A stretch of 37,778 nucleotides of DNA from a virus. Below are positions 1 through 37,778 of this stretch, one piece after another; position 1 is the stretch's first letter, and each line of letters begins with the position of its first letter. The notes below the pieces were generated by a model. That model was not told the DNA's origin, made no database searches, and saw only the letters and a program-made list of their open reading frames with translations. Both the position numbers and the translations under genes were made by a program. The stretch lies in the IMG/VR virus record IMGVR_UViG_3300033143_003673, positions 1 through 37,778 of that record. The stretch is one strand, 5' to 3'.

Positions 1-371
1 AGTTGCATCTTGTTGCGCTCGTTGCGTAGCTCGATAAACTTCTTGCGGAGGTCTCGGCTGGAGTAGTAGTACACCGGCTCCTTGCCTGCGTACTCTTCTC
101 GGCACTTGACGAACCGCTTCAGGAAAATCTTATCCGTCTCCATCAAAGCCTCGCCACGGTTCCAGTAGTGCAGTACTGTAGCGTGGTTGCGGTTGAGGAG
201 CTTGCCGATTTCGGAGCAGCCCAGCCCCTGCTCACGGAGCATGAGGGAGAAGGCGATGCGGCCATCGACATGCTGCCGCTTGCGGCAACGGGTGTATACG
301 TCGGAATCGAATCCGTTGCGGACAATTTCTGCGAGGCGCTTGACCTCGTCGGGGTGTTTGGGTGAAATCAC
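1..371 (-). CDS. DnaA domain IV-like DNA-binding protein (partial, 3' end outside window)
   Basis: The gene runs off the left edge, so only about 123 N-terminal residues are visible. A helix-turn-helix segment around residues 35-65 (GRIAFSLMLRE, then GCSEIGKLLNRNHATVLHYW) resembles domain IV of DnaA, where an H-x-TV-x-H motif contacts DnaA boxes. No AAA+ domain precedes it, so this is a stand-alone DNA-binding module rather than a DnaA initiator. The start is GTG at 371, whose GTGA overlaps the TGA stop of the upstream gene. No in-frame ATG lies between it and an upstream stop. It is the last visible gene of the replication block. A role in replication or in competing for host DnaA sites is inference. 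Confidence 0.6.
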   Translation of the reverse strand, partial: MISPKHPDEVKRLAEIVRNGFDSDVYTRCRKRQHVDGRIAFSLMLREQGLGCSEIGKLLNRNHATVLHYWNRGEALMETDKIFLKRFVKCREEYAGKEPVYYYSSRDLRKKFIELRNERNKMQ

Positions 372-679
372 GATATGACTAATTTATTGTCGACCATCAT
401 GTCCAAGTAGTCGTCTACTTCGACAAGACGAAAGTCGAGGAGGACAGGGACCCAGCCCTCCATGTTGTAGTATTCAAATTCGTAAAAGACCTGTGAGCCC
501 ACCCGACCCCCGGCAACCATGGTGTCGTCGTCGGTGTACTCAAGTTCTTCTATAGCACTGTTTATTTGCCGAAGCACACGAAGCCTGTGGTGGGCAGCCA
601 ATTCCATGACGCCGTCCACGAACCCTTCGTCCAACTCGTACGAAGAGTCAACCTCGATATACTTCGGTCTCAATTCCAT
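368..679 (-). CDS. Hypothetical protein, 103 aa
   Basis: Family not recognised. The protein is acidic, with an N-terminal half that looks helical (ELDEGFVDGVMELAAHHRLR) and a C-terminal half richer in beta-type residues (QVFYEFEYYNMEGWVPVLLDF). No signal peptide or membrane segment. Its start lies inside the 3' end of the VRR-NUC gene (32-bp overlap) and its stop overlaps the next GTG, so it is translationally embedded in the replication operon. Confidence 0.65.
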   Translation of the reverse strand: MELRPKYIEVDSSYELDEGFVDGVMELAAHHRLRVLRQINSAIEELEYTDDDTMVAGGRVGSQVFYEFEYYNMEGWVPVLLDFRLVEVDDYLDMMVDNKLVIS

Positions 680-887
680 GTTGCCTCAACTCTTTCATCC
701 GGTACTCCTGTAGCTTAGATACCGTACCCTTCGGTCGCTTGACTTCAGAGAAAATAACGCCGCTGTCAGGAGGGATAGCAACGAGGTCAGGGATGCCGTT
801 CTTGTTGGTCTTGATGAGCTTGATGACATAGTAGCCCTGCTCCTCGAGCTCCTTGATACGGCGTGTCTGAATCTGCTGCTCCGTCAT
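648..887 (-). CDS. VRR-NUC domain nuclease, 79 aa
   Basis: This is a minimal VRR-NUC nuclease of the PD-(D/E)XK superfamily. The visible motif order is typical: an N-terminal helix (QTRRIKELEEQGYYVIKL), then KNGIPDLVAIPP carrying the catalytic Asp, then GVIFSEVKRPKG with the E-V-K active-site strand, then a K-LQEYRMKELRQHG helix. Stand-alone VRR-NUC proteins of 80-120 residues are common in phage replication modules and cut branched or damaged DNA. It is followed by the overlapping 103-aa gene and preceded by a second small nuclease-like gene and the SNF2-like helicase. Confidence 0.85.
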   Translation of the reverse strand: MTEQQIQTRRIKELEEQGYYVIKLIKTNKNGIPDLVAIPPDSGVIFSEVKRPKGTVSKLQEYRMKELRQHGIETEVYRG

Positions 888-906
888 CCCAGATACAAGA
901 TAACAT

Positions 907-1275
907 CTATACCATTCTCATGAATTCACACAATGGGATAAGGATGGAGGTGGAGCTGTTCTTGTCACCCATCTTCTTGATGCTTCCCTTCTTCAAGTAC
1001 TCTCGAGCTATGTCTTTCAGCCTCTCGGTGTCCACCATGATGAATGTTTTTTTGGCTTCCTCACCATCGAAGATGAAGCACCAGTAGTCAGCTTCGGTAG
1101 TGGCGATTCCGGAGGGCTTGCCACGGCTCTCGTACTCCACAGCAATGTTGCGCGTTCGGCCAATCCAACTGTCAGCCTTGACCTCGATGGTGGCGCCCTC
1201 AAGGATGGCGGCCAGATACCGCTCCCCTTTGTGGCCCACCTTCAGGTCGTGTCTAAAATCGCTGTTGTATTCCAT
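907..1275 (-). CDS. Small PD-(D/E)XK-like endonuclease, 122 aa
   Basis: The segment GATIEVKADSWIGRTRNIAVEYE, followed by SRGKPSGIATTEADYW, matches a small phage protein type I recognise. In it an E-x-K strand and a downstream Y-E-S-R-G-KPSGI signature suggest a restriction-endonuclease-like fold. Length is normal for that type. I chose the ATG at 1275 (protein beginning MEYNSDFRHDLKVG) because a longer in-frame opening upstream reads through the helicase gene in the wrong frame and looks arginine-rich and artefactual. The start overlaps the end of the helicase gene by 34 bp. Activity, perhaps on replication or recombination intermediates, is inferred. Confidence 0.65.
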   Translation of the reverse strand: MEYNSDFRHDLKVGHKGERYLAAILEGATIEVKADSWIGRTRNIAVEYESRGKPSGIATTEADYWCFIFDGEEAKKTFIMVDTERLKDIAREYLKKGSIKKMGDKNSSTSILIPLCEFMRMV

Positions 1276-2480
1276 TTCTTGAAGTGATTTAACGTGTAGT
1301 CTTTCTTCTCGGTCACGGCCTTGTACACCTGCCTCTCGATGCCCTTCTCGGCGAAGACCCAATAGATGTCGCTCTCGGTCCTGTCCTTGGTCGTCATCCG
1401 GTCCCGCGACTGCCAATAGCTGGTCGCAGAGAAGTCGATGTTGTAGTACACCAACGCAGAGGCTTGCTTCAAAGAGATGCCTTCCCGCCCGCTCACAATT
1501 TGTAGGGCTATGCTCTTGTCGCCGTCGTAAAATTCCTGAAGGTCTGTAGTCAGCTCGTCGCCATACACGTCCTGCAAAGCCTTGAGCTCAGCCTTGAACT
1601 TGTAGAAGATGCCAATCTTGTCCCGACAGAACCTGTCGTAGATGAACTGCGCCTTGCTGTGGTCGAAGACCATGGCCCTGCCGCTCTCGAACTTAACCGT
1701 ACCGGAGTACATCTGATGCAGCTTCTGCATGAGCTTGACCGGAGTGTCGGCCAAGACAACCTCCTCGTTCCCGTCGATGACGCGGTCCTTGCGGAGGCGT
1801 TTGCACAGCTCGTACGTGCGGGCCTCCATGGGGACGCGCAAGATGTGCTCCCGAAGGTCGCTCTTGAAGCCTGCCTCGCGCTGGCTGAAGCTAATCATAT
1901 ATGGCTGCATGGCCGTCAGGATACTCGGCAAGCCCTTGTTGTAGAACTTGATAGGAAGGGAGTTAACTACCTGAGTCTTAACGTCTACGTAGTCGTCGCA
2001 GAAGCGGTAGAAGTTCCTGTACCCAGCAAACGGATTGCCCTTGATGCCATATACCTGATGGTACATCTGACTGTACGACTCCGGGGTAGGGGTGCCGGAG
2101 AGGAGGATGACCTTGCTTCCCCGCACAAGGTCGCGGACGCCCTTGGCTCGCTTGCTCGGCTTAGGGAACGCACCCAAGCTGTGGGCCTCGTCCAAGATGA
2201 CGAGGTCCCAGTTTTTGTGGGGCAGCTTGTGCATGCTCTCGTAGTTGATGGCGAAGAACTCGTACGAGGGGCACAGCTTCAGGGCGTCTTCCCCCACGCT
2301 GCCGAGCGCCTTCTTCTTGGTCAAGAACAAAACACTATGCACGCCTAACTCTTCGGCTATGCTCAGGGATGTGAGCGTCTTTCCGGTGCGCACCTCCATA
2401 GCGAGGTAGACGAAGCCATGCTGCTCCACGATGCGCTTAGCGCGGTGGACGATGCGCTTCTGATAGTTTCTCAGTTCCAT
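1242..2480 (-). CDS. SNF2/DEAD-box superfamily 2 helicase, 412 aa
   Basis: Superfamily 2 motifs appear in order. There is an N-terminal Q-type segment (LRNYQKRIV), a Walker A variant at residues 29-35 (EVRTGKT), DEAH at 97-100 and motif III SGTPTP at 128-133. The C-terminal RecA domain has an SGREGISL motif V and a YWQSRDRMTTKDR motif VI with the arginine fingers. This matches compact phage SNF2-like helicases that remodel replication forks or displace proteins. It overlaps the primase-helicase gene upstream by 10 bp and a small nuclease gene downstream, so the three are likely made together. It may support recombination-dependent replication. Confidence 0.88.
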   Translation of the reverse strand: MELRNYQKRIVHRAKRIVEQHGFVYLAMEVRTGKTLTSLSIAEELGVHSVLFLTKKKALGSVGEDALKLCPSYEFFAINYESMHKLPHKNWDLVILDEAHSLGAFPKPSKRAKGVRDLVRGSKVILLSGTPTPESYSQMYHQVYGIKGNPFAGYRNFYRFCDDYVDVKTQVVNSLPIKFYNKGLPSILTAMQPYMISFSQREAGFKSDLREHILRVPMEARTYELCKRLRKDRVIDGNEEVVLADTPVKLMQKLHQMYSGTVKFESGRAMVFDHSKAQFIYDRFCRDKIGIFYKFKAELKALQDVYGDELTTDLQEFYDGDKSIALQIVSGREGISLKQASALVYYNIDFSATSYWQSRDRMTTKDRTESDIYWVFAEKGIERQVYKAVTEKKDYTLNHFKKWNTTAILDTT

Positions 2481-4882
2481 TGCAGTTCAGTTTGTTCTTC
2501 GGTGGGCTTTCGGATGCGGAGCCAGCGCCCGGCGCTGTCCCGCCCTTCCTCTGGTGCCAAGCCGTGTTTGTGCATGCAGTACGCCACAAGCCACTTGTAG
2601 AACTTGGTGCGCGAAATGCTTTGCTTGGCCTTCGGTGCGTAGTCAGGATACTCCTGCACGAAGTCGAGGTATACGTCGTGCTTGTACAGCTTGGCGTACG
2701 GCTCGAGCGTCTTGTTCTCCTCGCCACCGATGAGGCCGCACCACTCGATGAAGTCGTGGCTCGTCTCTGCCGAGAGCTGACGGATACCGAGGTTGATGAA
2801 CTTGCTTTCGACAAGGCCGGTAGCGAGGTATCCGCGCAGGCAGGCGACCATATAGTTGTCGAACTTGCACCAATCGTCGTCGTCCCAATCTGCGAAGAAG
2901 TGCTTCTTGAATTCGTGGATGGGAGTGAACGCCTTGCTGTAGTACTGGTGTAGCTCAAGCTCCCACTTCCTCCGCGCGAAGCTGTTGCCCGCACCCTTGA
3001 TGGCATAGTTGGTCGTGATACCAATCTTGGGGGACTTCTCGAACGGAATCTTGATGGCGTCCTTGTTCTTCTTCTCCAACGTCAAACCCTCTGTGACTAC
3101 GCTGAATAGACGCTCGAAGTCGAAGTTCTTCTTTACGTCATCGAAGCAAAGTATCTGAGTGTCAGCACTTACGAGCTGATAGGGGAAGCTTCTCTCGAAG
3201 GCGAACGCTTTACCGTCTATGACTACCAGCTTTTTCATCTTGGATAGGGCCGCCATGAAGAGGCCCTTGCCTGTCCCGCCCTCGGGGTTGTCGCTGATGA
3301 CCTCGTCGTTGAGGATGACCGCAGGGGAATAGCTGAGGTTCTTGTAGCCGTGGAGCATGTACCCGATGGTACTCTCCATACTCGCCGTACGGCCGTCGTC
3401 GCCACCGCAGATGTTGGCGATAAACTTCTGATAGTCGAAGCCATCGTAGCTGCACTCGTTGAACGAGCGGTCTATGATGTGGTCGCTCCAAACGTATCCG
3501 CCGAGGTCGAGGTAGTCGATGCTCGTGACGGCCTCCGGCGTGACGCGCACAGCGCAGTTGCGGTAGTACAGGTACGCCGAGTCACTGGTGTCCTCCATGA
3601 AGTACACGTCGATGGTGGCGAGCAGGGTGAGGAACTCCTCACGGAAGTAGCGCACCGCATCGGCGAAGAAGTTGTAGATGGTCTTGTCGTCGTGTTCCAA
3701 GAGGTGGCCGAGGACGAAGTCCTTTATCTCCTTCTCCGACGTGTGGTCGATGAGGTTGTTGGTGACGCGCACGAAGACGTAGTTCTTGCTACCCTCCGGG
3801 CAGTACTTGTAGAACCCGTTGTCCTCGAGGAATGTCTTGAAGTCGAGCGGCACAATCTTGATGACGCCCTTCTCGGTCTTGGTCCAGAATGTCTGCTCCT
3901 CGTTCTCTCGCTCCACCCGCTCGATGACGGAATCAATTACGTCGCTCTCCAGCTTGGACTCCTTGAGTTGGGAGCGGACCTCTTTTTTTGACACGCCGCG
4001 CTTGAGCTGTGCCTTGATGGAGTTGATGCGGTCAGAGTCCTCGTAGTATCGGGTGCCGTGGTTCGCGGTATTGCTGTATGCCGAAGCCAGAGTACGCTCA
4101 ATCTCTTCGGCCTTGAAGTCGGGCTGCTCGAACTGACGGAGGATGTGGGAGGCGAGGCTACGGTTCACGCCGAAGTCATTGAACGCCATAGCCAGCTTGT
4201 ACAGGTTGGCGTTGCGCTCCCCGTCGACCATGCCGTACTTCTTGGTCCACCACTTCAGGAGTATGTCAACCACCTTATTCTCGTCGGTGATGGGGATGGT
4301 GGGGGCATCGCGGATGGCTTCGACCTCTACGTACTCCGCCTCCTCCACCTTGGTCCAAACCGAGGACTCTTCGTTGATGTAGATGAGCGGGTCAAAGCTC
4401 TCGTAGCATACCCGACTGATGTTCTTGCACGTCTTATCGAAGTGCTCCGAGTTGAAGTGCTTCTCTAGCGCGTTAAAGTAACTCGTATGATTGTCAGGGT
4501 CTTGCATGATGCGGACCAAGACCTTGAGGCCATTGCCGGAGGGAGAGGTGAAGACAGAGAAAACGTACTTGTCTTTGCTAAGCCGCTCGCGCTCAGCCAT
4601 CATGAGCTTCTTGGTCTTGTATCCGTCGAAGTCGAGGCAGATAAAGCCACTGTGCTCCATCAGGTTGGCGTCGCTGCGCTTGTTGAATGTGCCGGAGAAG
4701 CATACCGCAGGGAGCCCCTTCTTGAGCTCGTTGCGGGCGGACTTGTCTTTCTCCTTGCGGATGCGAGTGACCAATTCTTTGGACGCTCCATCGCGGATTC
4801 TACCAAGCACAAAGTCCACGGAGCGGTGGAACGGAGTCTCCGTTTCCTTGATGTCCTTAAAGATTGTGACGATTCTTGACAT
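2471..4882 (-). CDS. VirE-N/BT4734-type primase fused to D5-like SF3 helicase, 803 aa
   Basis: A two-part replication protein. Residues about 55-180 look like the VirE-N/BT4734 primase-like domain, with the metal-binding LDFDG at 83-87, the SPSGNGLK loop at 113-120 and SRVCYESFDP at 156-165. A PriCT-like helical segment follows (about 221-270, GERNANLYKLAMAFNDFG). The C-terminal half is an SF3/D5-like helicase: Walker A GGTGKG at 535-540, Walker B ILCFDDV at 577-583, sensor GITTN near 621 and an arginine-finger segment AGNSFARRKWE near 631. Such fusions are common in Bacteroidota phages and mobile elements. It likely primes and unwinds at the phage origin. The leader contains TGTCGA repeats, and the start is 7 bp after one of them. 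Confidence 0.9.
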   Translation of the reverse strand: MSRIVTIFKDIKETETPFHRSVDFVLGRIRDGASKELVTRIRKEKDKSARNELKKGLPAVCFSGTFNKRSDANLMEHSGFICLDFDGYKTKKLMMAERERLSKDKYVFSVFTSPSGNGLKVLVRIMQDPDNHTSYFNALEKHFNSEHFDKTCKNISRVCYESFDPLIYINEESSVWTKVEEAEYVEVEAIRDAPTIPITDENKVVDILLKWWTKKYGMVDGERNANLYKLAMAFNDFGVNRSLASHILRQFEQPDFKAEEIERTLASAYSNTANHGTRYYEDSDRINSIKAQLKRGVSKKEVRSQLKESKLESDVIDSVIERVERENEEQTFWTKTEKGVIKIVPLDFKTFLEDNGFYKYCPEGSKNYVFVRVTNNLIDHTSEKEIKDFVLGHLLEHDDKTIYNFFADAVRYFREEFLTLLATIDVYFMEDTSDSAYLYYRNCAVRVTPEAVTSIDYLDLGGYVWSDHIIDRSFNECSYDGFDYQKFIANICGGDDGRTASMESTIGYMLHGYKNLSYSPAVILNDEVISDNPEGGTGKGLFMAALSKMKKLVVIDGKAFAFERSFPYQLVSADTQILCFDDVKKNFDFERLFSVVTEGLTLEKKNKDAIKIPFEKSPKIGITTNYAIKGAGNSFARRKWELELHQYYSKAFTPIHEFKKHFFADWDDDDWCKFDNYMVACLRGYLATGLVESKFINLGIRQLSAETSHDFIEWCGLIGGEENKTLEPYAKLYKHDVYLDFVQEYPDYAPKAKQSISRTKFYKWLVAYCMHKHGLAPEEGRDSAGRWLRIRKPTEEQTELQWN

Positions 4883-4922
4883 GGGTGTGTCGATTTTGGT
4901 GCCGGTTTATTGTAGTCAACTA

Positions 4923-4935
4923 CCTGATTATCAGG
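4923..4935. repeat. Perfect inverted repeat CCTGAT-T-ATCAGG
   Basis: Two 6-bp arms around a single central base, 40 bp upstream of the primase-helicase start and between TGTCGA sites. Size and symmetry fit an operator for a dimeric repressor. No binding protein can be assigned. Confidence 0.4.
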
Positions 4936-4940
4936 AGCTG

Positions 4941-4983
4941 TGTCGAAAATGTCGATTATTCTTCTCGTATACGTAGGAGAAGA
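4941..4983 (+). repeat. Copy 1 of an element shared with the GroEL leader
   Basis: Reading the plus strand, TGTCGAAAATGTCGATTATT is followed by CTTCTCGTATACGTAGG. The same order of words occurs at 17648-17685 (TGTCGAAAATGTCATTTATT, then TTCCCTCGTATAGGG). Here the orientation is opposite to the flanking genes, while at GroEL it points with the gene. It may be a shared operator or promoter-like element. Confidence 0.5.
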
Positions 4984-5052
4984 GAAGGAAGTAAAGAAAG
5001 TAAAAGAGAGAGTAGGGGCCAACGAAAAACGACATCCGCGTCATGAGATGAA

Positions 5053-5074
5053 GGAGGGGACCGAAGCCCCCTCC
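5053..5074 (-). terminator. Strong hairpin with UUCG tetraloop, possible terminator
   Basis: On the minus strand GGAGGGGGC-TTCG-GTCCCCTCC forms a 9-bp stem (one G-U pair) closed by a C(UUCG)G tetraloop, 27 bp after the stop of the 83-aa gene. The following TTCATCTCATG is only weakly T-rich, so termination may be partial or the hairpin may protect the 3' end of the recombination transcript. Confidence 0.5.
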
Positions 5075-5100
5075 CCACTCATCACAATGACCCAATCCAA

Positions 5101-5352
5101 TCAGAACGGGGTGTCGTCAGCGTTGTCCTGTTTCTTCGGCTCCCACGTGTCAAGCTCGAAGTAGTAACGCCCGTCTTGGGCTTGCTTCATCTCGAAGTTA
5201 ATCCAGCCCGAGGGCTTGGCGTTCTCCTTGAGGAAGGTAATGAACTCGTCAGTCTTGATGCCAAGCTTGGCTTTGACGAAGTCGGGAGCACCCTCACGGG
5301 GTTGGCTCCAATTCATGGCGGGTGCAAAGACCCTGTCTTTCTGGTCGCTCAT
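5101..5352 (-). CDS. Small recombination-operon protein with SSB-like acidic tail, 83 aa
   Basis: A short protein, MNWSQPREGAPDFVKAKLGI in its N-terminal part and a GRYYFELDTWEPKK strand near the end. I know similar small proteins next to phage exonuclease and annealing genes, but no function has been fixed for them. The last residues, DNADDTPF, resemble the acidic tip of bacterial single-stranded DNA-binding proteins (DDDIPF). Its start overlaps the exonuclease stop by 4 bp (ATGA). It may therefore be an ssDNA-binding or SSB-mimicking partner of the recombination pair; this is inference from context and tail. Confidence 0.7.
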   Translation of the reverse strand: MSDQKDRVFAPAMNWSQPREGAPDFVKAKLGIKTDEFITFLKENAKPSGWINFEMKQAQDGRYYFELDTWEPKKQDNADDTPF

Positions 5353-6080
5353 AGCGTCTCTTTGATGTAAAAGGTTTCGATGTTGTGTGTGGCATCGGCT
5401 CCAAAGAACCGGTCGTAGACCTCGAGGGCCCTCTCAACTTTATCCCTGCCACGGCGGATGAAGTCGTCACTGGTATCAAACATGCCCATCCTACCCGTCT
5501 TCTTGTCGATGGCATAGAACACCATCGGTTTGCCGAACAGGCTTTGGTAGATATAGGCTTGACTGTCGTAGCCATACTTGCGCGCCGACCACTTGAAGTC
5601 GTCGAGGTTACTCGTCGTCTTCAGGTCAATGATGCAGTCGGCACCAAGGATGTCTGCCTTCCCTTTGAACTGCTTGCCCATGATGGTACCCACGGCGGGC
5701 TGCTCATAGACGTTGCCGTCCTCACGGATGGTATCGAAGAAGTCAAGGTTGCCAAGCATCTTGTCGGTCAACCTCGTGATGTTCTCCTGCTCTTTGCAGA
5801 GGAGCATAAAGGGCACACCGGCTTCGGCACAGGCGTCCTTGTACTTCTTGGTGTTGCGGCTTGCGGCATCGACACACACTACGCCTGCCGCCTTCTCCGG
5901 CTCAAGGATGAGCTGATGGAAGAGGCGACCCCCGGCAAACGCAGGGTTGTCCGGAGTGGGCACGCCATACTGCGATGGGTCCTCAAGCAGAACCTTGATG
6001 TCCGAGTTGGACAGGAACTGCCGGCCGAACTTTCCGTAGTACTGGCTGTCGTCACGCAGCTTGTCGATAGTATCGCTCAT
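5349..6080 (-). CDS. PD-(D/E)XK exonuclease (exodeoxyribonuclease VIII/YqaJ-like), 243 aa
   Basis: The order of motifs is that of phage recombination exonucleases. An early AFAGGRLFHQLILEPE segment (residues 47-62) carries a conserved His. GKADILGADCIIDLKTT (140-156) provides the catalytic Asp143, Asp152 and Lys154, and Gln174 lies in YDSQAYIYQS. These enzymes resect double-strand ends so that the partner annealing protein can load. That partner is the next gene upstream, joined by a 4-bp overlap, and the small SSB-tailed gene is downstream, also joined by 4 bp. The length of 243 aa is normal for the PDDEXK_12-type phage family. Confidence 0.9.
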   Translation of the reverse strand: MSDTIDKLRDDSQYYGKFGRQFLSNSDIKVLLEDPSQYGVPTPDNPAFAGGRLFHQLILEPEKAAGVVCVDAASRNTKKYKDACAEAGVPFMLLCKEQENITRLTDKMLGNLDFFDTIREDGNVYEQPAVGTIMGKQFKGKADILGADCIIDLKTTSNLDDFKWSARKYGYDSQAYIYQSLFGKPMVFYAIDKKTGRMGMFDTSDDFIRRGRDKVERALEVYDRFFGADATHNIETFYIKETL

Positions 6081-6673
6081 CCCATGTTGTCCTTCAGGGC
6101 CTTCTGCACCTTGGTGCTCACCTTGTACTTGGTGCGAAGGTTCTTCAGCAGTTCGTCAATGCCCAACTCCTTGTTGGCCACCACGTACTTGAGCACCTTC
6201 GACCAGTTCTCGTCGTCGACCTCGAGCGAGATGCGCTGCTTTGGCTCTTTAGAGGGGGCCTCCTTGACCTCGGACGGCTGCGATGGAACATCTTCGCCCG
6301 TCCATAGAGATAGGCCGAGGCCGTGCATCGCAATAGCCTTAGCGGTGGCGCGTTGGATGGCCTTGTTGACGTCCATGCTGGTCACCTTCTCCACCGAGAT
6401 GGAGTTGTTGCGGTAGTCCATGACCGGGAGCATGTCGATATGCTCGATGTCATTGACCACAATGCCGACCTTGACGTAGCAGGTGCGACCGTCGGTGAAA
6501 TAGTTGAGCCCAGTGTGCTCGCTCTCGTAGACGATGCGTTGGGCTTGAGGGTAGAGCTGCTTGAGCATGTGCCATGCCTGAGCCCACGACAGGTAGTCGA
6601 GGTTGCCCTTGCGCTCCACCTTGGGGCGCACGTCGATGCCACTGAGGTGGCCGTAAACTGACTCGTGTTTCAT
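6077..6673 (-). CDS. DUF1071-type single-strand annealing protein, 198 aa
   Basis: The N-terminal two thirds match the DUF1071 family of Rad52-like phage annealing proteins: KGNLDYLSWAQAWHMLKQLY near the start, HTGLNYFTDGRTCYVKVGI, MDYRNNSISVEKVTSMDVN, then NKAIQRATAKAIAMHGLGLS, which is the most diagnostic stretch. The C-terminal 60 residues are a helical extension (IDELLKNLRTKYKVSTKVQK) of unclear role. It anneals complementary single strands made by the adjacent exonuclease and would drive recombination-dependent replication or repair. Coupled by 4-bp overlaps on both sides. Confidence 0.88.
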   Translation of the reverse strand: MKHESVYGHLSGIDVRPKVERKGNLDYLSWAQAWHMLKQLYPQAQRIVYESEHTGLNYFTDGRTCYVKVGIVVNDIEHIDMLPVMDYRNNSISVEKVTSMDVNKAIQRATAKAIAMHGLGLSLWTGEDVPSQPSEVKEAPSKEPKQRISLEVDDENWSKVLKYVVANKELGIDELLKNLRTKYKVSTKVQKALKDNMG

Positions 6674-6957
6674 TTGAGTTGGTTAATTAGAGTGGTGTAG
6701 TCTGGGTCGTTGGCGATGTGTTCTTCCACGCGCTTCAGACCATGAGCGATGGAAGGTAAGTCGATAGCGTATCCGTTCTCCGTCATGTACCGCTTGATGT
6801 AGGTGTTGGTCATCGGACGCTCCTTGCACAGGTAGTACAGCATGTGGCGGGCGTCAACTACGTCACGCGATTTGTCTTTGGCGAACAGTCGCTCTCGGGG
6901 GATGTCGAATCGGGCGCTGACCCGCTCGACATAGTCTTCGAAAATGTCTCGTTTCAT
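6670..6957 (-). CDS. DnaA domain IV-like protein, 95 aa
   Basis: Most of the protein resembles the C-terminal DNA-binding domain of DnaA: SRDVVDARHMLYYLCKERPM aligns with the basic loop and helices of domain IV, and LPSIAHGLKRVEEHI aligns with the HTTV-x-A-x-x-I signature helix, with Ser-Ile-Ala-His in place of HTTV. No ATPase domain. It is distinct in sequence from the similar protein at the left edge. It may bind DnaA-box-like sites at the phage origin or titrate them. Four-bp overlaps link it to the annealing protein and the DUF3846-like gene. Confidence 0.7.
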   Translation of the reverse strand: MKRDIFEDYVERVSARFDIPRERLFAKDKSRDVVDARHMLYYLCKERPMTNTYIKRYMTENGYAIDLPSIAHGLKRVEEHIANDPDYTTLINQLK

Positions 6958-7190
6958 TCGAGTTCGTCGGTTAGAATAGCGGTGCCGACAAGGTGCCGGC
7001 CCGCAATGTTAGATGCAGTCATGTTGGTAGGCAAGCCAAGAAGCAAGCCCTCCTCGTTGACTACGATGAATTGTTTTCCGGGGAGGTAGACAAGCTCAAT
7101 CAAGCCGCCGACTACCTGCTGGAGGTCATGCAAGGAGAGCGGTCCTTCAACCGTCTCCCTGCTACCATCGAGGTGTAGAATCTCTATCAT
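6954..7190 (-). CDS. DUF3846-like protein, 78 aa
   Basis: The protein starts MIEILHLDGSRETVEG and carries DLQQVVGGLIELVYLPG, then VNEEGLLLGLPTN-MTASNIAGRHLVGTAI. This is the layout of DUF3846, a small beta-rich family common in phages and mobile elements with no settled function. I took ATG at 7190, which overlaps the preceding TGA by one base (TGATG), rather than a longer in-frame opening that would read out of frame through the ParB-like gene. Confidence 0.75.
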   Translation of the reverse strand: MIEILHLDGSRETVEGPLSLHDLQQVVGGLIELVYLPGKQFIVVNEEGLLLGLPTNMTASNIAGRHLVGTAILTDELE

Positions 7191-7912
7191 CAGAAGAACC
7201 TTGTGTGCTTGCGCTTTTTGTGATTGTACACCTGCTCGAACATCCGCATGTACTCCTGCGTGGTTCCGGCGTGCATGAACATGTGGGGGTTCATCTCCGC
7301 CTTCTTCAGCAACTCCTTCCAATTAAAGCCTTCGACGGTGCGGATGCACCGCAGGAAGGCGGTGATGAAGTTGTTGTTCAGGAAGAACGGCCAACGGCTG
7401 AAGGCGCTGATGGCATACAGCCTAGCGTAGGCGTCGTCACGCTTGGCGCGGAACTCCCACGTCCCCCCACCGAGGTTCATCCCGTTGCGGCCTGACGATT
7501 GAGAGCTACTGCCTTGTGCAATGTGCGCCGCAGACCGGACCGAAAACTTCGGGTGTACCTCTCGGCACTCGGCATGGAACTCAAGCAGCTTGATGTAGTG
7601 CTCGTTGCCCTGCGCCGCATAGCTTTTGACCTTGTCCATGATGGTCCAAGACTTGCTTGCGTTGTTGAGCTTGACCACATCCGCGATGTCCATGGCGTCA
7701 CGGACGATGTATTGGATGGGGATGCCGAGCTCTCGGCACGCATGGAAGCGGTGCTGTCCGTCGATGATGGTCCCGTCAGCGGTGACGATGATGGGTTGGA
7801 CGAGTCCGAGTTCGCTGATGTTCTTCTTCAGCCTGCGGATTTGAGTGGCATCGACGCCACGGTTCAGCTCGTTGAAGTCGAACTGAGAGTAATTACTTGT
7901 TGTGTGAATCAT
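7190..7912 (-). CDS. ParB/Srx-like domain protein, 240 aa
   Basis: Residues about 10-75 form a ParB N-terminal-like domain: TQIRRLKKNISELGLVQPII, then ADGTIIDGQHRFHACRELGI with the GQHR motif (52-55) that in this superfamily binds nucleotide. The remaining 165 residues have no recognised motif but contain FSRWPFFLNNNFITAFLRC and helices. Phages carry many such ParB-like proteins, some with nuclease, kinase or DNA-modification roles, and nothing here points to plasmid partition: there is no ParA and no parS-like iterons beside it. Start taken at 7912 (MIHTTSNYSQ), inside the last 20 bp of the upstream gene. Confidence 0.78.
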   Translation of the reverse strand: MIHTTSNYSQFDFNELNRGVDATQIRRLKKNISELGLVQPIIVTADGTIIDGQHRFHACRELGIPIQYIVRDAMDIADVVKLNNASKSWTIMDKVKSYAAQGNEHYIKLLEFHAECREVHPKFSVRSAAHIAQGSSSQSSGRNGMNLGGGTWEFRAKRDDAYARLYAISAFSRWPFFLNNNFITAFLRCIRTVEGFNWKELLKKAEMNPHMFMHAGTTQEYMRMFEQVYNHKKRKHTRFF

Positions 7913-8387
7913 AGTCGAGAATGTATTCGGTGATGGCATTGAATTGTCGGGCTGCATGGATGTCGTAGTCGCAGTCGGGGTAGCTTTGGCTACGCATCCA
8001 ATCCCGGAATCCGTGCATGTTGTACCCAATGCGCTGGATGCTGTCGGTGAACGCTCGGTAAAAGGTGGTGATGAACCCGTCCTCCAAAGCGTTGCAGAAC
8101 CCGTTGTTGTAGTACTCATACTGAAGGCGACCCAAGGCACGGATGGCCTCGCCATACGGCGTGTCGGCCTCGCCGCTTGCCGGGACGTGCTTGTCCCACA
8201 GGGCGTCCCACTCCGCCTGTCGGGGGTGGTTGCCGTCCCACAGGGTAGGTTCGGTCAGTTGGATGGTCAACAGACCGTCCTCGTAACCGTGTGACTCCGG
8301 CGTAACAATCTTGCCGTCGATAAGGAAGCGAACCTTTTTTGTGTCAGGGTGTCGCTCAATCACCCTGTTCCATTCTTTCAAGAACAT
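7893..8387 (-). CDS. Hypothetical protein, 164 aa
   Basis: Family not recognised. The N-terminal part has a beta-rich segment (KKVRFLIDGKIVTPESHGYE) and the C-terminal part is helical and aromatic (LGRLQYEYYNNGFCNALEDG, YNMHGFRDWMRSQSYPD). No membrane segment. It overlaps both the ParB-like gene (20 bp) and the upstream 63-aa gene (32 bp), so it belongs to the same transcript. Confidence 0.7.
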   Translation of the reverse strand: MFLKEWNRVIERHPDTKKVRFLIDGKIVTPESHGYEDGLLTIQLTEPTLWDGNHPRQAEWDALWDKHVPASGEADTPYGEAIRALGRLQYEYYNNGFCNALEDGFITTFYRAFTDSIQRIGYNMHGFRDWMRSQSYPDCDYDIHAARQFNAITEYILDYDSHNK

Positions 8388-8547
8388 GTTGTATTGTATT
8401 GATGGTTTCCATTAGTGAATCGTATACGATGTCTTCGTACTCCCGCTCCAAGTAGCCGTCGGCAATCTCTTGGAGGTGCTTACGCAGGTCGTTGAGGTCA
8501 TCGTATTCGGAGGGCAGATACCTATACGGCTCGTTTGGATTGGACAT
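8356..8547 (-). CDS. Hypothetical acidic protein, 63 aa
   Basis: Short acidic protein, largely helical (LNDLRKHLQEIADGYLEREY, then SLMETINTIQHVLERMEQGD). I used ATG at 8547 (MSNPNEPYRYL), which lies inside the 3' end of the upstream gene; a longer in-frame opening upstream has threonine/serine-rich composition typical of the wrong frame. Family unknown. Confidence 0.6.
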   Translation of the reverse strand: MSNPNEPYRYLPSEYDDLNDLRKHLQEIADGYLEREYEDIVYDSLMETINTIQHVLERMEQGD

Positions 8548-9046
8548 TGTACTCGTCGTCGTAAGGGATGTGTGCATACTCGCCCGCCTCGCGCATACTC
8601 CAGAACTCGTTGGGCGCACCCGGCATACGATTGTGCTCCTCGAGATACAGGGGGGTGTCGTAATTCGACAGGTCGTACACGGCGCTCTCAGTCATCTCTG
8701 CCTCGGCATGGTCGAGAGCTTTGTGATGGAAGTAACTGTGTCGTGCTAGGCTCATGATGAGCTTGTCGCCAAGGCGGGTAATGACTACGCCGTAGTCGCA
8801 CGTGTCGTGGCCACGCTTGAAGGCCAAGTCCTCAGCCAATCGCATCATGCGGGTCCAGTGCTCGAAAGCATCTTGGGTGAATGCATGCTTGATGTCAAGC
8901 TGTGCCTCGTTGGGTTCGCGGACACCGTGGATGTATCCGCTCATGGTCGCGCCTTGGAAGACGTCGCACTTGGTCATACAGATACCGAAGGCCACGGCGT
9001 GGCCAACGGTTTCTGCGTAGTTGCGGGATTGACGTGTCATCTTCAT
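8522..9046 (-). CDS. Hypothetical protein, 174 aa
   Basis: Family not recognised. The chain starts MKMTRQSRNYAETVGHAVAF and includes a His-rich stretch (ARHSYFHHKALDHAEAEMTE) and an acidic C-terminal third. The helix FGICMTKCDVFQGATMSGYI is fairly hydrophobic but interrupted by charged residues, so a membrane role is unlikely. Joined by a 4-bp ATGA overlap to the gene upstream. Confidence 0.7.
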   Translation of the reverse strand: MKMTRQSRNYAETVGHAVAFGICMTKCDVFQGATMSGYIHGVREPNEAQLDIKHAFTQDAFEHWTRMMRLAEDLAFKRGHDTCDYGVVITRLGDKLIMSLARHSYFHHKALDHAEAEMTESAVYDLSNYDTPLYLEEHNRMPGAPNEFWSMREAGEYAHIPYDDEYNVQSKRAV

Positions 9047-9249
9047 GATACAAGCTCTGCAATGCCGCCGTCACCGATGTCTGTGCCGAGGTAGTCACGG
9101 ACACCCTCCGGACCGTAGTCGTGGTAGATGACAGCCAGCTCGTAAATCTTGGTGACCGGAATGGACGCGGGGTCGACACCACAGCCACGCAAGAACGCAA
9201 CACAGGAGATAGCGGAATCTTGGATTCTCTTCTTGTAGTCGTCACTCAT
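9043..9249 (-). CDS. Hypothetical protein, 68 aa
   Basis: Small protein beginning MSDDYKKRIQDSAISCVAFL. It contains a possible helical DNA- or protein-binding segment and VTKIYELAVIYHDYGPEGV. Family unknown. Its ATG lies one base after the ATTAATCCGGATTAAT palindrome at 9251-9266, so translation begins immediately beside the repeat. No Shine-Dalgarno sequence can fit. Confidence 0.65.
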   Translation of the reverse strand: MSDDYKKRIQDSAISCVAFLRGCGVDPASIPVTKIYELAVIYHDYGPEGVRDYLGTDIGDGGIAELVS

Positions 9250-9250
9250 G

Positions 9251-9266
9251 ATTAATCCGGATTAAT
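9251..9266. repeat. Gene-junction palindrome ATTAATCCGGATTAAT, copy 1
   Basis: A perfect 16-bp palindrome. On the minus strand it supplies the last codons and stop of the 128-aa gene (Ile-Asn-Pro-Asp-stop), ends one base before the next ATG, and so occupies the whole gene junction. Confidence 0.85.
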
Positions 9267-9638
9267 GACCTCGTCAATCACGTCGTCGGTGATGACCACA
9301 TCGCCGAACTGAATGTTGTCGGCGTAGGTGTCGCCCTCAATCCAAACCTGACCGCTGTAGTCCCAGCGTAGCCCGTCAGAGTGTCCGTCAATCTCGACGT
9401 ACGGCTCGATGTCCGGACACTCGAAGTTCTCCTGCTGTGCCTCGGCACCCATGACAAAGAACTTGCGGGCCAAGGCACGCAACTGCTCGGTGGAGAGGGA
9501 TGGTTGTTGAACGGCCTCGATACTGCGGATGCAGGCTTTGACCTCTAAGAGTTGTGCCTCGATGGCCTTGATGGCCTCGTTGGCTTCGGCCAAGTTGGCC
9601 TCGGTGGTCTTGACGACCGGGTGATTGGATTGTTCCAT
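9252..9638 (-). CDS. Hypothetical coiled-coil protein ending in INPD, 128 aa
   Basis: Residues about 10-45 form a strong amphipathic helix (ANLAEANEAIKAIEAQLLEV), probably a coiled coil. The rest is acidic with a beta-type strand (LRWDYSGQVWIEGDTYADNI) and DVVITDDVIDEVINPD at the end. I chose ATG at 9638, 15 bp downstream of the predicted transcription start region of promoter 9660-9690; a longer opening reads across that promoter. The last residues INPD and the stop are encoded by the palindromic repeat. Family unknown. Confidence 0.7.
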   Translation of the reverse strand: MEQSNHPVVKTTEANLAEANEAIKAIEAQLLEVKACIRSIEAVQQPSLSTEQLRALARKFFVMGAEAQQENFECPDIEPYVEIDGHSDGLRWDYSGQVWIEGDTYADNIQFGDVVITDDVIDEVINPD

Positions 9639-9659
9639 GATTGGATTGTAATTGATGTT

Positions 9660-9690
9660 GCAATATAAGGAATATATTAGTGGCTTGCAA
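9660..9690 (-). promoter_or_regulatory. Bacteroidota-type promoter, copy A
   Basis: On the minus strand TTG (9690-9688), 20 bases, then TATATTGC (9667-9660). The TATTCCT just before the -7 element is shared with copy B. The spacing equals that of the copies at 13079-13109 and 16135-16165 and resembles the Bacteroidota TTTG-N19/20-TAnnTTTG pattern. The first gene start is 22 bp downstream. Confidence 0.7.
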
Positions 9691-9804
9691 CTTGTTCCAC
9701 TGTTAATGTTCGGAAGTGCGTCAACTTTTTTACGCCCTTCGGTAGTCGTGCTGAGTATGAACCCCACGGACAGAACCATGTGTGTACCACAGTCCTGTTA
9801 CCGC

Positions 9805-9824
9805 GCTCGTCTGCTCCGACGAGC
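9805..9824 (-). terminator. Hairpin after the 81-aa gene
   Basis: GCTCGTC-TGCTCC-GACGAGC forms a 7-bp stem 13 bp past the stop at 9838. No T-run follows on the minus strand, so it is at best a weak or factor-dependent terminator. It lies between the 81-aa gene and promoter copy A, where a transcript end would make sense. The rest of the 199-bp gap (9639-9837) holds only the promoter. Confidence 0.35.
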
Positions 9825-9837
9825 TGCCTGTTGTGGC

Positions 9838-10083
9838 TTACTTGAAAGCGTCCCATACCTCATCGGGTAATTGTTCACGGCATGCCGTGTCCATGTTGCG
9901 GATGTAGTTGCGTATCTCTTCGTCACTTGCGTGGCGTCGAAGTAGGGGGGACAGGCCACGGATGTTGGCTACGTCACCGCATAGGTCTTCCCATCCGTTG
10001 CGCCTATTGGTATCGGCCATGCGCTTGGCCCGGTCACGGCACAACTGTGCCATGTGGTTGTCGAGGTGTTTCGTTCGTGTCAT
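9838..10083 (-). CDS. Hypothetical basic protein, 81 aa
   Basis: Family not recognised. Arginine-rich N-terminal half (LCRDRAKRMADTNRRNGWED) followed by ISGL-type segment ANIRGLSPLLRRHASDEEIR and a short acidic tail. Predicted helical. It is the last gene of its transcription unit, followed by a hairpin and then a new promoter for the genes further left. Confidence 0.65.
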   Translation of the reverse strand: MTRTKHLDNHMAQLCRDRAKRMADTNRRNGWEDLCGDVANIRGLSPLLRRHASDEEIRNYIRNMDTACREQLPDEVWDAFK

Positions 10084-10093
10084 GATTCCTTGG

Positions 10094-10588
10094 TTATGTC
10101 AGTGAATGTCTTTTGCGGGGAATGGTGGATTTTGGGTAGTACACCTTGAGCAAGAAACGAGAGTTGCAGTACTGGTTTTCCAGACGGGCAAGACGTGCCT
10201 CGGCTTCCTCCTGTTTCTTTTGCTGTTCCTCGTACCAAAATTCTCCGTCTGGGTCGCTACCCCATTCGTCGCCGGGATACAAGTCGCATATCCAATTTGG
10301 ATGGTGTTTATCAATAAGGTCGGTGTCCTTCTTCTCGATTAGTCTCAGTGTGTCATGGTTCCAAGGTGGTTGGCTTTTGGCGGCAAAGGCTTCCTGTTTC
10401 AGGATGCACCACTTGAGGATGGTGCGGGCATGACCTGAGTGGACTGAGTCGATGATGGGGAGCAGGTCGGGCCGCTTCCACTTTCGGACGAACCACCGCG
10501 CCGCATTGTAGACGTAGGTGATGTCCATCTCGTCGATGTCCAGCGTTGCGCGGCGGGTGGTGTAGTATACGGGGCCGATGTCCATCAT
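10094..10588 (-). CDS. Hypothetical protein, 164 aa
   Basis: Family not recognised. The first third has YNAARWFVRKWKRPDLLPII, a likely helix, and HARTILKWCILKQEAFA. The C-terminal part has a Gln/Glu/Lys helix (YEEQQKKQEEAEARLARLEN), probably a short coiled coil. Starts with two methionines; the ATG at 10588 overlaps the upstream stop by 4 bp. Confidence 0.68.
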   Translation of the reverse strand: MMDIGPVYYTTRRATLDIDEMDITYVYNAARWFVRKWKRPDLLPIIDSVHSGHARTILKWCILKQEAFAAKSQPPWNHDTLRLIEKKDTDLIDKHHPNWICDLYPGDEWGSDPDGEFWYEEQQKKQEEAEARLARLENQYCNSRFLLKVYYPKSTIPRKRHSLT

Positions 10589-11268
10589 TCTTCAATCCAT
10601 TTGAGGTCAGTGCAGTTGTTGATGGTCTCGTTGGTGTCGGGCCCCCACCGGCAAACGGTGAAGGGCTGGCCGTGCTCGAGGTAGGTACGCGCCTCGTCCT
10701 CGTCCATGCACCTGTTGTACTCTTCGTTCCATAGCATGTCCATGTAGCTCTCGTCGAGGTAGAACAACCGCGATGCGGCATACCCACCACGTACATCGGC
10801 ACCGCCGTGAACGCTGATGAGGACGTACGGGTCGTCACCAATGGTCAGGTGCTGGTACTGGAACACTTGGTCCAAGCAGTCGCTGTCGTTGTAGGTGTTG
10901 TAGCACCGCTCGTCGTCGATGTCTGCGTCCCACTCCATTAGCTTCTGATAGCACTGCTCGGTGGTGAAGGCAAGGTCGTCGCACCAAGGGTCGGCGCTGT
11001 CGATGAGAGCATTGAACTCCTCGGCCCGCTCGTCCTCCTCAATGTTGGCGCCCATCAGCCAATGGTATAGGGTGATGGTCGGGATGATGTCACGATACCT
11101 GACCGTGCCGTCCTCGTTGTAGTTCATGTTCACCTCGAAGGTGATGGGCTCCTCCGACTCGAAGTCGCGGAACTGATTGCGTTGCCAACGCCTACCGTTG
11201 GCGCCGCCGCTGTCCATGGGATGCTTGCCCGTGTTCTCGAGAAGCATGGATTTGATTGTGTCTTTCAT
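10585..11268 (-). CDS. Conserved phage protein of unknown function, 227 aa
   Basis: The N-terminal signature LLENTGKHPMDSGGANGRRW, followed by QRNQFRDFE, is one I recognise from many phage genomes (an E-N-T-G-x3-x-DSGGAxGRxWxRN pattern) without a known activity. The middle is acidic with ITLYHWLMGANIEEDERAEE and YQHLTIGDDPYVLISVHGGA, then GYAASRLFYLDE. Cytoplasmic by composition. Linked by ATGA overlaps on both sides. Confidence 0.78.
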   Translation of the reverse strand: MKDTIKSMLLENTGKHPMDSGGANGRRWQRNQFRDFESEEPITFEVNMNYNEDGTVRYRDIIPTITLYHWLMGANIEEDERAEEFNALIDSADPWCDDLAFTTEQCYQKLMEWDADIDDERCYNTYNDSDCLDQVFQYQHLTIGDDPYVLISVHGGADVRGGYAASRLFYLDESYMDMLWNEEYNRCMDEDEARTYLEHGQPFTVCRWGPDTNETINNCTDLKWIEE

Positions 11269-11429
11269 GTTTCGTTGAAGTGGTTGTTATACATTTCGTC
11301 AATCGCTTCATCGCTATCACCCTCAAGGGACTCTGCGATGGTCTCGTAGACGTAGTGGTACATGGTCTTCCAATCCATGCCGTCGATAACGCTGTCGATG
11401 TAGCGTTCGATTTTCTCTTCTCGTGTCAT
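11265..11429 (-). CDS. Hypothetical acidic protein, 54 aa
   Basis: A short gene beginning MTREEKIERYIDSVIDGMDW and ending DEAIDEMYNNHFNET. It fills the space between two genes and overlaps each by 4 bp (ATGA), the pattern used throughout this operon, which is the main reason to believe it. Acidic and helical, family unknown. Confidence 0.65.
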   Translation of the reverse strand: MTREEKIERYIDSVIDGMDWKTMYHYVYETIAESLEGDSDEAIDEMYNNHFNET

Positions 11430-11653
11430 TGCTTTATGTATAAGTTTCCTGATTCGAGTTCTCGTTGTGAACCGTAGGCGGTAGTGATGTAGTACCCTAG
11501 CAAAGTCGGATTCACCATGTATACGAAGCAGTACAGGTGGTCGCCCGCAGGGAAGCCGACATCCTCATGCTCGGATAGTCTGCCCCACTCGGCGTGTTCA
11601 GAGACTTGGATGTCACCAAAATCCTTGGTCTTGATTGTCTTAGGTATGGTCAT
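11426..11653 (-). CDS. Hypothetical protein, 75 aa
   Basis: Beta-rich small protein: TIKTKDFGDIQVSEHAEWGR, then VGFPAGDHLYCFVYMVNPTL, then LLGYYITTAYGSQRELESGN. No membrane or signal segment. Coupled by 4-bp overlaps to both neighbours. Family unknown. Confidence 0.65.
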   Translation of the reverse strand: MTIPKTIKTKDFGDIQVSEHAEWGRLSEHEDVGFPAGDHLYCFVYMVNPTLLGYYITTAYGSQRELESGNLYIKQ

Positions 11654-12024
11654 GAGCAGATTCCGTGACAGAGTTGAACGTCAGTGTTGTACTCCCGCAA
11701 GCCCGTCTCCGGGTTGAGCTTGTCAACGAACACGTTGTATTGCCACCGGTCCTCGACGATGAAGATGTTGACGGCGATGTAGCCAATGCTGAACCACGTG
11801 TCACTGCATGGCTCCATAGGCGGTACATCAATACGCCCAAGGACAGGGCTGATGATTTGCTTGGGGAAGGCGGACAACTGCAAGTGCCACTTGAGATGGT
11901 CGACAACGTCACGCACGGTGGTGTCGCCGATGGGTTCGTCCATGAGGCTGAGGCTACTGTCGAGCCAAGCCTCGAGAGCGCAGATGTTGGTGAGCGCGTC
12001 AGAATTGGGTGCTGAGGATTGCAT
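11650..12024 (-). CDS. Hypothetical protein, 124 aa
   Basis: Family not recognised. I used ATG at 12024 (MQSSAPNSDALTNICALEAW), which lies in the 3' end of the upstream 53-aa gene; an extension upstream is in the wrong frame there. Middle segment TVRDVVDHLKWHLQLSAFPK looks helical, followed by a beta-rich half (WFSIGYIAVNIFIVEDRWQY). Confidence 0.65.
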   Translation of the reverse strand: MQSSAPNSDALTNICALEAWLDSSLSLMDEPIGDTTVRDVVDHLKWHLQLSAFPKQIISPVLGRIDVPPMEPCSDTWFSIGYIAVNIFIVEDRWQYNVFVDKLNPETGLREYNTDVQLCHGICS

Positions 12025-12160
12025 TGAGATGGAGTTGATTGGTGATTGAGTTCCTGCCCTTGTCTTTCTTGATGAGGCCCCGCACATCGGAGTTCTCGTA
12101 GGCAACACGAGGGTCGATGTTGTGCTCATTGCACAGGGAGATGAATGTGTTGGCGGTCAT
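11999..12160 (-). CDS. Small paralog family protein, 53 aa
   Basis: Short protein beginning MTANTFISLCNEHNIDPRVA, followed by YENSDVRGLIKKDKGRNSIT and ILSTQF. It resembles a type of small phage protein with an N-terminal helix, a D-P-x-x-A-x-E-N turn and a second helix. The C-terminal 30 residues align with an out-of-frame stretch at about 13947-14040 (DRVRALIDRCDGRESIKDQL), so this operon contains two members of the family. ATGA overlap with the upstream gene; 26-bp overlap with the next. Confidence 0.65.
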   Translation of the reverse strand: MTANTFISLCNEHNIDPRVAYENSDVRGLIKKDKGRNSITNQLHLNAILSTQF

Positions 12161-12411
12161 GATTTCAGTTCATGGAAGTTGGGTAGGGATTGCATCTTGT
12201 TGGGGTGGTCGTCGCATAGGGTACTCTTGTACTGCACCTCGATGATGCGCTCGGCACACTCGTAGATGTTGGCGAGAAGACACCCCACGTCAGCACCGTT
12301 GAGGTCGGTGTCCAAGTCTTGAACGCGCTTGGGTATTGCTTGGAGGAGACGGCGCACGTCTTCTTGGATTGCGAGGGACGCCTCGTAGGGGTTCATGATT
12401 TCGATAGCCAT
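12157..12411 (-). CDS. Hypothetical helical protein, 84 aa
   Basis: Starts MAIEIMNPYEASLAIQEDVR, then LLQAIPKRVQDLDTDLNGAD and ECAERIIEVQYKSTL. Predicted helical and soluble. Family unknown. Its ATG overlaps the upstream TGA by one base (TGATG). Confidence 0.65.
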   Translation of the reverse strand: MAIEIMNPYEASLAIQEDVRRLLQAIPKRVQDLDTDLNGADVGCLLANIYECAERIIEVQYKSTLCDDHPNKMQSLPNFHELKS

Positions 12412-12695
12412 CAGTTGTTGATTTTGAATACGCTGTTGAGGAAGTCAGATGTCATAGGGCGGGAGCACTCCTCCTGTTGTGCCCACTTGAGGATGTCCTT
12501 GCACCGCCAATACTCAGCGAAGTGTTTCTTCTTGCGCTCGATGCTTCTGATGTGCTTGTGCAGGGAGACCTGAATCTCACGCAGTTGGTGGTCGTCGTAG
12601 TACGAGAGCAGTTCTCGTGCCTCGGCCTCGTCGCACTTGAGGAGGGGCTTGGCCCGTAGCTCGGCGATGCGAGCGTCAATCTCTTGGTCGGTCAT
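12411..12695 (-). CDS. Hypothetical coiled-coil-like protein, 94 aa
   Basis: Start at 12695 gives MTDQEIDARIAELRAKPLLK. The middle is a long charged helix (EAEARELLSYYDDHQLREIQ, then HKHIRSIERKKKHFAEYW), suggesting a coiled coil. The longer in-frame opening upstream is His/Arg/Pro-rich and reads the neighbouring gene out of frame. Family unknown. Confidence 0.65.
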   Translation of the reverse strand: MTDQEIDARIAELRAKPLLKCDEAEARELLSYYDDHQLREIQVSLHKHIRSIERKKKHFAEYWRCKDILKWAQQEECSRPMTSDFLNSVFKINN

Positions 12696-13030
12696 GCGTT
12701 CCGAAGGGCTTGGATGATGGACTCGTAGATGGCATCGAGTTGGTCGGCAACCTTGGTGGCGTTGCCCTTGACCCCGTAGTATTTCTTGAGGTCGGTGATG
12801 CGCCAATGACGTGTTGGCTTCATGCCGATGGTGGCATACGAACGGGCATACCGACGTTGGAAGGTCAACTGCAACAGCGAGCGGTATTGGTCAGCACTCT
12901 TGCTCGTGCCGTCGTTCTCGATGTAACCGACGTTGGTGACTCGGCGCTCGGCAACGTCACGCTCGAGCTGTTCGAAGAAGGGGGCCGAAGCATCGACGCC
13001 CTTGGGAGGGGTGTAATGGATTGTAGTCAT
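12692..13030 (-). CDS. Hypothetical protein, 112 aa
   Basis: Family not recognised. Contains RSLLQLTFQRRYARSYATIG and KPTRHWRITDLKKYYGVKGN, the latter a possible helix-turn-helix-like segment. The ATG at 13030 directly abuts an 18-bp version of the palindrome (AATTAATCCGGATTAATT), leaving no room for a ribosome binding site other than the repeat itself. It is the first gene after promoter copy B. Confidence 0.68.
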   Translation of the reverse strand: MTTIHYTPPKGVDASAPFFEQLERDVAERRVTNVGYIENDGTSKSADQYRSLLQLTFQRRYARSYATIGMKPTRHWRITDLKKYYGVKGNATKVADQLDAIYESIIQALRNA

Positions 13031-13048
13031 AATTAATCCGGATTAATT
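13031..13048. repeat. Gene-junction palindrome, copy 2 (18 bp)
   Basis: AATTAATCCGGATTAATT, the longest perfect version of the repeat. It lies immediately before the ATG of the 112-aa gene and 31 bp downstream of the -7 element of promoter copy B. Confidence 0.85.
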
Positions 13049-13078
13049 GGCAGGATTGCCTTGTAATGAATTGATAGC

Positions 13079-13109
13079 GCAATATAAGGAATAACTTCCA
13101 TACTTGCAA
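13079..13109 (-). promoter_or_regulatory. Bacteroidota-type promoter, copy B
   Basis: On the minus strand TTG (13109-13107), 20 bases, TATATTGC (13086-13079). The flanks GATTTCTTACT upstream and GCTATCA downstream are shared with copy C, and TTGCAAG and TATTCCT with copy A. It sits in the 103-bp gap downstream of the RadC gene and drives the 112-aa gene and those to its left. Confidence 0.72.
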
Positions 13110-13133
13110 GTAATTAGTAAGAAATCTTTGGGT

Positions 13134-13577
13134 TCAAAGCAGATTTAGTTCGGCGAAGCTGTTCCACTTGTCCGAGGTGACGATGATGTGGTCGAGCATG
13201 GCGATGTCAAGTAGCTTGCCCCCGTCCTTGAGGGTGCGGGTCAAGTTCTTGTCTGCCATACTCGGAGATGGGTTGCCACTCGGGTGGTTGTGGGAGCAGA
13301 TGAACGCCGCGCAGTTGTCGAGCAACAGCCGACTGAACACAAGCTTGGGGTCCACGACACAGCCCGCACAGCCGCCGGCGCCGACCTCGAAGCACGAGCG
13401 TATCTTGTTGGAGCGAGATATGCCGACGATGAAGAACCTCTCCCGAACCTCAAGGTCTGGGTCGTACAAGGGGCGAAGGAACTTCACCAAGTCGATGGCC
13501 CTCGAAACCTTCGGGCCGTCAGGTTCTGTCCTGTTGTAGGTGAGCGCCAACTCACCGGCTTTCCAATCGTAGTTCAT
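13134..13577 (-). CDS. radC: RadC-like JAMM/MPN domain protein, 147 aa
   Basis: The C-terminal half contains a complete JAMM metal-binding signature, SHNHPSGNPSPSMADK: His96, His98, Ser106 and Asp109 in H-x-H-x7-S-x2-D spacing. It is followed by LLDIAMLDHIIV, the strand typical of RadC. The N-terminal helix-hairpin-helix of chromosomal RadC is absent; mobile elements usually carry this short form. RadC-like proteins are frequent in phages and conjugative elements of Bacteroidota; their biochemical role is unsettled, despite an old link to DNA repair. Last gene before the promoter B gap, coupled to the gene upstream. Confidence 0.9.
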   Translation of the reverse strand: MNYDWKAGELALTYNRTEPDGPKVSRAIDLVKFLRPLYDPDLEVRERFFIVGISRSNKIRSCFEVGAGGCAGCVVDPKLVFSRLLLDNCAAFICSHNHPSGNPSPSMADKNLTRTLKDGGKLLDIAMLDHIIVTSDKWNSFAELNLL

Positions 13578-13798
13578 AGCGCATCGGTGTTGTCCATGTA
13601 TTCAAGGGTGTCCTCGATGTGCTTGGAGATTTGGTGCATGAGGGTCTCGTTGTCCTCGAACGTGGCAATGAGTACACGCTCAAGGGTGGCTTGGTCCAAG
13701 TCGTAGTCAAGGCGTTGAGCGATACACTCCACTTCCTCGACACTCCACTTGAGTTCGGGTCCGGTGTAGAACCCTTCGGGGTCAATAGGTTTATTCAT
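13574..13798 (-). CDS. Hypothetical acidic protein, 74 aa
   Basis: Begins MNKPIDPEGFYTGPELKWSV, then VECIAQRLDYDLDQATLERV and a helical acidic tail HQISKHIEDTLEYMDNTDAL. Family unknown. ATGA overlaps on both sides place it in the RadC transcript. Confidence 0.65.
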   Translation of the reverse strand: MNKPIDPEGFYTGPELKWSVEEVECIAQRLDYDLDQATLERVLIATFEDNETLMHQISKHIEDTLEYMDNTDAL

Positions 13799-13950
13799 GG
13801 CTTGAATATTTCAGGGAATGCCTCGACAAGGCGAGGCTTGTTGGTGTTGTCAGCTTTGAAGAATGCATCAATGATGGCGGCGTTGAACGACCCGCCCATC
13901 TTGGCGGAATCGCTCAATCGGTTGTAGTTCTCTTGGGTGTTCCACGTCAT
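13795..13950 (-). CDS. Small conserved phage protein, 51 aa
   Basis: Start at 13950 gives MTWNTQENYNRLSDSAKMGG, followed by SFNAAIIDAFFKADNTNKPR and LVEAFPEIFKP. This S-x-x-A-x-x-GGSF ... A-D-x-x-NKPRL-x-x-AFPE-x-F pattern is a recurrent small phage protein that I know by sequence but not by function. The longer in-frame opening upstream lies over another gene. Confidence 0.7.
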   Translation of the reverse strand: MTWNTQENYNRLSDSAKMGGSFNAAIIDAFFKADNTNKPRLVEAFPEIFKP

Positions 13951-14080
13951 GACTTGAATTCTTGAGTGAGGATGCCGTTCAGTTCGAGTTGGTCCTTGAT
14001 ACTCTCCCGACCATCGCAACGGTCGATGAGGGCACGGACCCTGTCGTTCTTGAACGCGTCAGGGAAAGCATGATGATGAA
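13947..14080 (-). pseudogene. Out-of-frame paralog of the 53-aa gene, lacking an in-frame start
   Basis: In the -1 frame relative to the ATG at 14134, the minus strand encodes HAFPDAFKNDRVRALIDRCD and GRESIKDQLELNGILTQEF, ending in a TGA that overlaps the next ATG (ATGA). It aligns with the C-terminal half of the 53-aa protein at 11999-12160. No ATG, GTG or TTG occurs in this frame after the preceding stop near 14162. Either a one-base indel has broken the gene, a -1 frameshift joins it to the start at 14134, or a non-standard start is used. No classical slippery heptamer was seen. Confidence 0.45.
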
Positions 14081-14134
14081 CATGCCGACGAACCCAATCA
14101 GGGCTACGCGGAGGATGATACTTGTGAAACTCAT
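13979..14134 (-). CDS. Possible small membrane protein, 51 aa, or 5' part of a frameshifted gene
   Basis: The ATG at 14134 overlaps the preceding TGA (ATGA), as most starts here do. It yields MSFTSIILRVALIGFVGMFI, continuing IMLSLTRSRT: one hydrophobic segment of about 20 residues. The remainder (serine/threonine/arginine-rich, TGSVPSSTVAMVGRV) looks like out-of-frame reading, and the stop at 13979 leaves a gap before the next start. The -1 frame over the same region carries a more convincing protein. Confidence 0.4.
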   Translation of the reverse strand: MSFTSIILRVALIGFVGMFIIMLSLTRSRTTGSVPSSTVAMVGRVSRTNSN

Positions 14135-14532
14135 GGCAGGAGGGTGTCGATTGTCTTAATCATACTTTCAACGTCGTCGGTGTTCCATCCTTCTACGGCC
14201 CGGAACGTACACAGCTCGTCGAGCATTCCTATCAGGGATTGCTTGAGTTCCAAGCGCCGGGCATACTCCGCCGCTTGCTCGGCGGCGAGCAACAGCTCGT
14301 CGACGGGATAGATGAATACAATGGTGGCCGCCCCGTATGGCATCCACGCGTCGTCGTGTAGATACCGGCCCCGGCAACCCGTGAAGCCAACTAATTCTCT
14401 CGCTTTGCGCCACACCTGACTGTCGGTGGCGTCGTCAGGAACGGTGAACGTATGCCGCTCAACACGGCTGTAGTTGCCGCTCCATTGGTAGCCATCGTGG
14501 ATGGCGTCGGTACTCTCAACTGTATAGGTCAT
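14131..14532 (-). CDS. Hypothetical protein, 133 aa
   Basis: Family not recognised. N-terminal half beta-rich with WSGNYSRVERHTFTVPDDAT and CRGRYLHDDAWMPYGAATIV. C-terminal half helical (ELLLAAEQAAEYARRLELKQ). Overlaps the gene upstream by 17 bp and the following start by 4 bp. Confidence 0.68.
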   Translation of the reverse strand: MTYTVESTDAIHDGYQWSGNYSRVERHTFTVPDDATDSQVWRKARELVGFTGCRGRYLHDDAWMPYGAATIVFIYPVDELLLAAEQAAEYARRLELKQSLIGMLDELCTFRAVEGWNTDDVESMIKTIDTLLP

Positions 14533-14737
14533 CGAACATCTCTTTTGCGCGGCCCATCAGTCGGTGCCACAGGTGAGGCTCCACGAGGAGCAGCTTGTCC
14601 TTGTTCTCTTCGAGCCACGCGTCCTTGCTCTCGGCCATCTGTTGAAGGCCGATGCGCAACGCTTGGTCGAAGACGCCGGGCAGGATAGGATGCTCCTTCG
14701 CCGCCTCGTCCATGAGTTTGGATAGTGGGTGTTTCAT
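14516..14737 (-). CDS. Hypothetical helical protein, 73 aa
   Basis: Begins MKHPLSKLMDEAAKEHPILP and continues QALRIGLQQMAESKDAWLEE. Predicted all-helical and soluble. Family unknown. ATGA overlap with the gene upstream. Confidence 0.65.
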   Translation of the reverse strand: MKHPLSKLMDEAAKEHPILPGVFDQALRIGLQQMAESKDAWLEENKDKLLLVEPHLWHRLMGRAKEMFDDLYS

Positions 14738-15414
14738 TGTATTGTCCCTCGTTTGTTGGTTTGGAACATGGGGGTGAGGAAGCCCATCTTCTCTAATTCA
14801 AAAGGTCTGATGAGTCGGCACATACGCTTGGCATGCTCGATGTCGTCGGTGTTGGCGCGGTAGTATTGGTTGCCCACTAACTCTCCGGCAAAGCGGAACA
14901 CGATGTCCTTGGTTCGCTCGTTGTGTTGCAACTCCATAAACCACGCACGCTTGCCGAGTACGTTGTTCTCCCGAAGCCACTCCTTGGTGAAGACTTCTTT
15001 GTTGCGTAGGCAACTGCGGATGTGACTGTTGTACCACACGACGCGGTAATAGGTATCACCACTGATACCTGAGTCGAAGCGGTCACCCCGGTCTCGATAC
15101 GCTCTCGCGCCCTCGATGGCCTCGGTGTCGTCGGCATAGCAGACGTAGACGAAAGGGTACGGCTTGCCCTGCCTGCCTTGGTCACCAATCCATATCGCCA
15201 CGCCGTCCCTACGCTTGTAAGTGGTGGGGCAGATGATGGTGCAGGTGAACTCCTCGTCAGCCTTACTGCGAGAAATGGCACGTTGCATAGCCTCGTTGCA
15301 GGTGAAGATGTCGTAGCCGTGGTCGTCCTCAACGTCGCCGTGGAGGTATGACCACGCGGCACGGAACTTGCCTCGGTGTATGTTGTCGAAGGTGGTGGGG
15401 TATACTATCCGCAT
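14734..15414 (-). CDS. Hypothetical protein, 226 aa
   Basis: Family not recognised. Mixed alpha/beta, with FTCTIICPTTYKRRDGVAIW and YPFVYVCYADDTEAIEGARA suggesting a beta-sheet core, and a C-terminal helical region (HAKRMCRLIRPFELEKMGFL). No membrane segment. It follows the phosphatase-like gene with a 1-bp TGATG overlap. Confidence 0.7.
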   Translation of the reverse strand: MRIVYPTTFDNIHRGKFRAAWSYLHGDVEDDHGYDIFTCNEAMQRAISRSKADEEFTCTIICPTTYKRRDGVAIWIGDQGRQGKPYPFVYVCYADDTEAIEGARAYRDRGDRFDSGISGDTYYRVVWYNSHIRSCLRNKEVFTKEWLRENNVLGKRAWFMELQHNERTKDIVFRFAGELVGNQYYRANTDDIEHAKRMCRLIRPFELEKMGFLTPMFQTNKRGTIQ

Positions 15415-15893
15415 CAGAACTCTCCTTTGTCACGTGGTACCACTTGGATGCAGTCGATGCCGTTGGCCCGCCACATATCGACAACCTGATTGCGGTCGTC
15501 GTAAACCCTCTCGATGAGGTCTTCGCCACCCTTGCGGATGTTGTCCAACAACTCTTGCTTGAACACGTTGTCGGGGCGATAGTCCCCGTCCTTGCGCATA
15601 TAGAGCGCGTCGTAGTGGATGCCGTACTGCGCGAGCCACTGCTCGGTCACGTCCCTGTTCTTGTCGTTGCGGGCAGAGACGATGACGATGTGTTTGCCCC
15701 GCTCTCGCCAGTCCCTGAGGACACTGACCACCAACTCGTTGGGTACGTCGAGACGCAGGATGTTGTCGGGGTTCTGCCACGCCGCCCACCACGCTTGGCG
15801 TTCGTTGCTTGGGTATGGGGCCTGTGCTTCGTCTGCCGCTTGGCGTCTGCGGTCGACGTTGGCAATGGTGCCGTCTAAATCGAATAGAATCAT
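15414..15893 (-). CDS. HAD-superfamily polynucleotide 3'-phosphatase-like protein, 159 aa
   Basis: The protein looks like the C-terminal phosphatase domain of T4 polynucleotide kinase. It has FDLDGT with Asp5 and Asp7, IVSAR with Ser73, a Lys in VFKQELL (112), and YDDRNQVVDMWRANGIDCIQ near residues 131-150, very like the DDR-QVVxMWR motif of the T4 enzyme. The N-terminal kinase domain is absent. It probably removes 3'-phosphates from nucleic acid ends, which in T4 allows RNA ligase to repair cleaved tRNA; no ligase is visible here. The ATG lies two bases after a palindrome copy. Confidence 0.82.
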   Translation of the reverse strand: MILFDLDGTIANVDRRRQAADEAQAPYPSNERQAWWAAWQNPDNILRLDVPNELVVSVLRDWRERGKHIVIVSARNDKNRDVTEQWLAQYGIHYDALYMRKDGDYRPDNVFKQELLDNIRKGGEDLIERVYDDRNQVVDMWRANGIDCIQVVPRDKGEF

Positions 15894-15895
15894 GG

Positions 15896-15909
15896 TTAAT
15901 CCGGATTAA
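15896..15909. repeat. Gene-junction palindrome, copy 3
   Basis: TTAATCCGGATTAA, perfect over 14 bp. On the minus strand it encodes the last codons and stop (Asn-Pro-Asp-stop, preceded by Ile) of the 58-aa gene and ends two bases before the phosphatase ATG. Confidence 0.85.
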
Positions 15910-16072
15910 TTGTGCGTGTCGAAAGCTCGTCCCTGACTGCGTTGCGCAGTTCAAGGAACTCAGGCGAGAGCCAACCCTCGCACTTGTCTGCCATCTCTGA
16001 TATGGCTGTCAACTCTTCAGTCGGTAGGCGCTTAGCCGCTCGCTTGCAAATGTTGTAGTGTGGTGTGCTCAT
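15896..16072 (-). CDS. Hypothetical protein ending in INPD, 58 aa
   Basis: Begins MSTPHYNICKRAAKRLPTEE, then LTAISEMADKCEGWLSPEFL and ends STRTINPD. Helical, soluble, family unknown. The C-terminal INPD and stop are encoded by the palindrome, exactly as in the unrelated 128-aa gene at 9252-9638. The ATG is 4 bp after another palindrome copy. It is the first gene after promoter copy C. Confidence 0.68.
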   Translation of the reverse strand: MSTPHYNICKRAAKRLPTEELTAISEMADKCEGWLSPEFLELRNAVRDELSTRTINPD

Positions 16073-16076
16073 CTGA

Positions 16077-16092
16077 ATTAATCCGGATTAAT
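16077..16092. repeat. Gene-junction palindrome, copy 4
   Basis: ATTAATCCGGATTAAT, perfect 16 bp, 4 bp upstream of the 58-aa gene start and 43 bp downstream of the -7 element of promoter copy C. Confidence 0.85.
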
Positions 16093-16134
16093 CGGCTCCG
16101 GGTGCCGCCTATTTGTTCCTTGAATAATGATAGC

Positions 16135-16165
16135 GCAATATACGTAGATTATATGGATATTACAA
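16135..16165 (-). promoter_or_regulatory. Bacteroidota-type promoter, copy C
   Basis: On the minus strand TTG (16165-16163), 20 bases, TATATTGC (16142-16135), flanked by GATTTCTTACT upstream and GCTATCA downstream as in copy B. It would drive the 58-aa gene, the phosphatase and the operon to the left. Confidence 0.72.
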
Positions 16166-16207
16166 GAAATAAGTAAGAAATCTGCATGGGGTAAGTGCAG
16201 GTTTTTC

Positions 16208-16280
16208 GCGTCCCTGACTCGGAGCGTGGGAAGCGTCCCTGACCCGCACTCGCAGAGCGAGCGCGTCCCTGACTCGGAGC
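16208..16280. repeat. Iteron-like direct repeats GCGTCCCTGACTCGGAGC
   Basis: An 18-bp unit occurs at 16208-16225 and 16263-16280, with a shorter third copy (GCGTCCCTGAC, then CCG) at 16233-16245. The inverted pair CTCGC-AGA-GCGAG lies between them (about 16250-16260). They are in a gene-free stretch upstream of promoter copy C. Possibilities are an activator binding array or an origin-type iteron cluster. Confidence 0.6.
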
Positions 16281-16310
16281 AGGGGAACGAAGGGAGAGGG
16301 AGGGCCGGGG

Positions 16311-16325
16311 TTAATCCGGATTAAT
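16311..16325. repeat. Palindrome, copy 5
   Basis: TTAATCCGGATTAAT, one base short of the full 16 bp, between the iteron-like repeats and the terminator of the 211-aa gene. This copy is not beside a start codon. Confidence 0.8.
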
Positions 16326-16345
16326 CAGAGCAGAAACAACGGGGC

Positions 16346-16380
16346 AAAAAAATACCCCGCACCGGGTAGGTGCGGGGTAT
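16346..16380 (-). terminator. Rho-independent terminator of the 211-aa gene
   Basis: On the minus strand a perfect 12-bp stem, ATACCCCGCACC-TACCC-GGTGCGGGGTAT, is followed by seven T residues. It lies 17 bp past the stop of the gene at 16398-17033, which is therefore a single-gene transcript isolated from the operon to the left. Confidence 0.92.
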
Positions 16381-16397
16381 ATGGGGGGCGCGGGGCC

Positions 16398-17033
16398 TTA
16401 GGCGTTGACCGGGGCGGGGATGATGATTTCCACACCACACTCGGCCGCCAATTCTTCGATGCATTCGAGGAAATTAGCTCGGGCCGTGTCGCCGAATCTG
16501 AGAGGCACCGTAATCGTCACGCGGTTGGTGTCCTTGCCTTTCGTGACCGTCGTATGAGTCCGCTCAGGTGCCGGGCCGGCTTTTTCGGTGGCCTTAGCCG
16601 CGGCCGCTTGTGCCTTGGCTTCATCCAAGACAACCGGCTGACCGGATGCCTTCGGCACCTTTTGGCCGGCTACATGCTTGGCGTAGGCTTGTACCCCGGC
16701 CTTGGCCTTAAGGCCGTCTGCCGTGGTCACCTTGCCGCTTTTCACGTTTCGGTTGAACGTTTCGAGGCCCTTAGCCGTTGCGTTGTTCCGCACCAATAGC
16801 TTCCCTTCGGATGCCATTGGCGGGATTGATTCGGGGGCCAACCCCGCGGCCTTGGCGAGACGGGGGGCCTCCTTTTTCAACTCCTTTTTATTCTCTTCGC
16901 ACCAAATGGCGAAGATTCCAAGGGAGAAACGCAAATCGAAAGCGGCCGAACGGGCCGCGGCTCCTTGAGCCTTAATCGTTGCAACGTCTGTGGATTGTCC
17001 ACCTTTGGTGGCGAATTGGGTTTTGCTGTTCAT
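16398..17033 (-). CDS. Hypothetical alanine/lysine-rich protein, 211 aa
   Basis: No recognised family. The N-terminal part holds DLRFSLGIFAIWCEENKKEL, a likely helix; the centre is rich in Ala and Lys (VLDEAKAQAAAAKATEKAGP); the C-terminal 50 residues look like a compact alpha/beta domain (NRVTITVPLRFGDTARANFL, then ECGVEIIIPAP). Codons are visibly richer in GGG, GCC and CCG than in the genes to its left. It is the first minus-strand gene next to the divergent region and ends in its own strong terminator, so an early or separately regulated transcript is plausible. Confidence 0.68.
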   Translation of the reverse strand: MNSKTQFATKGGQSTDVATIKAQGAAARSAAFDLRFSLGIFAIWCEENKKELKKEAPRLAKAAGLAPESIPPMASEGKLLVRNNATAKGLETFNRNVKSGKVTTADGLKAKAGVQAYAKHVAGQKVPKASGQPVVLDEAKAQAAAAKATEKAGPAPERTHTTVTKGKDTNRVTITVPLRFGDTARANFLECIEELAAECGVEIIIPAPVNA

Positions 17034-17077
17034 AGCAGTTGTATATAGTAGTGGGTGGCCCCCCTTTCGGGGGCCGG

Positions 17078-17093
17078 ATTAATCCGGATTTAT
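17078..17093. repeat. Degenerate palindrome, copy 6
   Basis: ATTAATCCGGATTTAT, with a mismatch in the right arm, 45 bp upstream of the 211-aa gene. The overlapping CCGGATTAATCCGG is also palindromic. Confidence 0.65.
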
Positions 17094-17193
17094 TATTTCA
17101 GCATTTCAAAGAACGGCCCCTGCCGTTGCAGGGATGACAAGTGTACGAATACTTTTTGAATTCGCAAAGAATACAAGGGGCAATTCGGGGCGG

Positions 17194-17209
17194 TTATTCC
17201 GGATTAATT
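17194..17209. repeat. Degenerate palindrome, copy 7
   Basis: TTATTCCGGATTAATT keeps the TCCGGATTAA half and loses symmetry in the left arm. It is the rightmost copy seen. Confidence 0.55.
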
Positions 17210-17555
17210 CACCCCGGGCCGGAGGCCCTACGGGGCCGGGCGTTACGGAACGGGAGAGAAACGGCGACACGTTAAACGGGGCGGCCGTATCGGGAGGGGC
17301 AACGGGCGGGGCGGGGGTCCGTGCCCGGGGGAGTAGGGGAAACCCCAAAAAATCCGGGGGCGCGAAACAAAACAGCACCCCCCCTCTTCAAAAAAAACAG
17401 CTTTCGTCATGGGGGGTCAGCGCGTGGGGGGTGGGGTTACCCAAACGCCATATACATCTGATATGTATATTCGGCCGGCATCGGTTAATGCTGATTTTGG
17501 TTTAAGGAAGGGAGTTGTCCAAACGTGGGCGCTCCCTTTTTGTATACACATTATT

Positions 17556-17580
17556 CAAGGTTGTTATTGCCTCAACCTTG
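17556..17580. repeat. Inverted repeat CAAGGTTG/CAACCTTG
   Basis: Two perfect 8-bp arms separated by 9 bases. It could form a hairpin in RNA from either strand or serve as an operator. There is no T-run adequate for a terminator. Confidence 0.4.
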
Positions 17581-17583
17581 TTT

Positions 17584-17743
<160 letters not shown>

Positions 17744-17766
17744 TTGCGACATACCTTCGTCTCACT

Positions 17767-19140
17767 ATGAATAAAAAGGAGTTGCATTTTGACGGCGTGA
17801 AGCTTGTCTCCGGAATCGAGAAGTTGGCGGGAGCTGTGAAGTCGACGTTGGGCCCTAGCGGCCAGACAGTCTTGATTGAAAGCCCCGAGCATACCCATGG
17901 CATTACTGTGACCAAGGACGGGGTTACTGTTGCCCGCGCGGTAAACTTGGTAGACCCTGTAGAGGACTTGGCTGTGCGCATGATGAAGGAGGCGGCAGAC
18001 CGGACGGCTAGTGAAGCGGGCGACGGCACTACGACCAGCATTGTTTTGGCTGAGGCTTTGGTCAAGGGTGGGCTTGCGGCCATTGGGGATGATGCCAACA
18101 AGACGGATGTGTTGCGCGAGCTGAAGGCTTTGACCGATGGAGTCATCGAGGAGTTGCGTGGTCGGAGCCGGCGGTTGACGAAGAAGCAGTTGAAGCACGT
18201 GGCTACTATCAGTGCGAACAACGACAAGAGCATCGGCGATATCATCGCTAACGTGTACAAGGATGTCGGCAAGGACGGCATCGTTACCGTGGAGCGAAGC
18301 CAGACTAGTGAGACTAGCTTTAAGACTACTCATGGCATTCGAGTTGAGCGCGGTTGGGCCAGCCCTATGTTCATCAACGACCAGAGTCGTGACGAGTGCG
18401 TTTTCGATGGCTGCAAGGTTTTGGTGTGCGACACAGAGATTGGCAACGTGTTGAGCATCGAGAAGGTCTTGGCTCCGATTATCCGTGAGGGTCAGAAGCT
18501 TCTTATCGTGGCTCCGGTCAGCGGTCACGTCTTGAATACGCTTGCGGCTAACGTTTTGAAGAAGGGCTTAAAGGTGTGTGTGATTCCTCCTCCGAGCTTT
18601 GGGTATCGCCAGCACGAGCTTATGCAAGACTTGGCTGTAGCTGTTGGCGCGGTGTACTACTCGGAGAAGACGGGCGACGACTTGAGCTTGATGGGTCCTG
18701 ACGATTTGGGGTGGGCCGACCGTGTTGTTGTCGGGCGCGAGGAGACCATCCTCACCAAGGGCGACGTTGACGTGAGCGAACGTGTTGCTCAGTTGCAGGA
18801 GGCTCATCAACTTGCCAAGGGTCGTGCTGATAAAGATTTCATCCAGAGCCGCATCGCGAGCTTGACTGGTGGCGTGGGCGTTATTGAGGTTGGCGGCTAT
18901 ACCGACTTGGAGCAGAAGGAGCTGTTCGACAGGGTCGACGATGCAGTATGCGCAGTTGACTACGACTATAGTATGGTTGAGGACGGCATGGGCTACAACA
19001 TTAAGACCGGAGAGTTTGGCGACATGATTGACATGGGCATCGTGGACCCGACGCGGGTCACGGTTACTGCTTTGCAGAACGCGGTCAGTGTGGCCATCAC
19101 CATCCTTAGCACGAAAGCAATTATTACTTTGGCCCAATGA
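17767..19140 (+). CDS. groEL: Phage GroEL-type chaperonin with internal deletion, 457 aa
   Basis: Clear Cpn60 homolog: TLGPSGQTVLIE (27-38), TKDGVTVAR (49-57), AGDGTTTSIVLAEAL (84-98), the apical domain SNNDKSIGDII-like region and the late signature GYNIKTGEFGDMIDMGIVDP (409-428), TRVTVTALQNAVSVA. RVDDA (389-393) keeps the catalytic Asp equivalent to E. coli Asp398. Bacterial GroEL has about 545 residues; here about 60 are missing between RVDDA and GYN (including the AGGGVAL loop) and the GGM tail is gone. I chose ATG at 17767 because the family begins here; an in-frame ATG at 17647 would add 40 residues read through the CT tract. With GroES nearby it probably folds capsid or other phage proteins. 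Confidence 0.95.
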   Translation: MNKKELHFDGVKLVSGIEKLAGAVKSTLGPSGQTVLIESPEHTHGITVTKDGVTVARAVNLVDPVEDLAVRMMKEAADRTASEAGDGTTTSIVLAEALVKGGLAAIGDDANKTDVLRELKALTDGVIEELRGRSRRLTKKQLKHVATISANNDKSIGDIIANVYKDVGKDGIVTVERSQTSETSFKTTHGIRVERGWASPMFINDQSRDECVFDGCKVLVCDTEIGNVLSIEKVLAPIIREGQKLLIVAPVSGHVLNTLAANVLKKGLKVCVIPPPSFGYRQHELMQDLAVAVGAVYYSEKTGDDLSLMGPDDLGWADRVVVGREETILTKGDVDVSERVAQLQEAHQLAKGRADKDFIQSRIASLTGGVGVIEVGGYTDLEQKELFDRVDDAVCAVDYDYSMVEDGMGYNIKTGEFGDMIDMGIVDPTRVTVTALQNAVSVAITILSTKAIITLAQ

Positions 19141-19370
19141 GGGACGAGGTACTCGAGTATTTAGACAGCGCATTGTTCGCCGACGGCTTTGACGACGCCA
19201 TCCTTGGTTTCACTGACGCGGGCGTTGTTGTGTATGACGAGGGTCGGTGTTTGGAGATTCTAATGCTCAACGGCTTGGAGTATGACGAGGCATACGAGTT
19301 CTATACTTTCAATGTTGCGGGAGCTTACGTCGGCCCCAAGACACCAATTTTTATTACATGCGTCCGATAG
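19137..19370 (+). CDS. Conserved phage protein between GroEL and GroES, 77 aa
   Basis: Begins MRDEVLEYLDSALFADGFDD, continues AILGFTDAGVVVYDEGRCLE and ends NVAGAYVGPKTPIFITCVR. I recognise the FDxAxLG ... VVYD ... C-x-E-x-L-M ... NVxGAYVGxKTPIF layout from other phage genomes; function unknown. Overlaps the GroEL stop by 4 bp and the GroES start by 13 bp, so it is translated with the chaperonin pair. Confidence 0.78.
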   Translation: MRDEVLEYLDSALFADGFDDAILGFTDAGVVVYDEGRCLEILMLNGLEYDEAYEFYTFNVAGAYVGPKTPIFITCVR

Positions 19371-19618
19371 GAAAATACATTGTCCTCCAGCCCATCGAAG
19401 AGGAGGTGACGACAGAGAGCGGCTTGTTGCTTAGCGGTGAGGACACCAGCCAGTTGCGATATGCTCGCGGCAAGGTTGTGGCAGCGGGCACGGATGTCGA
19501 AGCCATCCACGCTGATGAGGAGCTATACTACGACAAGCGCAGTGCGTACTCTATGATGATTGAGGATGTTAAGTACACCATCATCTCTGAGCGCGATGTT
19601 GTCGTTGTGCTTCATTGA
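19358..19618 (+). CDS. groES: GroES-type co-chaperonin, 86 aa
   Basis: The protein starts MRPIGKYIVLQPIEEEVTTE, matching the first strand of Cpn10. SGLLLSGED is at the position of the mobile loop whose hydrophobic tripeptide (IVL in bacteria) docks on GroEL. RGKVVAAGTD and ISERDVVVVLH match the central and last strands. At 86 residues it is slightly shorter than the usual 95-100. The gene order GroEL, small gene, GroES suggests a dedicated pair. Its last 38 bp overlap the 3' end of the convergent minus-strand gene. Confidence 0.88.
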   Translation: MRPIGKYIVLQPIEEEVTTESGLLLSGEDTSQLRYARGKVVAAGTDVEAIHADEELYYDKRSAYSMMIEDVKYTIISERDVVVVLH

Positions 19619-20003
19619 TTTGCATCATCACCTGCTTGTACATCTTGTCGGTGAATGAGCAGTCTCGCCTGAATACGGGGTTGTTCTGCGCCTCCATGGG
19701 ATACTCTTTTCCTTCGAGCAGGGCGTAGGCGTACCCTATTACGCGCTTGGCTTTGTAGGTCAGGTTGTATACCCCTAGCCTCGACTTAGACTCTACGGAC
19801 ACTTTCTCTACCCATCCGTTTTTGACGAGGCGGTTGAAGCGGTCTTTGTCCCACGAGAAGGTCTTGTCGAACTCTTTGAACTTGGCTCGGGTGAAGTAGG
19901 GCTCATCGTAGAGGAAGATGAGCATCTCTAGGTCGGGCTGGGAGATGCCGTATTTGGCATTGATGAAGTATCGGACGACCCTCCAGTACTTTAGATAGTT
20001 CAT
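19581..20003 (-). CDS. Winged-helix-like protein against the direction of the right arm, 140 aa
   Basis: Start at 20003 gives MNYLKYWRVVRYFINAKYGI, then SQPDLEMLIFLYDEPYFTRA, FKEFDKTFSWDKDRFNRLVK and NGWVEKVSVESKSRLGVYNL. The helix-helix-turn-helix followed by a KNGWVEKV beta wing resembles MarR-like winged helices. I recognise this MNYLKYWRVVRY type from other Bacteroidota phages, without known function. It is the only minus-strand gene of the right arm, convergent with GroES and divergent from the basic protein at 20032 with 28 bp between starts. It could be a late regulator; that is inference. Confidence 0.72.
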   Translation of the reverse strand: MNYLKYWRVVRYFINAKYGISQPDLEMLIFLYDEPYFTRAKFKEFDKTFSWDKDRFNRLVKNGWVEKVSVESKSRLGVYNLTYKAKRVIGYAYALLEGKEYPMEAQNNPVFRRDCSFTDKMYKQVMMQINEAQRQHRAQR

Positions 20004-20031
20004 TGTATTTTGGTCCCACAAGATACTTGTT

Positions 20032-20409
20032 ATGGAAAAGAAGACTACGGTCAAGCGCACGGTTTACAAGAACCGTGGAGGCACAGGAAAGATGGTCGAG
20101 GTTTCCAAGGGCCGCAAAACCAAAACCAAAACTCGCAATGTTCGCGGCGGCGCTACTGTCACCAAGACCAAGGTGAAGACCAAGGGCGAGAAGGACAAGG
20201 TGAAGACGCGTACCAGTTCTGTTGGTACGACCAAGACCACCAAGAACAAGAGTGCGACTGGGCGTAAGTACACGACCAAGGTCAAGACGACCAAGACCAA
20301 CACTCGTACGGGTGTCGGTTACGGCCCTCAAACTTCTCGTGGAAAGCAGTCTAAAGGAGCTTCTGCTACGGCCAAAACTCGCCGGCGCGTTGTCAAGCGT
20401 CGTGGCTAA
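20032..20409 (+). CDS. Very basic Lys/Thr/Arg-rich protein, 125 aa
   Basis: About half of the residues are Lys, Arg or Thr, in repeating KTKTK and TTKTNTRTG words, with almost no hydrophobic core and only a few acidic residues. It looks like a histone H1-type tail protein and would bind DNA non-specifically. A role in packing DNA inside the head or binding host DNA is possible. First gene after the divergent 28-bp space. Confidence 0.75.
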   Translation: MEKKTTVKRTVYKNRGGTGKMVEVSKGRKTKTKTRNVRGGATVTKTKVKTKGEKDKVKTRTSSVGTTKTTKNKSATGRKYTTKVKTTKTNTRTGVGYGPQTSRGKQSKGASATAKTRRRVVKRRG

Positions 20410-20491
20410 AGAGTTCTCTTACAAGATGGTGGGCCTCGGCATGGTCGGGGCCTTCATCTGTCTTGTATATCTTGTAGTCCATGGCGGGTAG
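20402..20491 (+). CDS. Tiny single-span membrane protein, 29 aa
   Basis: A GTG at 20402, overlapping the previous stop by 8 bp, opens VAKEFSYKMVGLGMVGAFIC followed by LVYLVVHGG: one hydrophobic span with a basic N-terminus. Starting at ATG 20426 would leave 21 residues. It overlaps the next gene by 11 bp. A membrane role is likely if it is translated at all. Confidence 0.45.
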   Translation: MAKEFSYKMVGLGMVGAFICLVYLVVHGG

Positions 20492-20630
20492 AACCAAGAA
20501 GAAGAACAAGATTTGTCCGGCTGGTATTGCTTGGGCTAAGCGGACTTTTGACCGCTACCCAAGCGCCTATGCCAACATGGCTGCGAGCAAGTACTGCAAG
20601 GACCCGAACTACGCAAAAAACAAGAAGTGA
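20481..20630 (+). CDS. Small basic DUF5872-like protein, 49 aa
   Basis: MAGRTKKKNKICPAGIAWAK followed by RTFDRYPSAYANMAASKYCK. The C-x-A ... A-K-x-x-F-x-x-YPSAYAN pattern is shared with small proteins I know from phages and large eukaryotic viruses (DUF5872-like). Two cysteines. Function unknown; basic composition suggests nucleic acid association. Stop overlaps the next ATG by one base. Confidence 0.7.
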   Translation: MAGRTKKKNKICPAGIAWAKRTFDRYPSAYANMAASKYCKDPNYAKNKK

Positions 20631-20998
20631 TGCCGAGAAATTACCGAAAAGCTCAGAGGGAGCGCGACAAGAAGAAGCGGTCTCGAATTTCGAGAGGAAC
20701 CAAGTCTTCCAAAACAGTTCCTTCGACCAAGCCCAGCGGCACGGCCTCCGGGACTAAGTCTTCGCGCAAGAAGACTTATCTCGAAAAAACAAACGATAGG
20801 GCTAACCGTGTTGGCCGCTCGCCATTCATATACGGCGTTGGCCCGAACAATCAAGGTGTCGTACAGAGAAAAGAACATTACATAGGTCATCAAGGAGTTG
20901 CGGTAGCTCATGGCCCTAAGCACATCAAGCCGCTGAAGTCAAAGCCAGCGTCGCCTATTAAAGGCCGCGACATCCCCCTCCCCAAAAGCAAGTTCTGA
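20630..20998 (+). CDS. Very basic protein, 122 aa
   Basis: MPRNYRKAQRERDKKKRSRI, then Ser/Thr/Lys-rich linker, DRANRVGRSPFIYGVGPNNQ, HYIGHQGVAVAHGPKHIK and a Pro/Lys-rich end. Intrinsically disordered by composition, except perhaps the middle. ATG at 20630 preferred (TGATG overlap) over GTG three bases upstream. Family unknown. Confidence 0.7.
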   Translation: MPRNYRKAQRERDKKKRSRISRGTKSSKTVPSTKPSGTASGTKSSRKKTYLEKTNDRANRVGRSPFIYGVGPNNQGVVQRKEHYIGHQGVAVAHGPKHIKPLKSKPASPIKGRDIPLPKSKF

Positions 20999-21081
20999 TG
21001 CCTAAGTATGGAAAGCCGTGTACGGCAAAGAACAAGCCCAAGGTTCGCAAGCCTAAGTCCAAGCCTTACGGCAAAAAGTAA
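20998..21081 (+). CDS. Tiny basic peptide, 27 aa
   Basis: MPKYGKPCTAKNKPKVRKPK followed by SKPYGKK. It exactly fills the interval between two genes with 1-bp overlaps at each end (TGATG, TAATG), which supports translation. Very basic; function unknown. Confidence 0.6.
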   Translation: MPKYGKPCTAKNKPKVRKPKSKPYGKK

Positions 21082-21323
21082 TGGGCGAGCTCAAGAAGTG
21101 GCGGGACGAGAAGTGGGTGCGCATCGGTACCGATGGCAGCATCAAGGGCGAGTGCGGCACGAGCAAGAACAAGAAGAACCCGGACAGGTGTTTGCCATTG
21201 GCTAAGGCCAAGCGTTTGAGCAAGGCCCAGCGTGCCAAGACGGCTCGGAAGAAAAAGGCTCAGGGTAAGCGCAAGCAGTTTGTCTCTAATACGAAAGCAG
21301 CCCGTGTCACCCGTGGTAGGTAA
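21081..21323 (+). CDS. Small basic DUF6321-like protein, 80 aa
   Basis: MGELKKWRDEKWVRIGTDGS, then IKGECGTSKNKKNPDRCLPL and AKAKRLSKAQRAKTARKKKA. The W-V-x-I ... C-G ... K-x-P-x-C-x-P-x-A-K-A-x-x-x-S-x-x-x-R layout is recurrent in phages and large viruses (DUF6321-like; name from memory). Two cysteines could bind metal. Strongly basic C-terminus. Function unknown. Confidence 0.72.
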   Translation: MGELKKWRDEKWVRIGTDGSIKGECGTSKNKKNPDRCLPLAKAKRLSKAQRAKTARKKKAQGKRKQFVSNTKAARVTRGR

Positions 21324-21336
21324 GGTTTTGAAGTTC

Positions 21337-21432
21337 ATGTCGCGCCGCATCCCGCGTTGGGTTGCGAAGGTGGCGGTCAACCGCGCTGTCAAGAAACTAA
21401 GGAAGAGACATGCCGCGAATAAACAGTCGTAA
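21337..21432 (+). CDS. Tiny basic peptide, 31 aa
   Basis: MSRRIPRWVAKVAVNRAVKK followed by LRKRHAANKQS: an amphipathic basic helix. A GTG at 21313 would add eight residues and overlap the preceding gene. It lies just before the fibre-like gene at 21438. Confidence 0.5.
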   Translation: MSRRIPRWVAKVAVNRAVKKLRKRHAANKQS

Positions 21433-21437
21433 AAAAA

Positions 21438-22919
21438 ATGGCAATTCCAGCAGGAACTAAGTTTCACGGGGTGGCCTCCGGTGTAGATACGGACAACCGT
21501 GGTTCTCGTCGCAAGAATGATGACCGCAAGGCGTATTCTATAGAAGAAATTGCTGCCCCACCATTTCAGTATTCCAGTGGCCTTCCTGCGATTGCCACAT
21601 TGACATTTTCTGGCTTGCCAGCAAATGGTGAAACTCTAACGATTGGGGGCACTGTAATTACTTTTCGGACCGCGCTCACTGGTTCTGGCAATGAGATTAA
21701 AATTCAAAGTTCGGTCGGCAACCAGTCTAGTAGGATTGTAAATTTCTTTGGTAACTCCAAGCAAACCAGCTTCGACTACACCATTGAATCTGAATTCAGT
21801 GTAATTGCACTTGAAGCTCCCACTGACGACAGTGTCATCAACCTTATTGCTAAGACGGCCGGCACATCGGGGAACTCTATTTCGGTTGCGACTACTATTG
21901 CGAACGCCACTTTAAGTGGGGCCACACTTTCGGGGGGAACCAATTCGGCGGCTTCTGTAAGCTCACTTAAAAATGCCTACGTAAACGCGGTTGCGGCTGA
22001 GGCACTCAGCCACTCAACGATTGTATACCAAATTGGAGTTGACCAGACTACGGGGCTGCCCCTTGTTATAGACAACCCCGCTATCGCTCGCGGCGTAAAT
22101 GCTAATACCGATGGCAATACGTACACACCTATGGGCGTCGTTTATGACGAAAAGGTGGTGGACGGAACCTCTTCAGGCTTTAGTACAATTAGTCAAGGAG
22201 AGACCTTTAAGATTTGCTCTAACGGTATCGTACCTAAAGCTATAGTCTACACAGACGCGGCAACTGGGGCCCGCCCTCCTGCGGGCTCGACACTAACCGC
22301 AGGGGTGACAGGAGACATTCTTAGTGCCGATAGTGGTTCTGGACAGTCTATTGCCACTATGATTATTTCGGGCACTGCCTCCTCGTTTGTACAGGACGCG
22401 GTGGTTTACGTGAATGGAGGCATCGAAGACCCTTATTTGCGACCCACGCGCGACGGTGTGTCCAACCAAAGCACGGTGCGTTTACCCGCCATTGGTAACG
22501 CCGGTGTTACTGCGGGCTCTTTGGTTGTCCATGCCGGCAACACGTCGTCCGACGTTGGTAATGGTGTCGCCTTCGTCTCTAACGTTCGTCATTACACGAA
22601 CACCGACGCCAACTTAGATATCCTTGGAATTTCCTCAGCCACAGTTTCTGGAAACGGCACCGATGATGGGATGGGTGTCTGTGCTCATGGGCTTGTTAAC
22701 GCTACAGTTTATGACGCTTCGGGTAATGTACTTACGAGCGAAACCGCAGGTCTCCTTAGCTCTGTTGTATACGCTGGCGACGGCACAACTAACGCCAGCC
22801 ATCTGTTGACTACAGACAACACAAGCGGTGTGGCAGTAGGCATTATTTATGGGTACCCAATTCGGGGTGCTGCCGAAGTCAATAAATTCTCTATCCTTTT
22901 CCAGCCTTACAGACTGTAA
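21438..22919 (+). CDS. Fibre/decoration-like structural protein with shared N-terminal module, 493 aa
   Basis: Three parts are visible. Residues 1-38 are an anchor module, GTKFHGVASGVDTDNRGS, shared with three paralogs in this window. Residues about 51-170 are a Gly/Ser/Thr-rich beta module (TFSGLPANGETLTIGGTVIT) also present at the C-terminus of the protein at 27153-28484. The rest is a beta-rich core with QGETFKICSNGIVPKAIVYT and a terminal SHLLTTDNTSGVAVGIIYGY. Such repetitive beta proteins with low charge are typical of phage head fibres, decorations or tail fibres. The anchor presumably fixes different distal parts to the same site on the virion; inference. Confidence 0.72.
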   Translation: MAIPAGTKFHGVASGVDTDNRGSRRKNDDRKAYSIEEIAAPPFQYSSGLPAIATLTFSGLPANGETLTIGGTVITFRTALTGSGNEIKIQSSVGNQSSRIVNFFGNSKQTSFDYTIESEFSVIALEAPTDDSVINLIAKTAGTSGNSISVATTIANATLSGATLSGGTNSAASVSSLKNAYVNAVAAEALSHSTIVYQIGVDQTTGLPLVIDNPAIARGVNANTDGNTYTPMGVVYDEKVVDGTSSGFSTISQGETFKICSNGIVPKAIVYTDAATGARPPAGSTLTAGVTGDILSADSGSGQSIATMIISGTASSFVQDAVVYVNGGIEDPYLRPTRDGVSNQSTVRLPAIGNAGVTAGSLVVHAGNTSSDVGNGVAFVSNVRHYTNTDANLDILGISSATVSGNGTDDGMGVCAHGLVNATVYDASGNVLTSETAGLLSSVVYAGDGTTNASHLLTTDNTSGVAVGIIYGYPIRGAAEVNKFSILFQPYRL

Positions 22920-22924
22920 CAATA

Positions 22925-23215
22925 ATGCCGAGCAAAAAGGACATGCCCTGCAACAAGCCTCGTCGTAGTACGAGCAAGGGTAAGAAGATGATGGTCAAGG
23001 GATGCGAGGGCGGCAAGGAGAAAATTATTCATTTCGGAGCGAAGGGCTATGGTCACAACTACAGTGCAGCGGCGCGTAAAAGTTTCAAGGCGCGGCACAA
23101 GTGCGGCTCAGCCAAGAGTAAACTCACCGCTAGATACTGGGCCTGCAAGAAGCTGTGGGCTGGCCCCGGTGGAAGTACAAAGAGCAGCCCCAAAGGAAGA
23201 CAGGGAAAGTATTAA
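22925..23215 (+). CDS. Small basic conserved phage protein, 96 aa
   Basis: MPSKKDMPCNKPRRSTSKGK, then MVKGCEGGKEKIIHFGAKGY, SAAARKSFKARHKCGSAKSK and LTARYWACKKLW. The KIIHFG ... RKSFKARH ... T-x-x-YWA-x-K-x-LW pattern occurs in small proteins of cyanophages and other marine phages, as far as I know without assigned function. Four Cys may bind metal. Five bp after the fibre-like gene. Confidence 0.72.
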   Translation: MPSKKDMPCNKPRRSTSKGKKMMVKGCEGGKEKIIHFGAKGYGHNYSAAARKSFKARHKCGSAKSKLTARYWACKKLWAGPGGSTKSSPKGRQGKY

Positions 23216-23224
23216 CTTAGGACC

Positions 23225-23431
23225 ATGAAACAAGGTTACAACGCACGTCTCGACGAGGCTCTCGGGGCTCGCCACGGTAAGAAGTCTCAATCCATGAAAG
23301 CTCGCCGGGACGAGTCCAAGGGCATGAGCAAAGCTTCTGGCGACAACCCATATGGTGGCGACCATTCTATGGAAGAGACCCGCCGGGTCCACAACGTCAA
23401 AGCGCATATTTCAAGCTGCATCCGCAAGTGA
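23225..23431 (+). CDS. Small conserved phage protein, 68 aa
   Basis: MKQGYNARLDEALGARHGKK, then SQSMKARRDESKGMSKASGD. The K-x-GY-x-x-RLDE-x-x-G-x-RH-x-x-K-x-QSMK-x-RRDESKGM block is a well-recurring signature in marine phages. Function unknown. Basic and probably disordered. It sits in the cluster of basic genes upstream of structural genes. Confidence 0.75.
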   Translation: MKQGYNARLDEALGARHGKKSQSMKARRDESKGMSKASGDNPYGGDHSMEETRRVHNVKAHISSCIRK

Positions 23432-23571
23432 GGGGCTTAGGCGACACTATTGAAAAGGTCACCAAGGCTACGGGCGTCAAGTACGTGGTAGACAAAGTGT
23501 CTAAGGGTAAGGACTGCGGATGCGCGAGGCGACGTGACTCCTTGAATCGTCAATTTCCATTTGGTAAGTAA
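23428..23571 (+). CDS. Small conserved phage protein, 47 aa
   Basis: GTG start at 23428 overlapping the TGA (GTGA) gives VRGLGDTIEKVTKATGVKYV, then VDKVSKGKDCGCARRRDSLN and FPFGK. The GLGDTI-x-K-x-TKATG-x-K-x-VVD-x-V-x-K-x-x-GKDCGC-x-x-R signature is recurrent in phages, often beside structural genes. The CGC motif could bind metal. Stop overlaps the next ATG (TAATG). Confidence 0.75.
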   Translation: MRGLGDTIEKVTKATGVKYVVDKVSKGKDCGCARRRDSLNRQFPFGK

Positions 23572-24032
23572 TGGCATATCAAAAACTTCAAGTCGGGACC
23601 GGCGTCAAAGTCATCAAGTCCGACACCATCGACGTCCCCAACGTCGCTGGCCCCAGTGTAAGCGGCACTGCCACTGCCACGACTACCAACAAACTCGTGG
23701 ACAGCGGCGCGGCATTTAGCAGCAACCTTGTAGGATTCATTGTCTACAACACAACTGATAGCACGGTAGCAAAGGTTACTGCTGTTGATTCTCCCACCCA
23801 GCTCACCTTGAGTGCCAATATTATGGCCAATGGTGAGAACTACACGCTGTATTCCGACACCAACCCCGGTTGCGTTCTTTATTCTGGCAGTGGAGGAGAC
23901 ATTGAGGTATTGACTTCTAGCGGCGCCTTGTTGTTATTCTCAACGGTTCCAGCAGGGTCTTTCCTTCCGGTTCAAGTGAAGCGCGTCTTGGCCAGCAATA
24001 CCTCGGCAACCAACATTTTGGCTCTCTGGTAA
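23571..24032 (+). CDS. Beta-rich structural protein (spike-base-like), 153 aa
   Basis: Beta-rich, with TNKLVDSGAAFSSNLVGFIV, then TVAKVTAVDSPTQLTLSANI and a C-terminal VPAGSFLPVQVKRVLASNTS, ending ATNILALW. The C-terminal FLPVQVKRV ... T-x-A-T-x-I-x-ALW resembles small phage spike-base or decoration proteins. Coupled to both neighbours by 1-bp overlaps. Position among fibre genes supports a virion role. Confidence 0.68.
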   Translation: MAYQKLQVGTGVKVIKSDTIDVPNVAGPSVSGTATATTTNKLVDSGAAFSSNLVGFIVYNTTDSTVAKVTAVDSPTQLTLSANIMANGENYTLYSDTNPGCVLYSGSGGDIEVLTSSGALLLFSTVPAGSFLPVQVKRVLASNTSATNILALW

Positions 24033-24190
24033 TGCCGCTTGCGATTGCGATTTCCAATCAGATTCAGAGCCTGACGACCGGTAGCGGTGCCGCTCCGCAG
24101 CCCACCAACTTTATTATCCAGAACGGCACCCCGTCTCCAAATCGCATCGCGCTAAATCAAAACACCTCAGAATACCTTATCCAGAACTGA
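24032..24190 (+). CDS. Hypothetical protein, 52 aa
   Basis: MPLAIAISNQIQSLTTGSGA followed by APQPTNFIIQNGTPSPNRIA and LNQNTSEYLIQN. Asn/Gln/Ser/Thr-rich, structural-like composition. Exactly bounded by TAATG and TGATG overlaps with neighbours, which supports translation. Family unknown. Confidence 0.62.
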   Translation: MPLAIAISNQIQSLTTGSGAAPQPTNFIIQNGTPSPNRIALNQNTSEYLIQN

Positions 24191-24894
24191 TGGCTGATAA
24201 GACAATTACAGACCTCAATGCTCTCACGACGCCGGCGTCAACAGATGTCTTGGCCATCGTCGATGTTGCAGGTAACGAAACAAAAAAAATTGAGGTCGGC
24301 AATCTTGTCGACTCCGGGGTTACTCAGGTAGCTACCGGTACGGGTCTTACGGGTGGTCCGATTACCACGACGGGCACTATTGACCTTGCAAACACGGCCG
24401 TTACAGCCGGCTCCTACACGAGCGCGGACATTACTGTCGACGCTCAGGGACGCATTACGGCTGCTGCTAACGGCAGTGGGGGCGGAGGAGGCACGAACAA
24501 CGTGATGATTCCTTACGCGTTTTTTGACAACAACGTGCGGGATGTATTCATTCCGATTACCAGCGAGTCGGAGCAAAGCAGTCGCCAGAGGTACAATAGG
24601 TTTGTTGCACCTTTCGCCGGGTCGCTCAAAGCCGCTACGTTTTATGGGACTTTGAACCTTAGCGGGGGCACCGGTTTTTCTCTGGGCATTCAGCTTATGC
24701 AAGCGGGTAGTGCAAGCAACTTCACGACGCTAGAGACGCAGAGCGCACAGGGACTGACCAGCTATACGGCAACTACCCTGACGTTTTCGAGCAACAGTTT
24801 TTCCGCCGGCGACGTGCTGTATTTTTTCTTAACCAACGGCTTCGGAACGTCGTTTGGCAACATGACCGGAACCCTTTTATTTGAAGTATCATGA
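24190..24894 (+). CDS. Fibre-like structural protein, 234 aa
   Basis: N-terminal MADKTITDLNALTTPASTDV resembles the attachment segment of many phage fibre proteins. Residues about 44-95 are VTQVATGTGLTGGPITTTGT, then NTAVTAGSYTSADITVDAQG and RITAAANG, a beta-repeat motif typical of fibre shafts and nearly identical to one in the 413-aa protein at 29417. After a GSGGGGGT linker, a C-terminal domain of about 135 residues looks like a compact beta domain (FVAPFAGSLKAATFYGTLNL), perhaps receptor binding. Confidence 0.78.
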   Translation: MADKTITDLNALTTPASTDVLAIVDVAGNETKKIEVGNLVDSGVTQVATGTGLTGGPITTTGTIDLANTAVTAGSYTSADITVDAQGRITAAANGSGGGGGTNNVMIPYAFFDNNVRDVFIPITSESEQSSRQRYNRFVAPFAGSLKAATFYGTLNLSGGTGFSLGIQLMQAGSASNFTTLETQSAQGLTSYTATTLTFSSNSFSAGDVLYFFLTNGFGTSFGNMTGTLLFEVS

Positions 24895-25043
24895 GCTGTT
24901 TGACGACTTGGACCCCAGAGACGCAGGAGGACTGCATTGACATCGAGCGCCTTGCTGCCGTCATCACGGAGATTGACGACAAACTGCACGACATCCTCGA
25001 GCGCCTTGAGGCCCTTGAAGGCGTCGGTAAAGCCTCAAAATAA
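24891..25043 (+). CDS. Small coiled-coil-like protein, 50 aa
   Basis: MSCLTTWTPETQEDCIDIER, then LAAVITEIDDKLHDILERLE and ALEGVGKASK: one acidic amphipathic helix. ATGA overlap upstream and TAATG overlap downstream. Its last 20 bp (25024-25043) were copied together with the start of the next gene in the duplication that produced 26080-27081. Confidence 0.62.
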   Translation: MSCLTTWTPETQEDCIDIERLAAVITEIDDKLHDILERLEALEGVGKASK

Positions 25044-25151
25044 TGACCGAGCTTTCTCGAGACTCAAAGATTCACACCGTAGCGGCGGGTGTAGATACTC
25101 AAGACAAGGGTTCGGCTCGAACCAACGCAAACCGCGAGGCGGTTACGGTGG
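25024..25151 (+). repeat. Duplicated segment, copy 1
   Basis: About 128 bp, from TCGGTAAAGCC to GGTTACGGTGG, are repeated at 26061-26188 with two mismatches (one silent change within each gene's N-terminal module region). It spans the end of the 50-aa gene and the first 36 codons of the fibre-like gene. Confidence 0.9.
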
Positions 25152-26041
25152 ACGACGTTGCTCGCGTAACCTGTTCGTTTAAGGCAGAAGTCTTTGGCAA
25201 CTCGCCTAATTATACCAAATGCGTCTCATTCTACGGTACCGCAACCGATGGTTCACCGATAGTGCGGGGTAGTAACGGAAGCCCCGGCGCACTGACAAAC
25301 CAACAGGTAGACTTCCCTAATGTTCTGGGCATTAACCTTGGCGCATCCAGCGGGCAAATTAATGACATAGTTAGCTACGGCGTTTTAGAGAATGTTGAGG
25401 TAATTGTCCTAGAAGGAGAAACTCCCCTGCTGGGTTCAATTCTCTATTCGGGCTCAGGACACGCTATTTATGGCAAGAGCGCCTCGGGGTACTACATTGA
25501 TGCGGGGTCTATAGTTAGTTTGGGGACGATTATAAAGGTGGGAAGCTTGGTGCGAAGCTTCTCGGGCTTTTTCGACGTCTATGCTTGCGACATTTTTGTC
25601 AACATGCCCGACCATGGCGCTATCCATATGGACGGTGTTCCATACAAGCAAAGTCAAAGGTTTCGGGCTAAGGAAGACGTAGGTGTAGTTGCCGGAAACA
25701 TCGTTAAGTTTGCACCCGGAGGGAATCCCACGGGCACGGAAATGTTTGTATCAAACTGGGATGCTTCTAGTGATAGTACAGATTTAATCACGGGGGTTGT
25801 GTGCAATGAGCCAATAGGAATCTTTTGTACTGTAGCTACCAGCGGACTGATTAACCTGTCGCCCTCAATGATTGGCGGCGCTGCGCCAGTTTCGGGAGGC
25901 ATTGTGTACGCCGACAACACCACGTCGCACCTCCTTACCACCGACTCTACAAGCGGAACAAAGATTGGTATTATCACGAATTTTCACCTCGCTCCATCTA
26001 CACAAGCACCCTATGTTCGGATTCTGCTGAAGTTCATCTAA
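25043..26041 (+). CDS. Fibre/decoration-like paralog A, 332 aa
   Basis: Starts MTELSRDSKIHTVAAGVDTQ, then DKGSARTNANREAVTVDDVA, the same anchor module as in 21438-22919 but of the KIHTVAAGVDTQD subtype. Body is beta-rich with NVEVIVLEGETPLLGSILYS, GFFDVYACDIFVNM, YKQSQRFRA, NWDASSDSTDLITGVVCNEP and a final YADNTTSHLLTTDSTSGTKI. It is adjacent to its closest paralog (26080-27081): ends and several inner blocks are nearly identical while the intervening parts diverge. Likely a virion surface protein. Confidence 0.72.
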   Translation: MTELSRDSKIHTVAAGVDTQDKGSARTNANREAVTVDDVARVTCSFKAEVFGNSPNYTKCVSFYGTATDGSPIVRGSNGSPGALTNQQVDFPNVLGINLGASSGQINDIVSYGVLENVEVIVLEGETPLLGSILYSGSGHAIYGKSASGYYIDAGSIVSLGTIIKVGSLVRSFSGFFDVYACDIFVNMPDHGAIHMDGVPYKQSQRFRAKEDVGVVAGNIVKFAPGGNPTGTEMFVSNWDASSDSTDLITGVVCNEPIGIFCTVATSGLINLSPSMIGGAAPVSGGIVYADNTTSHLLTTDSTSGTKIGIITNFHLAPSTQAPYVRILLKFI

Positions 26042-26067
26042 TGAGCCCTCGTTATCTTTATCGGTAA
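26041..26067 (+). other. Truncated NYLYR-type mini-ORF (8 codons)
   Basis: ATG overlapping the previous stop opens MSPRYLYR and then stops at TAA. The sequence TTATCTTTATCGG is also found at 27091 and 28606 inside longer versions. Here the duplication junction at 26061 has replaced its 3' part, so it is probably a remnant. Confidence 0.45.
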
Positions 26068-26188
26068 AGCCTCAAAATAATGACCGAGCTTTCTCGAGAC
26101 TCAAAGATTCACACCGTAGCAGCGGGTGTAGATACTCAAGACAAGGGTTCGGCTCGAACCAATGCAAACCGCGAGGCGGTTACGGTGG
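26061..26188 (+). repeat. Duplicated segment, copy 2
   Basis: Second copy of 25024-25151 (two mismatches). Its left edge is fused to an NYLYR-type remnant, which marks the duplication breakpoint. Confidence 0.9.
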
Positions 26189-27081
26189 GGGATATCGCTC
26201 GTGTAACTAATGGGTTTACAGCAGAACTTGGAAGCAACCTAACCACCTTTAGCAAACTCCTTGATATTTTTTCTCTGGGGGATAGTGGTTTCCCGAGGGT
26301 GATTGGTAGTAACGGAGACCCTACCGCAAGCACAAACAGGGGCTTAGCGTCTCCTCTAGCTCTTTGCCCTTCCGGAGTCAGCGGAGACATTATTGATGGA
26401 GTCGCTTCTGGTAAAGTAGAAAACTGTAACGTACTCGTTATAGAAGGAGAAACTCCGATTCTTGGGTCAACCTTGTATTCAGGTTTGAGCCACGCTATTT
26501 ATGCTAAAAGCACTTCGGGGTATGTAAACAAGGTTTCGTCACTACTTAGTGTCGGTAAGATTATAAGTGAGGGTACCCTTAAACAAAGCTTTGCGGGTTT
26601 TTTCGATGTCTATACCTGCGACATATTTGTCAACCTCCCCGTTTCCAACCCGGTTTTTATTGACGGTGTAGCGTACAAACAAAGTCAAAGGTTTCGGGCT
26701 CTTCCTGACACAGGCGCAGTGGCCGGTCATATCGTTAAGTTTTTACCAGATGGAGGAAGTAGTGACGCCGAATTTTTTGTAGGAAACTGGGATGCTTCTA
26801 GTGATAGTACAGATTTAATCGCAGGTGTTATATGTAATGAGCCCATTGATACCTACTGTACTATAGCGACTAACGGGCTAATTAACCTTCCAACGACAAT
26901 GATTGGCGGGGCTGAAGCAAACGGCGGGGACATTATATACGCTGACAATACCACGTCTCACCTTCTTACGACTGACTCTGCCAGTGGCACAAAGATTGGG
27001 ATTGTCACCAATACACGATACAATAGTGCTAGTCCTGAAGACCTTCCAGATTTCGTTCGGATTCTGCTGAAGTTCATCTGA
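26080..27081 (+). CDS. Fibre/decoration-like paralog B, 333 aa
   Basis: Same N-terminal module as paralog A, nearly identical at DNA level over the first 36 codons. The interior has diverged (FTAELGSNLTTFSKLLDIFS) but keeps NCNVLVIEGETPILGSTLYS, GFFDVYTCDIFVNL, YKQSQRFRALPDTG, NWDASSDSTDLIAGVICNEP and the YADNTTSHLLTTDSASGTKI end, then FVRILLKFI. Probably a tandem duplicate with adaptive divergence of exposed parts; virion location inferred. Confidence 0.72.
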   Translation: MTELSRDSKIHTVAAGVDTQDKGSARTNANREAVTVGDIARVTNGFTAELGSNLTTFSKLLDIFSLGDSGFPRVIGSNGDPTASTNRGLASPLALCPSGVSGDIIDGVASGKVENCNVLVIEGETPILGSTLYSGLSHAIYAKSTSGYVNKVSSLLSVGKIISEGTLKQSFAGFFDVYTCDIFVNLPVSNPVFIDGVAYKQSQRFRALPDTGAVAGHIVKFLPDGGSSDAEFFVGNWDASSDSTDLIAGVICNEPIDTYCTIATNGLINLPTTMIGGAEANGGDIIYADNTTSHLLTTDSASGTKIGIVTNTRYNSASPEDLPDFVRILLKFI

Positions 27082-27149
27082 TTGGCCTTAATTATCTTTA
27101 TCGGAATAGTAGTGGTGCTGAGGCCGAGGGTTGGCTTCCAAACGAATAA
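27081..27149 (+). CDS. NYLYR-type microprotein with ATT start, 22 aa
   Basis: After the TGA of paralog B an ATT occupies the place where neighbouring genes have TGATG. Reading from it gives IGLNYLYRNSSGAEAEGWLP and NE, then TAA, four bases before the next ATG. The LNYLYR block matches the start of the 52-aa gene at 28593. ATT is a rare start, so translation is uncertain; it may be a decayed copy. Confidence 0.35.
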   Translation: MGLNYLYRNSSGAEAEGWLPNE

Positions 27150-27152
27150 GAC

Positions 27153-28484
27153 ATGCCTATCCCTCCCGGAACAAAATTTCATGGCGTAGCCCCCGGCGTC
27201 GATACCGACAACAAGGGGTCAAAGCGCAAGAACGACCAGCGGAACACTTACACCATCGAGGAGCTTGGCGGTGGCAATACCATAAGTGTAGTTGCTGATA
27301 GCAATATCCAAGCGGGCAGAGCTTGTTATATGGTAGGCAGTGACGAAGCTACGGGGTTGCCATTGGTATCTGACTCCCCGGCATCGGCACCTGTTGGAAT
27401 AGGCAAGTATCTTGGTCTTCGGGATTATTATTCGGGCAATGTTGCTGCTGGCGAGACGTTTGACCTTGTTGTCAACGGACCCGTGACGGCTATCCTTTAT
27501 CGCACAGACAGAAACATTTATGGTGATGGAGGGTTCTATGATGGCCAACCCATATACGTCCACCCTCGGTATGTGAATGAAATCAGCCCTATAGATGGTT
27601 CTGGGGTAAAGGTTGGGTATCTAGCGGACGCGACGGTTATTGACGGGTTTTATCGAAAGGTTTACCTTCAGCCCAACCCCACTACCACTTGGTTCGATGG
27701 TGTGGGGTATGGCTTGAGTCATAGGGTGCCGATTTTTTCTACCCCGAGAATTCCAAACAGCAATACGTATAAGATAGATACGTCCTATTCCGGCACGGGG
27801 CTTACGGGAGGAATGATTGTGGTCGCCCCATGGGTAGAGGGCACCGACAATACATCTACTTTGAAATTTATATCTGTCGGCGATTCTAACGGAACAAACG
27901 GAACTACAAGTGGTGTAATTCGCGGTACAGTTACGCTTGCTCTTGCCGACGATTATTCTTTTGGTGATTCAATTTACATTGAGTCCGGCGGTAGTGGACT
28001 TACCCCAACCTCAACTAGCGGAATTTCCGTTGGTATTATCACAGATGACAATCGAAGTGGTGCGTATGCGGTGGGGACATTTACGGGAGTTCCTTCCGAC
28101 GGAGACACCATTGAATTCAATTCAAACACGTTTTATTTTGTCTCTACAGTTAATTCTGGCAACGCTAGAAACCAGATTGAGATAGGCTCCTTGACATCCG
28201 CGAGCGACTTTGCGACTCTTTTCAAAGAAGTTGTTGATGCTGGCAGCGCAGCTACGGGCTCTGGCAGCGCACCTACAAGCGGCAATAGCTATTACATAGA
28301 CTCTTTGGTCTTGGGCCTAAGAGCCAACACCCCGGCCATCAGTCTTGGAGACTTGGTTTACGTATACGCTGTTAAAGGCTCTGCGGGTAACGGTTACACA
28401 GCGACTTCTTCGTCCTCTGCATTTTCTTGGACCCAGACTTTTTCAGGAGGCTCTGATGATTATGAGTGTTACATAGACGTCTAA
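27153..28484 (+). CDS. Fibre/decoration-like structural protein with shared N-terminal module, 443 aa
   Basis: N-terminal MPIPPGTKFHGVAPGVDTDN, then KGSKRKNDQRNTYTIEEL, closest to the module of 21438-22919. Residues about 50-120 (GLPLVSDSPAS, AAGETFDLVVNGPVTAILYR) align with the core of that same protein. Residues about 305-435 (GTFTGVPSDGDTIEFNSNTF, then YAVKGSAGNGYTATSSSSAF) carry the beta module that in the other protein lies directly after the anchor. Mostly neutral Gly/Ser/Thr-rich beta sequence, as in phage fibres. Confidence 0.72.
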   Translation: MPIPPGTKFHGVAPGVDTDNKGSKRKNDQRNTYTIEELGGGNTISVVADSNIQAGRACYMVGSDEATGLPLVSDSPASAPVGIGKYLGLRDYYSGNVAAGETFDLVVNGPVTAILYRTDRNIYGDGGFYDGQPIYVHPRYVNEISPIDGSGVKVGYLADATVIDGFYRKVYLQPNPTTTWFDGVGYGLSHRVPIFSTPRIPNSNTYKIDTSYSGTGLTGGMIVVAPWVEGTDNTSTLKFISVGDSNGTNGTTSGVIRGTVTLALADDYSFGDSIYIESGGSGLTPTSTSGISVGIITDDNRSGAYAVGTFTGVPSDGDTIEFNSNTFYFVSTVNSGNARNQIEIGSLTSASDFATLFKEVVDAGSAATGSGSAPTSGNSYYIDSLVLGLRANTPAISLGDLVYVYAVKGSAGNGYTATSSSSAFSWTQTFSGGSDDYECYIDV

Positions 28485-28591
28485 TGAACTGGACGGCTTT
28501 CGAGTGGACCCGGGTTGTCTTGGACCTTTTGGCGGATGGATTGGTTATTGTTTTCTGCGTAGTCTCGATATCATTCTTGATTAAAAAGTAA
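28484..28591 (+). CDS. Small single-span membrane protein, 35 aa
   Basis: MNWTAFEWTRVVLDLLADGL followed by VIVFCVVSISFLIKK: one membrane span and a short basic C-terminus. TAATG overlap with the fibre gene. In this position next to the lysis genes a holin-like or spanin-like role is possible but unproven. Confidence 0.55.
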   Translation: MNWTAFEWTRVVLDLLADGLVIVFCVVSISFLIKK

Positions 28592-28592
28592 G

Positions 28593-28751
28593 ATGCGTCT
28601 GAATTATCTTTATCGGAGTAACAAGCACGAGCAGTATTGGATTTACTGGGACGAGCCCGATTGGGATAACAACGCATCATGGACAGCACTATCACCTTGT
28701 TCGAAATCATCACCCTCTCCGGAGCCCTCATCGGAGTCTACGTCAAGTTGA
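28593..28751 (+). CDS. NYLYR-type small protein, 52 aa
   Basis: MRLNYLYRSNKHEQYWIYWD, then EPDWDNNASW, after which a Ser/Pro-rich tail (SSPSPEPSSEST) is read out of frame across the start of the next gene (73-bp overlap). The first 30 residues are shared in part with the mini-ORFs at 26041 and 27081. The tail may be an accident of a lost stop. Function unknown. Confidence 0.5.
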   Translation: MRLNYLYRSNKHEQYWIYWDEPDWDNNASWTALSPCSKSSPSPEPSSESTSS

Positions 28752-28888
28752 GTAGCGAGGTCGGCAAGCTCAAGTCCCGCATCATCATGCTAGAGCGGCA
28801 GGAAAGCGAGGTGAAGGCAATGCTGACGGCCCTTACCGAGGCTGTGCAAGAAATTAAGATTCTGCTGGCCCAAACGGGCATCAAGTGA
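28679..28888 (+). CDS. Membrane-anchored coiled-coil protein, holin-associated type, 69 aa
   Basis: N-terminal hydrophobic segment (LFEIITLSGALIGVYVKL) followed by a heptad-like helix (EVGKLKSRIIMLERQESEVK, then MLTALTEAVQEIKILLAQ). This one-span plus coiled-coil design is common next to phage endolysin genes (XhlA-like or holin accessory). Its stop overlaps the GTG of the peptidase gene, supporting a lysis role. Confidence 0.7.
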   Translation: MDSTITLFEIITLSGALIGVYVKLSSEVGKLKSRIIMLERQESEVKAMLTALTEAVQEIKILLAQTGIK

Positions 28889-29238
28889 AGTACTTCACCT
28901 ACGACGAATTCGACAGCCCGGACCAGCCGGGGTCGGGCTACGAGATGGAGCCCATCTTTTTGGAGAAGCTTGATTTGGCTCGCGAGCTGAGCGGCGTTCC
29001 GTACGTCATCAACTCTGGCTATCGTACGGAGTACTGGAATCAAAAAGTTGGGGGCCGCGTTGGAAGCAGCCATCTTACGGGCTGGGCGGCCGACATCCGT
29101 GCTAACAGTTCCAACCGCCGGTTTTTTGTTCTGAAGGGCCTTATCGAAGCCGGATTCGACAGGATTGGCGTGGGCACCAACTTCATCCACGTGGACTGCG
29201 ACCCGAGCAAAGCAGGCAACGTAACGTGGTTGTACTGA
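28885..29238 (+). CDS. M15-type peptidoglycan peptidase (endolysin), 117 aa
   Basis: Peptidase M15 (D-Ala-D-Ala carboxypeptidase-like) signatures: INSGYRTEYWNQKVGG (about 42-57), SSHLTGWAADIRA with His63 and Asp70 as zinc ligands, and a final FIHVDCD with the third His. Length about 117 is normal for compact phage M15 endolysins. No signal peptide, so it needs a holin. GTG start at 28885 overlaps the previous TGA. Flanked by coiled-coil membrane and holin-like small genes, this is the lysis cassette. Confidence 0.92.
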   Translation: MKYFTYDEFDSPDQPGSGYEMEPIFLEKLDLARELSGVPYVINSGYRTEYWNQKVGGRVGSSHLTGWAADIRANSSNRRFFVLKGLIEAGFDRIGVGTNFIHVDCDPSKAGNVTWLY

Positions 29239-29256
29239 ATTGCGTAACTTGGTTCC

Positions 29257-29415
29257 ATGATTGATTTTATCACTGAGTTTTGGGCTGAGCTTTTGCTCGC
29301 CGCTCTGGCATTCGCGAAGGTCATCGTGAATCTCACACCGACGGAGAGCGACAACCAAGTCTTCGGGTATCTGGATTTGCTTATTACTGCTATTACTGGC
29401 GACCGCCGTAAGTGA
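29257..29415 (+). CDS. Holin-like small membrane protein, 52 aa
   Basis: MIDFITEFWAELLLAALAFA followed by KVIVNLTPTESDNQVFGYLD. One amphipathic membrane helix and the FAKVIVNLTPTESDN-x-VFG signature that I recognise from small phage membrane proteins beside endolysins. Holin function is inferred from position and size. Confidence 0.68.
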   Translation: MIDFITEFWAELLLAALAFAKVIVNLTPTESDNQVFGYLDLLITAITGDRRK

Positions 29416-29416
29416 G

Positions 29417-30658
29417 ATGGCTAAGATTGGCAACGACACAAGCTATCCTCAAAAGACAACCCCGGTAGGGGCGGATACGCTTATTGGCACCGACTCTCAG
29501 GATAACGAGAATACTAAGCAGTTTACTGTTCAGGGCCTCGCGAACTTTGTGACAGGCGGCGGAGGCGTTGTCAACACCGTTACTGGGACTAGCCCTATAC
29601 AGGCGACCCCGACTTCGGGCAACGTCAACGTAAGCCTTTCTACTGTGTCTTCTCAAGGCACATACAGTTACGCGAGCGTCATTGTGGACCAGTACGGCCG
29701 TGTTATTGGAGCTAACTCCAACACTCCCGTTACCGCTGCTTCCGCTGGCGGGACAAGCCTTACTGGGGATGTAACTTTTGCCGCAGGGCCAAACACCATT
29801 GTTACTGGTGACGCAGCCACCAACACCATTACCATCGAGTCTACGGGGGGTGCGGGCCCCGGCGGTACGGTTACTCAGGTTAATACCGGGACAGGGCTCT
29901 CTGGAGGGCCGGTAACAACTACCGGAACCATTTCTTTGGCCAACACTGCTGTAACTGCGGGGAGCTATACAGCGCCTACTATTGCGGTTAATGCTCAGGG
30001 TCAGATTACTTCTGCATCGAGCAACACCATTGACCTTCAATACGTCCTCAATAACGGAGGTGTATCTAATGGTCAATCCGTTATTCTTACAGGCACAGGT
30101 GTTCAGATTAGTGCGCCGGGCGCGGTTTTTACCAGCTCTAACACTGGCTCCACTGTTACCGCCGACCTGCGTGTAGGCAACCAGCTTCTCGACTACAACA
30201 ATGCCTTTGGGACTAGCGGTCAAGTCCTTGTGGCGGACCCTAATGCGGGGGGAGTTGGGGTACCCGGGGTGGTTTGGGCCAACCCCTCTACATTCACGGC
30301 CACAGCCACGATTAGTTCAGCGGCGCTAAATGCAGCTACTCCCGTTCAAGTTGTAGCTGCGCCCGGAGCCGGCAAGTACATTCAGGTCATTTCTGCCGCA
30401 GCGAAATACAACTACGGAACCTCGACTTATAGCTTTAACCAGCCTTTGAAGCTGTACACGAACGTCAGCAGCCCGCAGTTTGAGCTTGACGAAAACTTCT
30501 TGCTCCTCCCGGCAAGTCAGGTCCGAGCTATGTCTTTGACTACTAGCGGAGCCCTGACTGAAAACACCGCACTTTTCTTTGCTCCGGCCGCTGTTCCGAG
30601 TTCAAATGGCGACGGAGATATTGAACTTAACGTACAGTATCGTATTGTTGAGTTCTGA
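29417..30658 (+). CDS. Tail-fibre-like structural protein, 413 aa
   Basis: N-terminal MAKIGNDTSYPQKTTPVGAD, then DTLIGTDSQDNENTKQFTVQ, a start commonly seen in phage fibre proteins. Shaft repeats follow: VTQVNTGTGLSGGPVTTTGT, NTAVTAGSYTAPTIAVNAQG and QITSASSN, matching the 234-aa protein at 24190. The C-terminal third (AAPGAGKYIQVISAAAKYNY) resembles a distal beta domain. Very low charge, Gly/Thr/Ser/Ala rich. Likely a host-binding fibre or spike. Confidence 0.78.
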   Translation: MAKIGNDTSYPQKTTPVGADTLIGTDSQDNENTKQFTVQGLANFVTGGGGVVNTVTGTSPIQATPTSGNVNVSLSTVSSQGTYSYASVIVDQYGRVIGANSNTPVTAASAGGTSLTGDVTFAAGPNTIVTGDAATNTITIESTGGAGPGGTVTQVNTGTGLSGGPVTTTGTISLANTAVTAGSYTAPTIAVNAQGQITSASSNTIDLQYVLNNGGVSNGQSVILTGTGVQISAPGAVFTSSNTGSTVTADLRVGNQLLDYNNAFGTSGQVLVADPNAGGVGVPGVVWANPSTFTATATISSAALNAATPVQVVAAPGAGKYIQVISAAAKYNYGTSTYSFNQPLKLYTNVSSPQFELDENFLLLPASQVRAMSLTTSGALTENTALFFAPAAVPSSNGDGDIELNVQYRIVEF

Positions 30659-30876
30659 TGCGAGACATTAGAAAGCTCTGTGTCGGTCCGAACTACAAGG
30701 ACTCGATGTGTTACGTGGTGGGGCAGCCAGTTCTTGGCGGCACCCACCATGTGCATTTAATTAAATACGTAGACGGCAACTTCCTCATCTTCATTGAGCA
30801 GGAGGACGTGATTGTGCTTTGGAAAGAGTTCACGTCTCCCATGCCGATTTCAATAGAGTACAATATCAACTTTTGA
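30658..30876 (+). CDS. Hypothetical protein, 72 aa
   Basis: MRDIRKLCVGPNYKDSMCYV, then VGQPVLGGTHHVHLIKYVDG and NFLIFIEQEDVIVLWKEFTS. Small mixed alpha/beta protein of unknown function. TGATG overlap with the fibre gene upstream; its TGA overlaps the TTG start of the next gene. Confidence 0.68.
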   Translation: MRDIRKLCVGPNYKDSMCYVVGQPVLGGTHHVHLIKYVDGNFLIFIEQEDVIVLWKEFTSPMPISIEYNINF

Positions 30877-31424
30877 GAGCAGTAGAGCAATTCATTGTAC
30901 GGGGAGATAGATACGCAAATACCAAGGGGGACCTCATCGTCAGCGCGAACGAGGAGGACCACCGCTTTTCGAACCGGGAGGGCGAGGTAGTTGCGTTACC
31001 CTTGGGCTACGACGGCCCTATCTCTGTTGGCGACACCCTACTTGTTCACCACAACGTGTTCAAGTACTATAACGACATGAAGGGTCGCCGGCAAAGCGGC
31101 AGGAGCTTTCTCAGGGACGACCTCTTCCTCGTCGACTTCGACCAGTTCTATATGTGGCGTTCGGACGGGGACTGGCGCCCCCACGACAGGTTTTGTTTTG
31201 TCAAACCCATACCTCCTGTAGAGTCAACAATATTTAAGCCGTTGACAGAGGAGCCGTTGATGGGTATAATGAGTTACCCAAATGATTATCTTATGGCGCA
31301 AGGAATCAAGTCTGGTGACACGGTAACCTTTAGACCCGAAAGCGAGTACGAGTTCATTGTTGACGGGGAGAAGTTGTACCGAATGTTCGACCACCAAATC
31401 ACATGCAAGATTCAAGGAGGCTGA
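30873..31424 (+). CDS. Conserved phage protein, possibly two GroES-like domains, 183 aa
   Basis: I chose TTG at 30873 (LRAVEQFIVRGDRYANTKGD), because the family begins with MRAxxxFIV and the TTGA overlaps the previous stop; an upstream ATG at 30819 gives an unrelated extension. First half: ISVGDTLLVHHNVFKYYNDM and FLRDDLFLVDFDQFYMW. Second half: KSGDTVTFRPESEYEFIVDG and EKLYRMFDHQITCKI. The GDxVxF ... G(E)-x-LYRM-x-x-x-I-x-x-K order recalls the last strands of GroES, so a tandem Cpn10-like fold is conceivable. Function unknown. Confidence 0.68.
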   Translation: MRAVEQFIVRGDRYANTKGDLIVSANEEDHRFSNREGEVVALPLGYDGPISVGDTLLVHHNVFKYYNDMKGRRQSGRSFLRDDLFLVDFDQFYMWRSDGDWRPHDRFCFVKPIPPVESTIFKPLTEEPLMGIMSYPNDYLMAQGIKSGDTVTFRPESEYEFIVDGEKLYRMFDHQITCKIQGG

Positions 31425-31684
31425 AGGAACGCATCATTGCTGCCGGCCGCGTGGCCGTGGAGCAACTCATCAAGGTTGCTCAGGAGGACATCCTGAAGCC
31501 GGGTGAGGATGATGACCTTGCGGCAGACAGGCTGAAAAATGCGGCGGCTACGAAGAAGCTGGCCATCATGGACGCCTTTGAAATCTTGAATCGCATCGAC
31601 TCCGAAGAAGAGGAGTTGGAGCTGGCGTCGAGCTCTACCAAGACAGAAACTAAGGTGGGGTTTGCAGAGCGACGTTCCAGATAA
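31403..31684 (+). CDS. Candidate terminase small subunit, 93 aa
   Basis: Helical protein: RRLKERIIAAGRVAVEQLIK, then LKPGEDDDLAADRLKNAAAT and KKLAIMDAFEILNRIDSEEE. The DDDLAADRLKNAAATKKLAI block is conserved among phage proteins placed directly before TerL. Size, helix content and position suit a small terminase that recognises the packaging site, but no classical DNA-binding motif is seen. Overlaps TerL by 23 bp. Confidence 0.6.
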   Translation: MQDSRRLKERIIAAGRVAVEQLIKVAQEDILKPGEDDDLAADRLKNAAATKKLAIMDAFEILNRIDSEEEELELASSSTKTETKVGFAERRSR

Positions 31685-33881
31685 GCTATACACCGTTCGG
31701 TACGACTACGTATCGAAGGGAGTGGTATCCAACAAGAACCGCGCGAAGACGTGGATGTATGGATACAACGAGAAGTACGACATGGTCGTTATCTCCAAGA
31801 CCGGACAGATTGGAGACATCATAGAGGTCAACGGCCTCGTTATCGCGCTCCCCTTGGCGCCGAAAGACTTGCCCAAGGGCAATAACAAGTGGGTCCGCGA
31901 AGAGCTCCCCAAGGCCCTTTCTCGCGTCCAGAGCATCTTCCAATGGAATGATATGCCCAAGGCGTTCAAGGCGCAGTGGGTAGACTATATCGAGAGCGAA
32001 TTCGACCGCCGGGAGGAGGGCCATTGGTTCATTAACAACGGCATCTCGACGTACATCACGGGCGCCCACTACATGTACTTGCAGTGGACGAGCATCGACG
32101 TGGGCTACCCCGACTACCGCGAGGCCAATCGGATATTCTTTATCTTCTGGGAAGCGTGCAAGGCGGACCCCCGCAGCTTCGGTATGGTATACCTGAAGAT
32201 TCGTCGTTCGGGATTTTCGTTCATGGGGTCTTCGGAGTGCGTCAACACAGGAACTCTAGCCAAGGACTCACGAGTTGGGATACTCTCAAAGACAGGTAAC
32301 GACGCGAAAAAGATGTTCACCGACAAGGTGGTACCCATCGCGAACCGACTTCCATTCTTCTTCAAACCGATACAGGACGGCATGGATAAGCCGAAAACGG
32401 AACTGGCGTTTCGTATACCTGCTTCGAAGATTACAAAGAAGAACATGTACGATGTGGAGGACGAAGAGATTTTCGGACTGGACACGACCATCGACTGGAA
32501 GAACACCGACGACAACTCCTACGACGGAGAGAAGCTCCTCCTCCTCGTCCACGACGAGAGCGGAAAGTGGATTAAGCCCAACAACATCCTCAACAACTGG
32601 CGAGTTACCAAGACGTGTTTGCGCTTGGGCAGCAAGATTATCGGCAAGTGCCTTATGGGCTCCACTTCGAACGCGCTGGCGAAGGGAGGCTCAAATTTCA
32701 AGAAGCTATACGAGGATTCCGACCCGCGTGTACGCAACGCCAACGGACAAACCAAGAGCGGCATGTACTCCCTCTTCATCCCGATGGAGTACAATATGGA
32801 AGGCTTCATCGACGAGTTCGGCCACCCGGTGTTCCACGCGCCGGAGAAGCCGGTGATGGGTGTCGACGGCGAGAAGATTCGTGGCGGGGCGGTAGACTAC
32901 TGGGACGCGGAGGTCGAAAGCATGAAGAGCGACCCCGACGCCCTTAACGAGTTCTACCGACAGTTTCCGCGTACTGAGTCGCACGCTTTCCGGGACGAAA
33001 GCAAGCAGAGCCTATTTAATCTGACCAAGATTTACCAGCAGATTGATTACGCCGACAGCCTTGTCAAAGAGCACTACCTCACGCGCGGTTCGTTTCAGTG
33101 GCAGAACGGAATCAAGGACAGCAAAGTCATCTTCAGTCCCGACAAGCGGGGCAGATTTAATGTGTCTTGGACGCCACCCCAGCACATGCAAAATCGTTGG
33201 ATAGACAAACGTGGCGTTAAGTATCCCGGCAATGAACATCTCGGTTCCTTTGGATGTGACTCCTACGACATTAGTGGCACTGTTGGCGGTGGTGGTAGTA
33301 ATGGCGCTCTGCACGGAATGACCAAGTTCCACATGGACGACGCGCCTACCAACGAGTTCTTCTTGGAGTATGTCGCCCGCCCGCAGACGGCGGAGATTTT
33401 CTTCGAGGAGGTGCTCATGGCTTGCATCTTCTATGGTATGCCCATCTTGATTGAGAACAACAAGCCCCGCCTGTTGTACCACTTCAAGAACCGAGGGTAT
33501 CGCGGGTTCTGTATGAACCGTCCGGACAAGCACTTCAATAAGTTGAGTAAGACCGAGCGCGAGCTGGGCGGCATCCCCAACAGTTCTGAAGACGTCAAGC
33601 AGGCCCACGCCGCCGCCGTGGAGAGCTATATCGAAAAGCACGTTGGCGTGCTAGAGGACGGAGAAATTGGGATGATGCCGTTCGTCAGAACCCTTGAGGA
33701 CTGGGCACGATTTGATATTAGCAACCGTACTGCATTTGACGCCACCATTAGCAGCGGACTGGCTGTTATGGCCAACCAAAAACACCTCTATCTTCCTGAG
33801 CAGAAGAAGAGTTCAATAAGCATTACCTTGCCGAGATATAACAATCGTGGTTATAGGAGCGAGCTGAATGAAGGACGTTAA
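31662..33881 (+). CDS. terL: Terminase large subunit, 739 aa
   Basis: ATPase: a Walker A of the RRxGFS type (LKIRRSGFSFMGSSE, 178-192) instead of GKS/T, Walker B LLLLVHDES (Asp298, Glu299) and coupling motif GKCLMGSTSN (328-337). Nuclease: FGCDSYDIS (Asp533), ILIENNKP (Glu598) and RTAFDATISSG (Asp693) fit an RNase H-like active site. The protein cuts concatemers and pumps DNA into the prohead at the portal. The start is TTG at 31662, overlapping the upstream gene; the first in-frame ATG would remove about 31 residues of a conserved-looking N-terminus. The length is long for the family, with an extra N-terminal domain of about 170 residues. Confidence 0.93.
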   Translation: MQSDVPDKLYTVRYDYVSKGVVSNKNRAKTWMYGYNEKYDMVVISKTGQIGDIIEVNGLVIALPLAPKDLPKGNNKWVREELPKALSRVQSIFQWNDMPKAFKAQWVDYIESEFDRREEGHWFINNGISTYITGAHYMYLQWTSIDVGYPDYREANRIFFIFWEACKADPRSFGMVYLKIRRSGFSFMGSSECVNTGTLAKDSRVGILSKTGNDAKKMFTDKVVPIANRLPFFFKPIQDGMDKPKTELAFRIPASKITKKNMYDVEDEEIFGLDTTIDWKNTDDNSYDGEKLLLLVHDESGKWIKPNNILNNWRVTKTCLRLGSKIIGKCLMGSTSNALAKGGSNFKKLYEDSDPRVRNANGQTKSGMYSLFIPMEYNMEGFIDEFGHPVFHAPEKPVMGVDGEKIRGGAVDYWDAEVESMKSDPDALNEFYRQFPRTESHAFRDESKQSLFNLTKIYQQIDYADSLVKEHYLTRGSFQWQNGIKDSKVIFSPDKRGRFNVSWTPPQHMQNRWIDKRGVKYPGNEHLGSFGCDSYDISGTVGGGGSNGALHGMTKFHMDDAPTNEFFLEYVARPQTAEIFFEEVLMACIFYGMPILIENNKPRLLYHFKNRGYRGFCMNRPDKHFNKLSKTERELGGIPNSSEDVKQAHAAAVESYIEKHVGVLEDGEIGMMPFVRTLEDWARFDISNRTAFDATISSGLAVMANQKHLYLPEQKKSSISITLPRYNNRGYRSELNEGR

Positions 33882-36303
33882 GGTTAACATCTCTACTGCT
33901 GGTTTCCCAAGTCAGTTCGTTTCTGACGCGGAGAAGGCATCGGACGAGTACGGCCTTATGGTCGGACAAGCCATTCAATACGAGTGGTTCAAGAAAGACG
34001 GCAACCAGTGCCGTTTCTACAATCAGTGGCGAGACTTCAATCGTTTGCGCCTCTACGCTCGTGGAGAGCAAAGCATTGCCAAATACAAGAACGAACTCGC
34101 CATTGATGGTGACCTTTCGTATTTGAATTTGGATTGGACGCCGGTTCCTATCCTCCCGAAGTTCGTGGACATCGTCGTCAACGGCATGTCGGAGCGCCTT
34201 TTTAAGGTTCAGGCTTACGCTCAAGACGCGCTGTCTCAGTCTAAGCGGAGCAAGTATCAGGACATGATTGAGGGACAGATGGTCGCCAAGCCTGTCCTCC
34301 AGCTCATACAGGAGAAGACGGGCGTAGACCCCTTTACCATGGACCCGGCTGACTTGCCGAGCACGGACGAGGAGCTGAGCTTGTACATGCAGCTTAACTA
34401 CAAGCCTGCCATCGAGATTGCTGAGGAAGAGGCCATCAACACCATCCTTGAGGAGAATCACTATGTGGACACCCGAAAGCGCCTCGACTACGACCTAACC
34501 GTCTTGGGCATCAGCGTGGCCAAGCATGAGTTCTTGCCGGGCTCGGGTGTGCAGGTTTCTTACGTCGACCCGGCCAACGTCGTATACAGCTATACGGAAG
34601 ACCCTCAGTTCAAGGACTGCTTCTACTGGGGTGAGATTAAGACACTTCCCATCACTGAGCTGATGAAGATTGACCCAAGCCTCACCAACGAGGACTTGGA
34701 GGAGATTAGCAAGTACAGCCAGAGTTGGTACGACTACTACAACGTGGCCCAGTTCTACGAGAACGATATGTTCTATCGTGACGTGGCTACGCTGATGTAC
34801 TTCAACTACAAGACAACCAAGAAGATTGTCTACAAGAAGAAGAAGCTCGACGGCGACGGAGCCCGGATGATTGAAAAGGACGACCAGTTCAATCCGCCGG
34901 ACGAGATGATGGAGGAGGGCAACTTCGAGAAGGTCGAGAAGACCATCGACGTTTGGTACGAGGGCATCATGGTTATGGGCACCAATATCCTGCTGAAGTG
35001 GGAGGTGGCCGAGAACATGGTTCGCCCGAAGTCGGCAAGCCAGCACGCCCTGCCCAACTACGTGGCTACGGCCCCCCGTATGTACAAGGGCGTCATCGAG
35101 TCCTTGGTCCGGCGCATGGTCCCCTTCGCGGACCTCATCCAGATTACGCACCTCAAGCTCCAGCAGGTTATCGCACGTACGGTACCGGACGGGGTGTATA
35201 TCGACGCCGACGGCCTCAACGAGGTTGACCTTGGGACGGGCAACGCATACAACCCTGAAGACGCTCTACGGCTCTACTTCCAAACGGGTAGCGTCATCGG
35301 TCGCTCCTTCACTCAGGACGGAGAGTTCAACCATGGCAAGGTTCCCATTCAGGAGCTTACCTCCAACAGCGGTGCGTCTAAGACGCAGATGCTGATTGGC
35401 AACATGAACCACTACCTGCAAATGATTCGTGACGTCACAGGTCTCAATGAGGCCCGCGACGGTAGCACTCCCGACCCGCATAGTCTGGTCGGCTTGCAGA
35501 AGCTGGCTGCGGCAAACAGCAATACGGCTACCCGCCACATTCTGGACGGCAGCCTGTACATGTTCCGGTCTCTGGCTGAGGCCCTGACGTATCGGGTTAG
35601 CGATATCCTTGAGTACGCTGACTTCAAGGACGAGTTCGCCAACCAGATTGGTAAGTACAACGTCAGTATCCTCGGTGAGATTAACGACCTGTACATCTAC
35701 GACTTCGGCATCTTCATTGAGGTCAGCCCCGATGAGGAGCAGCGTGCGCAACTCGAGGCCAATATTCAAATGGCTTTGAGCAAGGGCGACATCAACCTCG
35801 AGGACGCCATCGACATCCGTGAGCTCAAGAACATCAAGCTCGCCAACCAACTGCTGAAGGTCAAGCGTATGGCCAAGCAGGAGAGGGAGCAGAAGATGGC
35901 TCTTCAGCAGCAGGCCATGCAGCAGCAAGCTAATATGCAGTCACAGCAAATGGCAGCTCAGACGGCTATGCAGAAGATTCAGGCTGAGTCGCAGGGCAAA
36001 ATGCAGGTCAAGCAGGCCGAGATTGCATTTGAGATTGAGAAGATGCAGGCCGAGGCGCAGCTCAAGGCACAGCTTATGGAGCGCGAGTTCCAGTACCAGA
36101 TGCAGATTGCTGGCATCCAAGAGCAGGGTTTGCAGCAGCGCGAGGACAACCGCGAGCAGGCCAAGGCCAGCCGCATTAGTCAACAAAATACTGAGCAGAG
36201 CAAGCTTATCGACCAACGGAAGAATAACTTGCCGCCAATCAATTTCGAGTCGAATGAAGACAGCTTGGACGGCTTCGACTTGGCAGAATTTAGTCCGAGA
36301 TAA
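33868..36303 (+). CDS. Portal protein, 811 aa
   Basis: Large portal-type protein directly after TerL (14-bp overlap). Conserved-looking segments are RLRLYARGEQSIAKYKNELA, SYLNLDWTPVPILPKFVDIV and VNGMSERLFKVQAYAQDALS near the N-terminus, YVDPANVVYSYTEDP, and a late VTGLNEARDGSTPDPHSLVG followed by LQKLAAANSNTATRHILDG. The last 150 residues are a Gln/Met/Ala-rich coiled coil (QQQAMQQQANMQSQQMAAQT), as in long portals of Bacteroidota phages, including crAss-like ones; that relationship is from memory. It forms the dodecameric DNA gate of the head. Confidence 0.88.
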   Translation: MKDVKVNISTAGFPSQFVSDAEKASDEYGLMVGQAIQYEWFKKDGNQCRFYNQWRDFNRLRLYARGEQSIAKYKNELAIDGDLSYLNLDWTPVPILPKFVDIVVNGMSERLFKVQAYAQDALSQSKRSKYQDMIEGQMVAKPVLQLIQEKTGVDPFTMDPADLPSTDEELSLYMQLNYKPAIEIAEEEAINTILEENHYVDTRKRLDYDLTVLGISVAKHEFLPGSGVQVSYVDPANVVYSYTEDPQFKDCFYWGEIKTLPITELMKIDPSLTNEDLEEISKYSQSWYDYYNVAQFYENDMFYRDVATLMYFNYKTTKKIVYKKKKLDGDGARMIEKDDQFNPPDEMMEEGNFEKVEKTIDVWYEGIMVMGTNILLKWEVAENMVRPKSASQHALPNYVATAPRMYKGVIESLVRRMVPFADLIQITHLKLQQVIARTVPDGVYIDADGLNEVDLGTGNAYNPEDALRLYFQTGSVIGRSFTQDGEFNHGKVPIQELTSNSGASKTQMLIGNMNHYLQMIRDVTGLNEARDGSTPDPHSLVGLQKLAAANSNTATRHILDGSLYMFRSLAEALTYRVSDILEYADFKDEFANQIGKYNVSILGEINDLYIYDFGIFIEVSPDEEQRAQLEANIQMALSKGDINLEDAIDIRELKNIKLANQLLKVKRMAKQEREQKMALQQQAMQQQANMQSQQMAAQTAMQKIQAESQGKMQVKQAEIAFEIEKMQAEAQLKAQLMEREFQYQMQIAGIQEQGLQQREDNREQAKASRISQQNTEQSKLIDQRKNNLPPINFESNEDSLDGFDLAEFSPR

Positions 36304-36322
36304 ATAATATAATTTTACAGCA

Positions 36323-37390
36323 ATGGAAATCAAAGTCCGTGAGGTCAGCGAGGTAGAATCCAAGTCCGCTCAAGAGGTGGAACAGGAACTCCTTGCTAAG
36401 CATGAGGCAGACTTGAACGGGGATGCCCCCGCTCAGGAGGAGGCTACGGCCGAAGAGCCCGCTGGGCTCTCCGAGGATGACGTGCGTTCGTTTTTGAGCG
36501 AGCGTTACGGTCGGGAGATTACTTCTCTCGATGAATTTAACGAGGCGCGGGAGACCGCCCCCGAGCTGCCCGATGACGTGGCGGCGTACTACAAATACAA
36601 GCAAGAGACGGGCCGTGGGCTCGAAGACTTTATGAAGGTAAACCGCAACCTCGATGAGGCTGACGGAGACAACCTACTGAAGGAATACCTCCTCATCACT
36701 GAAGACGGTCTCGACGCCGAGGACGTGGAGATGATGATGGACGATTATAAATATGATGAAGACCTCGATGACGAGGGCGACATCAAGAAGGCCAAGTTGG
36801 CCAAAAAGAAAGCGATTGCTAAGGCGAAGAAATACTTCGAAGAGCAGAAGGAGAAGTATCAGGCCCCTCTTGAGTCAAGGGGTGCCGGGTCTCTGGAAGA
36901 CTCCGAGGAGTACCAAGCGTACCAGCAATACGTTGAGCAGGCGAAGACGTACCAAGAGGAACAGAAGCGCAGGAAAGAGTGGTTTGACGAGAAGACCAAT
37001 GAGGTTTTCTCTGATGGATTCAAAGGTTTTGAGTTCAGCATCGACGACAAATCCTACGTGTACACTCCCGGTGACCGCACTGAATTGAAGAAGCTCCAAC
37101 AGACTCCGGAGGCTTGGTTGAACAAGTATCTGGATGACAAGGGCCTCGTCAAGGACGCTGCGGGATACCACAAGTCTTTGGCTGTCGCCATGAATCCCGA
37201 GAAGTTTGCCCGGTTCTTCTACGAGCAGGGGCAGGCTAATGCCGTGGATGATGTCATGCGCAAGACGAAAAACATCAACATGTCTGAGCGTGCGGCACCA
37301 CAGTCTACGACGAAGGGAGGATTGAAAATCCGCGCCGTCAATACAGATTCAGGCCGAGGCTTGAAGATTAAGACGCGGCGCAGTTCCTAA
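36323..37390 (+). CDS. Scaffold-like head assembly protein, 355 aa
   Basis: Highly charged, acidic first half (QEVEQELLAKHEADLNGDAP, LDEADGDNLLKEYLL, DVEMMMDDYKYDEDLDDEGD) and Lys/Glu-rich coiled coil (AKKKAIAKAKKYFEEQKEKY). C-terminal basic tail GRGLKIKTRRSS. Position between portal and major capsid gene and this composition are typical of scaffolding proteins, which shape the prohead and leave before DNA packaging. No protease motif recognised. Separated from the portal gene by 19 bp. Confidence 0.75.
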   Translation: MEIKVREVSEVESKSAQEVEQELLAKHEADLNGDAPAQEEATAEEPAGLSEDDVRSFLSERYGREITSLDEFNEARETAPELPDDVAAYYKYKQETGRGLEDFMKVNRNLDEADGDNLLKEYLLITEDGLDAEDVEMMMDDYKYDEDLDDEGDIKKAKLAKKKAIAKAKKYFEEQKEKYQAPLESRGAGSLEDSEEYQAYQQYVEQAKTYQEEQKRRKEWFDEKTNEVFSDGFKGFEFSIDDKSYVYTPGDRTELKKLQQTPEAWLNKYLDDKGLVKDAAGYHKSLAVAMNPEKFARFFYEQGQANAVDDVMRKTKNINMSERAAPQSTTKGGLKIRAVNTDSGRGLKIKTRRSS

Positions 37391-37409
37391 CTCTTAGAAA
37401 ACAGAAAAC

Positions 37410-37778
37410 ATGGCAGGTTCAGTACAAGCCAACCCCGGGTTCGATTTGCAACCCAGCGCAGAGCGCGTTGCTCTCGCAACCAATTACATCACCAACTTCG
37501 ACTTCCTCAACCAGTATCTCCCCGATACTTACGAGAAGGAGTTCGAGCGTTACGGCAACCGGACTGTGTCTGGCTTCCTTCGCATGGTTGGTGCCGAGAT
37601 GCCCACCAACTCCGACATGATTAAGTGGGCGGAGCAAGGTCGTCTTCACACTAAGTACACCAACTGCACGTCGGCTGCTGCCGCGACTTCCAACACGGCT
37701 ACGTGGACGGTGAACGACACCCTCAACCCCGGCACTGGCGGCATCGCCATCCGCAAGGGGCAGACGGTGTTCATTACC
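37410..37778 (+). CDS. Major capsid protein, partial (N-terminal 123 aa)
   Basis: Begins MAGSVQANPGFDLQPSAERV, then FDFLNQYLPDTYEKEFERYG and NRTVSGFLRMVGAEMPTNSD, followed by IKWAEQGRLHTKYTNCTSAA. Position directly after portal and scaffold genes, the neutral N-terminal arm and the MVGAEMP-x-x-SD-x-IKWAEQGRLH stretch support a HK97-fold major capsid protein of a marine phage type. The reading frame is open to the end of the window; the rest of the gene lies outside. Confidence 0.78.
   Translation, partial: MAGSVQANPGFDLQPSAERVALATNYITNFDFLNQYLPDTYEKEFERYGNRTVSGFLRMVGAEMPTNSDMIKWAEQGRLHTKYTNCTSAAAATSNTATWTVNDTLNPGTGGIAIRKGQTVFIT

Follow-up and report, generated by a model that had tools for sequence, protein, structure and literature searches.

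We have analysed a stretch of phage DNA of 37,778 nucleotides (the window), which is part of a podovirus of about 61 kb and of the Bacteroidota type. At gene junctions of its leftward operon, a 16-bp palindrome, ATTAATCCGGATTAAT on the minus strand, is repeated, as the sequence-only reading had noticed. The palindromes and the features around them are as follows.

9251..9266, minus strand: palindrome, exact; contains the stop codon of the ORF 9252-9779 and lies 1 nt before the ATG of 9043-9249
9661..9690, minus strand: promoter-like site of the same type as 13080..13109, with no palindrome between it and its gene
13032..13047, minus strand: palindrome, exact; follows a promoter-like site at about 33 nt and precedes the ATG of 12692-13030 by 1 nt
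13080..13109, minus strand: promoter-like site TTG-N20-TATATTG, preceding the 13032 copy
15414-15893, minus strand: PNKP-type phosphatase gene, preceded by the 15895 copy
15895..15910, minus strand: palindrome, 1 mismatch in 16, inner 14-mer exact; contains the stop codon of 15896-16072 and lies 1 nt before the ATG of 15414-15893
16077..16092, minus strand: palindrome, exact; follows a promoter-like site at about 44 nt and precedes the ATG of 15896-16072 by 4 nt
16136..16165, minus strand: promoter-like site TTG-N20-TATATTG, which opens the leftward operon
16310..16325, minus strand: palindrome with 1 mismatch in 16; lies after the end of the 16398-17033 gene and precedes the next promoter-like site by 145 bp
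16398..17033, minus strand: gene of a candidate palindrome-binding regulator, 211 aa, with relatives found only in phages that have the same palindrome
17078..17093, minus strand: palindrome with 1 mismatch, for which G002 and G003 have an exact copy; lies between the promoter-like site of 16398-17033 and the ATG of this gene, which follows after 44 nt
17138..17167, minus strand: promoter-like site TTG-N19-TACACTTG of the gene 16398-17033, which we take to be of the Bacteroidota type, with a palindrome on either side
17193..17208, minus strand: palindrome with 2 mismatches; precedes the promoter-like site of 16398-17033 by 26 bp; in G002 and G003 the 14-mer is exact here

When the whole window was scanned with up to three mismatches, seven copies were recovered, all at 9.25-17.2 kb, and no match was found outside this region; shuffled sequences gave 0.08 copies on average and never seven. 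Three copies are exact (9251, 13032, and 16077), three have one mismatch (15895, 16310, and 17078, in the last of which one arm of the dyad is disrupted), and one has two (17193); five of the seven match the inner 14-mer, TTAATCCGGATTAA, in full. All seven had been seen in the sequence-only reading, although several were off by one base and are corrected here. Beyond the window, the record of this phage (G001) has one more copy, at 41942. A restriction site was rejected as an explanation, as the hexamer TCCGGA, present 16 times in the window, does not account for the repeats.

In terms of placement, an ATG on the minus strand follows four of the copies at distances of 1, 1, 1, and 4 nt (0 to 4 bases in the sequence-only reading). 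Random placement in the same 8.4 kb would leave 0.1 copies near starts, and four were reached in 0 of 200,000 draws. The remaining three of the seven copies are away from start codons: a terminator-like hairpin precedes copy 16310, and copy 17193 is separated by 159 nt from the start that follows it. Copies 9251 and 15895 double as coding sequence, forming the last codons and the stop of the upstream gene (..I-N-P-D-stop).

In IMG/VR, multiple copies of TTAATCCGGATTAA were found only in the phage of the window (G001, G004) and in two others, G002 and G003, which are 70-80% identical to the window around the palindromes and carry the inner 14-mer exactly at corresponding positions. The relatives of the protein encoded at 16398-17033 in IMG/VR are confined to these same phages, showing a one-to-one co-occurrence of protein and palindrome. 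Since copy 17193, like the corresponding copies of G002 and G003, precedes the promoter-like site of this gene, action at the DNA level is suggested. The search of related phages for the 16-mer had been proposed earlier. Several copies are present in these two relatives; the sequence is absent from the others, but many of them carry a different palindrome, such as GTGTCTT-NN-AAGACAC or GCTCGT-NN-ACGAGC.

Each of these lineage-specific palindromes is present 3-16 times, for the most part at junctions of early genes, and a table of 15 palindromes against 18 genomes is almost purely diagonal, each palindrome being almost never found outside its own lineage. Outside ORFs of at least 60 aa lie 81 of 147 copies, against 19.6 expected. 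In most lineages the sites favour gene junctions and the early region; their positions range from a few to more than 100 nt before starts, and some are intragenic. Many copies are far from promoters or intragenic, notably in G009 and L184, and in G009 the sites are spread over the whole genome, structural genes included. Some relatives' copies adjoin hammerhead-like ribozymes, form stem III of the ribozyme, or act as terminator-like stems. Among 160 loci screened, many had no repeated exact palindrome, but many of these loci are fragments and imperfect arrays would escape such a screen; Elemovirus elemoE, screened over its first 34 kb, gave no array. In 84,980 bacterial and archaeal genomes, the 16-mer of the window occurs at 50 places, always singly per stretch, with no contig holding more than one copy, and a host factor was rejected as the ligand on this ground. 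Neither a tyrosine integrase nor a serine resolvase was found in the nine records examined, so a classical lysogeny repressor is not indicated.

Considering the four copies that end 1-4 nt before an ATG and the ribozyme- or terminator-associated copies of relatives, the palindrome might work in the mRNA as an initiation enhancer, a hairpin, or a processing site. We regard this as very improbable. The earlier proposal of an RNA processing site finds no support in the window, where the hairpin has only -0.3 kcal/mol with stem-pair probabilities of 0.004-0.07 in context, no ribozyme core is present, and an Rfam search returned nothing. A translational element, which had also been suggested, is not supported either, given the three copies off starts, the position of 17193 upstream of a promoter-like site, and the varied or intragenic positions in relatives.

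In other lineages, the first gene of the early operon encodes one fast-evolving helix-turn-helix family (56 matches, 44 unique), and in 34 of the 48 members for which a palindrome is clear, a copy lies no more than 400 bp upstream of the start. The AlphaFold model of this family (pLDDT 88.6) places helices 76-84 and 88-99 as a helix-turn-helix. Where half-site position 4 is C or A (24 lineages), residue 93, on the second helix (the predicted recognition helix), is always K or R; where this position is G (12 lineages), the residue is always D, E, L, or S. This concordance, complete in 36 of 36 proteins, arose through three parallel changes, which are too few for significance, and equally high scores are reached by residues that do not belong to the helix, for instance I17. 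Pfam gave no convincing family for these regulators, and PHROGs gave single weak matches (DNA binding protein, E 0.00018; ParB-like, 0.0035). Sequence and structure searches of the PDB found no convincing relative, from which novelty of the fold does not follow. The protein encoded at 16398-17033 has no homology to this family detectable by blastp, but a weak, in-register profile match was obtained by hmmsearch and hhalign (E 0.03-0.05, single comparison). In its structure model, which is poor (pLDDT 52), the order of helices resembles that of the relatives' family. Among 50,697 phage records, tblastn with this protein found no match and tblastn with the L213 relative found only MW202828; accordingly, no array-bearing isolate of the group was found.

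The sites of parS, Noc, and KorB are also palindromes of 12-16 bp, and a ParB-like protein is encoded in the window at 7190-8155. The array may thus be read as a ParB/KorB-like centromere or genome-organising array, whose parS-like loading sites would hold, condense, or segregate the genome, the nearness to promoters being incidental. The genome-wide sites of G009 fit this reading, as does the view of the Corndog authors that most Corndog sites are not promoter-linked (PMC4351075). However, sites in most lineages favour the early region and the junctions between genes, and, unlike in a parS/ParB centromere, a cognate ParB-family gene was not found in all array lineages: the ParB-like gene was not found in G023 and MW202828, both with arrays, and the 7190-8155 product was rejected as the ligand for this reason. 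We consider this explanation unlikely.

Two other helix-turn-helix proteins of the window, the MarR-like product of 19581-20003 and the DnaA_C-like product of 6670-6957, might bind the sites instead. Both are present in the array lineages that could be checked, and MarR-type dimers bind palindromes of similar size. Nevertheless, the helix-turn-helix core of the MarR-like protein (SWD..RF.RL) is invariant across lineages with wholly dissimilar palindromes, and the identity of the DnaA_C-like protein to the window is 65% in G002, with the same palindrome, versus 63% in G009, with a different one. We judge such a ligand quite improbable.

A further possibility is that the palindromes serve mainly as recombination linkers, through which early genes are swapped by homology. 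Homology between the window and G002 or G003 begins or stops exactly at palindromes (9267, 15911, 16075, and 16076), genes for a Sak annealing protein and an exonuclease are present, and Corndog repeats have mediated deletions (PMC4351075). However, gene borders are common break points anyway, and this explanation accounts neither for the joint change of all copies with the regulator nor for the palindromic form and the sites flanking one promoter, so we give it hardly any weight.

We return to the operator reading with the 16398-17033 product as the binder, which the earlier note had raised and to which the one-to-one co-occurrence, the promoter-flanking palindromes, and the co-variation in the wider family point. 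The palindrome is probably the DNA binding site of a phage-encoded dimeric helix-turn-helix regulator, most likely this product, and the copies would be operators with an evolving self-specificity. The sites, their placement, their lineage-specific identity, and their co-occurrence and co-variation with the regulator gene are observed directly, and we infer binding, dimerisation, autoregulation, and the repressive sign of the effect. Points against this reading are the lack of blastp homology between the 16398-17033 product and the wider family, the presence of other helix-turn-helix proteins, and the many copies far from promoters or inside genes. The regulator would bind a set of near-identical sites in the early (non-structural) part of the genome: either side of its own promoter, near the leftward-operon promoters, and at junctions inside the operon. 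It would most likely repress its own gene and dampen or block transcription of the early operon, in the way that stoperators and SPBRE work in other phages. Both regulator and site would be particular to each lineage, changing together as the phages diverge.

The earlier statement that no element of this kind has been described needs to be withdrawn, as several comparable systems are published. One is the 17-bp palindromic repeat TGTTCGG-NNN-CCGAACA, present 34 times in Corndog, a Cluster O mycobacteriophage (PMC4351075). Shared features are a multi-copy perfect dyad with 7-bp near-invariant arms, an intergenic bias in the non-structural operon with some intragenic copies, absence or rarity in host genomes, and no integrase; the centre is free in most lineages, the window site having no spacer. 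The G023 palindrome, GTTCGGT-N-ACCGAAC, has a core nearly identical to that of Corndog. Unlike Corndog, the window has seven copies of another sequence (TTAATCCGGATTAA) and a host of a different phylum, and for the Corndog repeats no binding protein or function was assigned and no lineage-by-lineage change of sequence was reported (PMC4351075). Stoperators of Cluster A mycobacteriophages also occur in many copies per genome and diverge jointly with the immunity repressor between subclusters, the bound repressor halting transcription elongation and maintaining lysogeny (PMC6550527). They differ from the perfect dyad of the window in being asymmetric, oriented relative to transcription, monomer-bound, and in temperate phages. 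SPBRE of SPbeta, likewise repeated in intergenic regions of a single phage, was first spotted as a sequence, and its recognition by MrpR, the master repressor that the phage itself encodes, was demonstrated afterwards (PMC10516654); SPBRE is, however, a 15-bp motif of a temperate Bacillus phage, and MrpR has a tyrosine-recombinase fold. In Cluster K mycobacteriophages, SAS/ESAS repeats lie 3-7 nt before start codons of unrelated genes in the non-structural half, and ESAS inverted repeats differ between subclusters (PMC3203893). Stop codons within the repeat are a further likeness. SAS is, however, an asymmetric 13-bp sequence, GGGATAGGAGCCC, with a Shine-Dalgarno core, and nearly all of its copies are at starts, whereas this is the case for four of the seven window copies and sites of relatives are at varied distances or intragenic.

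In summary, stoperators, SPBRE, and Corndog repeats already represent this kind of element, but the wholesale change of specificity and the family of regulators appear to be new. We tentatively propose, as a possibility somewhat short of an even chance, that a large group of apparently non-integrating Bacteroidota podoviruses relies on a family of regulators not described before, together with an array of self-specific sites. Regulator and entire array would be rewritten jointly, even among close relatives, as though insulation from co-infecting kin had been selected for, and the palindrome would double in some lineages as a stem of a hammerhead ribozyme or terminator. Multi-copy phage palindromes, including those of Corndog, have so far been without a binding partner. 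The dozens of lineages described here, from a marine phage group without an evident integrase, offer natural regulator-site pairs of differing specificity, in which the ligand, the recognition code, and the role are directly testable. If true, our proposal would show how an entire site array is re-targeted between close relatives, which is central to phage self-recognition.

The 16-bp palindrome ATTAATCCGGATTAAT occurs in seven copies in the window against 0.08 expected, and five of the seven match its inner 14-mer TTAATCCGGATTAA exactly. All copies lie between 9.2 and 17.2 kb, as the sequence-only reading had it, and none was found in the rest of the window. The leftward operon also holds four promoter-like sites, which we take to be of the Bacteroidota type.

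Palindrome copies and leftward-operon promoter-like sites of the window
9251, minus strand: copy, 0 mismatches
13032, minus strand: copy, 0 mismatches
15895, minus strand: copy, 1 mismatch
16077, minus strand: copy, 0 mismatches
16310, minus strand: copy, 1 mismatch
17078, minus strand: copy, 1 mismatch
17193, minus strand: copy, 2 mismatches
17167-17138, minus strand: promoter-like site 1, palindrome on each side
16165-16136, minus strand: promoter-like site 2, flanked by two palindromes
13109-13080, minus strand: promoter-like site 3, one palindrome directly downstream
9690-9661, minus strand: promoter-like site 4

The claim that four copies stand just before start codons was borne out: minus-strand start codons follow the palindrome's end by 1, 1, 1 and 4 nt, and 0 of 200,000 random placements reached that number. 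At 9251 and 15895, the last codons of the upstream gene (..INPD-stop) lie within the palindrome. Between two palindromes, 16200-16290 contains repeats of GCGTCCCTGACTCGGAGC, and this stretch is 51 bp longer in record G001 (284 vs 233 bp between sites).

Record G001 holds a permuted version of the window's own phage, and the two together cover about 61 kb. The window encodes, among others, a BT4734-like primase, Sak annealing protein, exonuclease, GroEL, portal, RadC-like and PNKP-type proteins. Relatives of the primase and portal occur in podoviruses of Flavobacterium, Cellulophaga and Maribacter, and the closest record with annotation, MW202828, is a podovirus of 60.85 kb that was assembled from Manatee Spring. 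In the rightward operon, one gene is in tandem duplicate (25024-26064 and 26061-27104, 71% DNA identity), and both proteins start with MTELSRDSKIHTVAAGVDTQDKGSARTNANREAVTV. Beside GroES lies a MarR-like winged-helix protein (19581-20003, minus strand) with relatives in >500 IMG/VR stretches. At a (CT)n tract (17690-17721) immediately before the GroEL gene, homology with the near-identical G004 is interrupted; the tract may be a variable repeat.

In an IMG/VR scan, the 14-mer matched 25 stretches, with multiple copies only in G001, G004 (near-identical to the window), G002 and G003 (both about 70-80% identical). Around the two promoters flanked by palindromes, the 14-mer is exact in G002 and G003 though the flanks diverged; G002 also has it exact ahead of its orthologues of 9043-9249 and 15414-15893. 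In several places, palindromes are the exact start or end points of homology to the window, indicating that gene content switches there. In the window group, the first palindromes are directly followed downstream by 16398-17033, the gene of the candidate regulator, whose product had been proposed to use the palindrome. An independent protein scan found its relatives in three contigs, G004, G003 and G002, and in G001 the contig ends within the gene. Together with the window and G001, these carriers are the same set as the multi-copy palindrome carriers, a co-occurrence that favors the proposal.

Screening relatives for repeated palindromes showed that many lineages carry their own, different one (GTGTCTT-NN-AAGACAC, GAGGGTT-NN-AACCCTC, GGGGGTT-NN-AACCCCC, GTCTGTT-NN-AACAGAC, GTCCGTT-NN-AACGGAC, GCTCGT-NN-ACGAGC, GTTCGGT-N-ACCGAAC and GTGTCGTTAACGACAC, for example); the same screen gave none in 20 shuffled loci. 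A table of 15 motifs by 18 genomes was diagonal apart from four stray copies, one motif being common to the four window-group genomes. The palindrome of locus L184 differs from that of the window although the MarR-like protein is 87% identical (G003: 84%). In 17 genomes, 81 of 147 copies lie outside ORFs of at least 60 aa vs 19.6 expected; the exceptions are G009 and L184, with mostly intragenic copies.

The gene at the equivalent place in other lineages belongs to one family (about 190-270 aa, 20-55% identical; 56 detections in loci, 44 unique sequences). A palindrome lies at most 400 bp upstream of the start in 34 of the 48 members with a clear palindrome, and 5 bp upstream in G009. For the L213 member, AlphaFold gives a confident model (pLDDT 88.6) with a long helix, helices 76-84 and 88-99 placed as a helix-turn-helix, two further helices and, at the C terminus, a strand-strand-helix unit. 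For 16398-17033 the model is poor (pLDDT 52), with a similar helix order, and the profile alignment of its group to the other family is in register and weak (E 0.03-0.05). This is no more than suggestive of homology between the two.

Residue 93 (L213 numbering), in the second helix of the predicted helix-turn-helix, varies with the base that the site carries four positions from the dyad: with C (23 proteins) or A (1 protein) there, it is lysine or arginine in 24 of 24 cases, and with G it is D, E, L or S in 12 of 12. On the tree, residue and base each need three changes, always together, too few for significance; two are on strongly supported branches. L234 keeps K and GTGTCTT; the rest of its supported clade combines D or E with G at that base. 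I17 and other columns outside the helix score as high as residue 93, indicating that shared descent contributes to the concordance.

The site at 17193 and its counterparts in G002 and G003 are on the upstream side of the candidate regulator's promoter-like site, which speaks against the translational element considered earlier. An RNA processing site, also considered, fits poorly: folded as RNA, the window palindrome gives a hairpin of almost no stability (-0.3 kcal/mol; pair probabilities 0.004-0.07), and no ribozyme was found in the window by Rfam or by a core search. Together, these results suggest that the palindrome acts at the DNA rather than the RNA or translation level. Some copies adjoin hammerhead-like sequences (RF00008, E 8e-7 to 3e-4) in those relatives whose palindromes are GC-rich; the window group has none.

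Elements at palindromes of related phages; hammerhead-like ones (types I and III, RAGATH-1) lie at early gene junctions, beside or around palindromes, and are below Rfam gathering scores
L200 5875-5929, 6259-6313, 7305-7359: hammerhead-like
L214 15059-15113; L207 15153-15207; L213 18981-19035: hammerhead-like
L264 4040, 5202; L289 3044-3090: hammerhead-like
L264 8598, 18367; L289 8496, 17933: palindrome with a T run immediately after it

Stem III of the hammerhead-like element in L264 appears to be the palindrome itself, and the operator-like dyad with its T run in L264 and L289 may double as a terminator stem. We interpret these roles as secondary: a dyad that was already there is put to further use. 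The cultivated Flavobacterium phage elemoE (L158) has hammerhead core-like sequences at 16355 and 18126 on the minus strand, by pattern match only.

The nearest described array, and the best match in form, is that of Corndog, with 34 copies of TGTTCGG-NNN-CCGAACA described without an assigned protein or function (PMC4351075). Cluster A stoperators diverge jointly with their repressor (PMC6550527), but they are asymmetric and oriented, so that the window array is not a stoperator by definition. SPBRE, first recognized from sequence, later proved to be where the master repressor of SPbeta binds (PMC10516654). Like four of the window copies, Cluster K start-associated sequences stand before starts, but they lack symmetry (PMC3203893), and by definition the window array is not one of them. 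By analogy, we consider that the window array would work like these four. A ParB/KorB-like role of the array is improbable, considering that the window's ParB-like gene was not found in two lineages with arrays.

Because palindromes lie on both sides of its promoter, the placement suggests that the regulator would act on its own promoter in autoregulation; because sites also lie at junctions inside the operon, it suggests that the bound regulator would damp early transcription there by roadblock. Tyrosine integrase or resolvase domains were not found in nine records, and a classical lysogeny role is thus not indicated. The array may instead serve to shut off early genes at the early-to-late switch, or to interfere with related phages that co-infect.
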